Shown: positions 1-64,000 of the stretch, one piece after another
How positions within the stretch are numbered: the first letter of the stretch is position 1
How the letters are laid out: each line of letters opens with the position of its first letter
Assembly: GCF_030813715.1 (NCBI RefSeq)
Contig: NZ_JAUSUZ010000001.1
Span: 3,968,001 to 4,032,000 of the forward strand
Direction: 5' to 3'
Length of the DNA: 64,000 nucleotides
Origin: Catenuloplanes indicus
GTDB taxonomy: Bacteria; Actinomycetota; Actinomycetes; Mycobacteriales; Micromonosporaceae
Notes under the pieces: generated by a model
What the model was told of the DNA's origin: nothing
Seen by the model: only the letters and a program-made list of their open reading frames with translations
Database searches by the model: none
Program-made: the position numbers and the translations under genes

Positions 1-758
1 GCGAGGTCGTAGGAGTCGCAGCCGGCGACCGGTGACCAGGTGAGACGGTGCGGCCATGCGAGTTCTCCGGTCAGCTCCATCACCCACGACCGCCCTCTGC
101 GCAGTGTCGCGGTCGCTTCTAGAACGTCGTGGCGCACGGACGTGACCAGCGCGCAGCCGGGGAACGTGCGCAGCCACGGGATGATCACCTGCGACGTTTT
201 TCCCTGCCGGGGTGCGGCCAGCAGCAGCACCGACGTCTCCAGGCTGGCGAACAACTCCATCCCGCCGTCGGCGCGGCCGAGTTCGACGGCGACGTCCGGC
301 CAGCGCGGTGTGCCGGCCAGGCCGGGCCGCAGCCGGGACGCCCGGCCGAGGACCGCGTTACGGGACATCGTCTTGTCCAGCTGGGCGCGGGAGGCCATCC
401 CGCGCCGCTGCTGCCCGCCCGCGAACATCCGCCACCCGACCGCAGCCAGCACGCCGAGGACGGCGAAGACCATCACGGCGGTGGCGTAGAGACCGGCTGG
501 GCCGGGGAGGAGGTTCCGCGCCGGTGCCGGCCAGGCCTGGCGCGGGTCCTGCCAGGTGCCGGGGATCGCGAAGGCAATGTCGACCGCATCACCGACCGTC
601 ACCGCCGGCCACACCCCGGCGAAGACCAGCCCGGCGACCTGGCCGGACAGCCAGGTTCCCACGACCAGCACTCCGATGGCCGCGGCGGCGATGCCGAGGG
701 CGCGGTCGGTGCCGCTGGTCCAGCCGGCGCCGGACATGCGGGTGGTGTTGCCGCTCAC
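1..758 (-). CDS. VirD4/TraG-like conjugal coupling ATPase (partial, runs off left edge)
   Basis: This is the N-terminal part of a type IV coupling protein, the inner-membrane ATPase that feeds DNA-protein substrate to a conjugation channel. My translation shows two hydrophobic segments (about residues 15-50 and 85-110 counted from the internal Met) followed by a P-loop reading AAPRQGKTSQ near residue 175, the order expected for VirD4/TraG/TraD proteins. The C-terminal two thirds, with Walker B and the TraM-recognition region, lie outside the window. A GTG at 758 starts 5 bases after the stop of the VirB4-like gene; an in-frame ATG at 737 is the alternative, and neither has a strong Shine-Dalgarno sequence. 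It is the last visible gene of the transfer operon that starts at 6725. Coupling-protein assignment is an inference from P-loop, topology and neighbours. Confidence 0.75.
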   Translation of the reverse strand, partial: MSGNTTRMSGAGWTSGTDRALGIAAAAIGVLVVGTWLSGQVAGLVFAGVWPAVTVGDAVDIAFAIPGTWQDPRQAWPAPARNLLPGPAGLYATAVMVFAVLGVLAAVGWRMFAGGQQRRGMASRAQLDKTMSRNAVLGRASRLRPGLAGTPRWPDVAVELGRADGGMELFASLETSVLLLAAPRQGKTSQVIIPWLRTFPGCALVTSVRHDVLEATATLRRGRSWVMELTGELAWPHRLTWSPVAGCDSYDL

Positions 759-762
759 CGGC

Positions 763-2265
763 CTACACCGCCATGCGTTCGTTGGTGTAGTACAGCTGCC
801 GCTCGGTCGGGTGGAGGACGACTTGGACGATGCGGGAGTCGGCGCGGCCGATCTTCCACACCGCCCGGCCGATCTGCTCTCCGGACCAGGAGGCGATGTG
901 CGCGCATTCGGTGTCGGTCAGCCCGATCGCGTCCCGGGTCATCGCGAGGGGTGCGGTGTCTTGGGCGAGGCAGATCCGCACGTCGCAGGAGCCGATGAGG
1001 TTGCGGGCGATGGCGACTTCGGCGGAGCCTTCGGCGCCGACGGCCTCGAAGTCCGCGAGCCGGTGTGAGGCGAGGAGCTGGATCGTGCCCTGTGCCCGCG
1101 ACAACCGCAGATCCGAGTCGATCTTCCGGACCATCGCCGGGATCCGCATCGCCCGCCACAGCTCATCCCGGATGACGAGCCGGACGGGGCCGCCGGGGGC
1201 GTCGATCGCGGCTTGGCCCCAGGAGGAGACGCAGGCGAGGGTCATGGCCACGGTGTCGTCGCCGCGGTTGTCCAGCCGGGACAGGTCGACGGTCTGGATG
1301 TAGGCGTCGAAGTCCATCCGCACCGTCGTGGCCCGGTCGAACAGTCCGGCGAGGGAGCCCTGGACCATGTTCCCGAGCGCGTCGGCGGCCGGGCGGATCA
1401 TCTCCCGCAGCTCCGCCACGTCCCCCTCCCGGACACGGAGTTCGCCGGCCATCTCGGGGGTGGGGTCGCGCAGCAGCGCCCACACCTGCGGAATGGTCGG
1501 GTCGGTGAGGTGGGTGTTGCCCGTGGCCTGCCCGGAGGCGTACTGGATCGCCAGAGACAGCGCGGCCTCTTCCGTGGGGTCGAGGGCGCGGCCGAGCCGC
1601 ACCACCAGCAGCGACCCGAGCAGGGTCAGGCGCCGGCGGTGGATTTCGGCGAGGCGCTCGCGCAGCTCGTCACCGCCTGCCGGGAGGTTCTGGCCGAGCG
1701 GTCCGGCATCGAGGGGGTTGAGCCGGGCCGGGAGGCCAGGGCCGAGTTCGACCGGCTCGACGCCGAGCGCCCGCGCGAGGGGCGCGTATTCGTTCTTCAG
1801 GTCGCCGACGACGAACGCTTTGACGCCGTAGCGCATCAGCCGGTGCGCGATCGCCTTGATCGTCGCGGACTTCCCGGAGCCGGGGACGCCGGTGATGAGC
1901 ATGTTCGGGTTGGAGATCAGGCCGCGGCGCAGCCACTCGATCGGATGCACACTGAACGCCCCACCGGACAGGCAGTCGACCCCGAGGTACGCGCCGACCG
2001 GCGGCATCGACGCCCCATACAGCCACGGATACAAGCCCTGCACCTGCCCGGACGAGCCCCGGAACGTCGGCACAGCCGGGACGATCGGTGCCCGGCCGCC
2101 GAACGGGCGGGCCCAGCCGCGCTGCGGCGGGACCGGCTCGGCCGAGACCCGCTCCCCGCGCCGGGCGCGCCGGCGCGGGGCCGCCGGTGTGGCCTGGTCG
2201 GGGGTGGTGAACACGTCGGACAGGTCGGCGATCGGCAGGGCGGTGTTCTTGCGGCGTAGACGCAT
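763..2265 (-). CDS. VirB4/TraC-like conjugal transfer ATPase
   Basis: A 500-residue ATPase likely to power assembly of a type IV secretion-like transfer channel. Walker A is GVPGSGKS at about residues 126-133, and a Walker B-like stretch reads VRLVIRDELWRAM further on, as in VirB4/TraC/HerA-type ATPases. It lacks the large N-terminal region of classical VirB4; the upstream SCO6880-like gene may supply that part, so the two could form a split VirB4 system. I chose the ATG at 2265 (MRLRRKN) because the longer reading would run through the end of the upstream gene, whose stop is at 2270. It is tightly packed in the minus-strand transfer operon: the upstream stop ends 4 bases before this start and the coupling ATPase begins 5 bases after its stop. 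Confidence 0.8.
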   Translation of the reverse strand: MRLRRKNTALPIADLSDVFTTPDQATPAAPRRRARRGERVSAEPVPPQRGWARPFGGRAPIVPAVPTFRGSSGQVQGLYPWLYGASMPPVGAYLGVDCLSGGAFSVHPIEWLRRGLISNPNMLITGVPGSGKSATIKAIAHRLMRYGVKAFVVGDLKNEYAPLARALGVEPVELGPGLPARLNPLDAGPLGQNLPAGGDELRERLAEIHRRRLTLLGSLLVVRLGRALDPTEEAALSLAIQYASGQATGNTHLTDPTIPQVWALLRDPTPEMAGELRVREGDVAELREMIRPAADALGNMVQGSLAGLFDRATTVRMDFDAYIQTVDLSRLDNRGDDTVAMTLACVSSWGQAAIDAPGGPVRLVIRDELWRAMRIPAMVRKIDSDLRLSRAQGTIQLLASHRLADFEAVGAEGSAEVAIARNLIGSCDVRICLAQDTAPLAMTRDAIGLTDTECAHIASWSGEQIGRAVWKIGRADSRIVQVVLHPTERQLYYTNERMAV

Positions 2266-2269
2266 GGCG

Positions 2270-3817
2270 CTACCACCGCTTCCGAGGGAGACCCATGCCG
2301 ACGGGCAGAGCGGACATCGCGAAGCCGACATCCTGTGCCATCCACATCCGGCGTAGCTCGATGCGCGCGGCTGCGGCGTCGGCTTCGAGTTCGGCGCAGG
2401 CGTCTTCGAGCAGGTGCGGGTCGGTGACGGTGACGGTGACGTAGCCGGTGAACCGGACCAAGCCGTGCCCGGCGGCGCGTTCGGCGTCCTGATGGCGGGC
2501 GCGGTCGAGAGCCTGCTGCTCATGCTCCGGAACGATCTGGCCGGTCTTCTGCCGCATCCGCACCGCAACGTTCCGCGCGGTCCGCTCCCTCATCACCTCG
2601 CGCTCGGCGTCGCGCGGGCCGAGCGGCTCGAAGTGCAGGGAGAACGCGCGCCGGTGCGCGCCTTCACCGAGCAGCGGCGCGAGGGCGGTGGCATAGACCT
2701 CGGTGCGAGGCCAGTCATGCACCCAGAACGTCGCCGAGACCGCGCCGTCGTGGACGTAACTACCCGCGTTCGCGATCGCCGCCGCCGGACCCGCCAGCGC
2801 CGGATCGGCACCGGCGGGCAGGCCGTCGTCGAGATCGGCGGTGGTGGCGCGACGCTCCGCGAGCGCCCGGACGGAGTGCGGGTCGTAGGCGACCCGGATG
2901 ACCTCGGCCATCTCCCGCGGAGCCAGCCACGCCTCGATCTGCAGGTCAGCGCCCGAGATTGAAGACGCCAGCGCCCGGACCTGCCGGGCCAGCACTGCGG
3001 CGGCGCCGACGGTGCCGCCGCCGGCCTGGCGGATCGCCCGGCTCGCGCGCCGGTGGTCCATGGTGAACGCGAGGAACGCCTCCCGGTGGGAGGTCGCCAG
3101 GATCGCGGAGCCGAGCAGCCCGCCGGTGATCTCCGCGGTCACCGCCGGGGCGTGCGGGTCGGAGTGTTCGGTGTGCCAGCGGCGCAGCGCCGCCCCGGAC
3201 TCCGGCAGCAGCCGCTGCAACGCCTGGATCCGCACGATCGGCCCGCCCTCGGTACACAGGCCGGCCAGCAGGCTCCCCCAGCCGGAAACGCGCTGGTCAC
3301 GGCGGGCGGTGTCCACCAGGCCGATCCCGGGATACCGGACCCGGGCGACCGCGGTGTAGGTGCGCTCGTGCCGGTGATGGATCACCGCGAACGGCTCCCC
3401 GCCCGGCATCTGCCCTTCCAGGATTTGGACCGGGGCGAGGATGCCGGGCAGGTCCTGCGGGCGCGGCGCGGTGGGGGCGGTGCGGGCGGGTGGGGTGAAC
3501 GCGGCGGAGGCGAACTTGTGCTGGCCTTGGATGCGGATCGTGGTGTAGGAGACGGCGGCGGTCGCCCATTCGTCCATGGTTCGGCCGCCGACGCGCAGGA
3601 ACGCCAGGATCGCGCACACGGCGGCGATCGGCCAGGTGATCGCGCCGAGGCTGGCGTCGGCGACGGCTAGGGGCCAGATCGCGCCGAGGACCGCGACGGC
3701 GAGCATCGTGAACCGCTGCCCGGACATCCCGTACAGGAACGCGACCCGCTCGGGCTGCCAGCCGAAGAACGTCCGGGCGCGCACCGCCTGCGGCCGTGAA
3801 GAAGATGTGGTTGTCAC
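2270..3817 (-). CDS. SCO6880-family transfer protein
   Basis: A 515-residue protein matching the actinobacterial SCO6880 family, found beside VirB4-like and TrbL-like genes in actinomycete conjugation loci. After a basic N-terminus two hydrophobic segments lie at about residues 33-75, resembling the small PrgI/VirB3 membrane module, followed by a long soluble region rich in Arg, Ala and Glu with no P-loop. This layout suggests a VirB3-like membrane anchor fused to the N-terminal region of a VirB4, working with the separate ATPase encoded downstream. Its ATG overlaps the stop of the upstream TrbL-like gene by 4 bases (3814-3817), so translation is probably coupled. The family name is recognised from sequence character; the mechanistic role is inferred. 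Confidence 0.75.
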   Translation of the reverse strand: MTTTSSSRPQAVRARTFFGWQPERVAFLYGMSGQRFTMLAVAVLGAIWPLAVADASLGAITWPIAAVCAILAFLRVGGRTMDEWATAAVSYTTIRIQGQHKFASAAFTPPARTAPTAPRPQDLPGILAPVQILEGQMPGGEPFAVIHHRHERTYTAVARVRYPGIGLVDTARRDQRVSGWGSLLAGLCTEGGPIVRIQALQRLLPESGAALRRWHTEHSDPHAPAVTAEITGGLLGSAILATSHREAFLAFTMDHRRASRAIRQAGGGTVGAAAVLARQVRALASSISGADLQIEAWLAPREMAEVIRVAYDPHSVRALAERRATTADLDDGLPAGADPALAGPAAAIANAGSYVHDGAVSATFWVHDWPRTEVYATALAPLLGEGAHRRAFSLHFEPLGPRDAEREVMRERTARNVAVRMRQKTGQIVPEHEQQALDRARHQDAERAAGHGLVRFTGYVTVTVTDPHLLEDACAELEADAAAARIELRRMWMAQDVGFAMSALPVGMGLPRKRW

Positions 3818-5667
3818 AGCGGGCCTTTCTGATCGTCAACAGCAGGAGTCGGCGGGCGCACCGGCCTGATCGGCGGCGCGACCGGCGCCGGCGTGTCGGC
3901 TTCCGGAGTACGCGGCGCCGGGATGCGAGGTGGCTCCGGCGGAGCGCTTTCCGGCAGCACCGTCCCGGCCGTGGGTGCTGCCGCTGGCGCAGCCGACGCC
4001 GGTGCCGATCCGGGTGCCGGCGATGCAGCAGCCGGAGAATCTGCTGCCGGGGCGGGCTCGGACGGCGCCGGTATCGCGGATGCGGGCGTGTCGCTCGGGC
4101 TGGGCGCCGGGACGGAGGCCGGTGGAAGCGGTGTGTCCGCGGCCGGCGTGGCGGTTGCGGAACTCGCCGGAGCCGTCTGCTCGGGCACCGCAGCAGGCTG
4201 TGCGGATGCGCTCCCTGTCTCGGGCGCCGGCTCCGGTGCGCTCGGCACGTGGCCGGATGGCGTCTGCGGGTCTGCGGGTGTCGAGGACGCCGATGCTCCA
4301 GCCGCGCTGGCAGGCAAGGGTGCCGGGGCCGGGCTGGTCGGCGCAGGACCGGCGGGAACCGGAGGCGGCCCTGATGGTCCGCCCGGCCGGGCAGGCGCGG
4401 TGCGGGTCGGGATCGGGCCGCGCGAGTAGCCCGCGGGGTGCGGGTATGGGGAGACGCCGCCGAGGCCGGCGTGCCCGGCGGTCTGCTCCATGCGGCCCAT
4501 CAGGCTGTTCGCCGCTTTCTGCGCCAGCGCCAGCCCGGCCGCCGCGACCGTCAACGCACCCGCCCCAGCAGCAGCCGGACCACCAGCCGCCGCACCGCCC
4601 GCACTGGTCGCGCCCGCGCCGGCACCGGCGGCGGTGCGGCTGGACACGGCGGACATGGTGCGTTCGGCTGCGGCTTGCCCGAACTGGTCTGGGTCGACTC
4701 CGGCTGGGCCGGCCGCGCGGGCTCCGGCGGCGTCGGCGGCGCGGTTGGCGCCCGCGCCGAGCATCGACGCCAGGCCGGTCGGTCCGCCGGTGTGGATCGT
4801 CATGAAGGTGAAGAATCGGCCGATCGCGGGCCAGGCCAGCACGGCGAGGAGCAGGATGAGCAGGCCGGCCAGGACGGTGACGAGGTCGTCGCCGTCGTTC
4901 GTCTCGGTCGCGCCGGCGATGGAGAAGCCGAGCATCATCACCAGCGCGATCGCCGGTTTCAGCAGGATCAGCCGGATTGTCGCCGAGACGAGGGTGGGCC
5001 ACCAGCCGCGGGTCGCGTCTGACATCTGCCCGACCGCGGAGATCGGGGAGGTGGCGATCAGGACGGCGACTGCGGCGTTGCGCAGCAGCAGCTCGAACCA
5101 CAGCACCCCGGTCAGCACGATCCCGATCAGCGCCAGGATCAGCAGCAGCGCCCCCGTCATCGACGTCGACGCCGAGGAATACTCGAAGACCCCGGTGAGC
5201 TTGTCCCGCAGCCCTTCGGTGGAGCCGAAACCGCGTTCGATGATGAACACCGTGATCTCGTCGGCCGCGACCAGCGCGGTCCCGGCGACGGTGAGCGTGG
5301 CCATGAACGCGACCACTGCTTTGCCGATTCCGAGCAGCCCTTGGGCCAGGCCGGAGCCGTCGTGGGTGATCGCGGTCCGGGCGATCTGGAACAGCAGCAG
5401 CATCGCGGCGACCAGCGCGGCGATCCCGAGGGAGATCCCGTAGACCTGCTGCACACCGGCCGAGGACAGATCGACCGGCGGGAACGCGACGAACGCTTTG
5501 GCGAACCCTTCGAGCATCGCTACGGCCGCGTCGGCGAATGACCGGCACACCGTCTCCCACGCCGAGGCTGCAGCACCGCCGACGACGTCCTCGACCGCGT
5601 CTTCGACGCAGGTGGTCGGAGCGGTGATGACGCAGTCCAGAAGCACGGCTTGGATGCGGCCGCTCAT
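3814..5667 (-). CDS. VirB6/TrbL-like polytopic channel protein
   Basis: A 617-residue integral membrane protein. Roughly the first 300 residues hold about six hydrophobic helices, including MTGALLLILALIGIVLTGVL and a later pair around LVTVLAGLLILLLAVLAW, the layout of VirB6/TrbL inner-membrane channel subunits. The last half is a long low-complexity tail rich in Pro, Ala and Ser with no predictable fold, common in actinobacterial TrbL-like proteins and perhaps spanning the thick wall or binding partners. Start and stop overlap both neighbours by 4 bases (5664-5667 and 3814-3817), indicating a co-translated operon. No catalytic motif is expected or seen. Assignment rests on topology and operon context. 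Confidence 0.75.
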   Translation of the reverse strand: MSGRIQAVLLDCVITAPTTCVEDAVEDVVGGAAASAWETVCRSFADAAVAMLEGFAKAFVAFPPVDLSSAGVQQVYGISLGIAALVAAMLLLFQIARTAITHDGSGLAQGLLGIGKAVVAFMATLTVAGTALVAADEITVFIIERGFGSTEGLRDKLTGVFEYSSASTSMTGALLLILALIGIVLTGVLWFELLLRNAAVAVLIATSPISAVGQMSDATRGWWPTLVSATIRLILLKPAIALVMMLGFSIAGATETNDGDDLVTVLAGLLILLLAVLAWPAIGRFFTFMTIHTGGPTGLASMLGAGANRAADAAGARAAGPAGVDPDQFGQAAAERTMSAVSSRTAAGAGAGATSAGGAAAGGPAAAGAGALTVAAAGLALAQKAANSLMGRMEQTAGHAGLGGVSPYPHPAGYSRGPIPTRTAPARPGGPSGPPPVPAGPAPTSPAPAPLPASAAGASASSTPADPQTPSGHVPSAPEPAPETGSASAQPAAVPEQTAPASSATATPAADTPLPPASVPAPSPSDTPASAIPAPSEPAPAADSPAAASPAPGSAPASAAPAAAPTAGTVLPESAPPEPPRIPAPRTPEADTPAPVAPPIRPVRPPTPAVDDQKGPL

Positions 5668-6419
5668 TGGGTGAAGTCCAGCCAGCCGGCCGCTTTCGCC
5701 TGCGCGCTGCCGGGCTGGACCCGCAGCTCGGTGTACTCCGGGGCGCCGTCCGGGCGGGCGGTGACCTTCCAGTCCCCGTCGTGCCAGACCATGTCGGCCG
5801 GGATCAACGCGAGCCGGCTTTGCGTGCCCGCCACCGGCGTGCTGGTCACCATGTAGCCGAGGGTCAGCACCGTCACCCGGTCCGCGGAGACGTCCCGTAG
5901 CTGGTAGGCGTTGATGCCCAGGGTCGCCGATACGCCTTGCGGCACAGGGCCGGACAGCGGAGCTCCGAGCAACTCGCGCAGGCCTATCGCACCGTCGCGG
6001 AACACCTGATCGCTGCCGAGCGAGCCGTCACTCATCACCCGGCCGATCTCCACCGCCCGGTCCAGATCGAGGTTGGAGGAGAACAGCGTCGTGTACTCGA
6101 TCGCCGCCGACACCGCCCCGGCCAGCTCGTGCGGATAGCCCACCGGCACGTCGTCCACCCGCCGGCCTGCCGGCACCAGCCGCAGCGGCCCGCCGCCCGG
6201 CGCAGGGTCCTCGACCACGCCGTCCTCGTGGGCCGGCTCGGAGGCCGACGCCGATGATGCGGTCGGCGGGGCTTCGGCCGCCGGGCCGCCGGCCGGAGTG
6301 CCACCGGCCAGGGCGGCGCCGGCGACCGCGGCCGTGGCGGCGACCGCGATCAGCACCCCGGCCGCCACCCACCACCGCCCTGGGCCGGGAGCGGTCAGGA
6401 ACGTGTTGTGCCCGGTCAT
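5664..6419 (-). CDS. Single-pass transfer-operon protein, VirB8-like candidate
   Basis: A 251-residue protein with one N-terminal membrane anchor (WWVAAGVLIAVAATAAVAGA, about residues 16-37), a Pro/Ala/Glu linker, and a soluble domain of about 170 residues outside the membrane. An anchor followed by one periplasmic-type domain is the topology of VirB8 and of TcpC-type proteins of Gram-positive conjugation systems, which nucleate the channel. I see no diagnostic motif, so VirB8 is an analogy from position and topology rather than homology. Its stop overlaps the TrbL-like start by 4 bases, and its own start is 3 bases after the pilin-like gene's stop. Confidence 0.6.
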   Translation of the reverse strand: MTGHNTFLTAPGPGRWWVAAGVLIAVAATAAVAGAALAGGTPAGGPAAEAPPTASSASASEPAHEDGVVEDPAPGGGPLRLVPAGRRVDDVPVGYPHELAGAVSAAIEYTTLFSSNLDLDRAVEIGRVMSDGSLGSDQVFRDGAIGLRELLGAPLSGPVPQGVSATLGINAYQLRDVSADRVTVLTLGYMVTSTPVAGTQSRLALIPADMVWHDGDWKVTARPDGAPEYTELRVQPGSAQAKAAGWLDFTQ

Positions 6420-6422
6420 GGG

Positions 6423-6725
6423 TCAGCCGACCGCGCTGAAGACGTTGTTGACCATCGGGATCGCGATCGCCGCCGCGACGGTCGCGGCGCCGGATATCAG
6501 GAACGCGCGCTTGCCTTTCTGGTTCTCCTCCGGCCGGTGCGACAGCGCACCCCAGGCCATGTAGCCGGCCGAGGCGAGCGCGATCGCGCCGCAGATACCG
6601 AGCACGCCCCACTTCAGGTAGGCGAACAGCAGCTCGACCCCCTGTGCGCCGCCGGTCGGGTCGATCGGGGCGGGGTTCGGCACGTCCAGCGGGACCAGCG
6701 CGACCAATTCAGGCAGAAGGATCAT
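6423..6725 (-). CDS. Small two-helix VirB2/TrbC-like protein
   Basis: A 100-residue protein with two hydrophobic helices (about residues 31-52 and 68-90) joined by a short charged loop containing RPEENQKGK. Small two-helix proteins heading a type IV secretion operon are typically VirB2/TrbC-type pilins or their Gram-positive counterparts. I start it at the ATG at 6725 because GAGGTG lies just upstream with good spacing; a 16-codon N-terminal extension has no such signal. It is the first gene of the minus-strand transfer operon, transcribed from the promoter proposed at 6787-6856, with a long 5' leader. The pilin role is inferred from size, topology and position. Confidence 0.65.
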   Translation of the reverse strand: MILLPELVALVPLDVPNPAPIDPTGGAQGVELLFAYLKWGVLGICGAIALASAGYMAWGALSHRPEENQKGKRAFLISGAATVAAAIAIPMVNNVFSAVG

Positions 6726-6786
6726 GGGGAACACCTCGCGATCAAGGCGCAGCAGACCTACCCGAAACGGCACGCCACCTGCGGTT

Positions 6787-6856
6787 TTCGCTACAGCGAA
6801 CGCTGTGGGTCGACAGCGTACGTTCCTTGATCACTTTCCTGTCAACTGTGGCGAAC
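6787..6856 (-). promoter_or_regulatory. Transfer-operon promoter with operator
   Basis: Read on the minus strand: a half-site GTTCGCCACAG (6856-6846) abuts a consensus -35 TTGACA (6845-6840); after a 19-base spacer comes TACGCT (6820-6815) as a -10, and 14 bases further a palindrome TTCGCT-N2-AGCGAA (6800-6787) just past the expected transcription start. The same parts in the same order occur at 9326-9400 before the M23 hydrolase gene. The palindrome is the proposed target of the EspR-like regulator encoded next door, which would block transcription of the transfer operon. Confidence 0.65.
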
Positions 6857-6881
6857 AAAAATGTTGTCGCGCCTGTTTGCG

Positions 6882-6895
6882 TTCGCTGCAGCGAA
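6882..6895. promoter_or_regulatory. Operator palindrome before the EspR-like regulator
   Basis: A perfect 14-base palindrome, TTCGCTGCAGCGAA, ending 17 bases before the regulator's ATG at 6913. It has the same arms as the copies at 6787-6800 and 9385-9398 and differs only in the two central bases. The position fits autoregulation of the regulator gene. I could not identify a convincing -35/-10 pair for this plus-strand promoter. Confidence 0.6.
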
Positions 6896-6912
6896 ACGGC
6901 AAGCTCACAGCG

Positions 6913-7377
6913 ATGAACGGGCAGCCGGACGGCGCCGCCGCATCGCCGGACGACGGCGCCCGCGGCTTACTCGCCGCGCGCCTGAACAAGCTGTTCGCCG
7001 AAAAGAAGCGCCCGGACGGCCAGGAGTACAGCTACCGCGAGGTCTCTGAGGCGATCAACGCCGCCGCCGGCGAGAAGGCCATATCCGGCAACTACATCTG
7101 GCAGCTGCGCAAAGGCGAGCGCCGCGAGCCGTCCGCGCGCCGGCTGAAGCTGCTCGCCGACTTCTTCAACGTCGAGATCGGCTACTTCACCGGCCCGGAA
7201 CCCGGCGCCGATGGGCGCGATGAGGACACGCGGTTCGTGACCGCGCTGCGCGACGCGGGCGTGCGGGATATCGCGCTGCGCGCGCACGGGCTGTCGGACG
7301 CGAGCAAGGCGACGATCCTGCAGATGATCGAGATGGCGCGTAAGGCCGAAGGGCTCGGGTCGCCGCCTGAAGCGTGA
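6913..7377 (+). CDS. EspR-like helix-turn-helix regulator
   Basis: A 154-residue DNA-binding protein. From LLAARLNKLFAEKKRP through AISGNYIWQLRKGER to FFNVEIGYFT it follows the layout of mycobacterial EspR (an HTH protein of about 132 residues), and the C-terminal segment VRDIALRAHGLSDASK matches the EspR dimerisation region. EspR binds as linked dimers at spaced sites and acts as a nucleoid-like regulator. Here the gene is divergent to the transfer operon, with palindromes TTCGCT-N2-AGCGAA at its own promoter, the transfer promoter and the hydrolase promoter, so it is probably the repressor of element transfer, much as ImmR does in ICEBs1. The ATG at 6913 was chosen because homology starts soon after; longer readings pass through the operator. 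Shine-Dalgarno sequence weak. Confidence 0.8.
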   Translation: MNGQPDGAAASPDDGARGLLAARLNKLFAEKKRPDGQEYSYREVSEAINAAAGEKAISGNYIWQLRKGERREPSARRLKLLADFFNVEIGYFTGPEPGADGRDEDTRFVTALRDAGVRDIALRAHGLSDASKATILQMIEMARKAEGLGSPPEA

Positions 7378-7582
7378 TCAGGCTGCGCGTTGTAGCAGGT
7401 CAGGGTTGCTGTTCGGGTGCAACGTCGAAGATTTCACAGCGCACCCTATTTCGCTTGGCCGCCCGGTTCGGCGCGTTTTAGGCTGCCCCGCGCGATCGGA
7501 CTCGATCGCGGATGAAACGTGGCGAAATCTCCCGGCGGCCGGTCGCAGACCGCCGGGACGCGTGGCAGGAGCACTCACGGGG

Positions 7583-8107
7583 ATGCGGCACGACAACCGG
7601 ATACGGCGGCGGTGCGCACGCGTCCTCGCGGACCTCGACATCCCTCAGCCGTTCGACTTCGACGTCTTCTGCGCGCACGTGGCTCACACGCGTGACCGGC
7701 CGCTGTATGTCCATCCGCTGCCGAAGCCACTCACCCCGGCACACCCCTACGGTGCGACCCTGCGCACGAGGACCGCCGATCACATCTTCGTCGAGCAGGC
7801 CACCAGCGCCTGGCACCGGACCGTGATCGGCTGCCACGAGGTCTCTCACCTACTCCTCGGCCACCATGGCGTGCTGACCGATCTCGTCTCCGCGCTCGCA
7901 CCGAGCCTCGACCCGACCACCATCGACGCCCTCCTCGCCCGGCAGAGCTACGACACGGTGCACGAGCAGGAAGCCGAGACGTTGGCCGGCATGATCCTCA
8001 ACCTCGCCTACCCGCTGCCGGTACAGCCGCGTCAGCCGGTCGGTGAGCACGTGCTGACGCACCGGCTTGCCGACACGCTCGGCCTGCCGGACGAGCGGGT
8101 CACATGA
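7583..8107 (+). CDS. ImmA/IrrE-type zinc metalloprotease
   Basis: A 174-residue protein with the zinc-protease signature HEVSH at residues 85-89 followed by LLLGHH, and acidic residues E130/E132 in a helix EQEAETLAGMIL that could give the third metal ligand, as in ImmA/IrrE peptidases. In ICEBs1 the ImmA protease cleaves the HTH repressor ImmR to release transfer genes; the same pairing of HTH regulator then HExxH protease is seen here, so antirepression is a reasonable inference. The final codons overlap the ATG of the next gene (8104-8107). The ATG at 7583 starts just before the conserved region. The 205 bases between the regulator and this gene show no other gene. Confidence 0.75.
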   Translation: MRHDNRIRRRCARVLADLDIPQPFDFDVFCAHVAHTRDRPLYVHPLPKPLTPAHPYGATLRTRTADHIFVEQATSAWHRTVIGCHEVSHLLLGHHGVLTDLVSALAPSLDPTTIDALLARQSYDTVHEQEAETLAGMILNLAYPLPVQPRQPVGEHVLTHRLADTLGLPDERVT

Positions 8108-9336
8108 ACGCCCTCGACGCCGTCGTCCTGGTCTTCCTCTGGGCCGCGGTGCTGGTCCGGCTGCCGGGTGCGGCACATGACCGGCGGCGGCGGATCCTGT
8201 GGCTGGCGTTCACCGCGATGGCGATCGCGGTCAGCGCCCGCACGCCCACTGTCGCCGGACTCATCGACCAGCACACCGGCTGGCCCGGCACGTCCGTGCT
8301 AGTCGGCCACGCCTTCACGGTGCTCGCCGCGACCGGGGCGTTCGAGTTCGTCACCGACCTGCGCGAAACCGTCCGCATCCGCCTGCCCCGCCTGGACATC
8401 TGGCTGCTGATCGCCGCGATCACCGTCCTCGCCCTCACCGTGCTCTTCTTCCAAATCCCTCCACCACCCGAAGGCCTGTTCATCGACCGGGCACCCGGCC
8501 AGGTCCTGCCGACGCTGTATCTGGTGCTGTTCACCACGCACCTCGGCTTCGCCATGGGCGCCATCGGCACCCTCCACGCCGGCGCCCTCATCACCTCCCG
8601 CCGCACCGCACCGCCCTGGATCCGCACCGGATTCGCCCTCAATGCGGCCGGCGGCATCACCGGCATCGCCTACGCCACCAGCGTCGACAGCTATCTGCTC
8701 TACCGGCTCACCGCACCCGGCCTCGGCCTCGGCCTCGGCGACACCACCGTCCTCGCCCTGCTCGACCCCCTCGAAGCCGTCGCGATCCTGCTCATCGCCG
8801 CCGGTCACGGCGTCCCCGCGATCCCCGCCGCACTCGGCACCGCCCGGCAATGGCTCACCCTCCTCCAGCTCCGGCCGCTCTGGGCGGCGCTGACCAAAGC
8901 CCACCCGGACGTCGTGTTCGGCGAGCGCCCGTCGCTGCTCGACGACCTCACCGACCGGCACGCCCTGCGCTACCGGCTCATCCGCCGCACGATCGAGATC
9001 CGCGACGCCACCCTGCACCTGCGCGGGCATGTCGACGACGACACCCGTCGACGCCTCACCGCGGCGTTCGCCACCATCGGCTGCCCTCGCCGCCGCGCCG
9101 CGGCGACCGAAGCCGCGTTCATCCGCCTCGCCCTGCACACCCACCACCTCGGCCGCGCCCCGGCACCCCGCCCGGACTACGTCCCGCCCGGTGGCCACGA
9201 CCCTGACACCGAGGCTGCCTGGCTGCGCACCGTCAGCGCCGCCTACCTCCGCCCCGCCACCCGCCGCACCGCTACCGCCCACGCCTCACAGCGGCGCGCC
9301 ACACCGCGCATCCCCACCCAGCGCCGTTCGCTGTAG
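8104..9336 (+). CDS. MAB_1171c-type membrane protein
   Basis: A 410-residue protein with about seven hydrophobic helices in the first 260 residues and a soluble C-terminal domain of about 150 residues (from LTLLQLRPLWAALTKAHPDV). This matches the actinobacterial MAB_1171c family, annotated as putative transporters of unknown substrate and often encoded after a small ImmA/IrrE-type protein and an HTH regulator, as here. Translation is coupled to the protease by a 4-base overlap. The C-terminal domain starts with a short motif (WxAL..A.P) and an acidic GERP-SLLDDL stretch seen in the family. It may be a membrane sensor rather than a carrier, since no transport motif is visible. Confidence 0.7.
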   Translation: MNALDAVVLVFLWAAVLVRLPGAAHDRRRRILWLAFTAMAIAVSARTPTVAGLIDQHTGWPGTSVLVGHAFTVLAATGAFEFVTDLRETVRIRLPRLDIWLLIAAITVLALTVLFFQIPPPPEGLFIDRAPGQVLPTLYLVLFTTHLGFAMGAIGTLHAGALITSRRTAPPWIRTGFALNAAGGITGIAYATSVDSYLLYRLTAPGLGLGLGDTTVLALLDPLEAVAILLIAAGHGVPAIPAALGTARQWLTLLQLRPLWAALTKAHPDVVFGERPSLLDDLTDRHALRYRLIRRTIEIRDATLHLRGHVDDDTRRRLTAAFATIGCPRRRAAATEAAFIRLALHTHHLGRAPAPRPDYVPPGGHDPDTEAAWLRTVSAAYLRPATRRTATAHASQRRATPRIPTQRRSL

Positions 9337-9400
9337 TTGACAGCCGAGCATGATCATCCCGTAGAGTCCCGCCACGCCAGCCTGTTCGCTACAGCGAACA
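9326..9400 (+). promoter_or_regulatory. M23 hydrolase promoter with operator
   Basis: Half-site GTTCGCTGTAG (9326-9336, overlapping the end of the upstream gene) abuts -35 TTGACA (9337-9342), then a 19-base spacer and -10 TAGAGT (9362-9367), then palindrome TGTTCGCT-N2-AGCGAACA (9383-9400) just downstream of the expected start point. The layout repeats that of the transfer-operon promoter at 6787-6856, so the two are probably co-regulated. Confidence 0.65.
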
Positions 9401-9422
9401 GCGGATGGATGCGGGAGGCGAT

Positions 9423-10466
9423 ATGGCGGGCGCGATCATAAAACGGCTCGTCGTCGCGGCCGCGTCCCTGCCGATGATCGCGGCCCTCGGCATCGCCGTC
9501 GCCAGCTCCGGCGCCGGCGTACTCGACCCACAGGCCGCCGCGTGCGTCATCACGCCATCCGATTCGGCCAGCACCGGCGGATCGCCGATCAGCCTCGCGG
9601 ATCTCACCGGCACCCAGCTGGCCAACGCGAAGATCATCTACACAGTCGGGGCCGAGCGGAACCTGCCCCACCGGGCTGGCGTCATCGCGCTCGCCACGGC
9701 CATGCAGGAGTCGAAGCTCTACAACCTCGCCGTCGCCGTCGACCACGACAGCCTCGGCCTGTTCCAGCAACGCCCCAGCTCCGGATGGGGCACACCCGCG
9801 CAGATCCTCGACCCGGTCTACGCGACGAACAAGTTCTACGACAAACTCATCACCATCGAGAACTGGCAGACGCTACCGGTCACCGTCGCCGCCCAGCGCG
9901 TCCAGCGCAGCGCCTACCCGGACGCTTACGCGCAGTGGGAAGCTCTCGCCACCGACCTGGCCGCGAGCCTCGCCGCCGGGCTCGGCCGGGACACCACCTG
10001 CGCCCCGGCCGTTACCGGCGAATGGGTCCGGCCGGTCAACGCGCCGGTCGGCTCGGGTTTCCGCACCGACAGCCGGCCCGACCACGACGGCGTCGACCTC
10101 TCCGGGGCCCGCGGCACCGTCATCGTCGCCGCTTCCGCCGGTACCGTCCTCGTCGTCACCTGCAACATCGTCCCCGCCAGCCACGGCTGCAATCAAGACG
10201 GCTACCCCGGCCTCATCGGCTGCGGCTGGTACACCGACATCCAACATGCAGGCGGCATCATCACCCGCTACTGCCACATGCTCACCCGCCCCAACGTCAC
10301 CGCCGGCCAACACGTCACCGCGGGCCAGCCGATCGGTCTCATGGGCAGCAGCGGGAACTCCTCCGGCCCTCACCTGCACTTCGAGATCCACCTCAACAGC
10401 GACCGCTCGTCACAATCAGCAGTCGACCCCGTGCCGTTCATGCGATCCGTCGGTGTCGAACTCTGA
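9423..10466 (+). CDS. Secreted transfer-associated peptidoglycan hydrolase (lysozyme-like plus M23)
   Basis: A 347-residue exported cell-wall enzyme. Residues 6-30 form a hydrophobic signal/anchor segment. A lysozyme-like region follows (ATAMQESKLYNLAV with a candidate catalytic Glu, then DSLGLFQQRPSSGWG), typical of wall-hydrolase domains in actinobacterial transfer loci. The C-terminal part is an M23 peptidase with zinc-ligand motifs HDGVDLSGARGT and HLHFEIH. Two-domain lytic enzymes of this kind open the wall for conjugation machinery. The start is the ATG at 9423 preceded by GGGAGG; an ATG 18 bases upstream is less well placed. It has its own promoter sharing an operator with the divergent transfer operon, which supports a transfer role. 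Confidence 0.8.
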   Translation: MAGAIIKRLVVAAASLPMIAALGIAVASSGAGVLDPQAAACVITPSDSASTGGSPISLADLTGTQLANAKIIYTVGAERNLPHRAGVIALATAMQESKLYNLAVAVDHDSLGLFQQRPSSGWGTPAQILDPVYATNKFYDKLITIENWQTLPVTVAAQRVQRSAYPDAYAQWEALATDLAASLAAGLGRDTTCAPAVTGEWVRPVNAPVGSGFRTDSRPDHDGVDLSGARGTVIVAASAGTVLVVTCNIVPASHGCNQDGYPGLIGCGWYTDIQHAGGIITRYCHMLTRPNVTAGQHVTAGQPIGLMGSSGNSSGPHLHFEIHLNSDRSSQSAVDPVPFMRSVGVEL

Positions 10467-10694
10467 GTGACCGACCGAGCGGCTGGAGCGCGATGGCGGG
10501 CAGCAGACCCGCTGCGGCGACGACGGCGACAGCGACCGGATCCAGGGTCACTGGGGCGGTGGCCAGCGGTGATGCGGTCACCACGATCCTGTCGCCCATC
10601 GCCGCAGCCGCCGCGGTCGTATACAGCGCCGCGCCGGGTGGCACGGGGCGTCGCGATGCGCGCGCAGCTGGCCGCGGCGCCGGGCTGGAGGCGG

Positions 10695-11429
10695 TCACCA
10701 GCCACCGGCCAAGGTGGCGTTGAAGGCGGCGGCAGCCGCGAGGATCGAGAGCCCGAAGAAGTCCTGTGCACGGTTGTACCTGGCGAACTTCTTTGCGTTG
10801 GCCTGCGACAGGTGTGCGGTCTCGGTGACCGCTTCCTCCAGCTGCCGCTCCAGGTCACCGGCGATCTCGATCGTCCGGCGCATCAGGTCCTCGGCCGGTA
10901 TGGCGTCGGCGAGGAAGCCGGTTCGGGTGTTCACGGTGGCCTGCATGACGGCTTTGAGGTGCCACATCGTCCAGCCGATCAGCATCGTCCACCCGGCGGT
11001 GAGTACGCGGGTACCCGGCTGGGTGGGTAGGCCCTGCAGCATCATGAGAGGCACCGCAGCGGTTAGCGCGGCCGCGACGAAGCCGCCGAGCACGGCGGCT
11101 TTGAGCTCCGGACGCGCGCTGAGCGCCCGGGCGGCGACGAGCCGCGGCGTGATCCACGCCAGCCGCAGCACCGCAGGGGCAGGCGCGCTGTCTCCTGTCA
11201 CCGGAACGTGGAGCGCGGTGCCAGTGCGGGCCGGGACGTGAGCCGGCGAGCGGCGGGCCGTGGTGTGCAAGACCGCGGCCGCGATGCACCCTCCGGCCAC
11301 CGCGCCGGCCAGAAGGAGCCATGGCTCGGCGGCTGCACCGCGGCGTCCGGCGGCCGGTGGCGCGGGCGAATATTGCTGATGCGGGATGGGCACGCGTGTG
11401 ATCTCCGGACGGAATGCGCTGCCGGTCAC
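10695..11429 (-). CDS. Uncharacterised membrane protein
   Basis: A protein of about 244 residues with four or five hydrophobic segments: one near the N-terminus (WLLLAGAVAGGCIAAAVL), a pair around AAVLGGFVAAALTAAVPLMM and TAGWTMLIGWTMWHL, and one at the C-terminus (FFGLSILAAAAAFNATLAGGW). Between them lies a charged helix (RRTIEIAGDLERQLEEAV) that could form a coiled coil. I recognise no family. The reading frame stays open into the upstream TPR gene, so the start is uncertain; I use the GTG at 11429. It is the last gene of the long minus-strand block, and its job is unknown. The 228 bases between it and the hydrolase gene end show nothing I can name. Confidence 0.5.
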   Translation of the reverse strand: MTGSAFRPEITRVPIPHQQYSPAPPAAGRRGAAAEPWLLLAGAVAGGCIAAAVLHTTARRSPAHVPARTGTALHVPVTGDSAPAPAVLRLAWITPRLVAARALSARPELKAAVLGGFVAAALTAAVPLMMLQGLPTQPGTRVLTAGWTMLIGWTMWHLKAVMQATVNTRTGFLADAIPAEDLMRRTIEIAGDLERQLEEAVTETAHLSQANAKKFARYNRAQDFFGLSILAAAAAFNATLAGGW

Positions 11430-11482
11430 CGGTGTGGGCACGACCGGCAGCGTGAGCGGGGTGGTGGCGGGATGCGGCCGGG

Positions 11483-12748
11483 TCAGGCCCCGGCGGAGAT
11501 GTCGTCGAGCAGGAACTGCACGGCGGTCTCCGCGCGGTCGCACAAGCCGGCGTAGATGTCGGCGGCCTCGTGCAAGAAAGCGCGGGCCTGGTCCAGGTCG
11601 TCGCAGGTGATGGCGAGGTCGCCCAGGTAGTGCAGGGCCAGAGCGCGGCCGCGCGGACGGTCGAGTTTCGTCATCTCACGCAGGGCGGTGACGAGCACGA
11701 TCCGGGCATGGGTGTGATCGCCGAGCTCGGCCAGGGCACGGCCAGTCTCTACCCCGACCAGGGCGGCGCGGTAGGGGTCGGTGCCGGCGCGGGCCAGCAT
11801 GTCGCTGGCGGCGGCGAGGGCGTCCAGCGCCTCGCCCGGCTGGCGGGCGTTGATCAGCGTGACGGCGCGGTTGAGCGCGGACAGGCCCTCACTGCGGTAG
11901 TCACCGTGCGCCGCGTACACGCCGCGGTTGACCCGCAGCAGCTGCAGCGCGTGAGTGACATTGTTCTCGGCCTGTTCAAGCATGGCCAGGCCCTCGCTAG
12001 CAGAGGCGGTGGCGATCACCCGCGTACGGTCGTGGGGGATGCCGGCGGCGGCCTTGATCGCCTGCTTGAACGCGTCTGCGGCATGCGGGTGATTGCCGAA
12101 GTCGAAGGCGCGCCAGCCGTAACGGCGCCAGGCGTGGCTGAGCCAGGCCGGGTCGCCGACCCGTTCGGCGCAGTCGAGGGCGAGTGCGTCGGCGTCGCGC
12201 CGGTCGTCGGGGAAACCGCGGGCCTCGAACAGCGGCCGGATCGCGTCCAGCAGCGCCCACACCATGTGCGGGTCGTCGGTGCTGCGGGTGCCAGCGAGCG
12301 TGAGCAGGTTGACCCGCTCGGCGTCGAGCCAGTCCAGCGCCGCACCAGGCGTAGCGAACTCGATCGCGTCCGGGCCGCAGTGGGTCAGGGCCGCCGGGGG
12401 CGGGGTCCGGTACGGGGCGGCGGCCGTGCTGGCGGCACGGGCGCGGGCCAGATACCACTCGTTGATCCGTGCGGTGAACAGCTGCTGCGTGGGGTCGGCG
12501 GCGAGGTCCGTAGCGGCGCGGGTGCGGGCCTGGCTGTATATCCGCCATCTGCTGCCGGGCGCAGGGCGTACGAGGTCGGCCCGCACGAGCTGGTCGATGT
12601 GTGCGGCGGCGACGTGGTCGGTGGTGGCGAGCGCGGCGGCTAGCACCGGCAGGGTCGGCTCAGGGCCGGGGTGGGCGGCGAACGCCCGCGCGCAGGCGCG
12701 CAGCGGGGCGGGCAGGGTGTGGTACCGGTCGGCAAAACAGCCGGTCAT
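11483..12748 (-). CDS. TPR protein resembling the C-terminus of the STAND protein at 14607
   Basis: A 421-residue protein that begins with a winged-helix-like segment (TLPAPLRACARAFAAHPGP...) followed by repeated helical pairs of TPR type. From that winged helix onward it is clearly related to the NB-ARC protein at 14607-16610: both contain ADALALDCA, AHAWRR/SHAWRR, EGLSALN, and DRPRGRALA-HYLG at matching spacing. It has no P-loop or NTPase domain. It therefore looks like a paralogue that lost, or never had, the nucleotide switch and kept the sensor arm. ATG at 12748 has GAGGAA upstream with good spacing; the longer reading has no such site. A role in regulation or partner binding is only inferred. 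Confidence 0.65.
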   Translation of the reverse strand: MTGCFADRYHTLPAPLRACARAFAAHPGPEPTLPVLAAALATTDHVAAAHIDQLVRADLVRPAPGSRWRIYSQARTRAATDLAADPTQQLFTARINEWYLARARAASTAAAPYRTPPPAALTHCGPDAIEFATPGAALDWLDAERVNLLTLAGTRSTDDPHMVWALLDAIRPLFEARGFPDDRRDADALALDCAERVGDPAWLSHAWRRYGWRAFDFGNHPHAADAFKQAIKAAAGIPHDRTRVIATASASEGLAMLEQAENNVTHALQLLRVNRGVYAAHGDYRSEGLSALNRAVTLINARQPGEALDALAAASDMLARAGTDPYRAALVGVETGRALAELGDHTHARIVLVTALREMTKLDRPRGRALALHYLGDLAITCDDLDQARAFLHEAADIYAGLCDRAETAVQFLLDDISAGA

Positions 12749-12830
12749 GGCATTCCTCGAAAATGGTGGGAGACCGAAGGCGGCGCGCTGGCGGAGGTGT
12801 CGGACAGCGGTATGGAGGTGCGGATCGGGA

Positions 12831-13967
12831 TCAGCTGGCGGGCTGGCTCGCGTGAGGGGAAGCGTCAGCGGGCGGGGTTTCCGCGTCAGCGCCGGGCCGC
12901 CGTGTGGCGGCGGCGGGTTCGGGCGGCGCCCAGGCCGGCGGGCCGCTGTGATCGCGCCACTGGTGGAGGGCATGGGTCATCATGGCGACGACCGCCACGT
13001 AGAAGACGGTGGATGTGATCCATGCGGTGGGCGCGATCCAGTTGCCGGCGTCGGCCGCGGACAGTGAGGGGTCCAGCGGTGTCAGCCCGCCGATGAGGAT
13101 TTGCAGGGTAAGCAGGGTGCAGTTGTGCACGACGTGCTTGACGATCGCGGCTTCGAGTCCGCCCGTGTGGACGGTCAGCCAGCCGATCAGCAGCCCATAG
13201 ACGAGCAGCCCTGCGCTGCCCGGTCCGGGGCCGGTGCCGTGCAGCGCGGTCCAGATGATCGCCTGGACGACGATGCCCGGCCACGGGGACAGGAATCTGA
13301 CCGCTTGCAGCAGCCAGCCGCGCGTCAGGTACTCCTCGGCCGCGGACTGGAACACGGTCAGGACCAGGATGATCAGGCCCCCGGCCAGCACATACGTCCA
13401 CGGCTCGGCACGGTGCGGCAGCGCGGGCTCGGCACCGGCCGGCACGTCGGGCGGGAAGATCAGCGCCAGCACGATCAGCTCGATAAAGAGCACGATCTGC
13501 GAGGCGAGCGCGGCGGCCAGGCAGAGGCCGAGCCACGGCCACCGTAACCGGCCGGCGACCGAGGACACGTTTCCCGGCCGGCGCCGCTCGATGAACCGCG
13601 CGGCCAGCAGCACTGCGGGGGCGAGCATGGCGATCGCGCACAAGCTGACCGCCATCGCGGTCCCGCCGCCGAGGACCGGGATCTGCTGCTCGGGCAGCGC
13701 GCGGACGACCAGGCGGAGCAGGCGCGGGACGGCGAGGTAGACGGCGGCGATCGCCGCGGTCGCGGCGAGCGTGCGCCACCACCGCACCGGGAAGCTGATC
13801 CGGTGATACGGCATCAGCATCACTCCGGGAAAGTGCCGGAACGGGCTCGCGGGCGCGAACAGATACGGCCGTAGCAGGTCCATTCCGAGCCGGGTGGTAG
13901 CGCGCCGAGACCCGGCGGGCGCAGATACGCCGGGCGAAGGCGCGGAGACGACGTCGTTGTCGATCAT
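12831..13967 (-). CDS. CPBP-family intramembrane metalloprotease
   Basis: A 378-residue membrane protein with about seven to eight hydrophobic helices. It carries the three motifs of CPBP (CAAX protease and bacteriocin-processing, Abi) enzymes: AAEEYLTRGW (EExxxR), a later ALHGT, and KHVVHN, which together supply the acidic and His active-site residues within the membrane. Bacterial members cleave membrane-embedded or peptide substrates and some give self-immunity to bacteriocins. No obvious peptide substrate lies beside it; the nearest RiPP genes are 14 kb away. Its tail is a Pro/Ala-rich cytoplasmic stretch. The ATG at 13967 has weak ribosome-binding signal and internal starts near 13880 or 13818 are possible. 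Confidence 0.75.
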   Translation of the reverse strand: MIDNDVVSAPSPGVSAPAGSRRATTRLGMDLLRPYLFAPASPFRHFPGVMLMPYHRISFPVRWWRTLAATAAIAAVYLAVPRLLRLVVRALPEQQIPVLGGGTAMAVSLCAIAMLAPAVLLAARFIERRRPGNVSSVAGRLRWPWLGLCLAAALASQIVLFIELIVLALIFPPDVPAGAEPALPHRAEPWTYVLAGGLIILVLTVFQSAAEEYLTRGWLLQAVRFLSPWPGIVVQAIIWTALHGTGPGPGSAGLLVYGLLIGWLTVHTGGLEAAIVKHVVHNCTLLTLQILIGGLTPLDPSLSAADAGNWIAPTAWITSTVFYVAVVAMMTHALHQWRDHSGPPAWAPPEPAAATRRPGADAETPPADASPHASQPAS

Positions 13968-13993
13968 GATGAGGGGTGTGACTCCTGAAGGGG

Positions 13994-14013
13994 CACCCGG
14001 GAGTTCCCGGGTG
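13994..14013. promoter_or_regulatory. Palindrome before the CPBP gene
   Basis: A perfect inverted repeat CACCCGGGA-GT-TCCCGGGTG lies 27 bases upstream of the CPBP start, in the 167-base gap after the small gene at 14135. It could be an operator or a short hairpin terminator; there is no T-run, so I favour an operator. No second copy was noticed in the window. Confidence 0.35.
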
Positions 14014-14134
14014 ACGGGTGAGTGGTTGCACGCGCCGTGCGAGGCGGTGCGGGATGGTCACATCGCTGGTCAGCAGGACCGGCGGGCGTCGGGCTGTCGG
14101 GGTGGTGGCGACAGGCAGCCGGTCCGGGCCGGTC

Positions 14135-14542
14135 TCACCGTGGGTGGAGTCGCAGCCCGGCGGTGGGAGGCAGTAGGCAGGACAGCACCAGCGGGCTGAC
14201 CGCGGCGGTCGTTGCCGTCGCGGCCGGCGCCCGGACGGCGTGCCACAGCACGGAGATCGGCGAGTCCGCGGAGAGCACGACGGCGGCCAGGCGCACGCGC
14301 TGGTGCATCCAGCTGGACCGCACGGCGCCGGCGGGCCAACACGGCACGCGTGACGCCGGCCAGGAAGCACCGGTCGCCTCCGGTCGGGTGGCCGCCGTAG
14401 GCACGCGCACGGTGGAGAACACCACGGTCCGCGGCACCGGCAAAGCGGGATCGGGGTCCGGCGGTATGGCGGCGCACTGTATGCCGGCCGAGGTCAGCAC
14501 CGTGATCAGCAGGCGGGTGCCTGCCGTCGCAGGGGAAAACAT
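14135..14542 (-). CDS. Small hypothetical protein
   Basis: A 135-residue reading frame with strongly GC-rich third codon positions, as expected of a real gene here. It has a hydrophobic N-terminal stretch (RLLITVLTSAGIQCAA), and a C-terminal half of moderate hydrophobicity (VLWHAVRAPAATATTAAVSPLVLSCLL) that may cross the membrane once or twice. No family is recognised. No Shine-Dalgarno sequence precedes the ATG. It sits between the STAND gene and the CPBP protease gene on the same strand, with 64 and 167 base gaps. It may be an invented frame, but the opposite-strand frames overlapping it look weaker. Confidence 0.4.
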   Translation of the reverse strand: MFSPATAGTRLLITVLTSAGIQCAAIPPDPDPALPVPRTVVFSTVRVPTAATRPEATGASWPASRVPCWPAGAVRSSWMHQRVRLAAVVLSADSPISVLWHAVRAPAATATTAAVSPLVLSCLLPPTAGLRLHPR

Positions 14543-14606
14543 GAGGGGAGATGTCCAATCAGCACGACCGGGTCCGGCCGGGTGGGCAGGCGGATGGCCC
14601 GGTCGG

Positions 14607-16610
14607 TCAGGCGTCGTCGAGGGTGGCGAGCGCGGTGCGGACGGTGTGCTCCTCGTGGTCGCCGAGATCGCCGTAGAGCGCGGCGGCGATTTCCAGCCGG
14701 GTGCGGGCGCCGTCGCGGTCGCCGCGTGCCTGGGCGAGCTCGCCCAGGTAGTGCTGGGCGAGGGCGCGGCCGCGGGGACGGTCGAGGGCGGTCATCTCCT
14801 GCAGCGCGGCGTCCAGCCAGGTCTGGGCGGCGTCGTGGCGGCCGAGACCGGTCAGCGCGCGCCCGTACTCGAGACCGATCCGGGCGGTGTTGAAGGGATC
14901 AGTACCCGCGGTGCGAAAAAACAGGTGCCGGGCGTCGTCGAGCACGGGCAGCGCTTCCTCGGGCCGGCCGGCGCCGATCAGCGCGATCGCGTGGTTGAGC
15001 GCGGACAGCCCTTCCCGGCGAAAGTCGCCTCGGGCGAGGTACTGGCCGCGCTGGGCTTCGATCAGCTCCAGGGCGCGGGCGTAATCGCCGTAGGCCTGCG
15101 CGACCGCGGCGAGGCCTTCACGGGCGGTGGCGGTGCCGAACACGCGGGTGTTGTCGTCGGTGATGTCGGCGGCCGCGTCCACGGCGTTGGCGAAGGCTGC
15201 GGCGGCGCCGTCGAGGTTGCCGAGGTCGTAGCAGTTCCAGGCCAGCCGCCGCCAAGCGTGCGCGATCCAGGTCGGGTTCTTGACGCGCTGCGCGCAGTCC
15301 AGGGCGAGCGCGTCGGCGTGCGCACGGTCGTCGTGCCGACGCCGGAAGATGAACAACGCCCACATCGAGTCGATGAGCAGCCACACCAGCCGCGGATCGT
15401 CCGCCGCCCGGACCTCCGCGAGTGCGAGGAGGTTCTCCCGCTCGATCTCCAGCCACTCCAGCGCCGCCGCCGGGTCGGGAAACTCCACCTCGTGCTCGGG
15501 CGAGAAGTGGACGAACTCCGCCGCGTACGGCTCCCGGTACGGCGTCGCGACGGCGTCGGCGGCCCGGACCGCGGCGAGGTACCACTCGCTGATCCGGCCG
15601 AGCAACTGGTGCCGCTGCTGGGGGTCGCGGCCGGCCTGGACGACGGCGTGCCGGCGGATCTGGTCGTGCATCCGGTACCGGCCGGCCGGTTCCTCCTCGA
15701 CCAGGCTCGCCTGGACCAGCCGCCGCAGATGCCGTTCCGCGACAAGCAGTGAGGTGTCGAGAGCGGCGGCGATGACCGGCAGCCCGACGTCCGGGCCGGG
15801 ATGCAGGCCGAGGGCCTGGTAGCAGATACGGGCGCCTTCGGGCAGGCCGGCATAGCTGGCGGCGAACGCGTTCATGATCGCGTCTTTCTGGTCGGCGAGC
15901 ACGTCGGCGTGCCCGTGGTGGACGGTGGTAAAGGTGGTGGTGGCGTCGCGCGGGAGGGTGGCGAGGCCGGCGCCGGTGACGGTGAGCGCGAGCGGCAGGC
16001 CCGCGCAGAAGTCCAGCAGCCGCCCGGTGGCGGCGTGGTGGGCGTGCGCGCCAGCGACCTGGTGCAGCAGCAGGGCGGCCGCGTCGTCCGGTAGCGGCGG
16101 GACGGCCAGAAGCCGGACGCCGGTGGTGATGAGCCCGGGGCGCCGGTCGCGGATGGTAATCAGCACGAGGCTGGCCGGCCCGGCGGGGATCAGCGGCTCG
16201 ATCTGGTCCGGGCCGGCCGCGTTATCCAGCAGCAGCAGCAGGATCCGCCGGTCGGCGGTGATCGTGCGCCACAACCCCGCCTGCTCGTCCACCCTGGCCG
16301 GGATCCGGCCGTCGGGAACGCCGACGGCGCGCAGCATCGCGCTCAACGCGTCCCCGGGCGTGCGAGGGCCCGCGGGGTCGTGCGCGCCGAGACGGACGAA
16401 GATCTGCCCGTCCGGGAACCGATCTGCGGCGTGGTGCGCCCAGCGCACGGCCAACGCGGTCTTGCCGATGCCGCCCATCCCGACCAAGCCCACCAGCGGT
16501 GACGAGTGCCGCTCACCGTCGGCGAACCCGTCCAGCGCCGTCAGCAGGTGCTCGCGGTCGACCCAGTCCGCGGCGGTCCGGGGCAGTTGCCGCGGCATAT
16601 GTCTACACAT
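14607..16610 (-). CDS. STAND NTPase with NB-ARC and TPR domains
   Basis: A 667-residue STAND-type signalling ATPase. Residues 38-55 hold the P-loop GMGGIGKT; the Walker B stretch RILLLLLDN lies at about 122-130; a winged-helix region follows around residues 240-320 (GLHPGPDVGLPVIAAAL...), and the last half is TPR helical repeats with motifs ADALALDCA, AHAWRR and EGLSALNHA. Such proteins sit inactive with ADP and oligomerise when the repeat arm senses a ligand; in actinomycetes many are antibiotic or development regulators (AfsR relatives), others act in defence. No effector domain is fused at the N-terminus. The start at 16610 or the second ATG at 16598 is possible; the gene begins 11 bases after the upstream stop, so it is in an operon with 16621. 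Confidence 0.8.
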   Translation of the reverse strand: MCRHMPRQLPRTAADWVDREHLLTALDGFADGERHSSPLVGLVGMGGIGKTALAVRWAHHAADRFPDGQIFVRLGAHDPAGPRTPGDALSAMLRAVGVPDGRIPARVDEQAGLWRTITADRRILLLLLDNAAGPDQIEPLIPAGPASLVLITIRDRRPGLITTGVRLLAVPPLPDDAAALLLHQVAGAHAHHAATGRLLDFCAGLPLALTVTGAGLATLPRDATTTFTTVHHGHADVLADQKDAIMNAFAASYAGLPEGARICYQALGLHPGPDVGLPVIAAALDTSLLVAERHLRRLVQASLVEEEPAGRYRMHDQIRRHAVVQAGRDPQQRHQLLGRISEWYLAAVRAADAVATPYREPYAAEFVHFSPEHEVEFPDPAAALEWLEIERENLLALAEVRAADDPRLVWLLIDSMWALFIFRRRHDDRAHADALALDCAQRVKNPTWIAHAWRRLAWNCYDLGNLDGAAAAFANAVDAAADITDDNTRVFGTATAREGLAAVAQAYGDYARALELIEAQRGQYLARGDFRREGLSALNHAIALIGAGRPEEALPVLDDARHLFFRTAGTDPFNTARIGLEYGRALTGLGRHDAAQTWLDAALQEMTALDRPRGRALAQHYLGELAQARGDRDGARTRLEIAAALYGDLGDHEEHTVRTALATLDDA

Positions 16611-16620
16611 GTGGTCTACG

Positions 16621-17922
16621 TCAGTCCCTTCGTCTGGTCGGATGCCGCCGGGTCCGGGACGCGGCGGCGATCAGCGCGTTGACGGCGCCGGCCTCGTGGT
16701 GGCTTCCGTGCGCGGTGAACAGCCGTACGGCGGCGTGCAGCCGGGTCAGGGCCAGCGCGGTGTCGCCTTGGGCAAGAGCGAGCTCGCCCAGGTGGCGCAG
16801 GGCCTGTGCCTGCCCGGACAGCGCGTGCAGAGTCGTCGTCGTGACCAGCGCGCCTACCAGCAGCTCCCGCGCCGTGTCGTGGTCTCCGCGCGCGATGAGG
16901 ATCTCGCCGTGCGCGATCTGGACCAGCGCCCGCGCGTACGGATCGGCTGGCGTGCCCGGGGCGTCCAGCAGCGTCTCGGCGGCGGTAAGCGCGGCGAGAG
17001 CCTGGTCGAGTTCGCCGCGCGCGCGGTGGACCGCCGCGAGGTGCAGCTCGGTCAGCGCGGCCCGGCGCAGATCGTGCAGGGACCTGAACACCAGGCGCTG
17101 GGGTGTGAGCAGGTAGTACGCCTCGTCGTGCGCGCCCATGCTGTTCGCGGTCATCGCCATCGCCTCGGTGGCCGCGGCGATGCCCCACATGTCGTGGCTG
17201 CGGGTGGCGGCGTCCCGGCTGGCGCGCAGCAGCGCGAGCGCCTGGGTCTGCTCGCCCTGCGCGTGCAGGGTCTCGCCGTAGCGCAGCAGCGCCTGCGCGA
17301 TCCGCCTCGGGTCTGCGAGCTGTTCCGCGCAGTCCAGCGCGGTCTGCTCCAGCCGACGCCGCAGCACGGGCGTCCCGCGCAGCAGGTACAGCGGCCACAT
17401 GGCGTCAGCGATCTGCCAGGCCAGCAGCGGCTGCCGGCCGGCGAGGCCGGTGACGACGGCGGCGAGGCTGTCCTGTTCGGCCTCCAGCCATTCCAGGGCC
17501 GCGTCGTAGCTCGGCAGCCGGACAACATCGGCGGGCAGGCCGGTGATCCGGATCCGGTCGCGGCGCCGCCACGGGGTGAGGACCGTGTCGGCGGTATGGG
17601 CGCCAGCGAGGTACCACTGCGCGAGCCGCGCCCGAAGCTCGTCCCGGTCAGCCGCGGTGTCGGCAATAGCGCACGCCTGCTGACCGATCTCGGCGGGCAC
17701 GCCATAGCGGGCAGGCATACCGTCCCCGGCCGGGGCAGCGGCGGCCAGGCCCGCCGCCACGAGCTGCGCGCATCGCCGGGCGGCGGTGCGCGGGGTGCAG
17801 CCCACGATCGCGGCGGCGGCGTCCACGGACAGGTCCGGGCCGGGGTGACAGACCAGCAGCCGGAAGCACCGCGCGGTCTCCCGGTCCAGCCCTTCGTATC
17901 CGGGCAGCGCGAGATCCGCCAT
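16621..17922 (-). CDS. TPR protein with winged helix, no NTPase
   Basis: A 433-residue helical-repeat protein. It opens with a segment (GYEGLDRETARCFRLLVCHPGPDLSVDAAAAIVG) alignable to the winged-helix part of the neighbouring NB-ARC protein, followed by TPR-type helices with GETLHAQGEQTQALALL and HLGELALAQGDTALAL. No P-loop is present. It is thus the second protein in this block that corresponds to only the C-terminal part of the NB-ARC gene next door. I start it at the ATG at 17922, which has GGGAGG twelve bases upstream; a GTG at 18063 would add 47 low-complexity residues and overlap the HAD gene by 23 bases. Role unknown, possibly regulation. Confidence 0.6.
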   Translation of the reverse strand: MADLALPGYEGLDRETARCFRLLVCHPGPDLSVDAAAAIVGCTPRTAARRCAQLVAAGLAAAAPAGDGMPARYGVPAEIGQQACAIADTAADRDELRARLAQWYLAGAHTADTVLTPWRRRDRIRITGLPADVVRLPSYDAALEWLEAEQDSLAAVVTGLAGRQPLLAWQIADAMWPLYLLRGTPVLRRRLEQTALDCAEQLADPRRIAQALLRYGETLHAQGEQTQALALLRASRDAATRSHDMWGIAAATEAMAMTANSMGAHDEAYYLLTPQRLVFRSLHDLRRAALTELHLAAVHRARGELDQALAALTAAETLLDAPGTPADPYARALVQIAHGEILIARGDHDTARELLVGALVTTTTLHALSGQAQALRHLGELALAQGDTALALTRLHAAVRLFTAHGSHHEAGAVNALIAAASRTRRHPTRRRD

Positions 17923-18040
17923 CACCGGCGCCACCTCCCGCACCCGGCCGGCCGTGCCTTCGGCCCCTGGTATCGCGCGTGCCGGGCCTGCGCCGTGCCC
18001 GGCGGCCGGTGCCCGGGGCGGGCGGCGTGCAGCAGCCGGG

Positions 18041-19081
18041 TCATCGCGTCGTGCCTCGTTCACCGGGCGCGAGCGCCACCGCCGGGTCCGGGCAGCGGCA
18101 GTAGTCCAGCGCCAGGTCCAGCGTTGAGGTGTGCACGACCTCGCCTGCGCCGGACCGGTCGGGGCAGGGCGTGGCAGTGCACAGGTGCACCGCCGGCCAG
18201 CCGCCGTGTGCCGCGAGCCCGAGGTCGTGGACCGCGCTGTCGCCGACGACCATGCACACCCGCCGCCGTGTGGCGTCGAGTGCCGCGGTCAGTGCTGCCG
18301 CGAACCCCGGATCCGATTTCGGTGCGCCGACCACCTCGGAGACGAAGATGGCGTCGAAGTAGCCGCGCAACCCCGCGGCGTCGATCTTGCGGTATTGGTG
18401 CGCGGCCAGGCCGTTGGTCGCCAGCCACACCACGTGACCGGCTCCGCGCAGGGTGTCAAGGAACTCCCGTACGCCGGGAAGCGGCCGCAGTAGCCCGGCA
18501 CGGATCCGCCGGAAGCTTGCTGCCGCTTCCGGCGCGAGGCGCGCATCGGCGCGCAACGCGGTCAGCGCCACCGACCAGACCCGCTCGTCATGCCCGCTCA
18601 GGGACGCCGCGACCGGCTCCAGCAGACCGGCCGTGGCCGGCAGCCACAGCGCCTCCCATGAGCTGACGTAGGTCAGCGCCCCGGTGCGGCGGTGCGGATG
18701 TGCGCTCCACGCCCGCTGAGCGTGCTCCAGCACGATGCTGGTCGACATCGCATCGGCGGGCAGGCCGAGCCCGGCAAGGGTGAAGCTGACGGCCAGCCGG
18801 GCGGCAGGCACGTCGTGAATGAGCGTGTCGTCAAGGTCGACGACCACCACATGACCGCCACCGGTCCGCACGCCGGCCTGCTGGGCGGCGCGTAGCAGCG
18901 TCAGGTATTCGCGGCGGACCGTGGCGGCCGGGCCGACCCGGCGAGAGACCGCCGGCGGCAGCACCTTCTCGACCGCGAGCCACCACCACATCGACATCCA
19001 CGCACGCGTCTGCTGCCAGCGCAGGATCGCGTCGGCCGTCACCGGCTTCCCGCGGTGACGGCGGATTCGGGGATGGTTCAT
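18041..19081 (-). CDS. HAD-family hydrolase
   Basis: A 346-residue HAD-superfamily phosphohydrolase. Motif I is DLDDT at residues 82-86 (nucleophile Asp and acid/base Asp), motif II is WLATNG, motif III the Lys in APKSDPG and motif IV VVGDS, in the usual order with a helical cap between. About 75 residues precede the first motif, with a tryptophan-rich patch (MSMWWWLAVEK) not typical of simple phosphatases. Substrate cannot be told. It overlaps the upstream methyltransferase-like gene by 4 bases (19078-19081), so the two are co-translated, and together they may modify the same small molecule. Confidence 0.75.
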   Translation of the reverse strand: MNHPRIRRHRGKPVTADAILRWQQTRAWMSMWWWLAVEKVLPPAVSRRVGPAATVRREYLTLLRAAQQAGVRTGGGHVVVVDLDDTLIHDVPAARLAVSFTLAGLGLPADAMSTSIVLEHAQRAWSAHPHRRTGALTYVSSWEALWLPATAGLLEPVAASLSGHDERVWSVALTALRADARLAPEAAASFRRIRAGLLRPLPGVREFLDTLRGAGHVVWLATNGLAAHQYRKIDAAGLRGYFDAIFVSEVVGAPKSDPGFAAALTAALDATRRRVCMVVGDSAVHDLGLAAHGGWPAVHLCTATPCPDRSGAGEVVHTSTLDLALDYCRCPDPAVALAPGERGTTR

Positions 19082-19809
19082 GGCCGACGTCCGAGAGCGG
19101 CCCAGGCCAGCGGCATCTGCGTGGCGTGGTGGGTGCTCGTCCAGCGCCGTACGGGCAGCACACCGGGCGGAAGCAGATCGAGGCCGTCGAACAGCCGCTC
19201 AACCTGCGCGTACGAGTACCAGTGCGGCGACGCCCCCACAGCCTCCCGCGCACGCCGCTCGGCACGGGGCATCGCATCGGCGGTCGCGGCCGCCAGCGCC
19301 AGCAGCGACCCGGCCGGTAGCCCGGCGACCAGTTTCCGCACCGCCTCATACCCTTGCGGGCCGCGCTGCCCGGCGCGCGGGGGGACGATCACCGCGACCG
19401 GCTGACGCGGGTCGAGGACGGCACGGACATCGTCGAGCGCACTCGAGCCAGCCGTGGTCAGGTCGACGTGCAGGAACCGCACCCGGCCGCAGCCGCCGGC
19501 GGGAAGCTGCCGGGCTCCGGCGGCGGCGACGCGAGGATCGTGGTCGGTGTAGACGACCCGCGGGTCGCGCACGACGACGTCGGCGAGGTTGTGCACGGCG
19601 GGCGCGGCCGGCCGGCCCGCGTCGATGTGGAGGAACTGCCGGATCTGCAGACCGCGGCCGGCCAGGAGCACGGCGCACTCGATCCACCCGTCGATCGCGG
19701 ACGCCAGCGTCGCGCCGCCGTCGAACCGGCGCGTATCCCGTTGCGCGCTTGGAATGGAGGGCGCCGCCATGGTCGGTGCGCCGGCCGCGGGCACGATGTC
19801 GTAGAGCAT
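19078..19809 (-). CDS. DUF574-like SAM-dependent methyltransferase homologue
   Basis: A 243-residue protein related to the actinomycete methyltransferase family PF04672 (DUF574): the segment LQIRQFLHIDAGRPAAPAVHNLADVV...VVYTDHDPRVAAAGARQL corresponds to the family's SAM-binding strand, loop and second strand. The usual glycine-rich FLDIGTG reads FLHIDAG here, and the family's N-terminal DNF region is missing, so SAM binding may be altered. I start at the ATG at 19809, 4 bases after the upstream gene's stop; a longer frame would overlap that gene by nearly 90 bases. It is coupled to the HAD gene downstream. Confidence 0.6.
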   Translation of the reverse strand: MLYDIVPAAGAPTMAAPSIPSAQRDTRRFDGGATLASAIDGWIECAVLLAGRGLQIRQFLHIDAGRPAAPAVHNLADVVVRDPRVVYTDHDPRVAAAGARQLPAGGCGRVRFLHVDLTTAGSSALDDVRAVLDPRQPVAVIVPPRAGQRGPQGYEAVRKLVAGLPAGSLLALAAATADAMPRAERRAREAVGASPHWYSYAQVERLFDGLDLLPPGVLPVRRWTSTHHATQMPLAWAALGRRP

Positions 19810-19813
19810 CCGG

Positions 19814-20470
19814 TCACGCACCCGGCTCGTGGCCGGCACGATCGCGGCGTCCCGGCACGCGGCGCAGCGCCCACGCTGGCCGGCATGCGGCGCCGACCTC
19901 ATCGGCAGGGCTCAGCAGACGCAGTTCCTGCCAGCCCCGCGCCAGGAGCATGTTGCGTCCGGCCGCGCGGTGCACGACCGCGTAGGCGGCCAGGTCGGCG
20001 GCGTCGAGCCGGTCATGGTGTACGCCCAGCAGCCGCGGCACCACCCCTGCCCGGCCAGCGAGCGTGGGGGCGAGCACCAGGTGCAGCAGGTCGTGGTGCC
20101 GGCCGACGGGATGCTCGACATCGAGCAGCAGCCCGAGCCCGGCCGCACGGGCCAGCGCGGGTGTGATCCCGTCGGCCGGACGGAGCAGGGCCGGGGTAGT
20201 GGCCGCTGCCTCGGTGTGGTCGGACCACACGGCGACCCCGTCCACCCGGCCGGGGCCGAGGTAGGCGATGTCGATCGTGCCTCGGGAGCGTGCTTCGGTG
20301 ATCGCTTGCCGGGCGGCGGCCGTGGCGGCGTCGGCGAGCTGCTGGGCGCTGGCGTCTGGGTGCAGCCATGCCAGGACGGGGTCGCCACGCAGGGTCGCCG
20401 ACAGCAACGTGACGATGGCGGGTTCGTCGGCGGTGCTCGAGCGGATCGGGACGGTGCCGGGGTCGGGCAT
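19814..20470 (-). CDS. GNAT-like acetyltransferase homologue
   Basis: A 218-residue protein whose layout (IRSSTADEPAIVTLLSATLRGDPVLAWLHPD... then GLGLLLDVEHPVGRHHDLLHLVLAPTLAGRAG, then RNMLLARGWQELRLL) follows a GNAT N-acetyltransferase fold, with the strand-loop where acetyl-CoA pyrophosphate normally binds at about residues 130-150. The classical Q/RxxGxG/A is not clean (LAGRAGVVP), so activity is uncertain. The ATG at 20470 has GAGGGAG upstream. An in-frame GTG at 20668 has a better Shine-Dalgarno sequence (AAGGAGG) and would add 66 proline-rich residues; see findings. It is in an operon with the DUF574-like gene, 4 bases away. Confidence 0.55.
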   Translation of the reverse strand: MPDPGTVPIRSSTADEPAIVTLLSATLRGDPVLAWLHPDASAQQLADAATAAARQAITEARSRGTIDIAYLGPGRVDGVAVWSDHTEAAATTPALLRPADGITPALARAAGLGLLLDVEHPVGRHHDLLHLVLAPTLAGRAGVVPRLLGVHHDRLDAADLAAYAVVHRAAGRNMLLARGWQELRLLSPADEVGAACRPAWALRRVPGRRDRAGHEPGA

Positions 20471-20924
20471 GGCAGGCTCCCTCGGTGGATGGCCCCGGTC
20501 GGGGCGATCGGACAGCGAGGGGTGAGATCGACGCAGGGCGCAGGGTGGGTGGCTGGCACGGCGAGCGTGGGGGTGATCGCTCGTCGTGGCGGGGACGGGC
20601 GCCGGAACACGCGTCGCGGTGCCGGCCGTGCCGCGATCGCGGGCGTCGGCAAGGCGGGTGCGCGGCACGACGATGTCCTCCTTGAGTCTGTGGTTGTGCA
20701 CGTGAGGCGGGGTGGGGCAGAGCCGGTGCGGCGGCTGGTCCGCGTCGGCTCTGCCCCGAGGGCGGCGAGCCGGTGTCCCGGTAATCGGCTCGCCAAGCGG
20801 TCTGCCCGCCGTCACCGGCGCGGACGGCGCCAGGCGAGCGGTCGCAGCCAGCACCGTGATCCGGCCAAGGCAGGCGGAAGGGCGGCGCACGGGAATTCCC
20901 TATCGACGCGCAACGGGCAGGGGC

Positions 20925-20971
20925 GGGGTGGTGCGCCCGCCGCCCGGGGGTCTGACGGGGCGCACCACCCC
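20925..20971 (-). terminator. Strong inverted repeat between minus-strand transcription units
   Basis: Arms of 14 bases (GGGGTGGTGCGCCC at 20925-20938 and its perfect complement at 20958-20971) with a 19-base loop. It lies in the roughly 560-base gap between the NADAR-like gene, which ends at 21033, and the GNAT-like gene. There is no T-run on either strand, so termination would need another factor; it could also be an attenuator for the downstream GNAT/methyltransferase/HAD/TPR block. Apart from this and a possible upstream GTG start at 20668, I see nothing else in this gap. Confidence 0.5.
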
Positions 20972-21032
20972 TGTGGGGCTGCCTCGCCGAGATGATCGGG
21001 GGGGCCGGCGGGCAGCCCGGCACCGGTGCCGG

Positions 21033-21815
21033 TCAGCGCCCGTCCGGCGAGACGGGGGTGATGTCCGGCCAGTGCACGTAGGTGACCTCGGCCGTCGGCA
21101 CGAGCGTGGCCAGGTGGGTACTGCTGTCCGGTGCCGGCTGGCCGGGGTGGTGCAGCAGGACCGCGGCACCAGGGACTCGCCAGCGGGTGAGGTCCGGCGG
21201 GTGGTGAATGACCGGCAGCGTGGTCTCGGCGATGCGGCGCAGCAGCTTGAACGCGGTGCTGGCCGGCATGGTGACGCTGCAGGTGCGCATCGCGACCACG
21301 AGGTCGGTGCCGAACAGCACCCACCGCCAGTCGCGTATCGGGTCCGGGATCAGCGTCTGCGCGCGTGCGATGGCCGGGTCTGCGGGTTTGCCGAGTTCGT
21401 CGCGCACTTCTTCGAGCGCCTGCCCGACTTCGTTACCGTCGGTGATGGCATCGGTGACGAGCAGGGGGCGCCGGCCAGTGGCGCGCAGCGTCGCGGCGAG
21501 CCCGGGATGCTGGATCATCCTCGCCCGATGCACCCGGCGGATCACGTCGCGGCCGGTCTGCGGCCAGTCGGGGCGCACCGTCGATGGCCGGGCGAGTTTC
21601 CTCGCCTCACGCGGATTGGGAGCCATCCGGATCCGTGCGGCGAGCGCGGGATCGGTGACCTTCGCGGCCGTGATGGCGTGTGCCGCAGTGAGGTAGTCCT
21701 CGCCGGCGAACACGACCGGGCGCCGGGCGCCGGAGGTGAAGATCCCGTACGGGCCGTAGATGCGGCGGATCTCCAGCGGCTCGTCCGGGCCGCGTTGTAC
21801 GTCGGTGGATGGCAC
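21033..21815 (-). CDS. NADAR-like (YbiA/DUF1768-related) protein
   Basis: A 260-residue protein. Its first half follows the NADAR/YbiA pattern: GPYGIFTSGARRPVVFAGE, DYLTAAHAITAAKVTD, IRMAPNPREARKLARP, then IQHPGLAATLRATGRRPLLVTD. NADAR proteins are N-glycosidase-like enzymes linked to NAD-derived modifications and riboflavin intermediates. The usual TxEH glutamate before the first helix is Ala here (LTAAHA), so this member may be inactive or differ in chemistry. The second half (from IPDPIRDWRWVLFGTDLVV) is not part of the canonical fold and I do not recognise it. GTG at 21815 has GAGGA seven bases upstream and is preferred to a longer frame. Confidence 0.55.
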   Translation of the reverse strand: MPSTDVQRGPDEPLEIRRIYGPYGIFTSGARRPVVFAGEDYLTAAHAITAAKVTDPALAARIRMAPNPREARKLARPSTVRPDWPQTGRDVIRRVHRARMIQHPGLAATLRATGRRPLLVTDAITDGNEVGQALEEVRDELGKPADPAIARAQTLIPDPIRDWRWVLFGTDLVVAMRTCSVTMPASTAFKLLRRIAETTLPVIHHPPDLTRWRVPGAAVLLHHPGQPAPDSSTHLATLVPTAEVTYVHWPDITPVSPDGR

Positions 21816-21937
21816 GGCGGTCCTCGTCTTCGTGTCGGGCGGGCGGTATGCCGAAAGGCTCGCGGGGGATGCGCCGGCACACCGCCCGGCTATTGGCGCT
21901 GGCCAGACGGTTATCTGACCAGCGAAATTGGGGTGTC

Positions 21938-22543
21938 TTACGTGCGCGGATCCCGCCACATCGGGTACAGGAACGGTCCGCCGAGCCCGACTGGGAACGG
22001 ATCGCCGTAGTCCTCGAAGCCGTGCCGTAGATACAGCTGCCGGTTCCGCGAGCCAGTCGCTTCGAGATAGGCCGGGAGTCCGATCGCGTCGAGGTGCTCG
22101 TGCACGTGATCCAGCAACGCCGAGCCGAGCCCTTGCCCCTGCGCGGACGGTGTGACGGCAAGGAAGGCGAGGTAGGCGTGCGGGCGCATGGTCGGGTGGT
22201 TACGGATGATCGCCGAGTCGAGGTCTGCGAACCGCTGCACCTGCGGACCACACATCTGCCGCAACCGCGTCTCGTAGTCACGTGGCTCCGGCGGCAGCAA
22301 TTCCTCGACCCGGATCCAAAGGGCGACCGCATCGTTGCCGATCATGTTCGCGGAACCATGCTCCAACAGCGGCTCTGCGAGCATCCCGAGGTAACCGGGG
22401 TAGATCGTGGACCGTCTGACCCGGTCCGCCGCCAGCCACGGTGCCAGGTCGCCGTCCAGCAGCGCGTCGACCAGCACAGCGGTCACCGACCGGAGTTCGG
22501 CGGCACCGACACTGCGGATCGCCGGCGCGGCGCTGGCGCTCAT
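21938..22543 (-). CDS. GNAT-family N-acetyltransferase
   Basis: A 201-residue acetyltransferase with a clear GNAT acetyl-CoA loop, PSAQGQGLGSALL (motif A, Q-x-x-G-x-G), followed by LEATGSRNRQLYLRHGFEDYG, the usual motif B ending. The fold and the N-terminal half (RSVTAVLVDALLDGDLAPWLAADR) resemble antibiotic- or toxin-modifying acetyltransferases of the puromycin acetyltransferase type. Substrate unknown. The ATG at 22543 overlaps the APC permease stop by 4 bases, so acetylation and transport of one compound is plausible, for example a modified amino acid. The 120 bases between it and the NADAR-like start show no gene. Confidence 0.75.
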   Translation of the reverse strand: MSASAAPAIRSVGAAELRSVTAVLVDALLDGDLAPWLAADRVRRSTIYPGYLGMLAEPLLEHGSANMIGNDAVALWIRVEELLPPEPRDYETRLRQMCGPQVQRFADLDSAIIRNHPTMRPHAYLAFLAVTPSAQGQGLGSALLDHVHEHLDAIGLPAYLEATGSRNRQLYLRHGFEDYGDPFPVGLGGPFLYPMWRDPRT

Positions 22544-24051
22544 CGCGCGCTCCCGACCGCCAGGCCGACGGGCTGGGCGAGATGGGAGTCGACGCGGATG
22601 CCGCGGCCGATCCGGTAGTACACCTCGGGCCGCGCCCGGCGCAGCACCGTCGCCCACACCACACCGAGTACGGCCGCGCTCAGGAACGCGACCGGCGCCG
22701 CCCAGGTGAGTGGATCCCCCGGTTCGAGGCCGAGCATGATGTGGATGTTGAGCATGGTCTGCACGAGAATCCAGGTCAGCGGGACCAGCGCGACCAGCGG
22801 TGCGACGACGCCGCGCAGGAGGCTGGCTGCTTCACCGCTACGGCGCCGGATCCAGGTGTAGGCGGGGATCGCCGCAGACGTGAGCGTCATCAGGATGAGC
22901 ACGCCAAGCCCGCCGATGCACGTGCCCCAGAAGAACAGGTAAAGCTCGGGATCCCAGCTCATGGCCGCGTACAGCATGACGACGCTGAACCCGATCGCGG
23001 ACTGCAGCCACGAGCCGGCCATCGGGGCACCGGTGCGGGCGCTGATCCGGCCGAGCCAGCTGGGCAGGACGCCTTCACGGCCGAGGGAGTAGTGGTAGCG
23101 GGCCGCGGTGTTGTGGAAGGCGAGGTAGCCGGCCAGCAGCGACGTCACGAACAGGATGTGCCCAAGGATGTTGACGAACGCCGGGATGTACGGGCCGGCC
23201 AGGACGAAGGTGAGTTCGGTGCCGTGCTCGGTGGCCATCGCAACGATGTTGTCCGGGCCTGCGGCCACCGACATCGCCCAAGACGCGAACGCGTACAGGC
23301 CGCCGATCAGCGCCAACGACAGAAACGTCGCCTGCCGGACGGTGCGTTCCGGGCGCTTGGCCTCCTCGGCGTAGACCACCGTCTGCTCGAAACCGACGAA
23401 CCCGGTGACACCGATGACCATCAGCACCGCACCGCTGCCGGTAAACAATGACCAGGGATTCAGCGCGTCGAACGTCAGCACCCCACCCGCCGGATGCGCG
23501 ACGTGGACCGCGGCCAGACCCGCCGCGACAAGAATTTCCCCGCCGAGCAGGAACAGCAGGAAACGGCCGTTCAGGTCGATTCTCAACACGCCGAACAGCG
23601 TCACCAGCGCCCAGAAGCTCAGCCCGCAGATCCACCACGGCACAGACACGTCGAACTGGTCGGCCAGCCAGGATGAGGCGATCGCGCCAGCACCACCGAG
23701 CATGCCGACCGCCATGGCGTTATAGGCCAGCACCGCGATGAAGGAACCACCAACGCCGAGGTGTCTGCCGAGACCGTGAGTGATGTAGGCATAGAAGGCG
23801 CCCGCGTTGGTGATGTGGCTACTCATGTCGACCAGGCCTACCGCGAACACGGTCAAGATCGCCGCGACCGCCAGGTACGCGATCGGGATACCGAGCTGAC
23901 CGGTGACCGCCCACTGCAACGTGGCACCGGCAGCGATGACCGTCATCGGCGCGGCGGCCGAGGTCACCATCACCACCAGGTCGGCTATCCCTAGCCGGGC
24001 ACCGGCAAGCGTGTCCGCCACACTGACCGGCCGTTTGCTATGCGTACGCAT
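22540..24051 (-). CDS. APC-superfamily amino acid permease
   Basis: A 503-residue transporter with about twelve to thirteen hydrophobic helices. The N-terminal helix has the unwound glycine-rich region MVTSAAAPMTVIAAG typical of the APC superfamily, and TGFVGFEQTVVYAEEAKRPERTV in the middle matches the conserved loop before helix 7 in this group. Substrate is probably an amino acid or amine, carried in symport or exchange. I chose the ATG at 24051, with GGAG nine bases before it; an ATG at 24069 is possible but has no binding site. It heads an operon with the GNAT gene and lies 51 bases downstream of the GPP34-like gene. Confidence 0.8.
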   Translation of the reverse strand: MRTHSKRPVSVADTLAGARLGIADLVVMVTSAAAPMTVIAAGATLQWAVTGQLGIPIAYLAVAAILTVFAVGLVDMSSHITNAGAFYAYITHGLGRHLGVGGSFIAVLAYNAMAVGMLGGAGAIASSWLADQFDVSVPWWICGLSFWALVTLFGVLRIDLNGRFLLFLLGGEILVAAGLAAVHVAHPAGGVLTFDALNPWSLFTGSGAVLMVIGVTGFVGFEQTVVYAEEAKRPERTVRQATFLSLALIGGLYAFASWAMSVAAGPDNIVAMATEHGTELTFVLAGPYIPAFVNILGHILFVTSLLAGYLAFHNTAARYHYSLGREGVLPSWLGRISARTGAPMAGSWLQSAIGFSVVMLYAAMSWDPELYLFFWGTCIGGLGVLILMTLTSAAIPAYTWIRRRSGEAASLLRGVVAPLVALVPLTWILVQTMLNIHIMLGLEPGDPLTWAAPVAFLSAAVLGVVWATVLRRARPEVYYRIGRGIRVDSHLAQPVGLAVGSAR

Positions 24052-24101
24052 ACGTGTGACTCCAGACATCAAGAGAATGCGAGAGGGGATGGTGGTGGCC
24101 G

Positions 24102-24839
24102 TCACCGACGGACCGTGACGGCCTTCGCGACCGCGGCCTCGGTGCACACGTACAGGGTTTGCAGGACCTGATCGCCGCGGCGTACCTCGCGGCGGGCTTG
24201 GGCGACGGCCTGCGCGTGATCGTCGTAGAACACGTACTCGTCCAGACCACAGGCGAGGACAAGCGCGACCAGGATCAGGTCGTCGTCCTCGAACTGCCCG
24301 TGGAGGCGGAAGCTGCTCATCAGTCGCCCGGCGGGCCAGGCTGCTCTGGTCGGGTCCGCGCCCACGTACGGGTACCGCTTCCGGGGCCAGCCGACCGCTT
24401 TGACCTGGCCGGCATTGATCAGGCGCCGTGCGGTCTGGTCATAAATCCCGTCCGCAGCGACGACGTCGAGCCACGTACCCGGCGGGTGAGCAGTGCCCTC
24501 GGCCACCAGACGGCTTAAGAGCCCTTGTTCCGTCGGCTCGGCGGACACCCGTTCGTCGATGACCGCGATCCCGTCAGCGGTAATGAACAACTGGTCCCGC
24601 ATGTCCCACAGCAGCGCCGCAGCCAAGCCGATCGAGGTGATCGATCGGTGAAGCACTGAGGCGCCGGTACCGTCCCGATGCGCGAGCCACCAGAAGTCGA
24701 CGGCGGCCTGCTTGTGGGCACCTCGACTGCCAACGGCAGGGATCAGCACCGTTGGCTGATCACGAGCGCTCGAAGAGCTCGCTACGCGAGGTGTTCCGTC
24801 AGCTTGCTGCCCGGCATGGCGTCCGTATGGCCGGCTCAT
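24102..24839 (-). CDS. GPP34-family phosphoprotein-like protein
   Basis: A 245-residue protein of the GPP34 (Golgi phosphoprotein 3-like) family, common in actinomycetes. Diagnostic features are SIGLAAALLWDMRDQLFIT near the middle, the basic motif GWPRKRYPYVGADP, which corresponds to the phosphoinositide/phosphate-binding RRYP loop, and the C-terminal LVALVLACGLDEYVF helix. Function in bacteria is unknown. The first 45 residues are low-complexity. The ATG at 24839 overlaps the stop of the small gene upstream by 4 bases, which supports this start. Confidence 0.75.
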   Translation of the reverse strand: MSRPYGRHAGQQADGTPRVASSSSARDQPTVLIPAVGSRGAHKQAAVDFWWLAHRDGTGASVLHRSITSIGLAAALLWDMRDQLFITADGIAVIDERVSAEPTEQGLLSRLVAEGTAHPPGTWLDVVAADGIYDQTARRLINAGQVKAVGWPRKRYPYVGADPTRAAWPAGRLMSSFRLHGQFEDDDLILVALVLACGLDEYVFYDDHAQAVAQARREVRRGDQVLQTLYVCTEAAVAKAVTVRR

Positions 24840-25093
24840 GCCGTCTCCAGCTGTGGGTCGATGGCCTCTTCCGCAGTTCGGTGCATGACGCGGTCCGCAA
24901 TGAAGTCATCAACACCGGTCGCGCTCGCTCCGACGAGGTGGCGCACGCGAACAGACCCGGTGGAGGCGGCTTCGACCGCCCCGGGGAGCCATCTGCGCTG
25001 GAAGACCCACACTTTCTGGTCTCGTTCGTACGAGATCGATGGTCGAACTTCTGGTGCCTTGCGATCCGCAGGGCTGATGGTCGGCGCCGGCAT
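24836..25093 (-). CDS. Small hypothetical protein coupled to GPP34
   Basis: An 85-residue frame with good GC3, a clear ribosome-binding site (GGAGGG eight bases before the ATG at 25093), and a stop overlapping the GPP34-like start, all marks of a real gene. The sequence has an aromatic segment YERDQKVWVFQRRWLPGAVEAA followed by strand-like repeats (GSVRVRHLVG), suggesting a small beta-barrel such as an SH3- or Tudor-like fold, but I recognise no family. It starts the minus-strand operon divergent to the NUDIX gene. Confidence 0.6.
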   Translation of the reverse strand: MPAPTISPADRKAPEVRPSISYERDQKVWVFQRRWLPGAVEAASTGSVRVRHLVGASATGVDDFIADRVMHRTAEEAIDPQLETA

Positions 25094-25260
25094 GGCAACC
25101 CTCCGCGCTTGTTACATTCCGGGCATCGGAGACGCTTGAGCAGGCGAGGGTTAGAGCCCGAAGCCGGATAGCTCGGCCCTCCGGCAGGGCCAGTTTCTCC
25201 CTGCGCCTTAACCTGCGGTCAATAGCGTGGCAATCTCAGTACCGCAGGCAAAGACATCCG

Positions 25261-25323
25261 CTGTCAGCCGCTTGTCGGCCGACCAGCACCGCAGTGTCGG
25301 TCTGTCGGCTGCCAAGCTAGGGT
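25261..25323 (+). promoter_or_regulatory. NUDIX promoter with repeated CTGTCAGCCG-type motifs
   Basis: TAGGGT at 25318-25323 is a -10 placed 6 bases before the ATG at 25330, so the message is probably leaderless. Upstream lie CTGTCAGCCG (25261-25270), TGTCGGCCG (25273-25281) and CTGTCGGCTG (25302-25311), related to the motif GTCGGCTGACA that also forms the large hairpin at 27372-27404. No clear -35 hexamer was found, which fits an activator-dependent promoter. Confidence 0.5.
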
Positions 25324-25329
25324 TTGCCC

Positions 25330-25893
25330 ATGAGTACGCAGCCAAAGCGCGCTAGCGAGTGGACCATTCACGGCGAGCGCGTCGTGGACGACAGCCGGCG
25401 CTCCATCTTAAGCGTTGCCGACGTGGAACTCCCAGACGGCGTTCGATTTGAGCAATACGTTCTACGGGTACCGAACGCTGCAATGGTCGTCATCCTTGAC
25501 GACGATGATCGCGTATTGATGCTCTGGCGCCACCGCTTCATCGCCAATCGATGGGTGTGGGAGCTTCCTGGCGGGTATCTCGATCCGGCCGAAAGTGCCA
25601 TTGATTGCGCCATGCGTGAAGTCGAGGAAGAAACCGGATGGCGACCACGGAGCCTGGAGAAGCTGATCGATTTCCAGCCCATGATTGGAACCATTGATCA
25701 GCTAAATACGATTTATCTAGCTCGTGGTGCGGATTACACCGGCGGGCCACTGGATGAGAACGAGGCCGAAAAAGTCGCCTGGATCAGACTCGCAGACATA
25801 CAAGACCTCATCGCATCTGGATCTATTATTGGAGCCGGATCGGTGTCCGGCCTCCTTGCGACCCTTCTATTGCAAGCATCAGGCAAACTCTAG
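25330..25893 (+). CDS. NUDIX hydrolase (ADP-ribose pyrophosphatase-like)
   Basis: A 187-residue NUDIX enzyme with a complete box (GGYLDPAESAIDCAMREVEEETGW, residues 81-104; G-x5-E-x7-REUxEExGU with the metal-binding REVEEE). The overall layout, with ELPGGYLDP and IDQLNTIYLARGADY afterwards, is that of ADP-ribose/nucleotide-sugar pyrophosphatases. NUDIX genes occur next to RiPP and regulatory genes in actinomycetes but with unknown role. The base composition is lower in GC than the island around it. The ATG at 25330 follows a -10 at leaderless spacing. It is convergent with the HTH gene and the two share a 4-base overlap of stop codons (25890-25893). Confidence 0.8.
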   Translation: MSTQPKRASEWTIHGERVVDDSRRSILSVADVELPDGVRFEQYVLRVPNAAMVVILDDDDRVLMLWRHRFIANRWVWELPGGYLDPAESAIDCAMREVEEETGWRPRSLEKLIDFQPMIGTIDQLNTIYLARGADYTGGPLDENEAEKVAWIRLADIQDLIASGSIIGAGSVSGLLATLLLQASGKL

Positions 25894-27266
25894 AGCCGCT
25901 CGACGATCGGGCGAACCCGCTCCATGTAGTCCCGAACCGAGGGAAGGCCGACGTGTTTTGAGAGCTTATTGGCAATATCCAGCAGGTAGTCTCGTGACCG
26001 CATCGAAGTGAGCCCATCTGCGGCGTCCGCTGCCTGCATGCCGATATGCGCAGACTGTTCAATTTCCCCGACTTGAGCATGAGCAATTGCCGACAACGCA
26101 AGATTGAACTGCCGACCGCGCGCGTACTCACCACCATCCATGTCTAGTGAACGAGCGGCGAAGCGTTGTGCGATTTCGCCACGACCAAGCGCCGCGAAAC
26201 ACTGCCCGAATTTGGCCGCGAGATACGCTTCGTCGAAATAACCAATCCATTGCGGATCGCTGGCCCGGTCAGCCTTATCGAATATAACCTCAGCCCTACT
26301 CAGTGCCGACGCGCATGACGCGCTGTCGCCACCAACCGCATAGCCCTGGGCTTCAAGAACCGCTGATTCTGCTTGAATTGCAGCGACGCCGGCCTCAACT
26401 GCCGCTCGACCCGCCGCTCGGGCCAGGTCGACGGCCTCAACGTGAGCACCGTTATATGCCGCTTGATGGCTCATCGCTGCCAAAATTTCGGCGCCCAGCG
26501 CTCGGTCACCCGCTCCCGCCGCAAGCCTTAGTGCCTGGATCATGTATCGCTGCGCGAGGCCATGCATTCCAGCATCGTAGGATGACCATGCCGCAAGTTG
26601 CGTCGCTTCCGCAGCCGCAGACAGTAGTTGTCGTCCCGTACTGATGTCATATTTACCGCCAATACGCACGGCGACTTCGTCACTCAGGAAGCGAACGATT
26701 CCCTCACGGACATGACCTCCGCCGAAACGATTGTCGAGCCGTCTGTACGTTGCAGTGATCTGCTGGACCGTCTCAACGTCCGGCATACCTACTAGCATTT
26801 CCCCACCACCAGCCGGTCGCTCATCTAGTGGCGACATAAGCCACCTCATAGCAGGTGACAGAAAAACTGCCGCCTCAAAAGATGCCGCTCGCAGGAAGCC
26901 ACGCCTATTCAAGTCGCCTCGCCAAAGTTCGACAGCGTTTTCTATTCCATCTTGCCACTCGGGCACAAAATCTAGCCCGACCCGAACTCCGATGGTCTCA
27001 GATTTGTCTACCGCAGTCCGTCGGCTGACATCAGCCGACGCTTCGCCCAGTAGAGCAGAAAGCTCGCCGCCCGCCTTCAGAACATCATCGAGCAGTCTGG
27101 CGACCGCCGCACTCGGGCGCTTGGTCCCGTTCTCAAGATCCCAAAGAAATCCGTGAGAACAGTGGACTTCCTTGCCCAATCGCCGTAGCGACATCCCTGC
27201 CTCTTCACGCAACTGCTTGAGTCGGCTCCCGAAGTTCAGAGCGGCTGACGTCATCCGCTTCGGCAT
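25890..27266 (-). CDS. HTH/TPR-type transcriptional regulator of the lanthipeptide cluster
   Basis: A 458-residue regulator: an XRE-type HTH at residues 13-65 (FGSRLKQLREEAGMSLRRLGKE..., then SHGFLWDLENGTKRPS), followed by about 390 residues of helical repeats with QYMIQALRLAAGAGDRALGAEILAAMSH-like pairs, as in actinomycete regulators whose repeats sense a small molecule or peptide. It is divergent to the FxLD methyltransferase gene, and regulators of this build often accompany FxLD clusters. The ATG at 27266 has an excellent GGGAGGAG site seven bases upstream. GC content is lower than in the flanking genes, suggesting a different origin from the rest of the island. Confidence 0.75.
   Translation of the reverse strand: MPKRMTSAALNFGSRLKQLREEAGMSLRRLGKEVHCSHGFLWDLENGTKRPSAAVARLLDDVLKAGGELSALLGEASADVSRRTAVDKSETIGVRVGLDFVPEWQDGIENAVELWRGDLNRRGFLRAASFEAAVFLSPAMRWLMSPLDERPAGGGEMLVGMPDVETVQQITATYRRLDNRFGGGHVREGIVRFLSDEVAVRIGGKYDISTGRQLLSAAAEATQLAAWSSYDAGMHGLAQRYMIQALRLAAGAGDRALGAEILAAMSHQAAYNGAHVEAVDLARAAGRAAVEAGVAAIQAESAVLEAQGYAVGGDSASCASALSRAEVIFDKADRASDPQWIGYFDEAYLAAKFGQCFAALGRGEIAQRFAARSLDMDGGEYARGRQFNLALSAIAHAQVGEIEQSAHIGMQAADAADGLTSMRSRDYLLDIANKLSKHVGLPSVRDYMERVRPIVERL
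27020..27039. promoter_or_regulatory. Intragenic palindrome GTCGGCTGA-CA-TCAGCCGAC
   Basis: A perfect 9-base-arm palindrome inside the HTH/TPR regulator gene. Its arms match the half of the hairpin at 27372-27404 and the repeats before the NUDIX gene. It might be an auxiliary binding site of the regulator, or a chance product of coding sequence. Confidence 0.35.
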
Positions 27267-27371
27267 GATTCTCCTCCCGAGCGAGAGTGCGGCACGCTGG
27301 GACCGGCCTTCCGGACATCCGGCCACTCCCATCGAACGTTACATGAAATGATCGACTCAACTACGAGGCGT

Positions 27372-27404
27372 GTCCACTGTCAGCCGACAAGGCTGACAGT
27401 GGAC
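27372..27404. promoter_or_regulatory. Large inverted repeat in the divergent HTH / methyltransferase promoter region
   Basis: Arms of 14 bases around GTCCACTGTCAGCC (27372-27385) and GGCTGACAGTGGAC (27391-27404) with a 5-base centre, in the 302-base gap between the HTH/TPR gene and the FxLD methyltransferase gene. It is the best candidate operator for the regulator. A smaller 12-base palindrome CGATCATGATCG lies at 27468-27479 in the same gap. Confidence 0.5.
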
Positions 27405-27568
27405 GGCGGCGAAACTCGGGCTGCATCTACCTTAAGCTTTCAGCCAACGCAGCAAGCCGCACGCTCGCGATCATGATCGTTTCGGTTGATCGCGTTCGGA
27501 ACGCTGGAAGGGTCGACGCCCCGGCTAGCCAGCGAGCGGAAACGAACGCTACAACAATGGAGTGCCGA

Positions 27569-28813
27569 GTGACTCAGGCGCAAAGCATGCAAAGCGATAG
27601 CGAACGAGCTTACGAACTTCGTACAGCCTTGGTGGACCAGCTGGTTACGGATGGCTTGATCGTCAGTCCCGCTGTCGCGGACGCATTCCGAACCGTACCG
27701 CGCCACCTCTTCGTACCAGCTGATACTCCTTTAGAAGTGGTGTACGCGATCGACAGGTCTGTGATCACGAAGACGGGCGAACACGGGGAGCATCTGTCGT
27801 CGGTGAGCGCCACGTACATCCAGGCCCGAGAGATCGAGCAGGCAGGCGTTACCGCAGGTATGCGGGTCCTTGAGGTCGGTTCCGGCGGCTACAACGCCGC
27901 GCTGCTGGCGGAGGTGGTCGGCGCTGACGGCGCCGTGGTGACCGTTGACATCGACCCGGACATCACGTCCCGCGCCACGGCGCTACTGGCCGAAACCGGG
28001 TATGGCGACCGGGTCCGGGTGGTGCAGCTCGACGCCGCGCATGTCGTACCAGGCGAGGAGATGTTCGACGCGATCATCGTGACGGTCGGCGTATGGGACG
28101 TTCTGCCGGCGTGGCTGTCGCAACTCACGTCGGAGGGCGTGATTGTGGTGCCGCTACGGATGAACGGGGTGACTCGCACGATCGCGTTCCGCCGTGACGG
28201 TGATCGCCTCGTAAGCACGTCCACGGAGGTGGCGGGGTTCGTACCGATGCAGGGCGACAGCGCCCGGCCCGAAAGGATCCTCCGGCTGCCTGACCCGCAG
28301 GGCGGCGCCGTGAGCCTGCGATTCGATCTCGGCGTGCCCGACGATCCGCGCTTGCTCGACGGTGTGCTGGCGACCGGGCGCAGCGAGGCGTGGTCGCAGG
28401 TCGAAGTGGCCGGCAGCGAGTCCTTCGCGGACCTCTACCTGTGGATGGCGGGTTTCCTGCCCGGGTTCTGTCTGCTTCACGCGGAGGAGGGCACGGCGCT
28501 TTCGGCGGAGCGCGGTTGGTTCCCGTTCGGGGTCGTGCGCGGTAACTCGTTCGCCTACTTCGCGTTCCGGCCGGCCGCGGGCGGCTCCGGTTCCGAACTC
28601 GGTGCGCGGGCCTACGGGCCGCACGGCGAGGAGGCCGCTGCGGCGATGGCCGCGCAGATCCGGGCGTGGGACCGGCACGCCCGCCGCGGACCGGCGCCCA
28701 CGTTCGCGTACTGGCCGGCTGGATCCGGCGGTCCGGGTGAGGCTGCCGGCAACGTCGCCGTGCTGGAGAAGACGCACGGCGTGCTCACGATCTCCTGGCC
28801 GGAGGTGAGCTAG
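27569..28813 (+). CDS. FxLD-system PIMT-like methyltransferase
   Basis: A 414-residue protein with an N-terminal domain of protein-L-isoaspartate methyltransferase type: PRHLFVP at residues 45-51, SAT for the PIMT SQP-like loop, and the SAM loop VLEVGSGGYNAALLAEVVG at about 100-118. This form (VGSGGYNA) is the one known as 'methyltransferase, FxLD system'. The C-terminal 180 residues are specific to it. In related lanthipeptide pathways (for example OlvSA) PIMT-like enzymes methylate Asp in the modified peptide, which then cyclises to aspartimide. The precursor next door has a single Asp-Gly in its core, a fitting substrate. GTG at 27569 follows GGAG at good spacing; the longer frame has no site. 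Confidence 0.85.
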   Translation: MTQAQSMQSDSERAYELRTALVDQLVTDGLIVSPAVADAFRTVPRHLFVPADTPLEVVYAIDRSVITKTGEHGEHLSSVSATYIQAREIEQAGVTAGMRVLEVGSGGYNAALLAEVVGADGAVVTVDIDPDITSRATALLAETGYGDRVRVVQLDAAHVVPGEEMFDAIIVTVGVWDVLPAWLSQLTSEGVIVVPLRMNGVTRTIAFRRDGDRLVSTSTEVAGFVPMQGDSARPERILRLPDPQGGAVSLRFDLGVPDDPRLLDGVLATGRSEAWSQVEVAGSESFADLYLWMAGFLPGFCLLHAEEGTALSAERGWFPFGVVRGNSFAYFAFRPAAGGSGSELGARAYGPHGEEAAAAMAAQIRAWDRHARRGPAPTFAYWPAGSGGPGEAAGNVAVLEKTHGVLTISWPEVS

Positions 28814-28870
28814 CCACCGCAGCCAGGTGTACCACCCCTACTGTCCCACCGATACGAGGAGTGAGAAGGG

Positions 28871-29119
28871 ATGCTCGAGGTACTCGATCGTCTGAGCGTC
28901 AGCACCGGAAGCGGCGTTGCTGACACACACGACCTGCACAACGCATCACCGACCGCGCTCGCCGAGGGTGACGCGCTCACGGACGACGACTTCGTGCTCG
29001 ACATGACGGTCGTGGAGTCCACCACCCCGCTGGTAACGCTGATGTGCAGCACGAGCGACGGCTGCGGCAACAGTTGCAGCACCAGCGCGTGCACGACCAA
29101 GGCGAGCGAACCGCTCTGA
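28871..29119 (+). CDS. FxLD-family lanthipeptide precursor
   Basis: An 82-residue precursor. The leader carries the FxLD signature FVLD at residues 41-44, in an acidic context (LTDDDFVLDMTVVES), which is the docking sequence for the dehydratase. The C-terminal core (about residues 50-82) has four Cys at 59, 65, 69 and 74 with many Ser and Thr, giving four possible (methyl)lanthionine rings, and one Asp-Gly at 63-64. The cut site between leader and core is not visible. ATG at 28871 follows AAGGG and GAGGAG. Its gene lies 57 bases after the methyltransferase stop and a strong hairpin follows it at 29126-29161, a usual way to raise precursor expression over the enzymes. Confidence 0.9.
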   Translation: MLEVLDRLSVSTGSGVADTHDLHNASPTALAEGDALTDDDFVLDMTVVESTTPLVTLMCSTSDGCGNSCSTSACTTKASEPL

Positions 29120-29125
29120 TCCTAT

Positions 29126-29161
29126 CCGGCACGGTGCCCTATCCATCGGGCACCGTGCCGG
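29126..29161 (+). terminator. Attenuator-like hairpin between precursor and LanB genes
   Basis: Perfect 14-base arms (CCGGCACGGTGCCC at 29126-29139 and its complement at 29148-29161) with an 8-base loop, 6 bases after the precursor stop. There is no long T-run, so it likely lets some transcription through to the dehydratase gene and makes the precursor transcript more stable, giving an excess of peptide over enzyme. Confidence 0.6.
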
Positions 29162-29208
29162 AGCCCTCGCAAGCCACCGTTGCCCGGCCCATGTCGAGGA
29201 GGCGACTC

Positions 29209-32200
29209 GTGACCGTCACGCCCATCTTCCGGTGCAGCGATGCCATCATCGTCCGCGCCACCACCGCCCCGGCAGACCTAGACGCACCCTCCGAGCTCCG
29301 CATGGCCGACGACGCCGCGGTACGTCGAGAAGGCGCCGAATGGCTGAAGAGCGCGTGGTCGCGTGCCGACGTGCGAGACGCAATCATGCTGGCCAGCCCG
29401 AGCCTCGCCGCTCACCTCGATCGTGTCACGCATGCAGATGGCGACGCCCCGGTCAAAGATCTACGTCGTGCGGTCTTGTCGCTCGCCGGGTATGTGCTGA
29501 GGTGGCAGCGTCGCGTCACACCGTTCGGCGTGTTCGCCGGTGTGGCGCTGGCGGATGGCGGAGCGGCGAGCGCGTCGGTCGGGCTGCGGCATCGGGCGAT
29601 CGCACGCGCCGACAGCGAGTGGCTCTTGGCCGTCATCAGTGTGCTCGAACGTCATGTTGCGTTGCGTCAGCGGTTGTACGTGGTTGCCGATAGCACGAGC
29701 GTAGTTCGCGATGGCCGTTTGATTACTGCGCTGCGGGCTGAGCGCGGCGGCGGTAAGGCGGTACCGCTGCGTGAGGCGTCCGTGCGCTTCACCCGGCCGG
29801 TGCAGGCCGCGATGAGGTTCGCCGTGGTCCCTCGGCGGTTTGATGACCTTGTGGCCGCCCTAGGCGAGACGTTCCCGGCTGCGCGAACCGAGCAGATGGT
29901 GGCGGTCGTCGAAGGGCTGCTACATCAGGGATTTCTGCTCACGAACATGCGACCGCCGATGACCGTCGCTGATGCCCTGCCGCATCTCATCGGCACCGTG
30001 ATCACTGCCGGTGGACGGGACCTCAACGACGTCGCTCCGATACTCGAAGAGCTGGAAGCGATCCGGGACCTCCTCCAGGAACACAACATGGCTGACGATC
30101 CGGTCCGCGCGGCCGAGCTGCGCGGAATGCTGGCACCGCGAATGCGCGGGCTGGTATCCGACGCCTCACAGGTGCTGGCCGTGGATACCCGGCTCGATGC
30201 TCACATCCGGATCCCGCGGCAGGTACTGATCGAGGCGAGCCAGGCGGCGGACGTGCTGCTGCGCGTGTCAACGAAGCCGTTCGGGTCTACGGCGTGGCAG
30301 GACTACCGGTCGCGTTTCCGGGCCCGTTACGGTCAGGGTGCGCTCGTGCCGGTACGCGAGCTGGTCTCCGACTCCAGCCTCGGATTCCCCGCTGGGTACC
30401 TCGGTGCGCCGCGCGCCCATCCGAGCTGGCGCGGCGTGACGGAGCGCGATGCGGTGTTCTTGGCGCTGGTGCAGCGGGCCGCTTTGGACAGCCTCGACGA
30501 GATCGTCCTGACAGACGCTGACGTGGACGCCCTGAGCGTTGGGGAGTCCGCGGACGTGATTCCGCCATCCAGGATCGAACTGGGCGTGGCCGTTCACGCC
30601 CGATCGCTCGCAGCACTCGATCAAGGTCATTTCCGAGTGAGATTCGCGGCCGCGCCAGGCACACCGACGAGCATGGCCGGCCGCTTCATACATCTATTCG
30701 CCGGGCCGGATCGTGCGCGGCTCACCGCCGCCTGCGCCGCTTCCTCGCCGGACGACGACGCGGTGGCGGTGCAGCTGTCGTTTCCGCCTCGCCGGCCGTA
30801 CAACGAGAACGTGGCCCGCGTTCCGCAGGTGTTACCCGATGTCGTACCACTCGCCGAGCACCCCACCGGGCGGGCGATCGCACTTGACGATCTCGCGGTC
30901 ACCGCCGACGCGGACCAGATGTATCTAGTCCAGATATCCACTGGCCGTCGGGTCATTCCCAACATTCCACATGCCCTGGACACGGTCGTACAAAGTCCGC
31001 CACTAGCGCGGTTCCTCGCCGAAGTCGCTGACGCCCGCACCGCCGTGTTCGGCCCTTTCGATGTCGGCGCCGCGCGTACCCTGCCGTACCTGCCGCGTGT
31101 GCGGTACCGGCGCACGATTCTGGCTCCGGCACGGTGGCTGCTGAACAGCACCGATGTACCCGCCGATCAGGCGGATCGGTGGGAGGCGAGGCTACAGACC
31201 TGGCGGGAGCGGTGGCGGGTGCCGGCCCGTATCGTGCTCTGCCACGGTGAGCTGCGACAGCCCTTGGACCTTGACCATCACCTTGACCAGGCGCTGCTGC
31301 GCTACCGGCTCGTGCAAGCGGGACGGGTCGAGCTGTATGAAGACGCGGATGTTGAGGACCACGGCTGGATCGGACGCCCGGCGGAACTGCTGATCCCGAT
31401 GACCGCTGTCTCGCCGCCGAGGCGCTCGCTGCCCGATCTCTCGCCGCCCGGCGAACAGTTCCTGCCGGGAGGCTCCACCATCATTCAGGCACGGCTCGCA
31501 GGCAATCCGGCCCGTTTCGACGACATCATCCGCCGCCTTCCCGCGTTCACCACCTCGTTGACGGGTGTCGTTGGCCGCTGGTGGATCCTGCGCCAGCGCG
31601 ACCTCGTGCGGGTCGACGCAGACCAGCACCTCATCCTGGTCCTCCGCCTACACGCGCTGGACCAGCATCCTGCCGCCGCAGCAGCCCTCGCGGAATTCGC
31701 TGCCGGCCTGATGGCCCAGGGCCTCCCCGGCCAGTTGTCGTTCGTGCCTTACCAAGATCAGCCCGGACGGTACGGCCGGGGCGAGGCCCTCACCGCCGCC
31801 GAGAGCGTGTTCGGCGCGGACACCACTTGCGCCGTTGCCCAGATCGGCGTCGCCGCAACGACAGGTATTCCCGCGCAGGCGCTGGCTGCCGTGTCCATGA
31901 CCCGGATCGCGGCGGCCTTCGCCCCCGATGCCGCGACCGGCTACCAGAACATCGCACGTCACGTTCCTCGGCAGACCGGTCCATCAGATCGCGCCCTTAA
32001 CCAGCACACACTCACTCTCGTCGACACCACCCGCACCACGCCGGCACCACCATGGGCAGCGGAACTCATCTCGGCATGGGAAGCGCGAGATGCCGCACTC
32101 GGACGCTACTTCAGGCTTCTGGCCCGCCAGCGCAACCCGGCCGGCGTGCTGCCGACGCTGCTCCGCGACCACCACGTGCGCGCGCTCGGTCTCGATCCCG

Positions 32201-32271
32201 CGTTCGAGAAGGTCACACACCGGCTGGCCCGCGCCGCCGCTCAGCGAGCCCTCGCCCGAGGCCAGCGATGA
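29209..32271 (+). CDS. LanB-type lantibiotic dehydratase
   Basis: A 1020-residue tRNA-Glu-dependent dehydratase for class I lanthipeptides. The N-terminal half (RRVTPFGVFAGV, RRPYNENVARVP, then PRVRYRRTILAPARW) is the glutamylation domain; the remaining part holds the SpaB_C-like elimination domain (FDDIIRRLP, LSFVPYQDQPGRYGRGEALTAAESVF). It converts Ser and Thr of the precursor core to dehydroalanine and dehydrobutyrine. Start: GTG at 29209 with AGGAGG seven bases upstream, in preference to ATG 29191. It overlaps the LanC gene start by 4 bases (32268-32271), so stoichiometry of the two is coupled. Confidence 0.9.
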   Translation: MTVTPIFRCSDAIIVRATTAPADLDAPSELRMADDAAVRREGAEWLKSAWSRADVRDAIMLASPSLAAHLDRVTHADGDAPVKDLRRAVLSLAGYVLRWQRRVTPFGVFAGVALADGGAASASVGLRHRAIARADSEWLLAVISVLERHVALRQRLYVVADSTSVVRDGRLITALRAERGGGKAVPLREASVRFTRPVQAAMRFAVVPRRFDDLVAALGETFPAARTEQMVAVVEGLLHQGFLLTNMRPPMTVADALPHLIGTVITAGGRDLNDVAPILEELEAIRDLLQEHNMADDPVRAAELRGMLAPRMRGLVSDASQVLAVDTRLDAHIRIPRQVLIEASQAADVLLRVSTKPFGSTAWQDYRSRFRARYGQGALVPVRELVSDSSLGFPAGYLGAPRAHPSWRGVTERDAVFLALVQRAALDSLDEIVLTDADVDALSVGESADVIPPSRIELGVAVHARSLAALDQGHFRVRFAAAPGTPTSMAGRFIHLFAGPDRARLTAACAASSPDDDAVAVQLSFPPRRPYNENVARVPQVLPDVVPLAEHPTGRAIALDDLAVTADADQMYLVQISTGRRVIPNIPHALDTVVQSPPLARFLAEVADARTAVFGPFDVGAARTLPYLPRVRYRRTILAPARWLLNSTDVPADQADRWEARLQTWRERWRVPARIVLCHGELRQPLDLDHHLDQALLRYRLVQAGRVELYEDADVEDHGWIGRPAELLIPMTAVSPPRRSLPDLSPPGEQFLPGGSTIIQARLAGNPARFDDIIRRLPAFTTSLTGVVGRWWILRQRDLVRVDADQHLILVLRLHALDQHPAAAAALAEFAAGLMAQGLPGQLSFVPYQDQPGRYGRGEALTAAESVFGADTTCAVAQIGVAATTGIPAQALAAVSMTRIAAAFAPDAATGYQNIARHVPRQTGPSDRALNQHTLTLVDTTRTTPAPPWAAELISAWEARDAALGRYFRLLARQRNPAGVLPTLLRDHHVRALGLDPAFEKVTHRLARAAAQRALARGQR

Positions 32272-33449
32272 TCAAGAATTCCGACGTACCGGCCGTCAAC
32301 TTGGACACGCCAGCAGCGATCCGGCAATCGCTCGCCGACGGGCCCGCCGGGCTCGCCCTCCTCCAGCTCGTGCGGGCACACGCCGGTACCGGAACCTGGG
32401 CAGACGCCCGCGCGGGAGTCCACGCCGTGGCCACCGGTCCGGTAGATGCCGGCCCGCACGCCAGCCTGTACTACGGCGCTCCCGCCATCGGGCTCCTTCT
32501 TCACTGCGCCGCACAAGCAGACGACCGCTACCGACCCGCGGCCATGAACCTCGATCCGTACCTTCTGCGGCTCACCCGGGCGCGGCTGACCACCGCCCGC
32601 GCACGCATCGCCTACAGCACCGCCGCCACACACCGCGAGTACGACCTGTTCCACGGGCTCACCGGCATCGGCGCCCTGCTGCTGCACCGGGCCCCCGGCA
32701 GCGACGAATTCACCGACCTACTGCGCTACCTGACCCAGATGATCCTGCCCCGCGCACGCGCGCAGGACCCGCTGCCGGGATGGTGGGTCACGCATGACCC
32801 CGACCCCACGCTGCCGACCCCGGGCGGGCACGCAAACCTAGGCATGGCCCACGGCGCCGCCGGCATTCTCGCCCTGCTAGCCCTCGCCATGCACCACGGG
32901 CACCTCGTCGACGGCCACGCCGAAGCCATCAACGACCTCACCAGCTGGTTCGCCCGATGGCAGCAAACCGATACCAACGGCGCGACGTGGTGGCCGCAGT
33001 GGCTGACCCTCGACGAACTCCACACCGGCCGCATCTCGGCTGTGGCGCCGGGACGGCCCTCATGGTGCTACGGCACCCCGGGAATCGCCCGCGCGCTCCA
33101 GCTCGCCGCCATCACCACCCGCAACCGGGCCCTGCGCAGCATCGCCGAACAAGCCCTCACCGACTGCCTCACCGACCGGCACCTCAGCCGACTCACCGAT
33201 CTCGGCCTATGCCACGGCCTCGCGGGGCTCACCCTCACCATGCACCGAGCCGCCGCCGACAGCGACCACCCCACACTCGCTCAGCACCTGCCCGTCCTGA
33301 CGTCCGCCCTTCACTCTGCCATCGAGCGAACCCCTACGGCGCCCAACACCGGGCTCCTGACCGGGAACGCCGGCATCCTCCTAGCCGCCGAGACGATCCG
33401 CCACGGTGCCGCCTCCATCGGATGGGACACATGTCTACTGATCACCTGA
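32268..33449 (+). CDS. LanC-like lanthionine cyclase
   Basis: A 393-residue cyclase of the LanC family. Zinc ligands are visible as Cys267 (WCYGTPG), Cys315 and His316 (LCHGLAG), with the family's other glycine-rich helices at FHGLTGIG and MAHGAAGI. It adds the Cys thiols of the precursor across dehydroamino acids to make lanthionine rings. Length is close to the usual 400 or so residues. Its start overlaps the LanB stop by 4 bases and its own end overlaps the next gene by 19 bases, so the three are one translational unit. Confidence 0.9.
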   Translation: MIKNSDVPAVNLDTPAAIRQSLADGPAGLALLQLVRAHAGTGTWADARAGVHAVATGPVDAGPHASLYYGAPAIGLLLHCAAQADDRYRPAAMNLDPYLLRLTRARLTTARARIAYSTAATHREYDLFHGLTGIGALLLHRAPGSDEFTDLLRYLTQMILPRARAQDPLPGWWVTHDPDPTLPTPGGHANLGMAHGAAGILALLALAMHHGHLVDGHAEAINDLTSWFARWQQTDTNGATWWPQWLTLDELHTGRISAVAPGRPSWCYGTPGIARALQLAAITTRNRALRSIAEQALTDCLTDRHLSRLTDLGLCHGLAGLTLTMHRAAADSDHPTLAQHLPVLTSALHSAIERTPTAPNTGLLTGNAGILLAAETIRHGAASIGWDTCLLIT

Positions 33450-34384
33450 CCGCCACACCGCTGGCCGACACCGTCCAACGCGTCCTCGCCGGCACCCCAC
33501 TGCCAGAGGCCGCCGCCTCAACCGGAGTCAGCACGGCCGAGCTCGCCGACGCCGTCGACATCTACCAGGCAGCCGGACGTGCCGCGCTCCAGCACCACAC
33601 CGACCACCACTGGTATCAGGTACGCATCGCATTCCCCGACTGGGCCGCCGCAGAACACGCCGTAGCCCACCAACTCGGGCCACGCCTAGACGAGCTGTAC
33701 CACCAGGATGCGATCGGCGGATGGTGGTTCCTGCGCAAACACCCGCAATGGCGCCTCCGGTTCGCCGACCCCGACATCACCACCGTCCACCGCATCCTCG
33801 ACGGCTTCACCGCCACCGGCGGCGCGAGCCGCTGGTGGCCTGCCGTCTACGAACCAGAGACCACCGCGTTCGGCGGCCCTACCGGCATCGCCATCGCCCA
33901 CGAACTCTTCTGCGCCGACAGCCGAGGTGTCCTGCACTACCTCCGTCAACCACGGCAACCCCTGGGCCGCCGGGAGCTGTCGCTTCTCCTGCTCGGTGGA
34001 TTCCTACACGCCGCCGGCCTGGACTGGTTCGAACGCGGTGACGTCTTCGCGAGAGTCGCCCAGCTACGTCCGACAGCGGGAGCCGACGACAGCAGGCTCA
34101 ACATGCTGGCCGACAACGTACGCGCGCTGCTCGCCGTCCCCGACACCGCCCACGCCCTGTTCCAACCCGGGGGCGCCGCGCACCACGCCGCACCCTGGCA
34201 TACCGCGCACACCAACGCCGGCCAGCAGCTCGCTGCCGCAGCGGCGAACGGCACTCTCCACCGTGGGATACGCGCCGTCACCGCCCACATCGTCATCTTT
34301 CACTGGAACCGACTCGGGCTCTCCGCCGCCACACAAGGCATCCTCGCGCGCGCGGCCACCACAGCGTTCCTCCCTCGGAGTTAG
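33431..34384 (+). CDS. SpaB_C-like (thiopeptide-type bacteriocin biosynthesis) protein
   Basis: A 317-residue protein of the stand-alone SpaB_C family (annotated as thiopeptide-type bacteriocin biosynthesis protein): TDHHWYQVRIAFPDW, WWFLRKHPQWRLRFADPD, ETTAFGGPTGIAIAHELFCADSRGVLHYL are family hallmarks. SpaB_C domains do glutamate elimination in LanB proteins, so a second copy beside a LanB that already has such a region suggests a separate role, such as ring-forming or a second elimination step. In thiopeptide and related pathways the free domain catalyses cycloaddition. ATG at 33431 is inside the LanC gene, overlapping by 19 bases. Confidence 0.8.
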   Translation: MSTDHLTATPLADTVQRVLAGTPLPEAAASTGVSTAELADAVDIYQAAGRAALQHHTDHHWYQVRIAFPDWAAAEHAVAHQLGPRLDELYHQDAIGGWWFLRKHPQWRLRFADPDITTVHRILDGFTATGGASRWWPAVYEPETTAFGGPTGIAIAHELFCADSRGVLHYLRQPRQPLGRRELSLLLLGGFLHAAGLDWFERGDVFARVAQLRPTAGADDSRLNMLADNVRALLAVPDTAHALFQPGGAAHHAAPWHTAHTNAGQQLAAAAANGTLHRGIRAVTAHIVIFHWNRLGLSAATQGILARAATTAFLPRS

Positions 34385-34386
34385 CC

Positions 34387-35490
34387 ATGGACATCGCCAC
34401 CATCCCCAGGCATGTCCGCGCCGCGATGCGCTACTTCCCGCTCGTCGGACGGCCACGCCCCGCCTGCCCCGCTCTTACCGAACGCGTCACCGCAGTCGCC
34501 CAAGCTGCCACCGCCGCACACGCCGGCGCCGACATGAAGGAGGCCGCGAACGTCCTCAACATGGCGGCGCTGATCGCCAGCGACTGCGGACTGCCCGACC
34601 TGGCCACACTGTGGTGCTGGCAGCACATCGACGTCTACCTGCGACCCGGTCCGCTTACCACACTGCACGCCGGCTATCTCCTCGAGCCCGTGCTCAACCT
34701 GGTCCGCCTGCGCATCCGCGCCGACGCCGGCCGACCCGCCCTCGCACTGCTGCACGCGATGTATCAGGCGATCACCACCAGCACCAACCTGGCAATCGGA
34801 ACCCGGACCCTGCCGCTGGCAGTACTCACCGGATCAACGGCAGGTCGTCGTGATCTCGTCCGATGGACGTGGCTGCAGTACCTCAACGAAGGGATCCGCA
34901 TCCACGCCCTGGCCGGCAGATGGAACGAGGCCGCACAGCACGCAAAGAACCTCAACGGTGTCGGACTGCACCTGCTCGAAGGCCGCCAAGCCGCCACGAT
35001 CGGACACCTCTTACACGACGGCATCACGACGGCTCGGAGCTTCCTCGCCGACAGCACGCTCACCGAACCCTGGGAACATCAGGTTGGCTCATGCCTCGCG
35101 GTCATGTGCGCCACACCCGACACTCGCCCCGACGCGGTACACGCGATGCACGACAGCTACTACGCGCATCACCCCGTACCCGGATACGAGCACTATCGGG
35201 CTCGCTGGGCCCTTAGCGCAGCCACCCTCACCGGCGAGTGCCACGGACGCGAGGCTCAGCGTCTCATCGATCAGGTGACGGCCGAGACCCTCGACGCGCC
35301 TGATGGATATGCGGCGCGCGAAATTCTTCGCCACCCCAACGCCCAGCTGTCGCCGCCACAACGCGAAGAGCTCGGCCGCATCGTGGCATCGGCTGGCCTG
35401 GGCGCGATGACGGTGCCCGACACGCTGCTGTCGACGTTGACCACAGCGGTGCACCTCGCAGAACGCACGCTGGCGGCGACAATCAACTGA
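34387..35490 (+). CDS. Hypothetical helical protein in the lanthipeptide operon
   Basis: A 367-residue soluble protein, all-helical by appearance with repeat-like segments (ALAGRWNEAAQHAKNLNGVG), perhaps TPR-type. No motif of an enzyme is seen and I do not recognise the family. The ATG at 34387 is 2 bases after the SpaB_C-like stop, so it is translated with the cluster, and its position between two modification enzymes suggests a scaffold, immunity or regulatory role, all of which are guesses. Confidence 0.6.
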   Translation: MDIATIPRHVRAAMRYFPLVGRPRPACPALTERVTAVAQAATAAHAGADMKEAANVLNMAALIASDCGLPDLATLWCWQHIDVYLRPGPLTTLHAGYLLEPVLNLVRLRIRADAGRPALALLHAMYQAITTSTNLAIGTRTLPLAVLTGSTAGRRDLVRWTWLQYLNEGIRIHALAGRWNEAAQHAKNLNGVGLHLLEGRQAATIGHLLHDGITTARSFLADSTLTEPWEHQVGSCLAVMCATPDTRPDAVHAMHDSYYAHHPVPGYEHYRARWALSAATLTGECHGREAQRLIDQVTAETLDAPDGYAAREILRHPNAQLSPPQREELGRIVASAGLGAMTVPDTLLSTLTTAVHLAERTLAATIN

Positions 35491-35533
35491 GCACCAGTTT
35501 CCGGTCTAACCCGTGCGAGCTCGGAGAACGGCA

Positions 35534-36577
35534 GTGACTTCACTCGATGACGCCTTCGATGCCGTACCTGCGCTCGCCTACACCCACCATCCGAAGTGGG
35601 GTGAGACGGTACACCGCTCGGACCCTGCGGCCATCCGCCGCGACATCACCTCCTTGGCGGTACGGCCCGGGGACCGGGTCCTGGAGATCGGCACGGGCTC
35701 CGGGTACAGCAGCGCCATCCTCGCGAGCCTCTGCGGACCGCACGGCCGGGTCACCAGCATCGACATCAGCGACGAGCTCGTCGCCCGCGCCACGGCGATC
35801 CACCGGGAGCACGACATCCGCGGCGTCGACCTCCACGTCGCCGACGGCCTCGCCGACTACCCGTCTGCCGCGAGTTACCACCGCATGGTGGCCTGGTGCG
35901 CGCCGCCCCGACTACCCCGGACGTGGGTAGATCAGGTGGAGGATGATGGACGGATCGTCGCCTGCTTGCCAATCGCCGCGCTGCCGTCCACCACGCTGAT
36001 CGCCACCATCACCGTTCGGGATGGCCGGCCCCAGCTGTTGGACGTCACTGGGGGCGGCTACGCGCAGAGTACCGCGACCGCGGTCGACGACGCGCTGACC
36101 ATCCCCGGCCGCTGGGTCGATTACTGCGACCACCAGCCGGACCCGTCCTGGATCTCCATCGCCTGGCGCGACGACGACCCCCTGCGCACCGGCGCCCGCG
36201 CAGCCCTCGACCGACTTCTCCACGCCGGGCACACCGCGGCCCATCACGACATGTCGACGGCATGGCGATCGTGGACCGCATACACGGCCGCCCTCGGGGA
36301 CAGGCACGTCAGCCTCGTGTCGCTACGGAATCGCGTCCGCGGGATAGGGCACACCACCCCGGATACCGCCGCCGTGATCCTGGCCGACGGCACCATCATC
36401 GCCGACACCCCGCACTCGCCGTCCCTGACGATCCTGCGGACCTGGCTAGACCGGTGGGAGACGGCCGGCCGCCCTGACGCCGGCTCCTTCCCGACCACGC
36501 TCGTGCCGTACCGCGGAACCGGACTCGCCGGTTGGGACCTGCGCGTCCGCATGCCCAAGCCCGACGGCCGGCAATGA
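35534..36577 (+). CDS. Second PIMT-like SAM methyltransferase
   Basis: A 347-residue methyltransferase of protein-L-isoaspartate methyltransferase type with the classical motif I VLEIGTGSGYSSAILASL, followed by SIDISDELVARA (motif post I) and MVAWCAPPRLPRTWVDQV. Unlike the FxLD-type enzyme at 27569 it has the usual GTGSGY loop, so the two are distant paralogues rather than recent copies. The C-terminal part (from GRWVDYCDHQPDPSW) is not canonical PIMT. GTG at 35534 follows GGAG. It is 43 bases after the hypothetical gene and ends the lanthipeptide operon. It may act on the same core Asp, on a second residue, or repair. Confidence 0.75.
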   Translation: MTSLDDAFDAVPALAYTHHPKWGETVHRSDPAAIRRDITSLAVRPGDRVLEIGTGSGYSSAILASLCGPHGRVTSIDISDELVARATAIHREHDIRGVDLHVADGLADYPSAASYHRMVAWCAPPRLPRTWVDQVEDDGRIVACLPIAALPSTTLIATITVRDGRPQLLDVTGGGYAQSTATAVDDALTIPGRWVDYCDHQPDPSWISIAWRDDDPLRTGARAALDRLLHAGHTAAHHDMSTAWRSWTAYTAALGDRHVSLVSLRNRVRGIGHTTPDTAAVILADGTIIADTPHSPSLTILRTWLDRWETAGRPDAGSFPTTLVPYRGTGLAGWDLRVRMPKPDGRQ

Positions 36578-36892
36578 CCGGCCTTTCGCATCGGCACGGC
36601 CACCGTCCGGGCCTGAACGCCGTTCACCCGCCAGTGCCGGCAACTCGTCTGCGCGCCAGCCTCGAACCGTTTCGGCCTGACGCCCGCGCCGCAGAACAAG
36701 GCAGTGAGCCGCCTTCGAACAACTACCGTAAGACCACGACCCATCCAGACATGTCGCTAAGTGACCACACTATGGCGTATCGTGATGTCCGGTCGTTCAG
36801 TTGCCAGCGGTCCGCATCTCGACCGCGGGCGTAGCTGTCGCACCGCACGGGTCGCCGAGTCCCGTCGTGAGCGACTGGTTGTACGAGGGCGG

Positions 36893-37441
36893 ATGAACAG
36901 GAACGACGTCGCGGTGATCCGGGCGGATCAAACGGAGTTCTACCGGGCCAACGTGAGTCGGTTGCTGCAGTACGCGTACGTGAGGTGCGGTGACCGGCAG
37001 TGGGCTGAAGATCTTGTCCATGAGACTTTTGTCCGCCTCTTCAGAGCATGGTCAACTGAGCGCGCGGCGGTCGCGGATCGCCGCGGCTACGCGGCACGTA
37101 CGCTGCTGAACTGCTTCCGCGATGACCTGCGCCGGCGCAGTGCCCGTCCTCCGACGGACCTGGTTGCCGATCATGAGGATCGACCATCCTCCGTGCCGGT
37201 TGCCGAGGGAGAAGTGGATGTGGCGGATCAGGTTCGTGCCGCCGTGCGCGGGCTGGCGCCGCAGCAACGGGAGGTCATCTACCATTTCTATTACGAAGAC
37301 CTGTCGCTAGCCGAGACCGCTCGGGTGATGGGTATAGGCCCGGCTAGCGTGCACAACTATCATTCCCTAGCCAAGAAGCGGTTACGGACGGAGCTGGCCC
37401 ATCTGGCGCCTCCCGCGAAGGAGCGGCGCAATGAACGTTGA
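36893..37441 (+). CDS. ECF-type RNA polymerase sigma factor
   Basis: A 182-residue SigE/ECF-family sigma factor: region 2 spans about residues 13-75 (YRANVSRLLQYAYVRCGDRQWAEDLVHETFVRLFRAW with the -10-binding DLVHETFVR helix), and region 4 about 120-165 (LAPQQREVIYHFYYEDLSLAETARVMGIGPASVHNYHSLAKKRLR). ATG at 36893 has GAGG six bases upstream. The 315 bases between the methyltransferase and this gene hold its promoter, but I could not fix -35/-10 elements. It overlaps the small partner gene by 11 bases. It may drive the lanthipeptide operon or its own regulon. Confidence 0.85.
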   Translation: MNRNDVAVIRADQTEFYRANVSRLLQYAYVRCGDRQWAEDLVHETFVRLFRAWSTERAAVADRRGYAARTLLNCFRDDLRRRSARPPTDLVADHEDRPSSVPVAEGEVDVADQVRAAVRGLAPQQREVIYHFYYEDLSLAETARVMGIGPASVHNYHSLAKKRLRTELAHLAPPAKERRNER

Positions 37442-37853
37442 AGAACTCCTACGTAGCGACGCTGCGCGTGTCGCCACAGCAGTCGAACAAGTCGATACCG
37501 ATGCCCTGCTCCGGCGCATCATCAGCGCGACGACGGCCTCAGCGCCGGATGATCTCGAAAACCCGGACATCGAAGACTGTACGCCGTCTGCCGACCTGCG
37601 GTTGAGCCCGCTTGAAGAGGTGCGTCACCACCTCCGCCATGCGCTATCCAGCCCATCTTGCGCCCGGCGCGCGGCCGAGCTTTTCGAGCTGCTCGGCCAT
37701 GATAAGGAGGCAGCGGTCTGCTGGCGCAGTGCCGCCGACGGCGGCGATCGAGATGCCCAGGAGTACGTCGCCGAGTTCATCGCTCTGCCCACGCGGCCCG
37801 AGGCGGCGGAACACGACCGTAGGCAGATGCAGGAGCTTGTCGAAGCGTTCTGA
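37431..37853 (+). CDS. Small protein co-translated with the ECF sigma factor
   Basis: A 140-residue soluble protein, acidic at the start and helical, ending with a short TPR/Sel1-like stretch (HDKEAAVCWRSAADGGDRDAQEYVAEF). No membrane segment and no zinc-binding HxxxCxxC is visible, so it is not a standard anti-sigma factor. Its ATG lies inside the sigma gene (11-base overlap) after GGAGCGG, so its amount is tied to the sigma factor, and it probably controls or reads it. Function unknown. Confidence 0.6.
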   Translation: MNVEELLRSDAARVATAVEQVDTDALLRRIISATTASAPDDLENPDIEDCTPSADLRLSPLEEVRHHLRHALSSPSCARRAAELFELLGHDKEAAVCWRSAADGGDRDAQEYVAEFIALPTRPEAAEHDRRQMQELVEAF

Positions 37854-38049
37854 CGGGCCTGACTATCGCGGCAACCACTGTCTGACCTGCGGCAGCAGCA
37901 GACTCCGCGGCCGGGGTAAAGGCAGGAGCGGCATGGTAGCGGCTGCACGCCAAGATTCTCTGAATTTCTTGCCGGGAGGCAGTTAGGTTTGCCGACATCG
38001 ATGCGTCGTTAGGGGTTGAACAGCTTCTGACGACAGCGGAAGGCTCCCC

Positions 38050-40176
38050 GTGGACGCGGCCCAACTCCTTATCGCACCCGAGGTTCGACGCCATCTTGGC
38101 GAGCGGGCGACCAGCGATCTTGCAAATCGGATCCAGCCCAGTGGCGACTGCCCCGTTTGCCACACGACGCTCACCGACTCCCAAGTCAGCATCACCGTGC
38201 ACACCGCCGCCACCGACCCGCTCCTGGTCATGCCGGCACACGCGTCATGCCAGCCGTCGTCACTGATCATTCATCCCGCAGGGCGGCGGCCCGCCGCGCC
38301 ACCCACTGAGTATCACTTCACGGTCTTCGTACTACCCGTTGTCCCTGCTGGCGAGGAAGCTTCTTCGAACCCGCAGGTCTGGGGAGTGCCGGCGATCCTG
38401 CTCAACCCGGAAGTCGACGTCCAGGTCGGCGATGTTGTTGACGGCCGCTGGCAGGCGTGGTGGGAGAAAACCGCCGAGCTGGTCGGGCTCACGCAACTCA
38501 CCCCGGATCATCCGATGCCCGAGGCCGATGTCACGACCTGGGCGGCGCAGGTATCAACCACGCGTGGCCGCGGCCGGATAACGCTGCACGGCCCGGCGCT
38601 GCAATACCAGCTGGTTGACGTCCAGGCCGACCTCCTGGACCGAATGCGCTATGCCGGCCGGTGCCTGCTCCTGTTCTGCGGCTCAGTTCCAGCAGCTCCG
38701 GTTATCGATATGTCGCTGCTCGCGGCGGCGATGCGATCGGGATCGGTGTACGGCGCCTGGGCCAAGCTCGGCGGGCAGCCGACATCGGCGGTGTTCCCCC
38801 ACCCCGATGAGCGCGAGATGGCCGACCGTGTCGCACCGCCAGGAGCGCAGATCATGCGGTCCACGGCGGACTTGGAACGCCAGCTGGACGACCGCGACGT
38901 CTGCGCCAAGGTCACCTTCAGCGATGATCCAGCACTGCGCCTGTCGTGGACGATCCCGGATCAGCCAAGGCAACCATTTCCGGTACTGCTGCTGGAACCT
39001 CGCAGGATGATCGGCATGGCTCGCGGCGATAGCGGAGTCAAGACCGAGGCCCGTGTCGAAATGGTGATCGGATCCGGCATGCACCGGCTGACCACAGCCG
39101 ACACCGCGCCGGACGTGGCCCGCGACTGGCATGCGCGCCCCACCAGCAGCGGGGTGGAATTGACCAACCCTTTCGGTCAGGTCATCGCCACAGGTGCGGT
39201 ATCGATACCAAACCGGTGGCGAGAGCAAGCCAGCGCCACCGGAAACGTCATCGTGATCTTCGGTCCCATGATCGGTGTGCGATCACCAGAAGGCCGACCG
39301 TATGACGACCTCGACCGGCATGCCGAACTTCAGAACTCGCGACGGCTCGGCTTCGCCGCCGCCGGCCAAGTGACCTGGGCCGACCCAGGGCTGCACGGCC
39401 ACTCTCACCTCGACAGCGCAAGCACCGTGGAAGACGGACATCACGACCCCGACCTCGACGCCCTCGCCACCGAAAAACTCCAGCGAATCAGCTCCTACAG
39501 CATCACGGTAGCCGACAGCCTGGCCACCACGATCGCCCCGGAACAGCTTCAGCCCTGGCTGACCAGGCTCTGGCCGGTCAACTGCCAGACATGCGGCTTC
39601 GCCTTAGGTACCAAAGCCGAGGTCAACATCGACCACGTCAAGGGTCGCGACGAGGTCATCGTTTCGATGCACCACGCGACCTGCCGCCCGTCCGGGACGC
39701 CACCGGTCAACCTGACCAGCCCCACCTGCTCACTGACGGCCGGCTGCCTCGGCGAGGGACAGGGAGGCGAGCCCTCCGACACGGATCTGCCGGTCGCCGT
39801 GGTCAACCCCTCATGCGAGCACCTCGTCCTACGCCACGAGAAAGGAGGCGACTGGCAGGACGTCACGCTCAGCCAGTTCCGCCATCTGCGATTCACCGCG
39901 CCGAACGGACAATTTCCCCGGCAGGCCCGCCACACCTCGGCACGGGTCACCGGGCAGCGACTGACGATCACGACGACCAGCCGCCGCTCCGCCCGCACCA
40001 GCTGGTCGCTGGACGGGTGCCCCGAACATGTTCTCCGGCAGATCGTCCGGGCCGGTGGTATAGCCGTCGCCTTGACCACCACGGCACTTCCCGCCCGGCT
40101 GGGCCACGACGACCTACCCATCACCTTCAACGACCCGGCATCGCTGATCGCCTGGGTCCGGCTGCGCACGTCATGA
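38050..40176 (+). CDS. Large hypothetical protein with two zinc-knuckle-like modules
   Basis: A 708-residue protein, family not recognised. It has two similar cysteine modules, CPVCH...HASC (Cys34, Cys37, His64, Cys67) near the N-terminus and CQTCG...HHATC at about residues 515-550, each with a beta-rich stretch between the halves. This implies an internal duplication of a zinc-binding unit, each followed by 150 to 400 residues without clear motifs. GTG at 38050 follows GGAAGG. It is the first of three plus-strand genes before the att relic. Role unknown. The 196 bases before it show no gene. Confidence 0.55.
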   Translation: MDAAQLLIAPEVRRHLGERATSDLANRIQPSGDCPVCHTTLTDSQVSITVHTAATDPLLVMPAHASCQPSSLIIHPAGRRPAAPPTEYHFTVFVLPVVPAGEEASSNPQVWGVPAILLNPEVDVQVGDVVDGRWQAWWEKTAELVGLTQLTPDHPMPEADVTTWAAQVSTTRGRGRITLHGPALQYQLVDVQADLLDRMRYAGRCLLLFCGSVPAAPVIDMSLLAAAMRSGSVYGAWAKLGGQPTSAVFPHPDEREMADRVAPPGAQIMRSTADLERQLDDRDVCAKVTFSDDPALRLSWTIPDQPRQPFPVLLLEPRRMIGMARGDSGVKTEARVEMVIGSGMHRLTTADTAPDVARDWHARPTSSGVELTNPFGQVIATGAVSIPNRWREQASATGNVIVIFGPMIGVRSPEGRPYDDLDRHAELQNSRRLGFAAAGQVTWADPGLHGHSHLDSASTVEDGHHDPDLDALATEKLQRISSYSITVADSLATTIAPEQLQPWLTRLWPVNCQTCGFALGTKAEVNIDHVKGRDEVIVSMHHATCRPSGTPPVNLTSPTCSLTAGCLGEGQGGEPSDTDLPVAVVNPSCEHLVLRHEKGGDWQDVTLSQFRHLRFTAPNGQFPRQARHTSARVTGQRLTITTTSRRSARTSWSLDGCPEHVLRQIVRAGGIAVALTTTALPARLGHDDLPITFNDPASLIAWVRLRTS

Positions 40177-40201
40177 CGCCATCCCACATCGGAGGACGCT
40201 G

Positions 40202-40723
40202 TTGGTCGTAGACGTATCACTAAGCCCTGTGGAGATGCAGCACGCCGCCATGGTCGGAGCGCTCCGGCAGATCGAATCCATCCGGCTCCGCCTACAAGAC
40301 CAGTACGGAGCCGACCCGGACAACGCCTGGAGCATCCACATCGAGGGCGCCGCCGGCGAAATGGCCGCCGCGAAAGCCATCGGCCGCTACTGGACCATGC
40401 CGGTCAACACCTTCAAAGACGGCGGCGACGTCGGCGAACTACAAATCCGCACCAGGCCAAGGCACTACAACGAACTCATCGTCCGGCCAGGCGATCGAGA
40501 CACCGACACCTTCATCCTCGTCACCGGCCGTTCCCCACAATTCCGCGTCCACGGCTATATCACCGGCAGACAGGCTAAACGCCGCTGCTGGCTACACGGC
40601 TACGGCGGACGCCCACCGGCGTACTTCGTACCCCAGTCGGCACTCCGCCCGTTGGAGCTGCCAGCGCGCTGGTCCGCGGACCCAGCGCCAGGTACCTCAC
40701 CTGCCTTCGGACAAGCATCTTAA
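40202..40723 (+). CDS. Hypothetical protein, possible PD-(D/E)XK-like nuclease
   Basis: A 173-residue protein. A helix ending EGAAGEMAAAKAIGRYW, then a strand turn GGDVGELQIRTRP, resembles the E...D-x2-E-x-Q layout of divergent PD-(D/E)XK nucleases (Glu49 or Glu53, Asp76, Glu79, Gln81), but this is a weak pattern match. Start TTG at 40202 follows GGAGG six bases earlier, and no better start is seen in frame. It lies 25 bases after the zinc-knuckle gene. Confidence 0.45.
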   Translation: MVVDVSLSPVEMQHAAMVGALRQIESIRLRLQDQYGADPDNAWSIHIEGAAGEMAAAKAIGRYWTMPVNTFKDGGDVGELQIRTRPRHYNELIVRPGDRDTDTFILVTGRSPQFRVHGYITGRQAKRRCWLHGYGGRPPAYFVPQSALRPLELPARWSADPAPGTSPAFGQAS

Positions 40724-40792
40724 AGAACCCGCAGCTTCAGCCGCAGGCCCGTCCCCAACACGCATCAACATCACACCCCAGAAGGCGAAAAG

Positions 40793-40984
40793 GTGATCAC
40801 GCACACTGAGCTCGACACAAACACCGAGACCTGGCAGCAACTCCTCAACGACAAACACACCGCAGAACGCGACCTCGACACGCTGGCCACCAGAGTCATG
40901 CGCGATCACGACGACAACCACGTCGGCAACCTCCGCTGGTGCCCGTCCGAAGCCTGCCGAATGGTCGCCGAACGCCTGGGATAA
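40793..40984 (+). CDS. Small hypothetical protein
   Basis: A 63-residue protein with GTG start at 40793 preceded by GAAGG. It is helical and ends with LRWCPSEACRMVAERLG, two cysteines in a short CPSEAC element that might bind metal. It is the last gene before the tRNA relic. No family recognised. Coding is supported by the binding site and composition, but it is short. Confidence 0.45.
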   Translation: MITHTELDTNTETWQQLLNDKHTAERDLDTLATRVMRDHDDNHVGNLRWCPSEACRMVAERLG

Positions 40985-41144
40985 CCGGGTTCTCGGTCGA
41001 AGGGCGTCGATCCGCGGAGACCGCAGGACCGGCGGCGCGTGGCAGAAATCACCTCTACAGGTGACGAACGAGCCCTTTCTGACAGCTCGTGATGTGCGGT
41101 GCTCCCCAATTCTGCCCAAACTATGCCCGGACGGAGATCAAAAA

Positions 41145-41171
41145 CGCGGCCCCCGGAAACCGGGGACCGCG
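41145..41171 (-). terminator. Intrinsic terminator after the tRNA-Met 3' fragment
   Basis: Read on the minus strand: an 11-pair stem with one mismatch (CGCGG-N-CCCCGG against CCGGGG-N-CCGCG, loop of 3) followed by five T, 22 bases past the tRNA fragment. It is what a tRNA terminator looks like, so this sequence was once downstream of a complete tRNA gene. Confidence 0.7.
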
Positions 41172-41192
41172 TCCTGACCTGCAACTTCGTTT

Positions 41193-41239
41193 GTAGGGGG
41201 GACAGGATTTGAACCTGCGACCTCTGGTTATGAGCCCAG
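41193..41239 (-). tRNA. 3' fragment of an initiator-type tRNA-Met (attachment-site relic)
   Basis: On the minus strand the sequence runs from the anticodon stem (GGGCTCATAACC, anticodon CAT, at 41230-41232) through a T arm (GGTTCAAATCC) to a CCCCCCT acceptor strand. The GGG/CC stem pairing beside CAT is typical of initiator tRNA-Met. The 5' half is absent, and one C is missing in the anticodon stem, so it is not functional. Such 3' halves are the usual att core left by integrases that use tRNA genes. Its 5' side faces the 41-47 kb scrap zone, and its 3' side faces the island. Confidence 0.65.
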
Positions 41240-41313
41240 CCAAACATCACAGCTGAACCGTTAATTTGGCGAAGCCAAGTAAATTTAAATAGTCAAGCGG
41301 GCCACATGGGCAG

Positions 41314-42036
41314 CTATGTAGCGCTTCCACTCAGCTTGCGACCAAGTTGATCGACCAGTTGGTTTACTAGCCTAAGGTCTGCGTGCGCTACGCGACCCGA
41401 CAGCCGACTTCGAATGCAGCCATTCTTATCTCTAACTGTTAGGTCAATATCCACTCCGCCAGCAGTTGCGGGCGTTGATGCAGCGCGGGCTCTTCCATAC
41501 TCTACAACCGTTTCTGAGCCCAGTTCCGCATTATCTATAGATTGCTCCAAAGGCTCATCTTCAACCGAGAAAAGCCTGATACGTAGATGTCTGATAATTG
41601 CATTGACATCATCTTCAAATCGACGAAGGCGCAGCTGCATATATTGCCTACCAGCGAGGCTAGCGATATCATCCGGAAGGTCCGCTTCAGCTATCGGCCC
41701 ACACCGGTCGAGGAACACAGGAACGACATCAAGCCCACCACGGAATGCCTCTCTGATTTCATGGCGAACCCAGTCATCCGCTCTATCGACAAGCCTCTCA
41801 CCAGACAGGCCGGATCCATTCGTCAACCAGTGCGGTCCAATGACGACTAACATAGCCTTGCACTGCTTCAACGCAAGATTGATGCTGTCTTTATAGCGCC
41901 GACCTGGCTCAATAGAGCGACTAGCCATGAAGACAGCGTCTTCACCAAAGGCGCGAGCAAGTCTCGTATCAAGATTGACTGCGGCATGATCGCCGTCCGC
42001 CTTCCGATACGATACGAAGATTTTTGGCTCGACCAC
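41314..42036 (-). CDS. TIR-domain protein
   Basis: A 240-residue protein with an N-terminal TIR domain (about residues 1-140): EPKIFVSYRKADGD, the BB-loop region SRSIEPGRRYKDSI, CKAMLVVIGPHW, and DDWVRHEI with Glu93 at the position of the NADase catalytic glutamate. Bacterial TIR proteins cleave NAD or make signalling nucleotides, often in phage defence. The C-terminal 100 residues are unrecognised and probably a sensor or oligomerisation region. GTG at 42036 has AGGGGG upstream. The gene is AT-richer than its surroundings, a sign of transfer. Its neighbour is a regulator, not a clear defence partner. Confidence 0.7.
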   Translation of the reverse strand: MVEPKIFVSYRKADGDHAAVNLDTRLARAFGEDAVFMASRSIEPGRRYKDSINLALKQCKAMLVVIGPHWLTNGSGLSGERLVDRADDWVRHEIREAFRGGLDVVPVFLDRCGPIAEADLPDDIASLAGRQYMQLRLRRFEDDVNAIIRHLRIRLFSVEDEPLEQSIDNAELGSETVVEYGRARAASTPATAGGVDIDLTVRDKNGCIRSRLSGRVAHADLRLVNQLVDQLGRKLSGSAT

Positions 42037-42254
42037 CAGCCACCCCCTTGGCAAGCGCGAAAGCCGCAGCACCTAGATGAGGATGCTGCTCATTCTCGTC
42101 GGACATAGGCGTGTGGATATTACACGTCCGCCTACATGCCCCGCACGACCACCGGCGACATACCTTGACAGCAGCCAATATGGCCGAAAGTGTCGCCTTA
42201 GGTACGTTGCGTATCCGACTCAAACGCGCGCGTCTTTCAGCTCAACGGGCGCCC

Positions 42255-43523
42255 TCAACCCTCGATCGATGCACTTGGCATAAGAGCCGCCGACAGGATC
42301 GGACTCACTCGTAGCACACTTTCGTCGCCATGCCATCGGTTGAGAATTCGATTAACAGATTTCAGGTCGGCACGAATTGTCGCCGACTCTATAGTTCGAA
42401 CGCCGGAAAGAATGTCCTCTAAAACTTCCGCAGCCTTATCAAGCTTATGCGAGGCAGCGAGGGCGAGAGCAAGTCGAGCTCCAATTCTCGCGCGCGCCCG
42501 CCTATTCGACGCATGCGTCGCATCATACTCGTCCCGCAGGAACGGAACCGCGTCCTCACTCAAGCCAAGATCATGCAGTGACCAACCCTTAGCAAGGCGC
42601 AAAGGATTACTCATACGCTGGGATCCGAGTTGCACTCGCTGCGGTTCATCGTCGGGCTCATTCGCTAGCAACCCTTCGGCGCGCGCCATCGCCTTGATGT
42701 AGCTATGACGATCTCCGGCGAGAGCGTAACCTTGTGCCTCTCGTTGACATGCCAGGCGCTGAACATAGCTACCACATTGAGTTTTCTGTGCCAGCACAGC
42801 AAAATTTACCGTCATTCGTGCATCATGCTGATACAAGGCAATATTTGCGCGTCGTACATAGGCATACGCCACAGCATCATTGTCGCCGGCCAGCCTCGCA
42901 AAAATCACCGCTTGATCCGTCCACCGCGAAGCCGTCTCGTCGCTACCCATCTCTTGGGCCATCCACCCGGCATAATCGGCAAAACGAGAGGCCATCCGCC
43001 ATACCTTCGGAGCAATTCGGTCGTCCGCCCGTTGAGCAAGCTTAACCAAAATCACGACTTGCGGCACTAGCATTGGCATGACATTCGAGGGAGCCAGCAC
43101 TTGCCCAAGACTCTTAAGCCTATCGAGGAGATCCGCAAAGCTTTCGATCGCTTGATCTTGGACGTCGGGACGTACTAGCGCATCTGAGACGTATGAACGC
43201 CGCGAGGCCGTATCAGCGTGAAATGATTCAATCCATGAAAGATCAAACGTAGCGTCCGGATTCGGGAAGGGCTCACGCGCCTGGCTAATCATGACCGCTT
43301 GAGGTTCAAGCATAAGAGCCAAGACGCCTTCAGCGCCAAGAGCGGCATCGAGTCGACGGGCGAACTCCACACTCGGCTCTCGATCGCCAGTTTCGATACG
43401 GCTGATATAGCCTCGACTGTAGTGAGTCCTAGAGCTAAGCTCGCTTAAGCTCAAACCAGCCGCCAAGCGTCGACGTCGCAGTTCGGCTCCGAAAGACGAT
43501 GCGTCGCTCGCGGGCGTCGTCAT
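42255..43523 (-). CDS. XRE-type HTH regulator with helical repeats
   Basis: A 422-residue protein: an HTH at about residues 8-70 (FGAELRRRRLAAGLSLSELSSRTHYSRGYISRIETGDREP), then about 330 residues of TPR-like helices (QREAQGYALAGDRHSYIKAMARAEGLL). It is a distant relative of the lanthipeptide regulator at 25890 by layout. Low GC content compared with the island. ATG at 43523 was chosen; an upstream GTG at 43535 is possible. It is 218 bases upstream of the TIR gene on the same strand, so it may control that gene or simply be an orphan. Confidence 0.7.
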   Translation of the reverse strand: MTTPASDASSFGAELRRRRLAAGLSLSELSSRTHYSRGYISRIETGDREPSVEFARRLDAALGAEGVLALMLEPQAVMISQAREPFPNPDATFDLSWIESFHADTASRRSYVSDALVRPDVQDQAIESFADLLDRLKSLGQVLAPSNVMPMLVPQVVILVKLAQRADDRIAPKVWRMASRFADYAGWMAQEMGSDETASRWTDQAVIFARLAGDNDAVAYAYVRRANIALYQHDARMTVNFAVLAQKTQCGSYVQRLACQREAQGYALAGDRHSYIKAMARAEGLLANEPDDEPQRVQLGSQRMSNPLRLAKGWSLHDLGLSEDAVPFLRDEYDATHASNRRARARIGARLALALAASHKLDKAAEVLEDILSGVRTIESATIRADLKSVNRILNRWHGDESVLRVSPILSAALMPSASIEG

Positions 43524-43920
43524 TAGGCCCCCCACATGCTACGAGATAGACACCGATCTAATGATAGGATAGCCAATCTTTACTTAATTCCCAAGCCTCC
43601 GGATGTGCCAGTTCCGCATCAGCCGCTTGACGGACCCCCCGCGAGTACTGTACCGCGTCGCCCCCGAGCAAGCGATCATGGATTCGGCCTGGTGGGAGGG
43701 ATCGCGCCCGGGCTATCTCTGATCAACTCCTTGAAATTCCTCGTCACTCGGACCGGCATGGCTGTTCACTCCGCTTGTCCACATGTGCCGAGGTACGCCC
43801 AACCGACCGGGGTGGCGGCGACGACCTGCCAATCGAAACCTAGCCATCTGCATCTTCTCGGCCGCTCCTGTCACCACATGATGGCGACAGTTGGGTCTGC
43901 CTGCATCGATAGGTGTCAGG
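43524..43920. other. Region without a recognisable gene
   Basis: These 397 bases lie between the HTH/TPR regulator and the IS3 remnant. Open frames here on the plus strand lack a ribosome-binding site and continue into the transposase region, and I see no clear promoter or RNA gene. Confidence 0.5.
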
Positions 43921-45063
43921 TCAAGCCACGCGGCCCGACTGGCCGGTGGGGCCAAGTCTCTCGTACTCGATAGGGGTCAACCGGCACAGGCCTCGTCGGC
44001 GGCGGTGGCAGGTCCGTTCGACCCAGGTCACGATCGCGGCGCTCAGCGCTTGTCGGGTAGTCCAGGCCCGGCGGTCGAGGACGTTGTTCTGGGCAGCAGG
44101 CCGAAGAACGACTCCATGGCGGCGTTGTCACCGGCGGCGTCGACTCTGCCCATCGACCTGAGCATCCGGTGCTGATCCACGGCACCAACGAATTTCCGGC
44201 TGCGGAGCTGCGATCCTCGGTCAGTGTGCAGCACGCAGCCGGCCCTTTCACCGCGCCGGGCGACGGCGCGGTGCAGGGCATTGACGGCCAACCTCGACCT
44301 CATACGTGAGTTGATGGAGTAGCCGACGATCCTGTTCGACTAGACATCCTTGATCGCGCAGAGATGGAGCTTGCCCTCACCGGCGCGGTGCTCAGTGATG
44401 TCGGCCAGCCATGACCGATTCGGGCCGCCAGCGGTGAAGTCGCGCTTGACGAGGTCGTCGTGGACCGGCGGTCCCGGCCTGGAGCCCTTGCCCCGGCGCC
44501 GCTTGCGGCTGACCACGCTCCACCAGCCCATCCCGGAACAGATTTTCCAGGCGGTGCGTTCGGCCATCGGCTGTCCAGCAGCACGGGCCTCGTCGTTCAG
44601 GAATCGGTAGCCGAATTCCGGATCATCACGATGGGCATCACACAGCGCGTTCGCCCTATACGCCGCGGCCAGTGCAGCGTCGGCGACCGGGCGGGCGGAC
44701 CACCGGTAGTAGGGCTGGCGAGCAAGTGGAGCACCCGGCACGTGACCGCGACAGCAATCCCGTCTGCGCGGCAAGCTCGTCTACGAGCGGGGGAGAGCCT
44801 TTCCCGGCAGATTCGCCTGCGACAGATACGCCGCGGCCCGGTGCAGGACCTCGTTCTCCTGCTCGATCAGCTTGATCCGTTTGCGGGCCTCGCGCAGCTC
44901 GACCTCATCAGTGCGGCTCACGCCGGGCTCGGCACCGGCGTCAATGCCGGCTTGGCACAGCCATTCGAACATCGTCATCGGGTGGACTCCGAACCCCTTC
45001 GCGATTTGCTCGACCGTCACGCCGGGGTCCGGTCACGAACGACCCGCACGGAACTCACGAGGG
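43921..45063 (-). pseudogene. Decayed IS3-family transposase (OrfA/OrfB)
   Basis: The remains of both transposase frames of an IS3-family element. OrfA survives as REFRAG..., a stop, then TVEQIAKGFGVHPMTMFEWL and a leucine-zipper-like helix (about 44781-45063). OrfB starts near 44774 (QPYYRWSARPVADAAL...), contains MAERTAWKICSGMGWW and HRAGEGKLHLCAIKDV, is interrupted by TAG at 44340-44342, resumes with IVGYSINSRMRSRLAVNALH and TDRGSQ, then changes frame near 44095 and ends NNVLDRRAWTTRQALSAAIVTW...LTPIEYERLG. The DDE catalytic core is thus broken at three points (a stop in OrfA, a stop and a frameshift in OrfB). I could not find terminal inverted repeats. The copy is dead. Confidence 0.85.
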
Positions 45064-45079
45064 TAGGGCCCTTCCCAGC

Positions 45080-45757
45080 TCAAGCTGCCCACTCGTTACG
45101 AAGTACATCCCAGGCTCGCACGACAAGACGCTGAAGGTCACGCGCTGCGGCAGCCTGCTGAATAGCCTTCGATTGCGCCTCAGCGATCGGAAGAGGTGAC
45201 GGTGATGAGGCTCCAGGCTCGGCGCCGTCAAGGCACTTTCGAAGCACAGCAGCGCCATCCGGTACATCGATTCCAAGGAGGACATCTGCAGCGTCGGCTA
45301 GCTCCCGCATAGTCTCGGCTAGACCGGCGATACCGCGGTCCGCTAGTTGCCGTGCGTCCGTGCGAAAAGCACACAGACCGATCTGGCGAAGCTGCTCCTG
45401 CGTACATGGGGGACCTTCCAGGACCGCCGATGCGACGTCCTCGCCCTGCCGAAGAAGGGCGCAGCACTCGCTGTGCTCCTCCTTCCAAAGTTCCCACCTG
45501 GCACGCTGGTCTGCGCGTGCGTCCGCCTCCATTTGCCTCTCCCGGTCGTCCCGGGCCTGCATCAGGCGATCCATTATCTGATCTTGACGTTGCGTCCACG
45601 CGATTCCGACAGCCACGAGCATGGCAGAAATGCCGACCACTATCCCGACCAGCACAGCCAGCCAGTCACCGGGCGTTATGCCGGAGAGCAGCACACCTAA
45701 AAACTCCGGATACCCGATCGAGATAGATGTAGGTGCGAGGTGCGAGTACATTGCCAT
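45080..45757 (-). CDS. Small single-pass membrane protein
   Basis: A 225-residue protein with one hydrophobic segment (DWLAVLVGIVVGISAMLVAVGIAW, about residues 31-54), then a charged helix likely to form a coiled coil (DRLMQARDDRERQMEADARADQRARW), and a globular helical C-terminus with cysteine pairs (ECCALL). No family recognised. ATG at 45757 has AAAGG seven bases upstream. It ends 17 bases before the IS remnant and may have been separated from neighbours by the insertion. It is isolated in the scrap zone. Confidence 0.55.
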   Translation of the reverse strand: MAMYSHLAPTSISIGYPEFLGVLLSGITPGDWLAVLVGIVVGISAMLVAVGIAWTQRQDQIMDRLMQARDDRERQMEADARADQRARWELWKEEHSECCALLRQGEDVASAVLEGPPCTQEQLRQIGLCAFRTDARQLADRGIAGLAETMRELADAADVLLGIDVPDGAAVLRKCLDGAEPGASSPSPLPIAEAQSKAIQQAAAARDLQRLVVRAWDVLRNEWAA

Positions 45758-45949
45758 GACCCGGCCTTTCCGATCTTGAAGGTGCGGCAGTTCCATGGGA
45801 CCCTGTCGGCGGCGAGCCTGGCGCTGGCTGTCAACCTGCCCTCCATCATCTGTTGCCTGTTTTCTGGGTGCAACCCGAGGACAACAGTTGGCATGCATTG
45901 TGGCCTACCTGCGATTCCACGTTGAAGCGGCCAAGCTGCTCGAGCGGCG

Positions 45950-46729
45950 CTAGGTGCGCTCGGCCTCCTCGACCACGCGCAGCCGCTTGATGTTCTCCTC
46001 CTGCTCGGCCACGGTCTTCTCGACCGCGATCCGCTCCCGGACGACCTCGGCGATCGCCCGCTTCTCGGCCTCCACCTCCTTGTCCTTGGAGATGGTGGAG
46101 AGCTCGGTCTCGCGCTGCCGGCCGATGACCTCCAGCATGCGGTCCTTCTCGATCCGCTCGGTCTCGATCGCGATGACCCGCTCACGGTTCTTCGCCGCGA
46201 CCGCGATCTCCCGGGCCTGGTTCTCCGCCTGGATGCCCAGCTGCTCCTCGGTGCGCAGGTCGGCGGTGCGCGAGCGCAGGCGCTCCTCCGCGTACACCTT
46301 GGCGGTCTCGGCCTCTTCCCGGGCACGCATGGTCTCGATCTCGCGCTTCTGCCGGATCTCCGCCTCGGCCTGGCGGCGCTGCAGCTCGAGGATCGCCTCC
46401 CGGGCGTCCATCTCCTCGGAACGCTGGAACTCGTTGGTCCGCACGTTCTCGGCCGCGGTCAGCTCGGTGATCTTCCGGATGCCCTGCGCGTCCAGGATGT
46501 TCTTCGGGTCCAGCCGGCCGATCGGCGTCTGCTCCAGGAAGTCGATCGCCGCGTCCTCCAGGCTGTAGCCGTTGAGGTCGGTACCGATCACCGCGATGAT
46601 CTGGTCGCGGAACTCGTCGCGCTTGGTGTAGAGGTCGACGAAGTCCAGCTGCTTGCCGACCGTCTTCAGCGCCTCGGAGAACTTCGCGTTGAACAGCTCC
46701 TGGAGCGTGTCCTGGTCGCTGGCGCGCGC
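45950..46729 (-). pseudogene. Internal fragment of a flotillin/SPFH-family gene
   Basis: A stretch of about 260 residues of a flotillin-like membrane-scaffold protein: the end of the SPFH domain (LQELFNAKFSEALKTVGKQLDFVDLYTKRDEFRDQI, ...NGYSLEDAAIDFLEQTPIGRLDPKNIL) and the long charged coiled coil with REAILELQRRQAEAEIRQKREIETMRAREEAETAKV. Both the N-terminal membrane anchor with the first half of the SPFH domain and the C-terminal tail are missing, and the open frame upstream of 46730 encodes unrelated sequence. It is a gene fragment, not a functional gene. Between it and the membrane-protein start (45758-45949) there is no gene. Confidence 0.75.
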
Positions 46730-46917
46730 CCGGCCAGACCGCCCCGGCCGAGACCGACCCTCCCAGGCGCGGGAGCGATCGACACCCATACCCCAGGCGC
46801 TGATCTTGTCGCGGCTCGGGAGCCCACCGGCCCCGCGAACGAAGTCCATCGACCAACACGTCATGTCCACTCTGGATGGCCAGCATTTGGCCAGCATGAC
46901 GATCGAAAACAACTACA

Positions 46918-46953
46918 GCGGACCAATGCCAACCAACCAGTTGGCATTGGTCC
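46918..46953 (-). terminator. Hairpin downstream of the acyl-CoA dehydrogenase gene
   Basis: Perfect 15-base arms (CGGACCAATGCCAAC at 46918-46932 and the complement at 46939-46953) with a 6-base loop, 34 bases past the acyl-CoA dehydrogenase stop. It lacks a T-run but is the likely terminator, and marks the boundary between chromosomal genes and the scrap zone. Confidence 0.6.
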
Positions 46954-46987
46954 GGCATTCGCGCTGAGCTGCTGAAATGCTGGCTCA

Positions 46988-48151
46988 TCAGCCCTTGAGC
47001 AGCTGCCTCGACATCACGATCCGCTGGACTTGATTCGTGCCCTCGTAAATCTGGGTGATCTTCGCGTCGCGCATCATGCGTTCGACGGGGTAGTCGTGGG
47101 TGTAGCCGTAGCCGCCGAGGAGCTGGACGGCGTCGGTGGTGATCTCCATGGCGGCGTCGGAGGCGAAGCACTTGGCGGCGGCGCCGAAGTAGGTGAGGTC
47201 GGCGTCGCCGCGTTCGGACTTGCCGGCGGCCACGTAGGTGAGCTGACGGGCGGCCTCCAGCTTCATGCCCATGTCGGCGAGCATGAACTGCAGGCCCTGG
47301 AAGTCGGCGATCGGGCGGCCGAACTGCTGGCGCTCCTTGACGTAGCCGAGCGCGAAGTCGAGTGCGCCCTGCGCGATGCCGACAGCCTGGGCCGCGATCG
47401 TCACTCGGGTGTGGTCGAGCGTGCGCATGGCGGTGCCGAAGCCGGTGCCGGGCTCGCCGATCATGCGGTCGGCGGGAATGCGCACGTTGTCGAAGTAAAC
47501 CTCGCGGGTCGGTGAGCCCTTGATGCCGAGCTTTTTCTCCGGCGCACCGAAAGAAACCCCATTGTCCGATTTTTCCACGACAAAAGCGGAGATGCCGCGG
47601 GAACGGGCGGCCGGGTCGGTCACGGCGAAGACCGTGTAGAACTCGGAGACGCCGGCATTCGTGATCCACCGCTTCGCACCGTTGAGCACATAGTGATCGC
47701 CGTCACGTTCGGCGCGCGTGGTCATCGACGCGGCGTCGCTGCCCGCCTCCGGTTCGGAGAGGCAGTAGCTGAACATCGCCTCGCCGGCGGCGACCGGGCG
47801 GAGGTACCTCTCCTGCAGCGACAGCGACGCTGCCAGCAACAGCGGCATGGTGCCGAGCTTGTTGACCGCCGGGATCAGCGAGGACGAGGCGCAGGCGCGG
47901 GCCACCTCCTCGATCACGATGGCGGTCGCGAGCGCGTCCGCCCCGGCGCCGCCGAACCGCTCCGGGATGTGAGGTGCATGAAAATCCGCAGCCCGCAGAG
48001 CGTCATAGGAAGCCACCGGAAACTCGGCCTTTTCGTCCGCTTCAGCCGCATTTGGTGCGACCTTGGCGTCACACACCGCGCGAACGGCTTCACGTACCGC
48101 ATCATGATCTTCAGGCAGCTGATACGCATCGAACGATGGGATTGTCGACAT
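46988..48151 (-). CDS. Acyl-CoA dehydrogenase
   Basis: A 387-residue flavoenzyme of fatty-acid or branched-chain acyl-CoA oxidation. Conserved elements are SYCLSEPEAGSDAASM (FAD/substrate loop), GAKRWITNAGVSEFYTVF, HTRVTIAAQAVGIAQGALDFA, and the catalytic base Glu in QIYEGTNQVQRIV close to the C-terminus. Length and motif order are those of short/medium-chain acyl-CoA dehydrogenases. It is monocistronic and divergent to the UDP-glucose dehydrogenase gene, with 140 bases of promoter region between them. In actinomycetes it is often close to purK/purE, as here. Confidence 0.9.
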   Translation of the reverse strand: MSTIPSFDAYQLPEDHDAVREAVRAVCDAKVAPNAAEADEKAEFPVASYDALRAADFHAPHIPERFGGAGADALATAIVIEEVARACASSSLIPAVNKLGTMPLLLAASLSLQERYLRPVAAGEAMFSYCLSEPEAGSDAASMTTRAERDGDHYVLNGAKRWITNAGVSEFYTVFAVTDPAARSRGISAFVVEKSDNGVSFGAPEKKLGIKGSPTREVYFDNVRIPADRMIGEPGTGFGTAMRTLDHTRVTIAAQAVGIAQGALDFALGYVKERQQFGRPIADFQGLQFMLADMGMKLEAARQLTYVAAGKSERGDADLTYFGAAAKCFASDAAMEITTDAVQLLGGYGYTHDYPVERMMRDAKITQIYEGTNQVQRIVMSRQLLKG

Positions 48152-48291
48152 TGCGGCCCTTCCCTTTGCTAGCGACCTGCGCGGATGCGAGGATACCGAC
48201 CGTCATTCAGATCCTTGTTACCGACGCGTAGGAACCCTGACTATTGTCGCCTGCGCCCAAGGCCGAAACATGCTGTGAGCGGAGAAAAGGC

Positions 48292-49719
48292 GTGACGATC
48301 CCCTACCCCACCAGCCAGTCCGTGCAGGCGATTGCCCCGGTGACCCCGCCGTCCGGCGCGCCGCGACCGAGGCTGACGTTCCTCGGCACTGGCTACCTCG
48401 GTGCCACCTACGCGATCTGCTTCGCGGAGCTGGGCTACGAGGTGGTGGGCTTCGATGTGGACGAGGCCAAGATCGCGAAGCTGTCCGCCGGTTCGGTGCC
48501 GTTCCACGAGCCCGGCCTGGACGAGCTGCTGCGTCGCAACCTCGCCTCCGGCCGGCTGCGGTTCACCACCGACTACGCCGAGACCGCCGAGCACGGCGAC
48601 GTGCACTTCATCTGCGTGGGCACCCCGCAGCGCGCCGACGGAATGGGCGCGGACCTCTCCTACGTCGAGGCGGCGGTGAGCGGCCTCTCCCAGCACATCA
48701 CGCGCAAGGCGCTGATCGTCGGCAAGTCGACCGTCCCGGTCGGCACCGCCGAGTGGATCGAGCAGCTGGTCGGCAAGCACGCCGACCCGGAGCTGGGCAT
48801 CGAGGTCGCCTGGAGCCCCGAGTTCCTCCAGGAGGGCTTCGCGGTCGAGGACGTGCTGCGCCCGAACCGCATCGTGGTCGGCGTCAAGACCGACTGGGCG
48901 AACGGCATGCTCTTCGCCGCCCACAAGGGCGTCTTCGACCTGGCCGCCACGGAGGACCGCGAGGTCCCGATGGTGGTCACCGACTTCGCCACCGCGGAAC
49001 TGGTCAAGGTCGCGGCGAACGCGTTCCTGGCCACCAAGATCTCGTTCATCAACGCGATGTCCGAGGTCTGCGAGGTCGCCGGCGCCGACGTCACCCAGCT
49101 GTCCAAGGCGATCGGCTACGACCCGCGCATCGGCAACCGCTTCCTCCAGGCCGGTGTCGGCTTCGGCGGCGGCTGCCTGCCGAAGGACATCCGCGCGTTC
49201 CAGGCGCGCGCCCAGGAGCTCGGCGCCGGTGAGGCGCTGCGCTTCCTGCACGAGGTCGACCTGATCAACCTGCGCCGCCGCACCAAGGTGCTGCAGGTCG
49301 CCGCGGACCTGCTCGGCCGCCGCTTCGGCCCGGCCGGCCCGGACCTGTCCGGCACCAAGATCGCGGTGCTCGGTGCCACCTTCAAGCCGAACTCCGACGA
49401 CGTGCGGGACGCTCCGGCGCTCGCGGTCGCGGCGCTGCTGCGCAAGGCCGGTGCGGACGTGCACACCTACGACCCGCAGGGCAACGAGAACGCCGCCCGC
49501 GCGCTGCCCACGGTGACCTACGAGGACAGCATGAACGCGGCCGTGCAGGACGCCGACCTGGTCTGCGTGCTGACCGAGTGGGCCGAGTTCCGCAACGCCG
49601 ACCCGGTCGCGCTCGGCGAGATCGCCAAGGGCAAGAAGGTCATCGACGGCCGGAACTGCCTGGACAACACGGCCTGGGTCGCCGCCGGCTGGGAGTACCG
49701 GGGCATGGGCCGCCCGTAA
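48292..49719 (+). CDS. UDP-glucose/GDP-mannose dehydrogenase (UDP-glucose 6-dehydrogenase)
   Basis: A 475-residue enzyme that oxidises UDP-glucose to UDP-glucuronate with NAD. The Rossmann motif is FLGTGYLGATYAICFAELG, the middle domain has ELVKVAANAFLATKISFINAMSE, and the catalytic Cys lies in VGFGGGCLPKDIRAF; the C-terminal NAD/UDP-binding part contains LGATFKPNSDDVRDAPAL. It supplies sugar precursors for cell-surface polysaccharides. GTG at 48292 follows GGAGAAAAGG; the longer frame upstream is not convincing. A terminator follows. Confidence 0.9.
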   Translation: MTIPYPTSQSVQAIAPVTPPSGAPRPRLTFLGTGYLGATYAICFAELGYEVVGFDVDEAKIAKLSAGSVPFHEPGLDELLRRNLASGRLRFTTDYAETAEHGDVHFICVGTPQRADGMGADLSYVEAAVSGLSQHITRKALIVGKSTVPVGTAEWIEQLVGKHADPELGIEVAWSPEFLQEGFAVEDVLRPNRIVVGVKTDWANGMLFAAHKGVFDLAATEDREVPMVVTDFATAELVKVAANAFLATKISFINAMSEVCEVAGADVTQLSKAIGYDPRIGNRFLQAGVGFGGGCLPKDIRAFQARAQELGAGEALRFLHEVDLINLRRRTKVLQVAADLLGRRFGPAGPDLSGTKIAVLGATFKPNSDDVRDAPALAVAALLRKAGADVHTYDPQGNENAARALPTVTYEDSMNAAVQDADLVCVLTEWAEFRNADPVALGEIAKGKKVIDGRNCLDNTAWVAAGWEYRGMGRP

Positions 49720-49736
49720 CGGTTCAACGCTTCACG

Positions 49737-49768
49737 ACGGCCGGGGTTCCGCACGGGACCCCGGCCGT
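49737..49768 (+). terminator. Intrinsic terminator after the UDP-glucose dehydrogenase gene
   Basis: A stem of about 14 pairs (ACGGCCGGGGT... against ACCCCGGCCGT) with a 4-base inner loop and a short T stretch, starting 17 bases after the stop. A standard terminator. Confidence 0.7.
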
Positions 49769-49877
49769 TTCCATGCCCGCCCGCGTGGAAATAGATCGCC
49801 AGGGCTACCCAACACAAGGGTCGTTTCGGCATGCTTCCTATGAGGGCGATTGCGGAAGTGAACGTGGAGGGTGACGC

Positions 49878-52800
49878 ATGGCAACCTATCCCTGCGCTTC
49901 CTGCGGCCGGCAGATCAATCCGGCGGTGCGCTGCCCCTACTGCGGACACGTGAACACGTTCCAGGAGGAGATCTCGCGGATAGACGCGGCCATGGCCGAG
50001 CTGAAGCAGCGCGACATGAAGCTCGCCAAGGAGCGCGCGCAGCTCGCGGCGGATCTGAACACCGCGATGTTCCAGCGGGACACACTGCGCGCCGCGAACA
50101 CGGTGCGAGAGAAAGCGCAGGAGAAGGCCCGCACGCAGAGCCGCCGCACCCGCCGCCGCACGGTCCGGCCCGCCGCGTCGCCGCGGCCCGGCGCGGGCTC
50201 CACCGCGGTGATGGACGAGCCGCCGCTGCCCCCGCCACCGCCCGGCAGCCGCCCGCGGGTCGCGCCGCTGGACGACGACACGCCCCGGCCGGAGCACGCG
50301 GAGACCTCGTCGCGCTCCGTGCAGAACCTGATCCTCGGCCTCGCCTGGCTGGTGCTCGGCACCGCGGCCGTGGTGTTCGTCGCGGTCGCGATCGGCAACG
50401 TCGACTCGGTCGCGCGCGTCGTGGTCCTGCTGATCGCGGCGCTGGCCATGCTCGCGCTGGCGCCGGTGGTGGAGCGCCGCGGCCTCAGCTCCACCGCCGA
50501 GACGATCTCCGCGATCGGCATCGTGCTGGTCCCGCTGGGCGGCTATGCGATCCACGAGGTCCAGGCGTTCGGCGGCAGTGCCGTACCCGATGAGATCTTC
50601 CTGGGCCTGACGTTCGCGGTGACCGCCGGCGTCGCCGCGTTCTACGCCGGCATGACGTCGCTGGCCACCCCGCGGTACGCGATGGTTCTCGCGCTGCAAC
50701 CGGTGCTGCCGCTGCTGCTCTCCCAGGCCGCCGGCAACAGCGCGACCGGCTGGGCGCTGATCTTCACGCTGGTCGCGCTGCTCGACCTCGCGCTGACCAG
50801 GGTGCTGCTCCGCTACGGCACGCTCGCCCCCAGCTGGCCCCGGGGCCGCACGGTGACCGTGCCCCCGCCACGCCGGCCCGGCGAGCGGCCCGAGGGGGCC
50901 GACGAGGAGCCGGACGCGGTGCTGTACGCGGAGACGCCCCGACGGACCACGGCGCCGCCGTCCGGTCGCTACCTGACCGAGCTGATCTGGGCGCTGTTCG
51001 GCGTGGCGGTCGTGGTCGCGCTGCTCTTCGCCACGGTCGCGGTGCTCCGCGCGGGCACGCCGTCCGCGGCGTACCGGTCCGCGCTGGTCCTCCTGCTCGC
51101 GGCCGGTGCCGGCCTGGCGGGTGCCACGCTGCTGCGCCGCCCGGGACTGCGCGACCTCGCGGCCGGTGCGATGACACTCGCGGTGATCGGCGCGATCGCC
51201 CGGATCGCCGCGGTCGCGGTGCCCGGCCGCGCACTCGTCGCGATCGCGGCCGCGGTCGCGCTGACCGGCGTCGGCGTCCGGATGCTCCCCGCGCACCTGC
51301 GGCGTGGCCCGCAGCTGGCGTCCGCGGTCGCGCTGACCGTGCTCACGCTCGTGGTGGCGATCGCCGCGATCCCGGCCGCGATCGCGCCGGTCCGTGCCGC
51401 GCTGCCGCCATGGGGCACGGACCTGACCGCGTACGCGGCCGACCTGGCCCGGTTCGCGAACTACCCGGACTGGCAGCTCGCGCTGAGCGCGCTGTTCATC
51501 ACGATCGCGGCCGCGCTCGCGCTGCCCGCGGAGGTCCGCTACGAGAGCGCGGTCGCCGGGGTGGCCGTGACCTCGCTGACCGTACCCGCGTCACTGCACC
51601 TGCCCTGGTCGGAGGCGCCCTGGCCGCTGGTGGCCGGTGCGGTCGGCATCGGCCTGGCCGGGCTGGCCGCGCGCACCCGGAACGGCGCCTACGCGCACGT
51701 CATCGCGGCCGCCGTGGTCGGCATCGCCGGTGCCGGTGCCGCGGTGTCCCGGCCGTGGCTGACCGCGGCCGTGCTGACCGCGCTGGCCGGTGCGGGCGTG
51801 ATGATCGCGGTCGGTTCGCAGCTGATCCCGCGGGAGCGGCTCTTCGCCTGGGTGATCGGCGACTGGGCCCGAGGCGGTGCCGCGTTCGCGTTCCCCGGCG
51901 CGGTCGCGTCCGCCGTGGCCGCGATGTCCGCGACCGACGCCCCGAGTGACACGCTGCCGATCCTGGCCGCGAGCTTCCTCGCCGTGTCGATCACGCTCGG
52001 CTACGCCGCGATCAACCAGGTCGCACAGCGGGCGATCAGCCTGCCGGTGACGGTCGGCGCCGGGCTGGGCGCGCTCGCGGTCGCCGCCGCGTCGTTCGGC
52101 GCCGAGCACACCTCGCCGGCGGACGTGCTGGTCGGCGCGCTGCTGCTGGTCGCGGCCGTGCTGCTGTTCCTCACCCCGCAGATAGACTCCGGCCGCCGGG
52201 CGGACATGGTGCTGGACGGCGCGGACGTGGCCGCGGCCGCCGCCACCGTCGCGGTGATCGGCGCGCTCGCCCGGGTCGGCGCGATCGCGTTCCCGGACTC
52301 GCAGCTCGCGGTGGCCGCGCTGATGGTGCTGATCATCGCGGCCGGTGCCTGGCTGCTGCCGGCCGACTGGCGGCGCGGCCCGACCGCCGGTGTCACGGTG
52401 GCCGGCGCGGTCGTCGCCGCGATCGCCGGTTACCTCGCGATCGGCGCCGGCCTGCGCGCGCTTGCGGTCTCCGGCTCGCTGTGGGACGCCGATCTCTCCT
52501 CGTGGACCACGTCGCCGTCCACCGGCGGCGCCGAGGTGCCGATCGCGCTGCTCATGCTCGCCGGTGCGGCCGCGCTCGCGCTGAACCGGCCGCTGGCCTA
52601 CAACGCGGCCGCCGGTTGCGTCGCGCTCGCCACCGTCGCCACGCCGGCCGCGCTCGGCTGGCCCTGGTGGTCGCCGATCGTGGTGGGCGGTCTCGTCGCG
52701 CTCGTCTACGGCGTCGCGTCCGTGCTGACCACCGTGCCGTCCGCCGGGTACGCCCGGTTCGCCGCCGCGGTCGTGGTCTCGCTGCACGCGGCGGCCGTCA

Positions 52801-54791
52801 GCGTGGTCCGCCCGTGGACCACCGCGGCCGCGCTCGCCATGATCGCCACGATAGGGCTGCTGGTCGCCCTGCTCGCCGGGGACCAGGGCCCGCTCGCCCG
52901 GCGGGTCCGGGCCGCCCGGGCCACCGTGGGTGACCTGGAGGCCGGGCGGATCGAGCTGCCCCGGCACCTGGCTTTGATCGGCGGCGCCGGGGCCGGTGGC
53001 GCGCTGCTGGCGGCGCCGGGCGTGTTCGCCTCGATCGCCGCGCACCTCGGCCGGAACGCGGACGTGGTGCTGCTCTCCGCGCTGGCCGGGTCCGCGCTCG
53101 GGCTGGCCGTGCTGGCCACGATCGCGCGCGACGTACCGCAGTACCTGCCGTACACCTCGATCGGCATCACCGGTGGCGCCACGCTGACCGCGCTGGCCTC
53201 GCTGCCGACGGATCACCCGGCCGCGCTCTACGCGGCCGCGGCGGCGCTGCTCGGCGTGCTCGCGGAACTGCTGCGCGGCGGCACCAACCCGCCCGCGCGC
53301 GTGGTCACCACAGCGCAACGGTGGTCGCCGAGCGCGAGTGGCCGGTTCCAGGACATCTTCAGCCGGGCGATGACGGTCAGCCGGCGGTGGACGGTCAGCC
53401 CGGCGATGGGCGCGCTCTACGCGGGCGCGATCCCGGCGATCATCGCGCTGGTCCTGATCACGCCGTATCTGGTGGCCGCGCTGGTCACGCCGTACCAGCA
53501 GCTGCAGCTGATCTGGGGCGGGCCGGTGGACGCGCTGCTCGACCCGCTGCCGGACCGGCCGCTGGACGGCACCAGCGTGCTGGCCGCGCTGCTGCTCACC
53601 GGCGTCGCCACGCTCGCGGCGCTCGGCTTCAGCGGCAACCGGCCGCTGCTGTCCGTACCGGTTATCCTGCCCGGACTGGCGGCCACGATCCTGATCACGC
53701 CGATCGCGCTGGACTACAACTGGCCGACCGCGACCACGGCCGCGCTCGCGGTCTTCACCATCTCGATGCTCGGTCTGGCGCTCACGCCGACGCTCTACAC
53801 GGCCGCGGCACGCCCACTGCGCGCGTCCCGGATCCTGGTGTTCGTGATCGGCATGCTGGCCGGTGGCGCCGGGCTCGCCGGTGCGCTCGCCACCCGGCCG
53901 CTCACGCTGTTCACGCTGGGCGCCGCGGTCGGCGTCGGCCTCGTTGCCGCGCTCGGCGGGCGGATCGAGATCTCCCGTATTCTCGGCTGGCTGTTCGCCG
54001 CGATCATGGCGCAGCTGTTCGTGGTGACGCTGGTGCTCACCGCGGGCCGAGACCGCTACTGGGCCGCGTTCGGCGTGCTCGCGGTCGGCGCCGGCCTGCT
54101 GATCGCCAGCTCGATGCTGCCGCGGCTGCGCGAGCCCGAGGCGGTGCGCGAGGCGTACGCGGTGGAATGGGCCGGCTATGCCGCCGCGGTGCTGGCACTC
54201 GCGCTCGCGTTCGACTCCGCGCCGCACGTCGCCGCGCTGCTGGCCGCATGGGGCGCGGTGCTCGGCCTGGCGTCCAGCCGGCCGCGCGCCGAGTCCGAAC
54301 GGCGCATGCTGTTCTGGATCTCGGTCGGCCTTGAGGTCGGCGCGTGGCTGCTGCTCATGGTGGTCGCGGACGTGGCGCTCCCGGAGGCCTACACGCTGCC
54401 GTTCGCCGCGCTCGCGCTGCTCATCGGCTGGCTGGAATCGCGTCGGCGGGAGGATCTGAGCAGCTGGTACGCGTACGGGCCGGCGCTGATCGCCGCGTTC
54501 CTGCCCACGCTGGTGCTGGTCATCTCGCGGGAGACGACCGGTGTACGACAGGTCGGGCTGCTGCTCGGCGCGCTGGTCTGCCTGGTCATCGGCTCCCGTT
54601 ACCAGCAGCAGGCGCCGCTGATCATCGGCGCGGTGGTCACCACGATCGCCACGCTGCACTTCGTCATCACGCTGGTCAGCGCGTGGCTCGTGCTGCTGCC
54701 GGTCGGCGTGCTGCTGCTCGTGCTCGGCGCCACGAACGAGAACCGGCGCCGGGCGCTCGCCTTCCGCGGGAACATCGGCCGCATGCGGTAG
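49878..54791 (+). CDS. Giant SCO7613-type polytopic membrane protein
   Basis: A 1637-residue protein. The N-terminus is a zinc ribbon CASCGRQINPAVRCPYCGH (Cys6, 9, 19, 22), followed by a coiled-coil (EEISRIDAAMAELKQRDMKLAKERAQL) and a Pro/Arg linker, then well over thirty hydrophobic helices to the end. This is the layout of the actinobacterial SCO7613 family, of unknown function. The size and helix number suggest a membrane platform rather than a transporter. ATG at 49878 has GGAGG seven bases upstream. Alternative long frames on the opposite strand over 51-55 kb are shadows. Confidence 0.85.
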   Translation: MATYPCASCGRQINPAVRCPYCGHVNTFQEEISRIDAAMAELKQRDMKLAKERAQLAADLNTAMFQRDTLRAANTVREKAQEKARTQSRRTRRRTVRPAASPRPGAGSTAVMDEPPLPPPPPGSRPRVAPLDDDTPRPEHAETSSRSVQNLILGLAWLVLGTAAVVFVAVAIGNVDSVARVVVLLIAALAMLALAPVVERRGLSSTAETISAIGIVLVPLGGYAIHEVQAFGGSAVPDEIFLGLTFAVTAGVAAFYAGMTSLATPRYAMVLALQPVLPLLLSQAAGNSATGWALIFTLVALLDLALTRVLLRYGTLAPSWPRGRTVTVPPPRRPGERPEGADEEPDAVLYAETPRRTTAPPSGRYLTELIWALFGVAVVVALLFATVAVLRAGTPSAAYRSALVLLLAAGAGLAGATLLRRPGLRDLAAGAMTLAVIGAIARIAAVAVPGRALVAIAAAVALTGVGVRMLPAHLRRGPQLASAVALTVLTLVVAIAAIPAAIAPVRAALPPWGTDLTAYAADLARFANYPDWQLALSALFITIAAALALPAEVRYESAVAGVAVTSLTVPASLHLPWSEAPWPLVAGAVGIGLAGLAARTRNGAYAHVIAAAVVGIAGAGAAVSRPWLTAAVLTALAGAGVMIAVGSQLIPRERLFAWVIGDWARGGAAFAFPGAVASAVAAMSATDAPSDTLPILAASFLAVSITLGYAAINQVAQRAISLPVTVGAGLGALAVAAASFGAEHTSPADVLVGALLLVAAVLLFLTPQIDSGRRADMVLDGADVAAAAATVAVIGALARVGAIAFPDSQLAVAALMVLIIAAGAWLLPADWRRGPTAGVTVAGAVVAAIAGYLAIGAGLRALAVSGSLWDADLSSWTTSPSTGGAEVPIALLMLAGAAALALNRPLAYNAAAGCVALATVATPAALGWPWWSPIVVGGLVALVYGVASVLTTVPSAGYARFAAAVVVSLHAAAVSVVRPWTTAAALAMIATIGLLVALLAGDQGPLARRVRAARATVGDLEAGRIELPRHLALIGGAGAGGALLAAPGVFASIAAHLGRNADVVLLSALAGSALGLAVLATIARDVPQYLPYTSIGITGGATLTALASLPTDHPAALYAAAAALLGVLAELLRGGTNPPARVVTTAQRWSPSASGRFQDIFSRAMTVSRRWTVSPAMGALYAGAIPAIIALVLITPYLVAALVTPYQQLQLIWGGPVDALLDPLPDRPLDGTSVLAALLLTGVATLAALGFSGNRPLLSVPVILPGLAATILITPIALDYNWPTATTAALAVFTISMLGLALTPTLYTAAARPLRASRILVFVIGMLAGGAGLAGALATRPLTLFTLGAAVGVGLVAALGGRIEISRILGWLFAAIMAQLFVVTLVLTAGRDRYWAAFGVLAVGAGLLIASSMLPRLREPEAVREAYAVEWAGYAAAVLALALAFDSAPHVAALLAAWGAVLGLASSRPRAESERRMLFWISVGLEVGAWLLLMVVADVALPEAYTLPFAALALLIGWLESRRREDLSSWYAYGPALIAAFLPTLVLVISRETTGVRQVGLLLGALVCLVIGSRYQQQAPLIIGAVVTTIATLHFVITLVSAWLVLLPVGVLLLVLGATNENRRRALAFRGNIGRMR

Positions 54792-55033
54792 AGCGCGCCG
54801 CGGCAGGCAAAATTGAAGATCAAATTCATGTTCCCGCTTCCGGCGCGGCTGCGTCCCCAGTGCTCCCGCGGGCACCGGTCGTCGCTGGCGCTCCTCCCTG
54901 CCGGCTCCGCGGCGGTCACGAAAATGCCCCGATGGTGTACCCGATCGGTGGTCGAAATGGCGCCGGTGAGACGGCGGGAGGATTAGGGTCGGATGACCCA
55001 CCCACGGGTGCCGGCGCGAAGGAGAGAGGCGCG

Positions 55034-56152
55034 ATGCTCGACCAGCTCAGCGCGGATCAGGACCTCGACGCGCGCGCGGAACAGTACGTGCGTGCCCGGG
55101 CGGCCGCGGGCGAGGCCGAGCGCGCACGCCTGCGCGACGACTTCATCCGCTCCTCCCTGGCCTTCGCCGGCCGCCTGGCCAGCCGCTACTACGGCCGCGG
55201 CGAACCGGCCGAGGACCTCGACCAGGTCGCCCGGATCGGCCTCATCAAGACCATTAACCGGTACGACGCGAGCCGCGGCTCGTTCACCGCGTTCGCCGTG
55301 GTGACGATCCGGGGCGAGCTGCGCCGGCACTTCCGCGACCACACCTGGGGCGTGCACGTGCCGCGCCGCATGCAGGACCTCGGCCTGGACCTGAACCGCG
55401 CGACCGGCACGCTCGCCGCCCGGTTCGCGCGCGTGCCCACCGACGACGAGTTGGCCGGCTTCCTCGGCGTCGGCGAGGCGGACGTGCGGGCCGCCCGCGC
55501 GTCGCTCGCCGCGTACCTGCCGGTCTCGCTCAACCGGCAGCTCGACGTGGTCGAGGAGGCCGAGTTCGGCGACCTGTTCGGCGCGGCCGACCCGTCGCTC
55601 GCCGCGGTCGACGACCGCGCCGCGATGACCCGGCTGCTGCTGCGCATGCCGCAGCGGGACCGCCGGCTGCTGGCGCTGCGCTACTGGGGCAACCTGACCC
55701 AGACCGAGATCGCCGAGCAGTTCGGCGTCTCGCAGATGCAGATCTCCCGGCTCCTCGCCCGCGCGCTCGCCTGGCTGCGGACCGCGCTCCTCACCGACAC
55801 GGTGCCGCCGTGGCCGGGCGCGACCGACGAGCCGGAGGTCCGGGTGGTGCTGTACAGCGGGCCTGGCCGGCTGCGGCACGCCCGCGTCTACGGCGAGATC
55901 GACCGGGACAACGCGGCCGAGCTGCGCGCCCGCCTGCTCGCCGCGCTGTGCGCGGGCCGGCCGACCACGATGGTGGTGGACCTGACCGGCGTGCCGTCGA
56001 TGGACGCGGCCGGCCTGAGCGCGCTGGTCGCGGTGCACACCGCCGCACACGGCCGCGGCGTACGGCTGCGCGTCGTCGGCGCCGCACCGCACCTGGCCGG
56101 CCTGATGGGCGCGATCGGGCTCGGCTTCCTCCTCCGGCCCACCGGGCAGTGA
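55034..56152 (+). CDS. Sigma-70 factor (SigB/SigF type) fused to a C-terminal STAS domain
   Basis: A 372-residue fusion. Residues 1-255 are a sigma factor of the stress/sporulation group: region 2 around ASRYYGRGEPAEDLDQVARIGLIKTINRYDASRGSFTAFAVVTIRGELRRHFRD, region 3 with VPRRMQDLGLDLNRATG, region 4 with LRMPQRDRRLLALRYWGNLTQTEIAEQFGVSQMQISRLLARAL. Residues about 265-372 are a STAS (SpoIIAA-like) domain with DLTGVPSMDAAGLSAL. Normally the anti-anti-sigma is a separate protein; here it is joined to the sigma factor. The phospho-serine position (SS in SpoIIAA) is AA, so regulation by the usual kinase seems unlikely. ATG at 55034 follows GGAGAGAGG. The 242-base gap before it shows nothing else. 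Confidence 0.85.
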   Translation: MLDQLSADQDLDARAEQYVRARAAAGEAERARLRDDFIRSSLAFAGRLASRYYGRGEPAEDLDQVARIGLIKTINRYDASRGSFTAFAVVTIRGELRRHFRDHTWGVHVPRRMQDLGLDLNRATGTLAARFARVPTDDELAGFLGVGEADVRAARASLAAYLPVSLNRQLDVVEEAEFGDLFGAADPSLAAVDDRAAMTRLLLRMPQRDRRLLALRYWGNLTQTEIAEQFGVSQMQISRLLARALAWLRTALLTDTVPPWPGATDEPEVRVVLYSGPGRLRHARVYGEIDRDNAAELRARLLAALCAGRPTTMVVDLTGVPSMDAAGLSALVAVHTAAHGRGVRLRVVGAAPHLAGLMGAIGLGFLLRPTGQ

Positions 56153-56233
56153 CCGCGTTCAGCGCAGCGCGCCGGGCAGTGACCGCGTTCAGCGCAGCGC
56201 GCCGGGCAGTGACCGCGTTCAGCGCGGCGCGCG
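56144..56233. repeat. Three tandem copies of a 30-base repeat
   Basis: The unit starting GGGCAGTGACCGCGTTCAGC is repeated at 56144, 56174 and 56204; the first two copies are identical and the third differs in a few bases. The first copy includes the stop codon of the sigma-STAS gene, so the repeat duplicated from its 3' end into the intergenic region. A likely product of slippage. Confidence 0.85.
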
Positions 56234-56349
56234 AACCCTCCAAGCCGTGACCGGGCTCATCGCGGCGTGCCGGGCCGCGCCGCCGGCCAGTGACCGGCAC
56301 GGCGGTTGTCGCGGCGCGCTCGGCCGGCCGGCGGTGAGCGGCGCGGCGG

Positions 56350-57066
56350 TCATCGGAGCGCGAGCGCGGCCCAGACGACCTTGCCGCCCGCGGCCGGCAT
56401 CCAGCCCCAGTGGGTCGCGGACGCGTTGATCAGCGCGAGGCCGGACCCGGGGCGGAACGGCGGCCGCAACGGCTCCGGTGGCTCCGGCGAGCCGTCCCGC
56501 ACCGCCACGTAGAGGAAGCGCGGCCGGAGCGTGACGCGCAGCGTCATCATCGTCCCGGCATGATCGATCGCGTTCGCCACCATCTCGCCCGCGACGACCG
56601 AGGCCGGCGCGACCAACTGGGGCAGCGTCCATCGGGTGCACGCATCGGTGATCACGTCGCGCGCGTGCCGGGACGCTCCCCGGATCGGCAGCAGATCGTC
56701 CGTGACCATCAGCATCCCCGAATCGCCGGCGTCGAGCAGGGTCCGGGCCTCGTTCAGGTCGGCCACCACGGTGAGCTTGCCGAACCCGCCGCCGGCCAGC
56801 AGCTCGGCCGTGGCCGGCGTCGGTGCGCAAAGCAACACCGGCGTGCCCGGCCAGGTCGCCGACTGCCGGACCACCGCGGTGAAGACACTCAGCGCGTGCG
56901 GCTCCGGAGCGTGCATCCCGGACAGGTCGACCAGCAGCGCCTCCGGCTGTTCCGCGAGGCATTTCAGCAGCGCGGTCCGCAGCCGGCCGGCGTCGCTCGT
57001 CATCAGGTCGCCGCACACCGTCACCACGGTGCGGCTGTCACCCGAATCGACGGTCCAAGTCAGCAC
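56350..57066 (-). CDS. STAS domain fused to an RsbW-like HATPase (anti-sigma kinase)
   Basis: A 238-residue fusion. The N-terminal half is STAS-like (LTWTVDSGDSRTVVTVCGDLM..., with DLSGMHAPEPHALSVF where SpoIIAA has DSSGLGVL, so no phospho-serine). The C-terminal half is an RsbW/SpoIIAB-type HATPase_c domain with N-box VAGEMVANAIDHAG, G1-like VAVRDGS, and GSGLALINASATHWGW. Such HATPase domains bind sigma factors or phosphorylate STAS partners. GTG at 57066 follows GGAAGG; a frame from 57117 is longer by 17 residues. It is convergent with the sigma-STAS gene, so the two probably form one regulatory switch. Confidence 0.75.
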   Translation of the reverse strand: MLTWTVDSGDSRTVVTVCGDLMTSDAGRLRTALLKCLAEQPEALLVDLSGMHAPEPHALSVFTAVVRQSATWPGTPVLLCAPTPATAELLAGGGFGKLTVVADLNEARTLLDAGDSGMLMVTDDLLPIRGASRHARDVITDACTRWTLPQLVAPASVVAGEMVANAIDHAGTMMTLRVTLRPRFLYVAVRDGSPEPPEPLRPPFRPGSGLALINASATHWGWMPAAGGKVVWAALALR

Positions 57067-57126
57067 GGCCGTACCTTCCGTGTGGGCTGACCGCTGAATA
57101 CCCCGGTCGGGAGGCATCCAACGTCC

Positions 57127-58947
57127 CTATTCCTCCATGACGAGGATGGCACCGACCGGCACCCCTTCGTCGAGCATGGGACTGCACGCTACTCGCACCG
57201 TGATGGCCCGTCCACGCCGGTTCACCGCGTCCAGCCGCATCTCGCCCGGCTCCGGCTCGCCGCCGAGCGCCTGCCGGATCAGCGGCCGCAGCCGGTCGAC
57301 CGGCAGCCCGATGTCAAGGTTGAGAAGGTGTTCGCCGACCGCCTCGTTCGCGCGCAGGCCCCACAGGTTTTCCGCCTGCCGGTTCCAGGCGCGGATCTGC
57401 AGGCTCTGGTCGACCACCACGATGCCGGCCCGCAGATGCGTGAGGATCGCGTCCAGGAACGCGTTGGCGCCGTCCAGTTCCGCGGTGCTGCGCCGCAGCC
57501 GCTCGTTGCTGTTCTGCAGCTCGTCGTTGGTGGACTGGAGCTCCTCGTTCGTGGTCTCCAGCTCCTCGTTCGTGGACTGCAGCTCCTCGTTCGTGGTCTC
57601 CAGCTCCTCGACCGTCGACTGCAACTCCTCGTTCGTCGTCTCCAGTTCCTCGTTCGTCGACTGCAGCTCCTCGTACGCGGTCTCCAGCTCCCGGTTCGCG
57701 GTCTCCAGGTCGTCGCGCAGCCGCCGGGCCGCGGTCACGTCCTGGAAGACCAGCGCCACGCCGAGCGGCTCCGCGTCCCCCTCCTGCAGCGGCGTGATCT
57801 GCACCTCCAGGTACGTCGAGTGGTGCCGCACGTCCTCCAGGTGGACGGTCCGGCGCTCGGACAGCGCCTTCTCGATGTAGGTGCGCAGCTCCACCGGCCG
57901 GTACGACACGTCCAGGTCCTGGAACGGCCGGCCCACGTCCCGCGCGGACACGCCGAACAGCCGCTCCGCCTGCTGGTTGCTGAGCGCGACCAGCCCGTCC
58001 GAGGTGACCACGATCTGCGCGATCGGGCTGGCCAGCATCGCCGCGTTGCGCATCCGGTCGACCCGGACCGGCCCGTCCGTGCCGCGCGCGAGCTGGTGCT
58101 GCGTGCTCTCCGGCGGCGCGTACCCGCCGGCCACCGCGCGGGGCAGCCGGCGGAAGATCCGGTGCTTGCCGTCGGTGGGCAGGAACCTCGCGCTGTGGTG
58201 GCGCAGTGTCTCGGCCCGGCCGAGGAACAGCGTGCCGCCGTCGGCCAGCGCGAAGTGGAACCGGGCCAGAATCCGCGCCTGCGTCTCCGGTGTGAAGTAC
58301 ATCAGCGTGTTGCGGCAGGTCAGCACGTCGATCCGGGAGATCGGCGCGTCCTGGACCAGGTCGTTACGCCCGAAGATCACCGAACGCCGCAGGTCCGGCC
58401 GGAACTGGTACCGCTGCCCGGCCGCCTCGAAGTACTTCGTGGCCAGCTCCGGCGGCACCGCCGCGATCGTGGTCGCATCGTAGGTCGCGTGCCGGGCGTC
58501 GTTGAGCTGCTCCTCGTCCACGTCGGTGGCGTAGATCTTCACCCGCTGACGCAGCGCGTCGACGCCGAGCACCTCGCCGAGCAGCATCGCCAGCGTGTAC
58601 GCCTCCTCGCCGGACGCACACCCGGCGCTCCACAGCCGGACCGGCGCGTCCGGCGCCTTCGCGGACGCCAGCGGCTCCAGCACCGACCGGCGCAGGCTGT
58701 CCCACGCGCCCGGGTCACGGAAGAACGAGGTCACGTTGATCAGGATGGTGTTGAACAGCGCGGTGAACTCGTCCGGATGCACCTGGAGATGGTCGACGTA
58801 GTCCCCGTAGTCGGCGATCTGCAGCGCCGCCATCCGCCGCCTGACCCGGCGCATCAGACTCGACCGTTTGTATCCGGTGAAGTCGAATCCGCGAGCTTCC
58901 TTCAGATGGATCAGCAGCTCCTCGAACTGCCGGTCGGCCTGGTCCAT
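57127..58947 (-). CDS. CheR-type methyltransferase with PAS domains and coiled coil
   Basis: A 606-residue protein. The N-terminal 270 residues are a CheR methyltransferase with DQADRQFEELLIHLKEARGFDFTGYKRSSLMRR (CheR_N), LWSAGCASGEEAYTLAMLLGE (SAM motif I) and DVLTCRNTLMYF. Next is a PAS domain (IVVTSDGLVALSNQQAERLFGV), a long coiled coil of EELQSTNEELETTNE repeats (about residues 415-480), and a second PAS-like domain (IVVVDQSLQIRAWNRQAENLWG). Related CheB-CheR-PAS hybrids have a CheB part that this one lacks, and no histidine kinase domain is present. ATG at 58947 follows GGAGG. Function: probably glutamate methylation or a scaffold in sensing. Confidence 0.8.
   Translation of the reverse strand: MDQADRQFEELLIHLKEARGFDFTGYKRSSLMRRVRRRMAALQIADYGDYVDHLQVHPDEFTALFNTILINVTSFFRDPGAWDSLRRSVLEPLASAKAPDAPVRLWSAGCASGEEAYTLAMLLGEVLGVDALRQRVKIYATDVDEEQLNDARHATYDATTIAAVPPELATKYFEAAGQRYQFRPDLRRSVIFGRNDLVQDAPISRIDVLTCRNTLMYFTPETQARILARFHFALADGGTLFLGRAETLRHHSARFLPTDGKHRIFRRLPRAVAGGYAPPESTQHQLARGTDGPVRVDRMRNAAMLASPIAQIVVTSDGLVALSNQQAERLFGVSARDVGRPFQDLDVSYRPVELRTYIEKALSERRTVHLEDVRHHSTYLEVQITPLQEGDAEPLGVALVFQDVTAARRLRDDLETANRELETAYEELQSTNEELETTNEELQSTVEELETTNEELQSTNEELETTNEELQSTNDELQNSNERLRRSTAELDGANAFLDAILTHLRAGIVVVDQSLQIRAWNRQAENLWGLRANEAVGEHLLNLDIGLPVDRLRPLIRQALGGEPEPGEMRLDAVNRRGRAITVRVACSPMLDEGVPVGAILVMEE
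57498..57715 (-). repeat. Coding repeats of 42 bases in the CheR-PAS gene
   Basis: This segment encodes at least four imperfect copies of a 14-residue unit, ELQSTNEELETTNE, making a long continuous coiled coil. The DNA repeat is in frame (42 bases), so copy number can change without a frameshift. Confidence 0.75.
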
Positions 58948-58995
58948 GGCTCGCCTCCACTACCCGATGCGCAAAGTTACCGCACCTGGCGCGGG

Positions 58996-59949
58996 TCAGC
59001 TCGCGCGCCGTAGCGTCCAGGACGGGGTCACGCCGTACACCGCCCGGTAGTGCGCGGTGAACCGGCTGTGGTCGGTGAAGCCGCAGCGGGCCGCGATCGC
59101 CATCACCGTCGTGCCGCGCGGGTCGGCGGCGAGCAGGTCCCGGTGCGCGTGCGCGAGCCGGACCCGGCGCAGGTAGCCACGCGGCGTGATGTCCAGGTGG
59201 CGGCGGAACGCCATCTGCATGGCGCGGATCGAGACGTGCGCGACGGAGGCGATGTCGGCCGGGCTGATGTCCCGGTGCGCATTGTCGTCGATGAACGCGA
59301 CCGCGCGGCGCAGCGAGGCCGGGTGCGCGTCGCGCCGGTCCTCGATGGTCGGCTCGGTCAGCCCGTCGTGCGGGAACACGGAGAGCGCGGTCGACGCGAG
59401 CAGCCGGGCCATGCTGCCGGCCACCAGCGGCTCGGCGACCGCCTCCGGGGTGGCGTTGAGGCAGTCGAACACGTAGTCGTACGTGGTGTCCCACAACCAG
59501 GCCGACCGGGCCGGGACCGGGACGTGCGCGGCGAACCGGATCGGGCGTGCCGCGCGGCCGGGTGGGCCGTCCGCGACCTCCGCGACCAACCCGGGATCGA
59601 GCACGGCCAGCTCCAGATGCGCGTTGTCCAGCGCGGCGCGGTGTGGCTCGCCGGGCTGGACCGCGACGAACGCCTCGCCCGGCGTGCCGTACACCCGGGC
59701 CGCGCCGCCGGCCCGGAGCGCGATGCGCCCCCCGGCGATCCGGCCGACGATGAGCGCCTGCTGCGGCACGCTGTCCACGTCGAGGCTCATCCGGAATGAG
59801 TTGCGGTGCAGCTGCGCGGCACCGACCGGGTAGTGGCCGAACCGTACGTGGTGCTCGCCGGCGGTGGCCCGCAGGCGCAGCCGGCCGTACGCCCGGCAGA
59901 GGAACTCGTGCACGGCGTCGATGTCGGTGGTCTCGAACACGGTCGCCAT
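58996..59949 (-). CDS. AraC-family transcriptional regulator
   Basis: A 317-residue regulator. The C-terminal 100 residues hold two helix-turn-helix units (DISPADIASVAHVSIRAMQMAFRRHL and TTVMAIAARCGFTDHSRFTAHYRAVYGVTPS), the AraC DNA-binding domain. The N-terminal part (RLRATAGEHHVRFGHYPVGAAQLHRNSFRM...) is a cupin-like sensor of unknown ligand, of the type seen in AraC_N/AraC-binding-like regulators. ATG at 59949 has GGAG just upstream. A candidate regulator of the adjacent signalling genes, though not proven. Confidence 0.85.
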   Translation of the reverse strand: MATVFETTDIDAVHEFLCRAYGRLRLRATAGEHHVRFGHYPVGAAQLHRNSFRMSLDVDSVPQQALIVGRIAGGRIALRAGGAARVYGTPGEAFVAVQPGEPHRAALDNAHLELAVLDPGLVAEVADGPPGRAARPIRFAAHVPVPARSAWLWDTTYDYVFDCLNATPEAVAEPLVAGSMARLLASTALSVFPHDGLTEPTIEDRRDAHPASLRRAVAFIDDNAHRDISPADIASVAHVSIRAMQMAFRRHLDITPRGYLRRVRLAHAHRDLLAADPRGTTVMAIAARCGFTDHSRFTAHYRAVYGVTPSWTLRRAS

Positions 59950-60136
59950 GGCTCTCCGGCTTCTCCCACCGCACTGCTCGGTTATCCGATAAACGAGCAG
60001 GACAGCCGCCGAACACTCCAACGGGAGCGCCGACATCCGTTCGGGTGAGCGGAGAACTTCGTTTTCGGCCCAGCCGGCGCCCCGGCGGTCGTTTCGCGCG
60101 CTAGCACCGCAGGCCGTGGCCGGACAGCATCACAGG

Positions 60137-60433
60137 GTGACCGGAACACGCATCCTCGTGCACGAACCCGCCCGGATGGTCGCGATCGGCGAGTTCGACC
60201 GCGACAACCGGCACCGCATCGTCGTCGCCGTGCAGCACGCGATCGCCGACGGGCACCCGAACATCACGATCGACTTCGCCGGCGTCACGCTGATCGACGC
60301 CGGCACGATCCGGGCGCTGCTGGCCTGCCGCACGCTGGCGCTTGCGCACGGTGGCGACCTGCGCATCCTCCGCGCGAACGGGGTGGTGGAGTTCGCACTG
60401 GAGGTGACCGGCGCCACCGCCCTGCTCGGCTAG
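60137..60433 (+). CDS. STAS-domain protein
   Basis: A 98-residue stand-alone STAS protein: [20 protein letters not shown], then [23 protein letters not shown]. It resembles anti-anti-sigma factors such as RsbV or SpoIIAA, but where they have a phospho-serine in DSSG this has DAGT, so it is not a standard kinase target. The start is GTG 60137 (another GTG at 60116 is possible); no good binding site. It overlaps the end of purE by 4 bases on the opposite strand. Confidence 0.65.
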
Positions 60434-60924
60434 CCCAGCGACGCGCGCAGCTTCGCGTCCTTCTCCGCCACCATCTCGGTCAGCGCGGCCTGGAACTCCG
60501 TCACCTTCGCCTGCAGCGCCGGGTCGGTGGCGGCCAGGATGCGCACCGCGAGCAGGCCGGCGTTGCGCGCGCCGGCGATCGACACGGTGGCGACCGGGAT
60601 GCCGGCCGGCATCTGCACGATCGACATCAGCGAGTCCATGCCGTCCAGGTACTTCAGCGGCACCGGCACCCCGATCACCGGCAGCGGCGTCGCGGACGCG
60701 ACCATGCCGGGCAGGTGGGCGGCGCCGCCCGCACCCGCGATGATCACCTTGAGGCCGCGACCGGCCGCGCCGGTGGCGTAGTCGAGCATGCCCTGCGGCG
60801 TGCGGTGCGCGGAGATCACCCGGACCTCGTGCGCGACACCGAACTCGTCCAGCGCCTCGGCCGCCGCCTTCATGGTCGGCCAGTCCGAGTCCGAACCCAT
60901 GATCACACCGACCTGCACGGTCAC
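60430..60924 (-). CDS. purE: N5-carboxyaminoimidazole ribonucleotide mutase (PurE)
   Basis: A 164-residue PurE that converts N5-CAIR to CAIR in purine synthesis. The family core is complete: [40 protein letters not shown], and the C-terminal [20 protein letters not shown]. The GTG at 60924 overlaps the stop of purK (GTGA), the usual coupling. The length is right for a bacterial class I PurE. Confidence 0.9.
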
Positions 60925-62069
60925 CACTGTCCCTCGTGAAGCCACTTGGCGGCGCGGACGGCCCGCGCCCGTACCGATGTCATGTCCGTGCCCAGCGCGG
61001 TCACGTGCCCGATCTTGCGGCCCGGGCGGACCTGCTTGCCGTACAGGTGGACCTTGATCCCCGGGTCCTCGGCGAACAGGTGGTGCAGCCGCTCGTCGAT
61101 GCTCATGCCACCGGGCTCGCCACCGAGCAGGTTCGCCATCACCACGGCCGGTGCGGCGAGCGCGGTCTCGCCCAGCGGGTAGTCCAGCACCGCGCGCAGG
61201 TGCTGCTCGAACTGCGACGTGCGCGCGCCCTCGATCGTCCAGTGACCGGAGTTGTGCGGGCGCATCGCCAGCTCGTTGACCAGCAGCCCGGCCTCGGTCT
61301 GGAACAGCTCGACCGCGAGCAGGCCAACCACGCCCAGCTGCTTCGCGACGCCGATCGCCAGCTCCTGCGCGGCCACGGCCAGGTCCTCGGCGAGGTCCGG
61401 CGCCGGGGCCAGCACCTCCACGCAGATGCCGTCCCGCTGCACGGTCTCGACCACCGGGTACGCCGCGACCTGCCCGAACGGCGAGCGCGCAACCAGCGCG
61501 GCCAGCTCGCGGACCAGCCGCACCCGCTCCTCGACGATCAGCGGCGTGCCGGTCGCGACCAGCGCCGCGGCCTCGTCCGCGTCGGACAGCGGGAAGACGC
61601 CGCGGCCGTCGTACCCGCCGCGGGTGGCCTTGGCGATGACCGGCCAGCCGACCTCGTCGCCGAACCCAACAAGATCATCGAGACCCTCGACGGTACGCCA
61701 GCGCGGCGCCGGAAAGCCCAGCTCCGTCAGCCGGGTACGCATCAGCAGCTTGTCCTGCGCGAACTGCAGCGCGTCGGCACCCGGATGCACGGTGAACCCC
61801 TCCGCGGCCAGCGCGCGGATGTGCGCGGACGGCACGTGCTCATGGTCGAACGTGACCACGTCGCACAACTTCGCGAACTCGCGCAGCGCCTCCAGGTCGG
61901 TGTGTTCACCGATCTGGACGTCCGCGGCGACCAGCGCGGCGCCGTCGTCAGGGGACTGTGCCAGCACGCGCAGTGACTGGCCGAGGGCGATCGCGGCCTG
62001 GTGGGTCATCCGGGCCAGCTGGCCACCGCCCACCATGCCGACAACGGGCAGACCGGTTCGGGTATCCAT
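60921..62069 (-). CDS. purK: N5-carboxyaminoimidazole ribonucleotide synthase (PurK)
   Basis: A 382-residue ATP-grasp enzyme that makes N5-CAIR from AIR, bicarbonate and ATP. Features: [22 protein letters not shown] (N-terminal glycine loop), [13 protein letters not shown], the ATP-grasp loop [11 protein letters not shown], and [15 protein letters not shown] with [19 protein letters not shown]-like catalytic region ([15 protein letters not shown]). The start ATG at 62069 is followed by [11 protein letters not shown]. It is 8 bases after the DUF255 gene and overlaps purE by 4 bases. Confidence 0.9.
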
Positions 62070-62077
62070 CTCGCCGA

Positions 62078-64000
<1,923 letters not shown>

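What the first reader, a model, noticed from the sequence alone, without database searches (positions are those of the whole stretch)
6787..9400. A three-site operator set and twin promoter layout around an EspR-like regulator
The same palindrome TTCGCT-N2-AGCGAA occurs at 6787-6800, 6882-6895 and 9385-9398. At the first and third, a half-site GTTCGCNNNAG abuts TTGACA, followed by exactly 19 bases and a TA...T -10, then the palindrome after the start site. Two promoters thousands of bases apart share this arrangement, so it looks like a designed switch by the EspR-like protein, with the ImmA/IrrE protease as antirepressor. A long 19-base spacer may also require bending by the regulator.
Basis: partly seen in the sequence, partly recalled or inferred. 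Interest (0 to 1): 0.75.

Follow-up and report, generated by a model that had tools for sequence, protein, structure and literature searches.

The report
Repressor operators controlling conjugation gene promoters
A soil actinobacterium carries a DNA-transfer gene cluster whose two main promoters share the same built-in binding sites, most likely for a neighbouring repressor that a neighbouring protease can switch off; the same layout recurs in another genus with a matching change in each site.

Summary
TTCGCT-N2-AGCGAA occurs only three times in the 9.25-Mb genome, all within 2.6 kb. Two promoters carry GTTCGCNNNAG|TTGACA-N19-TANNNT followed by the palindrome. Across 354 Micromonosporaceae genomes this composite occurs six times: twice each in this genome, Catenuloplanes japonicus and G157 of another genus. 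In G157 five sites lie in equivalent places, with TCCGC instead of TTCGC in each. That concerted change is the strongest evidence for a real operator set; binding is untested. The promoters precede a conjugative type IV operon and a divergent M23 peptidase gene; between them lie an EspR homologue, an ImmA/IrrE-like protease and a MAB_1171c membrane protein. Best reading: an ICEBs1 ImmR/ImmA-like conjugation switch built on an EspR-fold repressor. Two corrections: the 'half-site' may be a degenerate whole operator whose second half holds the -35; and the 19-bp spacer is no sign of regulator-driven bending, since it occurs at 11 of 16 M23 and 7 of 16 pilin promoters compared (window included), also where no EspR-like regulator was detected.

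The parts
6423..6773 (-). pilin-like conjugal transfer protein, first gene of the leftward transfer operon (then a 251-aa protein, SCO6881-like, SCO6880 family, VirB4-like, VirD4-like, a 259-aa protein and a DnaB-N protein, reaching left of the window to about -3102)
   Evidence: pilin, SCO6881 and VirB4 matches are below the curated cut-offs; SCO6880 and VirD4/TraG matches are above; block shared with C. japonicus at 92% identity
6787..6800 (.). palindromic operator O2-L (TTCGCTACAGCGAA), just downstream of the predicted start of the transfer-operon promoter
   Evidence: GTCCGCTACAGCGGAC at the equivalent place in L084
6815..6845 (-). predicted promoter PL of the transfer operon: TTGACA (6845-6840), 19-bp spacer, TACGCT (6820-6815)
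   Evidence: start site not mapped
6842..6856 (-). operator O1-L, GTTCGCCACAGTTGA, one intact arm plus AG; the second half overlaps the -35 hexamer
   Evidence: GTCCGCTGCAGTTGAC in L084
6882..6895 (.). palindromic operator OR (TTCGCTGCAGCGAA), ending 17 nt upstream of the regulator start codon; predicted autoregulation
   Evidence: GTCCGCCTACGCGGAC, ending 16 nt before the regulator ATG, in L084 (that site lacks the CT-N2-AG centre)
6913..7377 (+). EspR homologue (XRE-type HTH plus C-terminal domain), predicted repressor
   Evidence: 66 of 121 family genomes searched hold a relative
7562..8107 (+). ImmA/IrrE-like metalloprotease (HEVSH), predicted antirepressor
8104..9336 (+). MAB_1171c family putative transporter with DUF6545 C-terminal domain; possible signal input (inference)
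9326..9340 (+). operator O1-M, GTTCGCTGTAGTTGA, second half overlapping the -35 hexamer
   Evidence: GTCCGCTGTAGTTGAC (minus strand of 3093) in L084
9337..9367 (+). predicted promoter PM of the M23 gene: TTGACA, 19-bp spacer, TAGAGT
   Evidence: start site not mapped
9385..9398 (.). palindromic operator O2-M (TTCGCTACAGCGAA) downstream of the predicted start site of PM
   Evidence: GTCCGCTATAGCGGAC in L084
9405..10466 (+). M23 peptidase gene of the transfer locus; ATG 9423, preceded by GGGAGG, is the likelier start
   Evidence: a homologue (in some loci only its first half aligned) is divergent from the pilin in the 16 other loci compared

Best explanation
A repressor switch for conjugation genes. 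Shown by sequence: two promoters, of the leftward type IV transfer operon and of the rightward M23 peptidase gene, each carry one operator-like site whose second half contains the -35 hexamer and one palindrome just after the predicted start site; a further palindrome precedes the regulator gene. Inferred: dimers of the EspR-like protein bind the five sites, cover the -35 and the start of both promoters and of its own gene, perhaps bridging paired sites as EspR is reported to do, and keep transfer off. A signal, possibly through the neighbouring membrane protein or DNA damage, activates the ImmA-like protease, which cleaves the repressor and releases both promoters together.
For: Three palindromes in 9.25 Mb, all here. 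The composite half-site/-35/19/-10 pattern occurs 6 times in 354 genomes, only at these two promoters in three genomes, control 0. In the locus of a second genus, whose regulator is 43% identical, five sites lie in equivalent places with TTCGC changed to TCCGC in each; of 37 loose palindromes in that genome the form GTCCGCTNNAGCGGAC occurs twice, both here. No substitution inside the sites against C. japonicus, with 6 in 207 aligned intergenic bases (weak, few changes). Full-length EspR homology; the arms fit TTCGC[TC][GA], one base from the published EspR consensus TTTGC[TC][GA] (passages of PMC3315491). A scan of 80 dyad cores in 54 non-redundant upstream regions of EspR-like genes ranks CT-N2-AG first, 8 of 54 against 2.1 expected; two of the eight are the window and L084, which suggested the motif. 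Protease gene adjacent, HEXXH invariant, weak IrrE/PprI fold match. Operators over the -35 and after the start site are a usual placing for repression (established knowledge).
Against: No binding, start site or cleavage was tested. Only two independent lineages share the full layout; C. japonicus is a near copy (92%). Three related loci with an EspR-like regulator in the same place (L041, L043, L044) do not match the composite pattern; L044 has one palindrome of another sequence, TCGACTACAGTCGA type, between pilin and regulator and no second copy in 12 kb. The L084 site before the regulator lacks the CT-N2-AG centre. 46 of 54 upstream regions of EspR-like genes show no CT-N2-AG dyad. The Streptomyces homologue L037 has the same residues ISGNYIWQLRKG in the presumed recognition helix (label recalled) but a dyad with other arms. 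O1-O2 spacings, 55 and 58 bp here and 51 and 59 bp in L084, are not in constant helical phase. No promoter of the regulator gene itself was recognised (which scans 16-18-bp spacers only).
Confidence: 0.75

Rival explanations
1. The EspR-like protein is an activator of the two long-spacer promoters, realigning the hexamers much as MerR does, and the protease turns transfer off.
For: Both promoters have a 19-bp spacer, whereas TTGACA/TANNNT pairs in this genome peak at 17 bp (11 of 36 matches; 19 bp in 7 of 36, two of them these; reversed control 8 in all). EspR is reported to be needed for espACD activation (passages of PMC3315491).
Against: The sites overlap the -35 and lie after the start, not between the hexamers. 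The 19-bp spacer is present in related loci where no EspR-like regulator was detected.
Confidence: 0.15
2. The palindromes are sites of another protein, or parts of attachment or transfer-origin structures, and the neighbouring EspR-like gene is coincidental.
For: No binding evidence; the loose form GTYCGCN4GCGRAC occurs 64 times in this genome.
Against: The exact form is confined to this locus; the arms are changed together in a second lineage; a site lies just before the regulator gene; the arms resemble the EspR consensus.
Confidence: 0.07
3. The 19-bp spacer belongs to the transfer locus itself: an ancestral, intrinsically weak or separately activated promoter class, on to which the EspR-like operators were later layered in two lineages. 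This complements the best explanation rather than competing with it.
For: Sixteen loci compared, window included, L034 dropped as near copy: M23 promoters have 19 bp in 11 and no other spacing from 13 to 23 (about 0.12 expected per spacing); pilin promoters have 19 in 7 (one, L047, a poor match), 18 in 3, 17 in 1. A scan restricted to 16-18 bp finds no promoter in 6700-9500.
Against: The cause of the spacer is unknown; promoters are predicted, not mapped; five M23 and five pilin promoters gave no match; four of the eleven M23 promoters come from one genus (g11), so they are not independent.
Confidence: 0.7

Closest known systems
ICEBs1 ImmR/ImmA switch (Bacillus subtilis)
   Same: HTH repressor and a metalloprotease of the ImmA/IrrE type controlling conjugation genes (ICEBs1 facts from passages of PMC6540685).
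   Different: The repressor is an EspR homologue; the sites lie at T4SS and M23 promoters; a MAB_1171c membrane protein follows the protease; no site-specific integrase or excisionase gene was identified among the genes scanned.
EspR of Mycobacterium tuberculosis
   Same: Full-length sequence homology and best fold match; arm sequence one base from its consensus; a predicted site before its own gene, as EspR has (passages).
   Different: EspR is reported as nucleoid-associated with hundreds of sites (passages); here perfect sites number three. The EspR consensus is a 7-mer, here the sites are 14-16-bp palindromes.
RcoLS20 of plasmid pLS20 and PrgX of plasmid pCF10
   Same: A repressor on paired operators at conjugation promoters, with looping reported (passages of PMC6540685).
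   Different: Different signals, and not shown to be related proteins; looping is untested here.

Membership tests
EspR family of XRE regulators | Full-length homology including the C-terminal dimerisation region | tested here: met
   3qf3_A, E 1.9e-19, residues 18-148; E 1.8e-6, TM-score 0.46 on the query
EspR family of XRE regulators | Binding consensus TTTGC[TC][GA] | tested here: inconclusive
   Arms are TTCGC[TC][GA], one base off; binding not tested
EspR family of XRE regulators | Global nucleoid-associated binding | not testable with these tools
   Only three perfect sites in the genome hints at local action
ImmA/IrrE proteases (PF06114, Peptidase_M78) | HEXXH metal site and downstream glutamate | tested here: met
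   H92, E93, H96, E135, E139 invariant in 35 aligned members
ImmA/IrrE proteases (PF06114, Peptidase_M78) | Match to the Pfam profile and fold | tested here: inconclusive
   No Pfam match for the window protein; 14 of 35 members match at E 0.01; four best fold matches are IrrE/PprI at E 2.5e-3 to 1.1e-2, none below 0.001; no PDB sequence match
ImmR/ImmA-type conjugation switch | Repressor-like sites at conjugation promoters, next to repressor and protease genes | tested here: met
   (by sequence only)
ImmR/ImmA-type conjugation switch | Protease cleaves the repressor | not testable with these tools
   inference only
T4SS conjugative element | VirB4-like and VirD4-like ATPases and a relaxase | tested here: met
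   VirD4/TraG over cut-off; VirB4 E 9.1e-16 but below the curated cut-off; TrwC relaxase over cut-off, about 39 kb left of the window edge
T4SS conjugative element | Site-specific integrase and attachment sites | tested here: inconclusive
   None among the genes scanned (only an IS21-type transposase in the G157 flank), but not all genes were scanned; no tRNA gene in the window or its left 40 kb; boundaries not determined
MerR-type long-spacer promoter | Operator between -35 and -10 | tested here: not met
   Sites overlap the -35 and lie after the -10

The most novel reading that the evidence does not exclude
The EspR-like regulator, ImmA-like protease and MAB_1171c membrane protein form a portable sensing-and-derepression cassette of actinobacteria that was slotted between the divergent promoters of a transfer locus, with operators built on to both promoters; the mycobacterial virulence regulator EspR would then be a relative of protease-controlled, operator-specific repressors.
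Probability: 0.35. Interest if true: 0.65.

Novelty: new variant of a known kind. Interest (0 to 1): 0.5.

Why it matters
It predicts, down to the base, how a little-studied class of actinobacterial conjugative loci may be kept silent and released, and links the EspR family, which I know mainly from one mycobacterial virulence regulator, to an ImmA-type protease switch. Two lineages with different arm sequences give a ready-made specificity test. Searches of the open-licence paper library for EspR-like with conjugative, Catenuloplanes with conjugative element and MAB 1171c each found no paper; subscription papers were not searched.

Tried and rejected
Considered and rejected: chance; regulator-induced bending as the reason for the 19-bp spacer; MerR-like operator placing. 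A simple code from recognition-helix residues to operator arms was looked at and dropped: L037 has the window's helix but other arms. A scan of viral contigs gave one weak relative of the regulator; plasmids gave 72 records, all under 60% identity, not followed further. A search of 397 genomes drawn from the order found pilins at E up to 1e-8 in 4 genomes, all of this family and one of them this genome. The single genome-contig scan gave 4 loci, one being the C. japonicus locus. hmmsearch of the protease alignment against PDB sequences gave nothing. No promoter of the regulator gene was recognised. A first dyad test on 36 partly redundant regions was replaced by the larger non-redundant one.
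Full report
Check of the observation. A pattern search of the whole genome, 9,247,015 bases in 2 contigs, finds exactly these three; the reversed pattern finds none. Given three sites, the chance that two fall within 2.6 kb of the third is about 3e-7 if places are random (arithmetic). Both promoter descriptions are exact. The first promoter is on the minus strand.

Surroundings. The leftward promoter precedes a type IV transfer operon: pilin-like protein, a 251-aa protein, SCO6881-like, SCO6880-family and VirB4-like proteins (only the SCO6880 match is above its curated cut-off), then, beyond the window edge, a VirD4/TraG coupling protein and a protein with a DnaB N-terminal domain. The rightward promoter precedes an M23 peptidase gene. 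Between them lie the regulator (6913-7377), an HEXXH protease (7562-8107) and a MAB_1171c family putative transporter. The genus is Catenuloplanes: the same-genus genome G006 has the contig length and coordinates of C. japonicus NRRL B-16061. The block from -3102 to 10474 is 92% identical in the two species, while the three other genomes of the genus searched have no match to the pilin. A TrwC relaxase gene lies about 39 kb left of the window edge, some 46 kb from the pilin gene, against some 20 kb in G006 and G157.

The regulator. phmmer against PDB sequences gives EspR over residues 18-148 at E 1.9e-19. The AlphaFold2 model (mean pLDDT 73.9) finds EspR first, with a moderate TM-score of 0.46 on the query. 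The published EspR consensus is TTTGC[TC][GA], with inverted repeats at its own promoter and looping between sites (passages of PMC3315491). The arms here are TTCGC[TC][GA].

The protease. The window protein has no Pfam match, but 14 of 35 aligned members match PF06114, HEXXH is invariant in the 35, and the four best fold matches of its model (mean pLDDT 78.4) are IrrE/PprI, at E 2.5e-3 to 1.1e-2, none below 0.001. Of 68 fetched loci with EspR-like genes (one place present twice, L032 and L137), 47 have an ImmA-like gene in the stretch, 37 a MAB_1171c-like gene and 32 both.

Comparative test. Of 354 genomes of the family, 33 match the pilin profile, 17 of them strongly. I compared these 17 loci, the window among them. 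In the other 16 an M23 gene, or at least its first half, is divergent from the pilin gene. An EspR-like gene was found between them in L034, L041, L043, L044 and L084; in the other eleven tblastn at E 1e-3 detected none. L084 (genome G157, another genus) has the full regulator-protease-membrane protein set at 43, 49 and 38% identity. Its two promoters read GTCCGCTGCAG|TTGACA-19-TATCGT...GTCCGCTACAGCGGAC and GTCCGCTGTAG|TTGACA-19-TACCGT...GTCCGCTATAGCGGAC, and GTCCGCCTACGCGGAC ends 16 nt before the regulator ATG. So five sites occupy equivalent places, and TTCGC is TCCGC in each; the fifth lacks the CT-N2-AG centre. The composite pattern GTYCGCNNNAG-TTGACA-N19-TANNNT occurs in 3 of 354 genomes, twice in each, always at these two promoters; control 0. 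This is the main evidence that the sites belong to one regulator. It rests on two independent lineages.

The half-site. In the four promoters of the window and L084 the bases before TTGACA are AG, as in the inner part of the palindrome's second arm; the ten other promoters printed (outside window and L034) lack it. I read the element as a degenerate operator whose second half contains the -35 hexamer. This is an inference.

The spacer. TTGACA/TANNNT pairs in this genome favour 17 bp (11 of 36; 19 bp in 7 of 36, two being these; reversed control 8). In 16 loci, window included and L034 dropped as a near copy, 11 M23 promoters have exactly 19 bp and none another spacing from 13 to 23; at the pilin promoters 7 have 19 (L047 poorly), three 18 and one 17. 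L040, L045, L046, L048, L081, L082 and L083 are among them, and no EspR-like gene was detected there. The spacer is therefore better seen as a trait of the transfer locus than of this regulator. Its cause is open. Four of the eleven M23 cases (L045, L046, L082, L083) come from one genus.

Wider family. In a scan of 80 dyad cores in 54 non-redundant upstream regions (from 77 loci, 76 with a regulator hit), CT-N2-AG came first with 8 loci against 2.1 expected and a maximum of 6 in 100 shuffles. Two of the eight are the window and L084, so the independent support is 6 of 52; with 80 cores tried this is modest, and 46 of 54 regions lack the dyad. An earlier run on 36 partly redundant regions gave 10 against 1.15, with the same caveat and three near-identical Streptomyces loci.

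Mechanism and comparison. The arrangement fits repression: sites on the -35 and just after the start of both promoters and before the regulator gene. It would work like ICEBs1, where ImmA cleaves ImmR (passages of PMC6540685), and perhaps like pLS20 and pCF10, where paired operators are looped (same source). The O1-O2 distances, 55 and 58 bp here and 51 and 59 bp in L084, are not in phase. Another role for such clusters is on record: the S. coelicolor cmd genes, some of which resemble SCO6878, SCO6880 and SCO6881, affect sporulation (passages of PMC2782261); the coupling protein and relaxase favour conjugation here.

Verdict. It is a new variant of a known kind of switch.

Noticed in passing
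G000, window coordinates about -10489 to -6187 (L087:9511-13813): GajA and GajB homologues (Gabija anti-phage system) between the relaxase and the transfer operon; this stretch has no aligned counterpart in the C. japonicus comparison.
   Followed up: partly
G000, window coordinates -39861 to -36649: The TrwC relaxase reading frame here is about 1070 aa against about 1510 aa in G006 and G157; it may be shortened.
   Followed up: no
M23 promoters of L040, L041, L043, L044, L045, L046, L081, L082, L083: A fixed 19-bp spacer at M23 promoters of transfer loci across several genera, including loci where no EspR-like regulator was detected; cause unknown.
   Followed up: partly
L042, about 5950-6150: By eye, a short stretch resembling a piece of an EspR-like regulator lies between pilin and M23; it looks like a decayed gene.
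   Followed up: no
window 29044-32268: Lantibiotic dehydratase (Lant_dehydr_N and _C), with further large ORFs downstream.
   Followed up: no
window 11483-18063: Three proteins with TPR matches, one with an NB-ARC match below cut-off, to the right of the M23 gene.
   Followed up: no
L084:8223-8318: ARAGORN calls a tRNA-Tyr inside the SCO6881-like gene; probably spurious.
   Followed up: no
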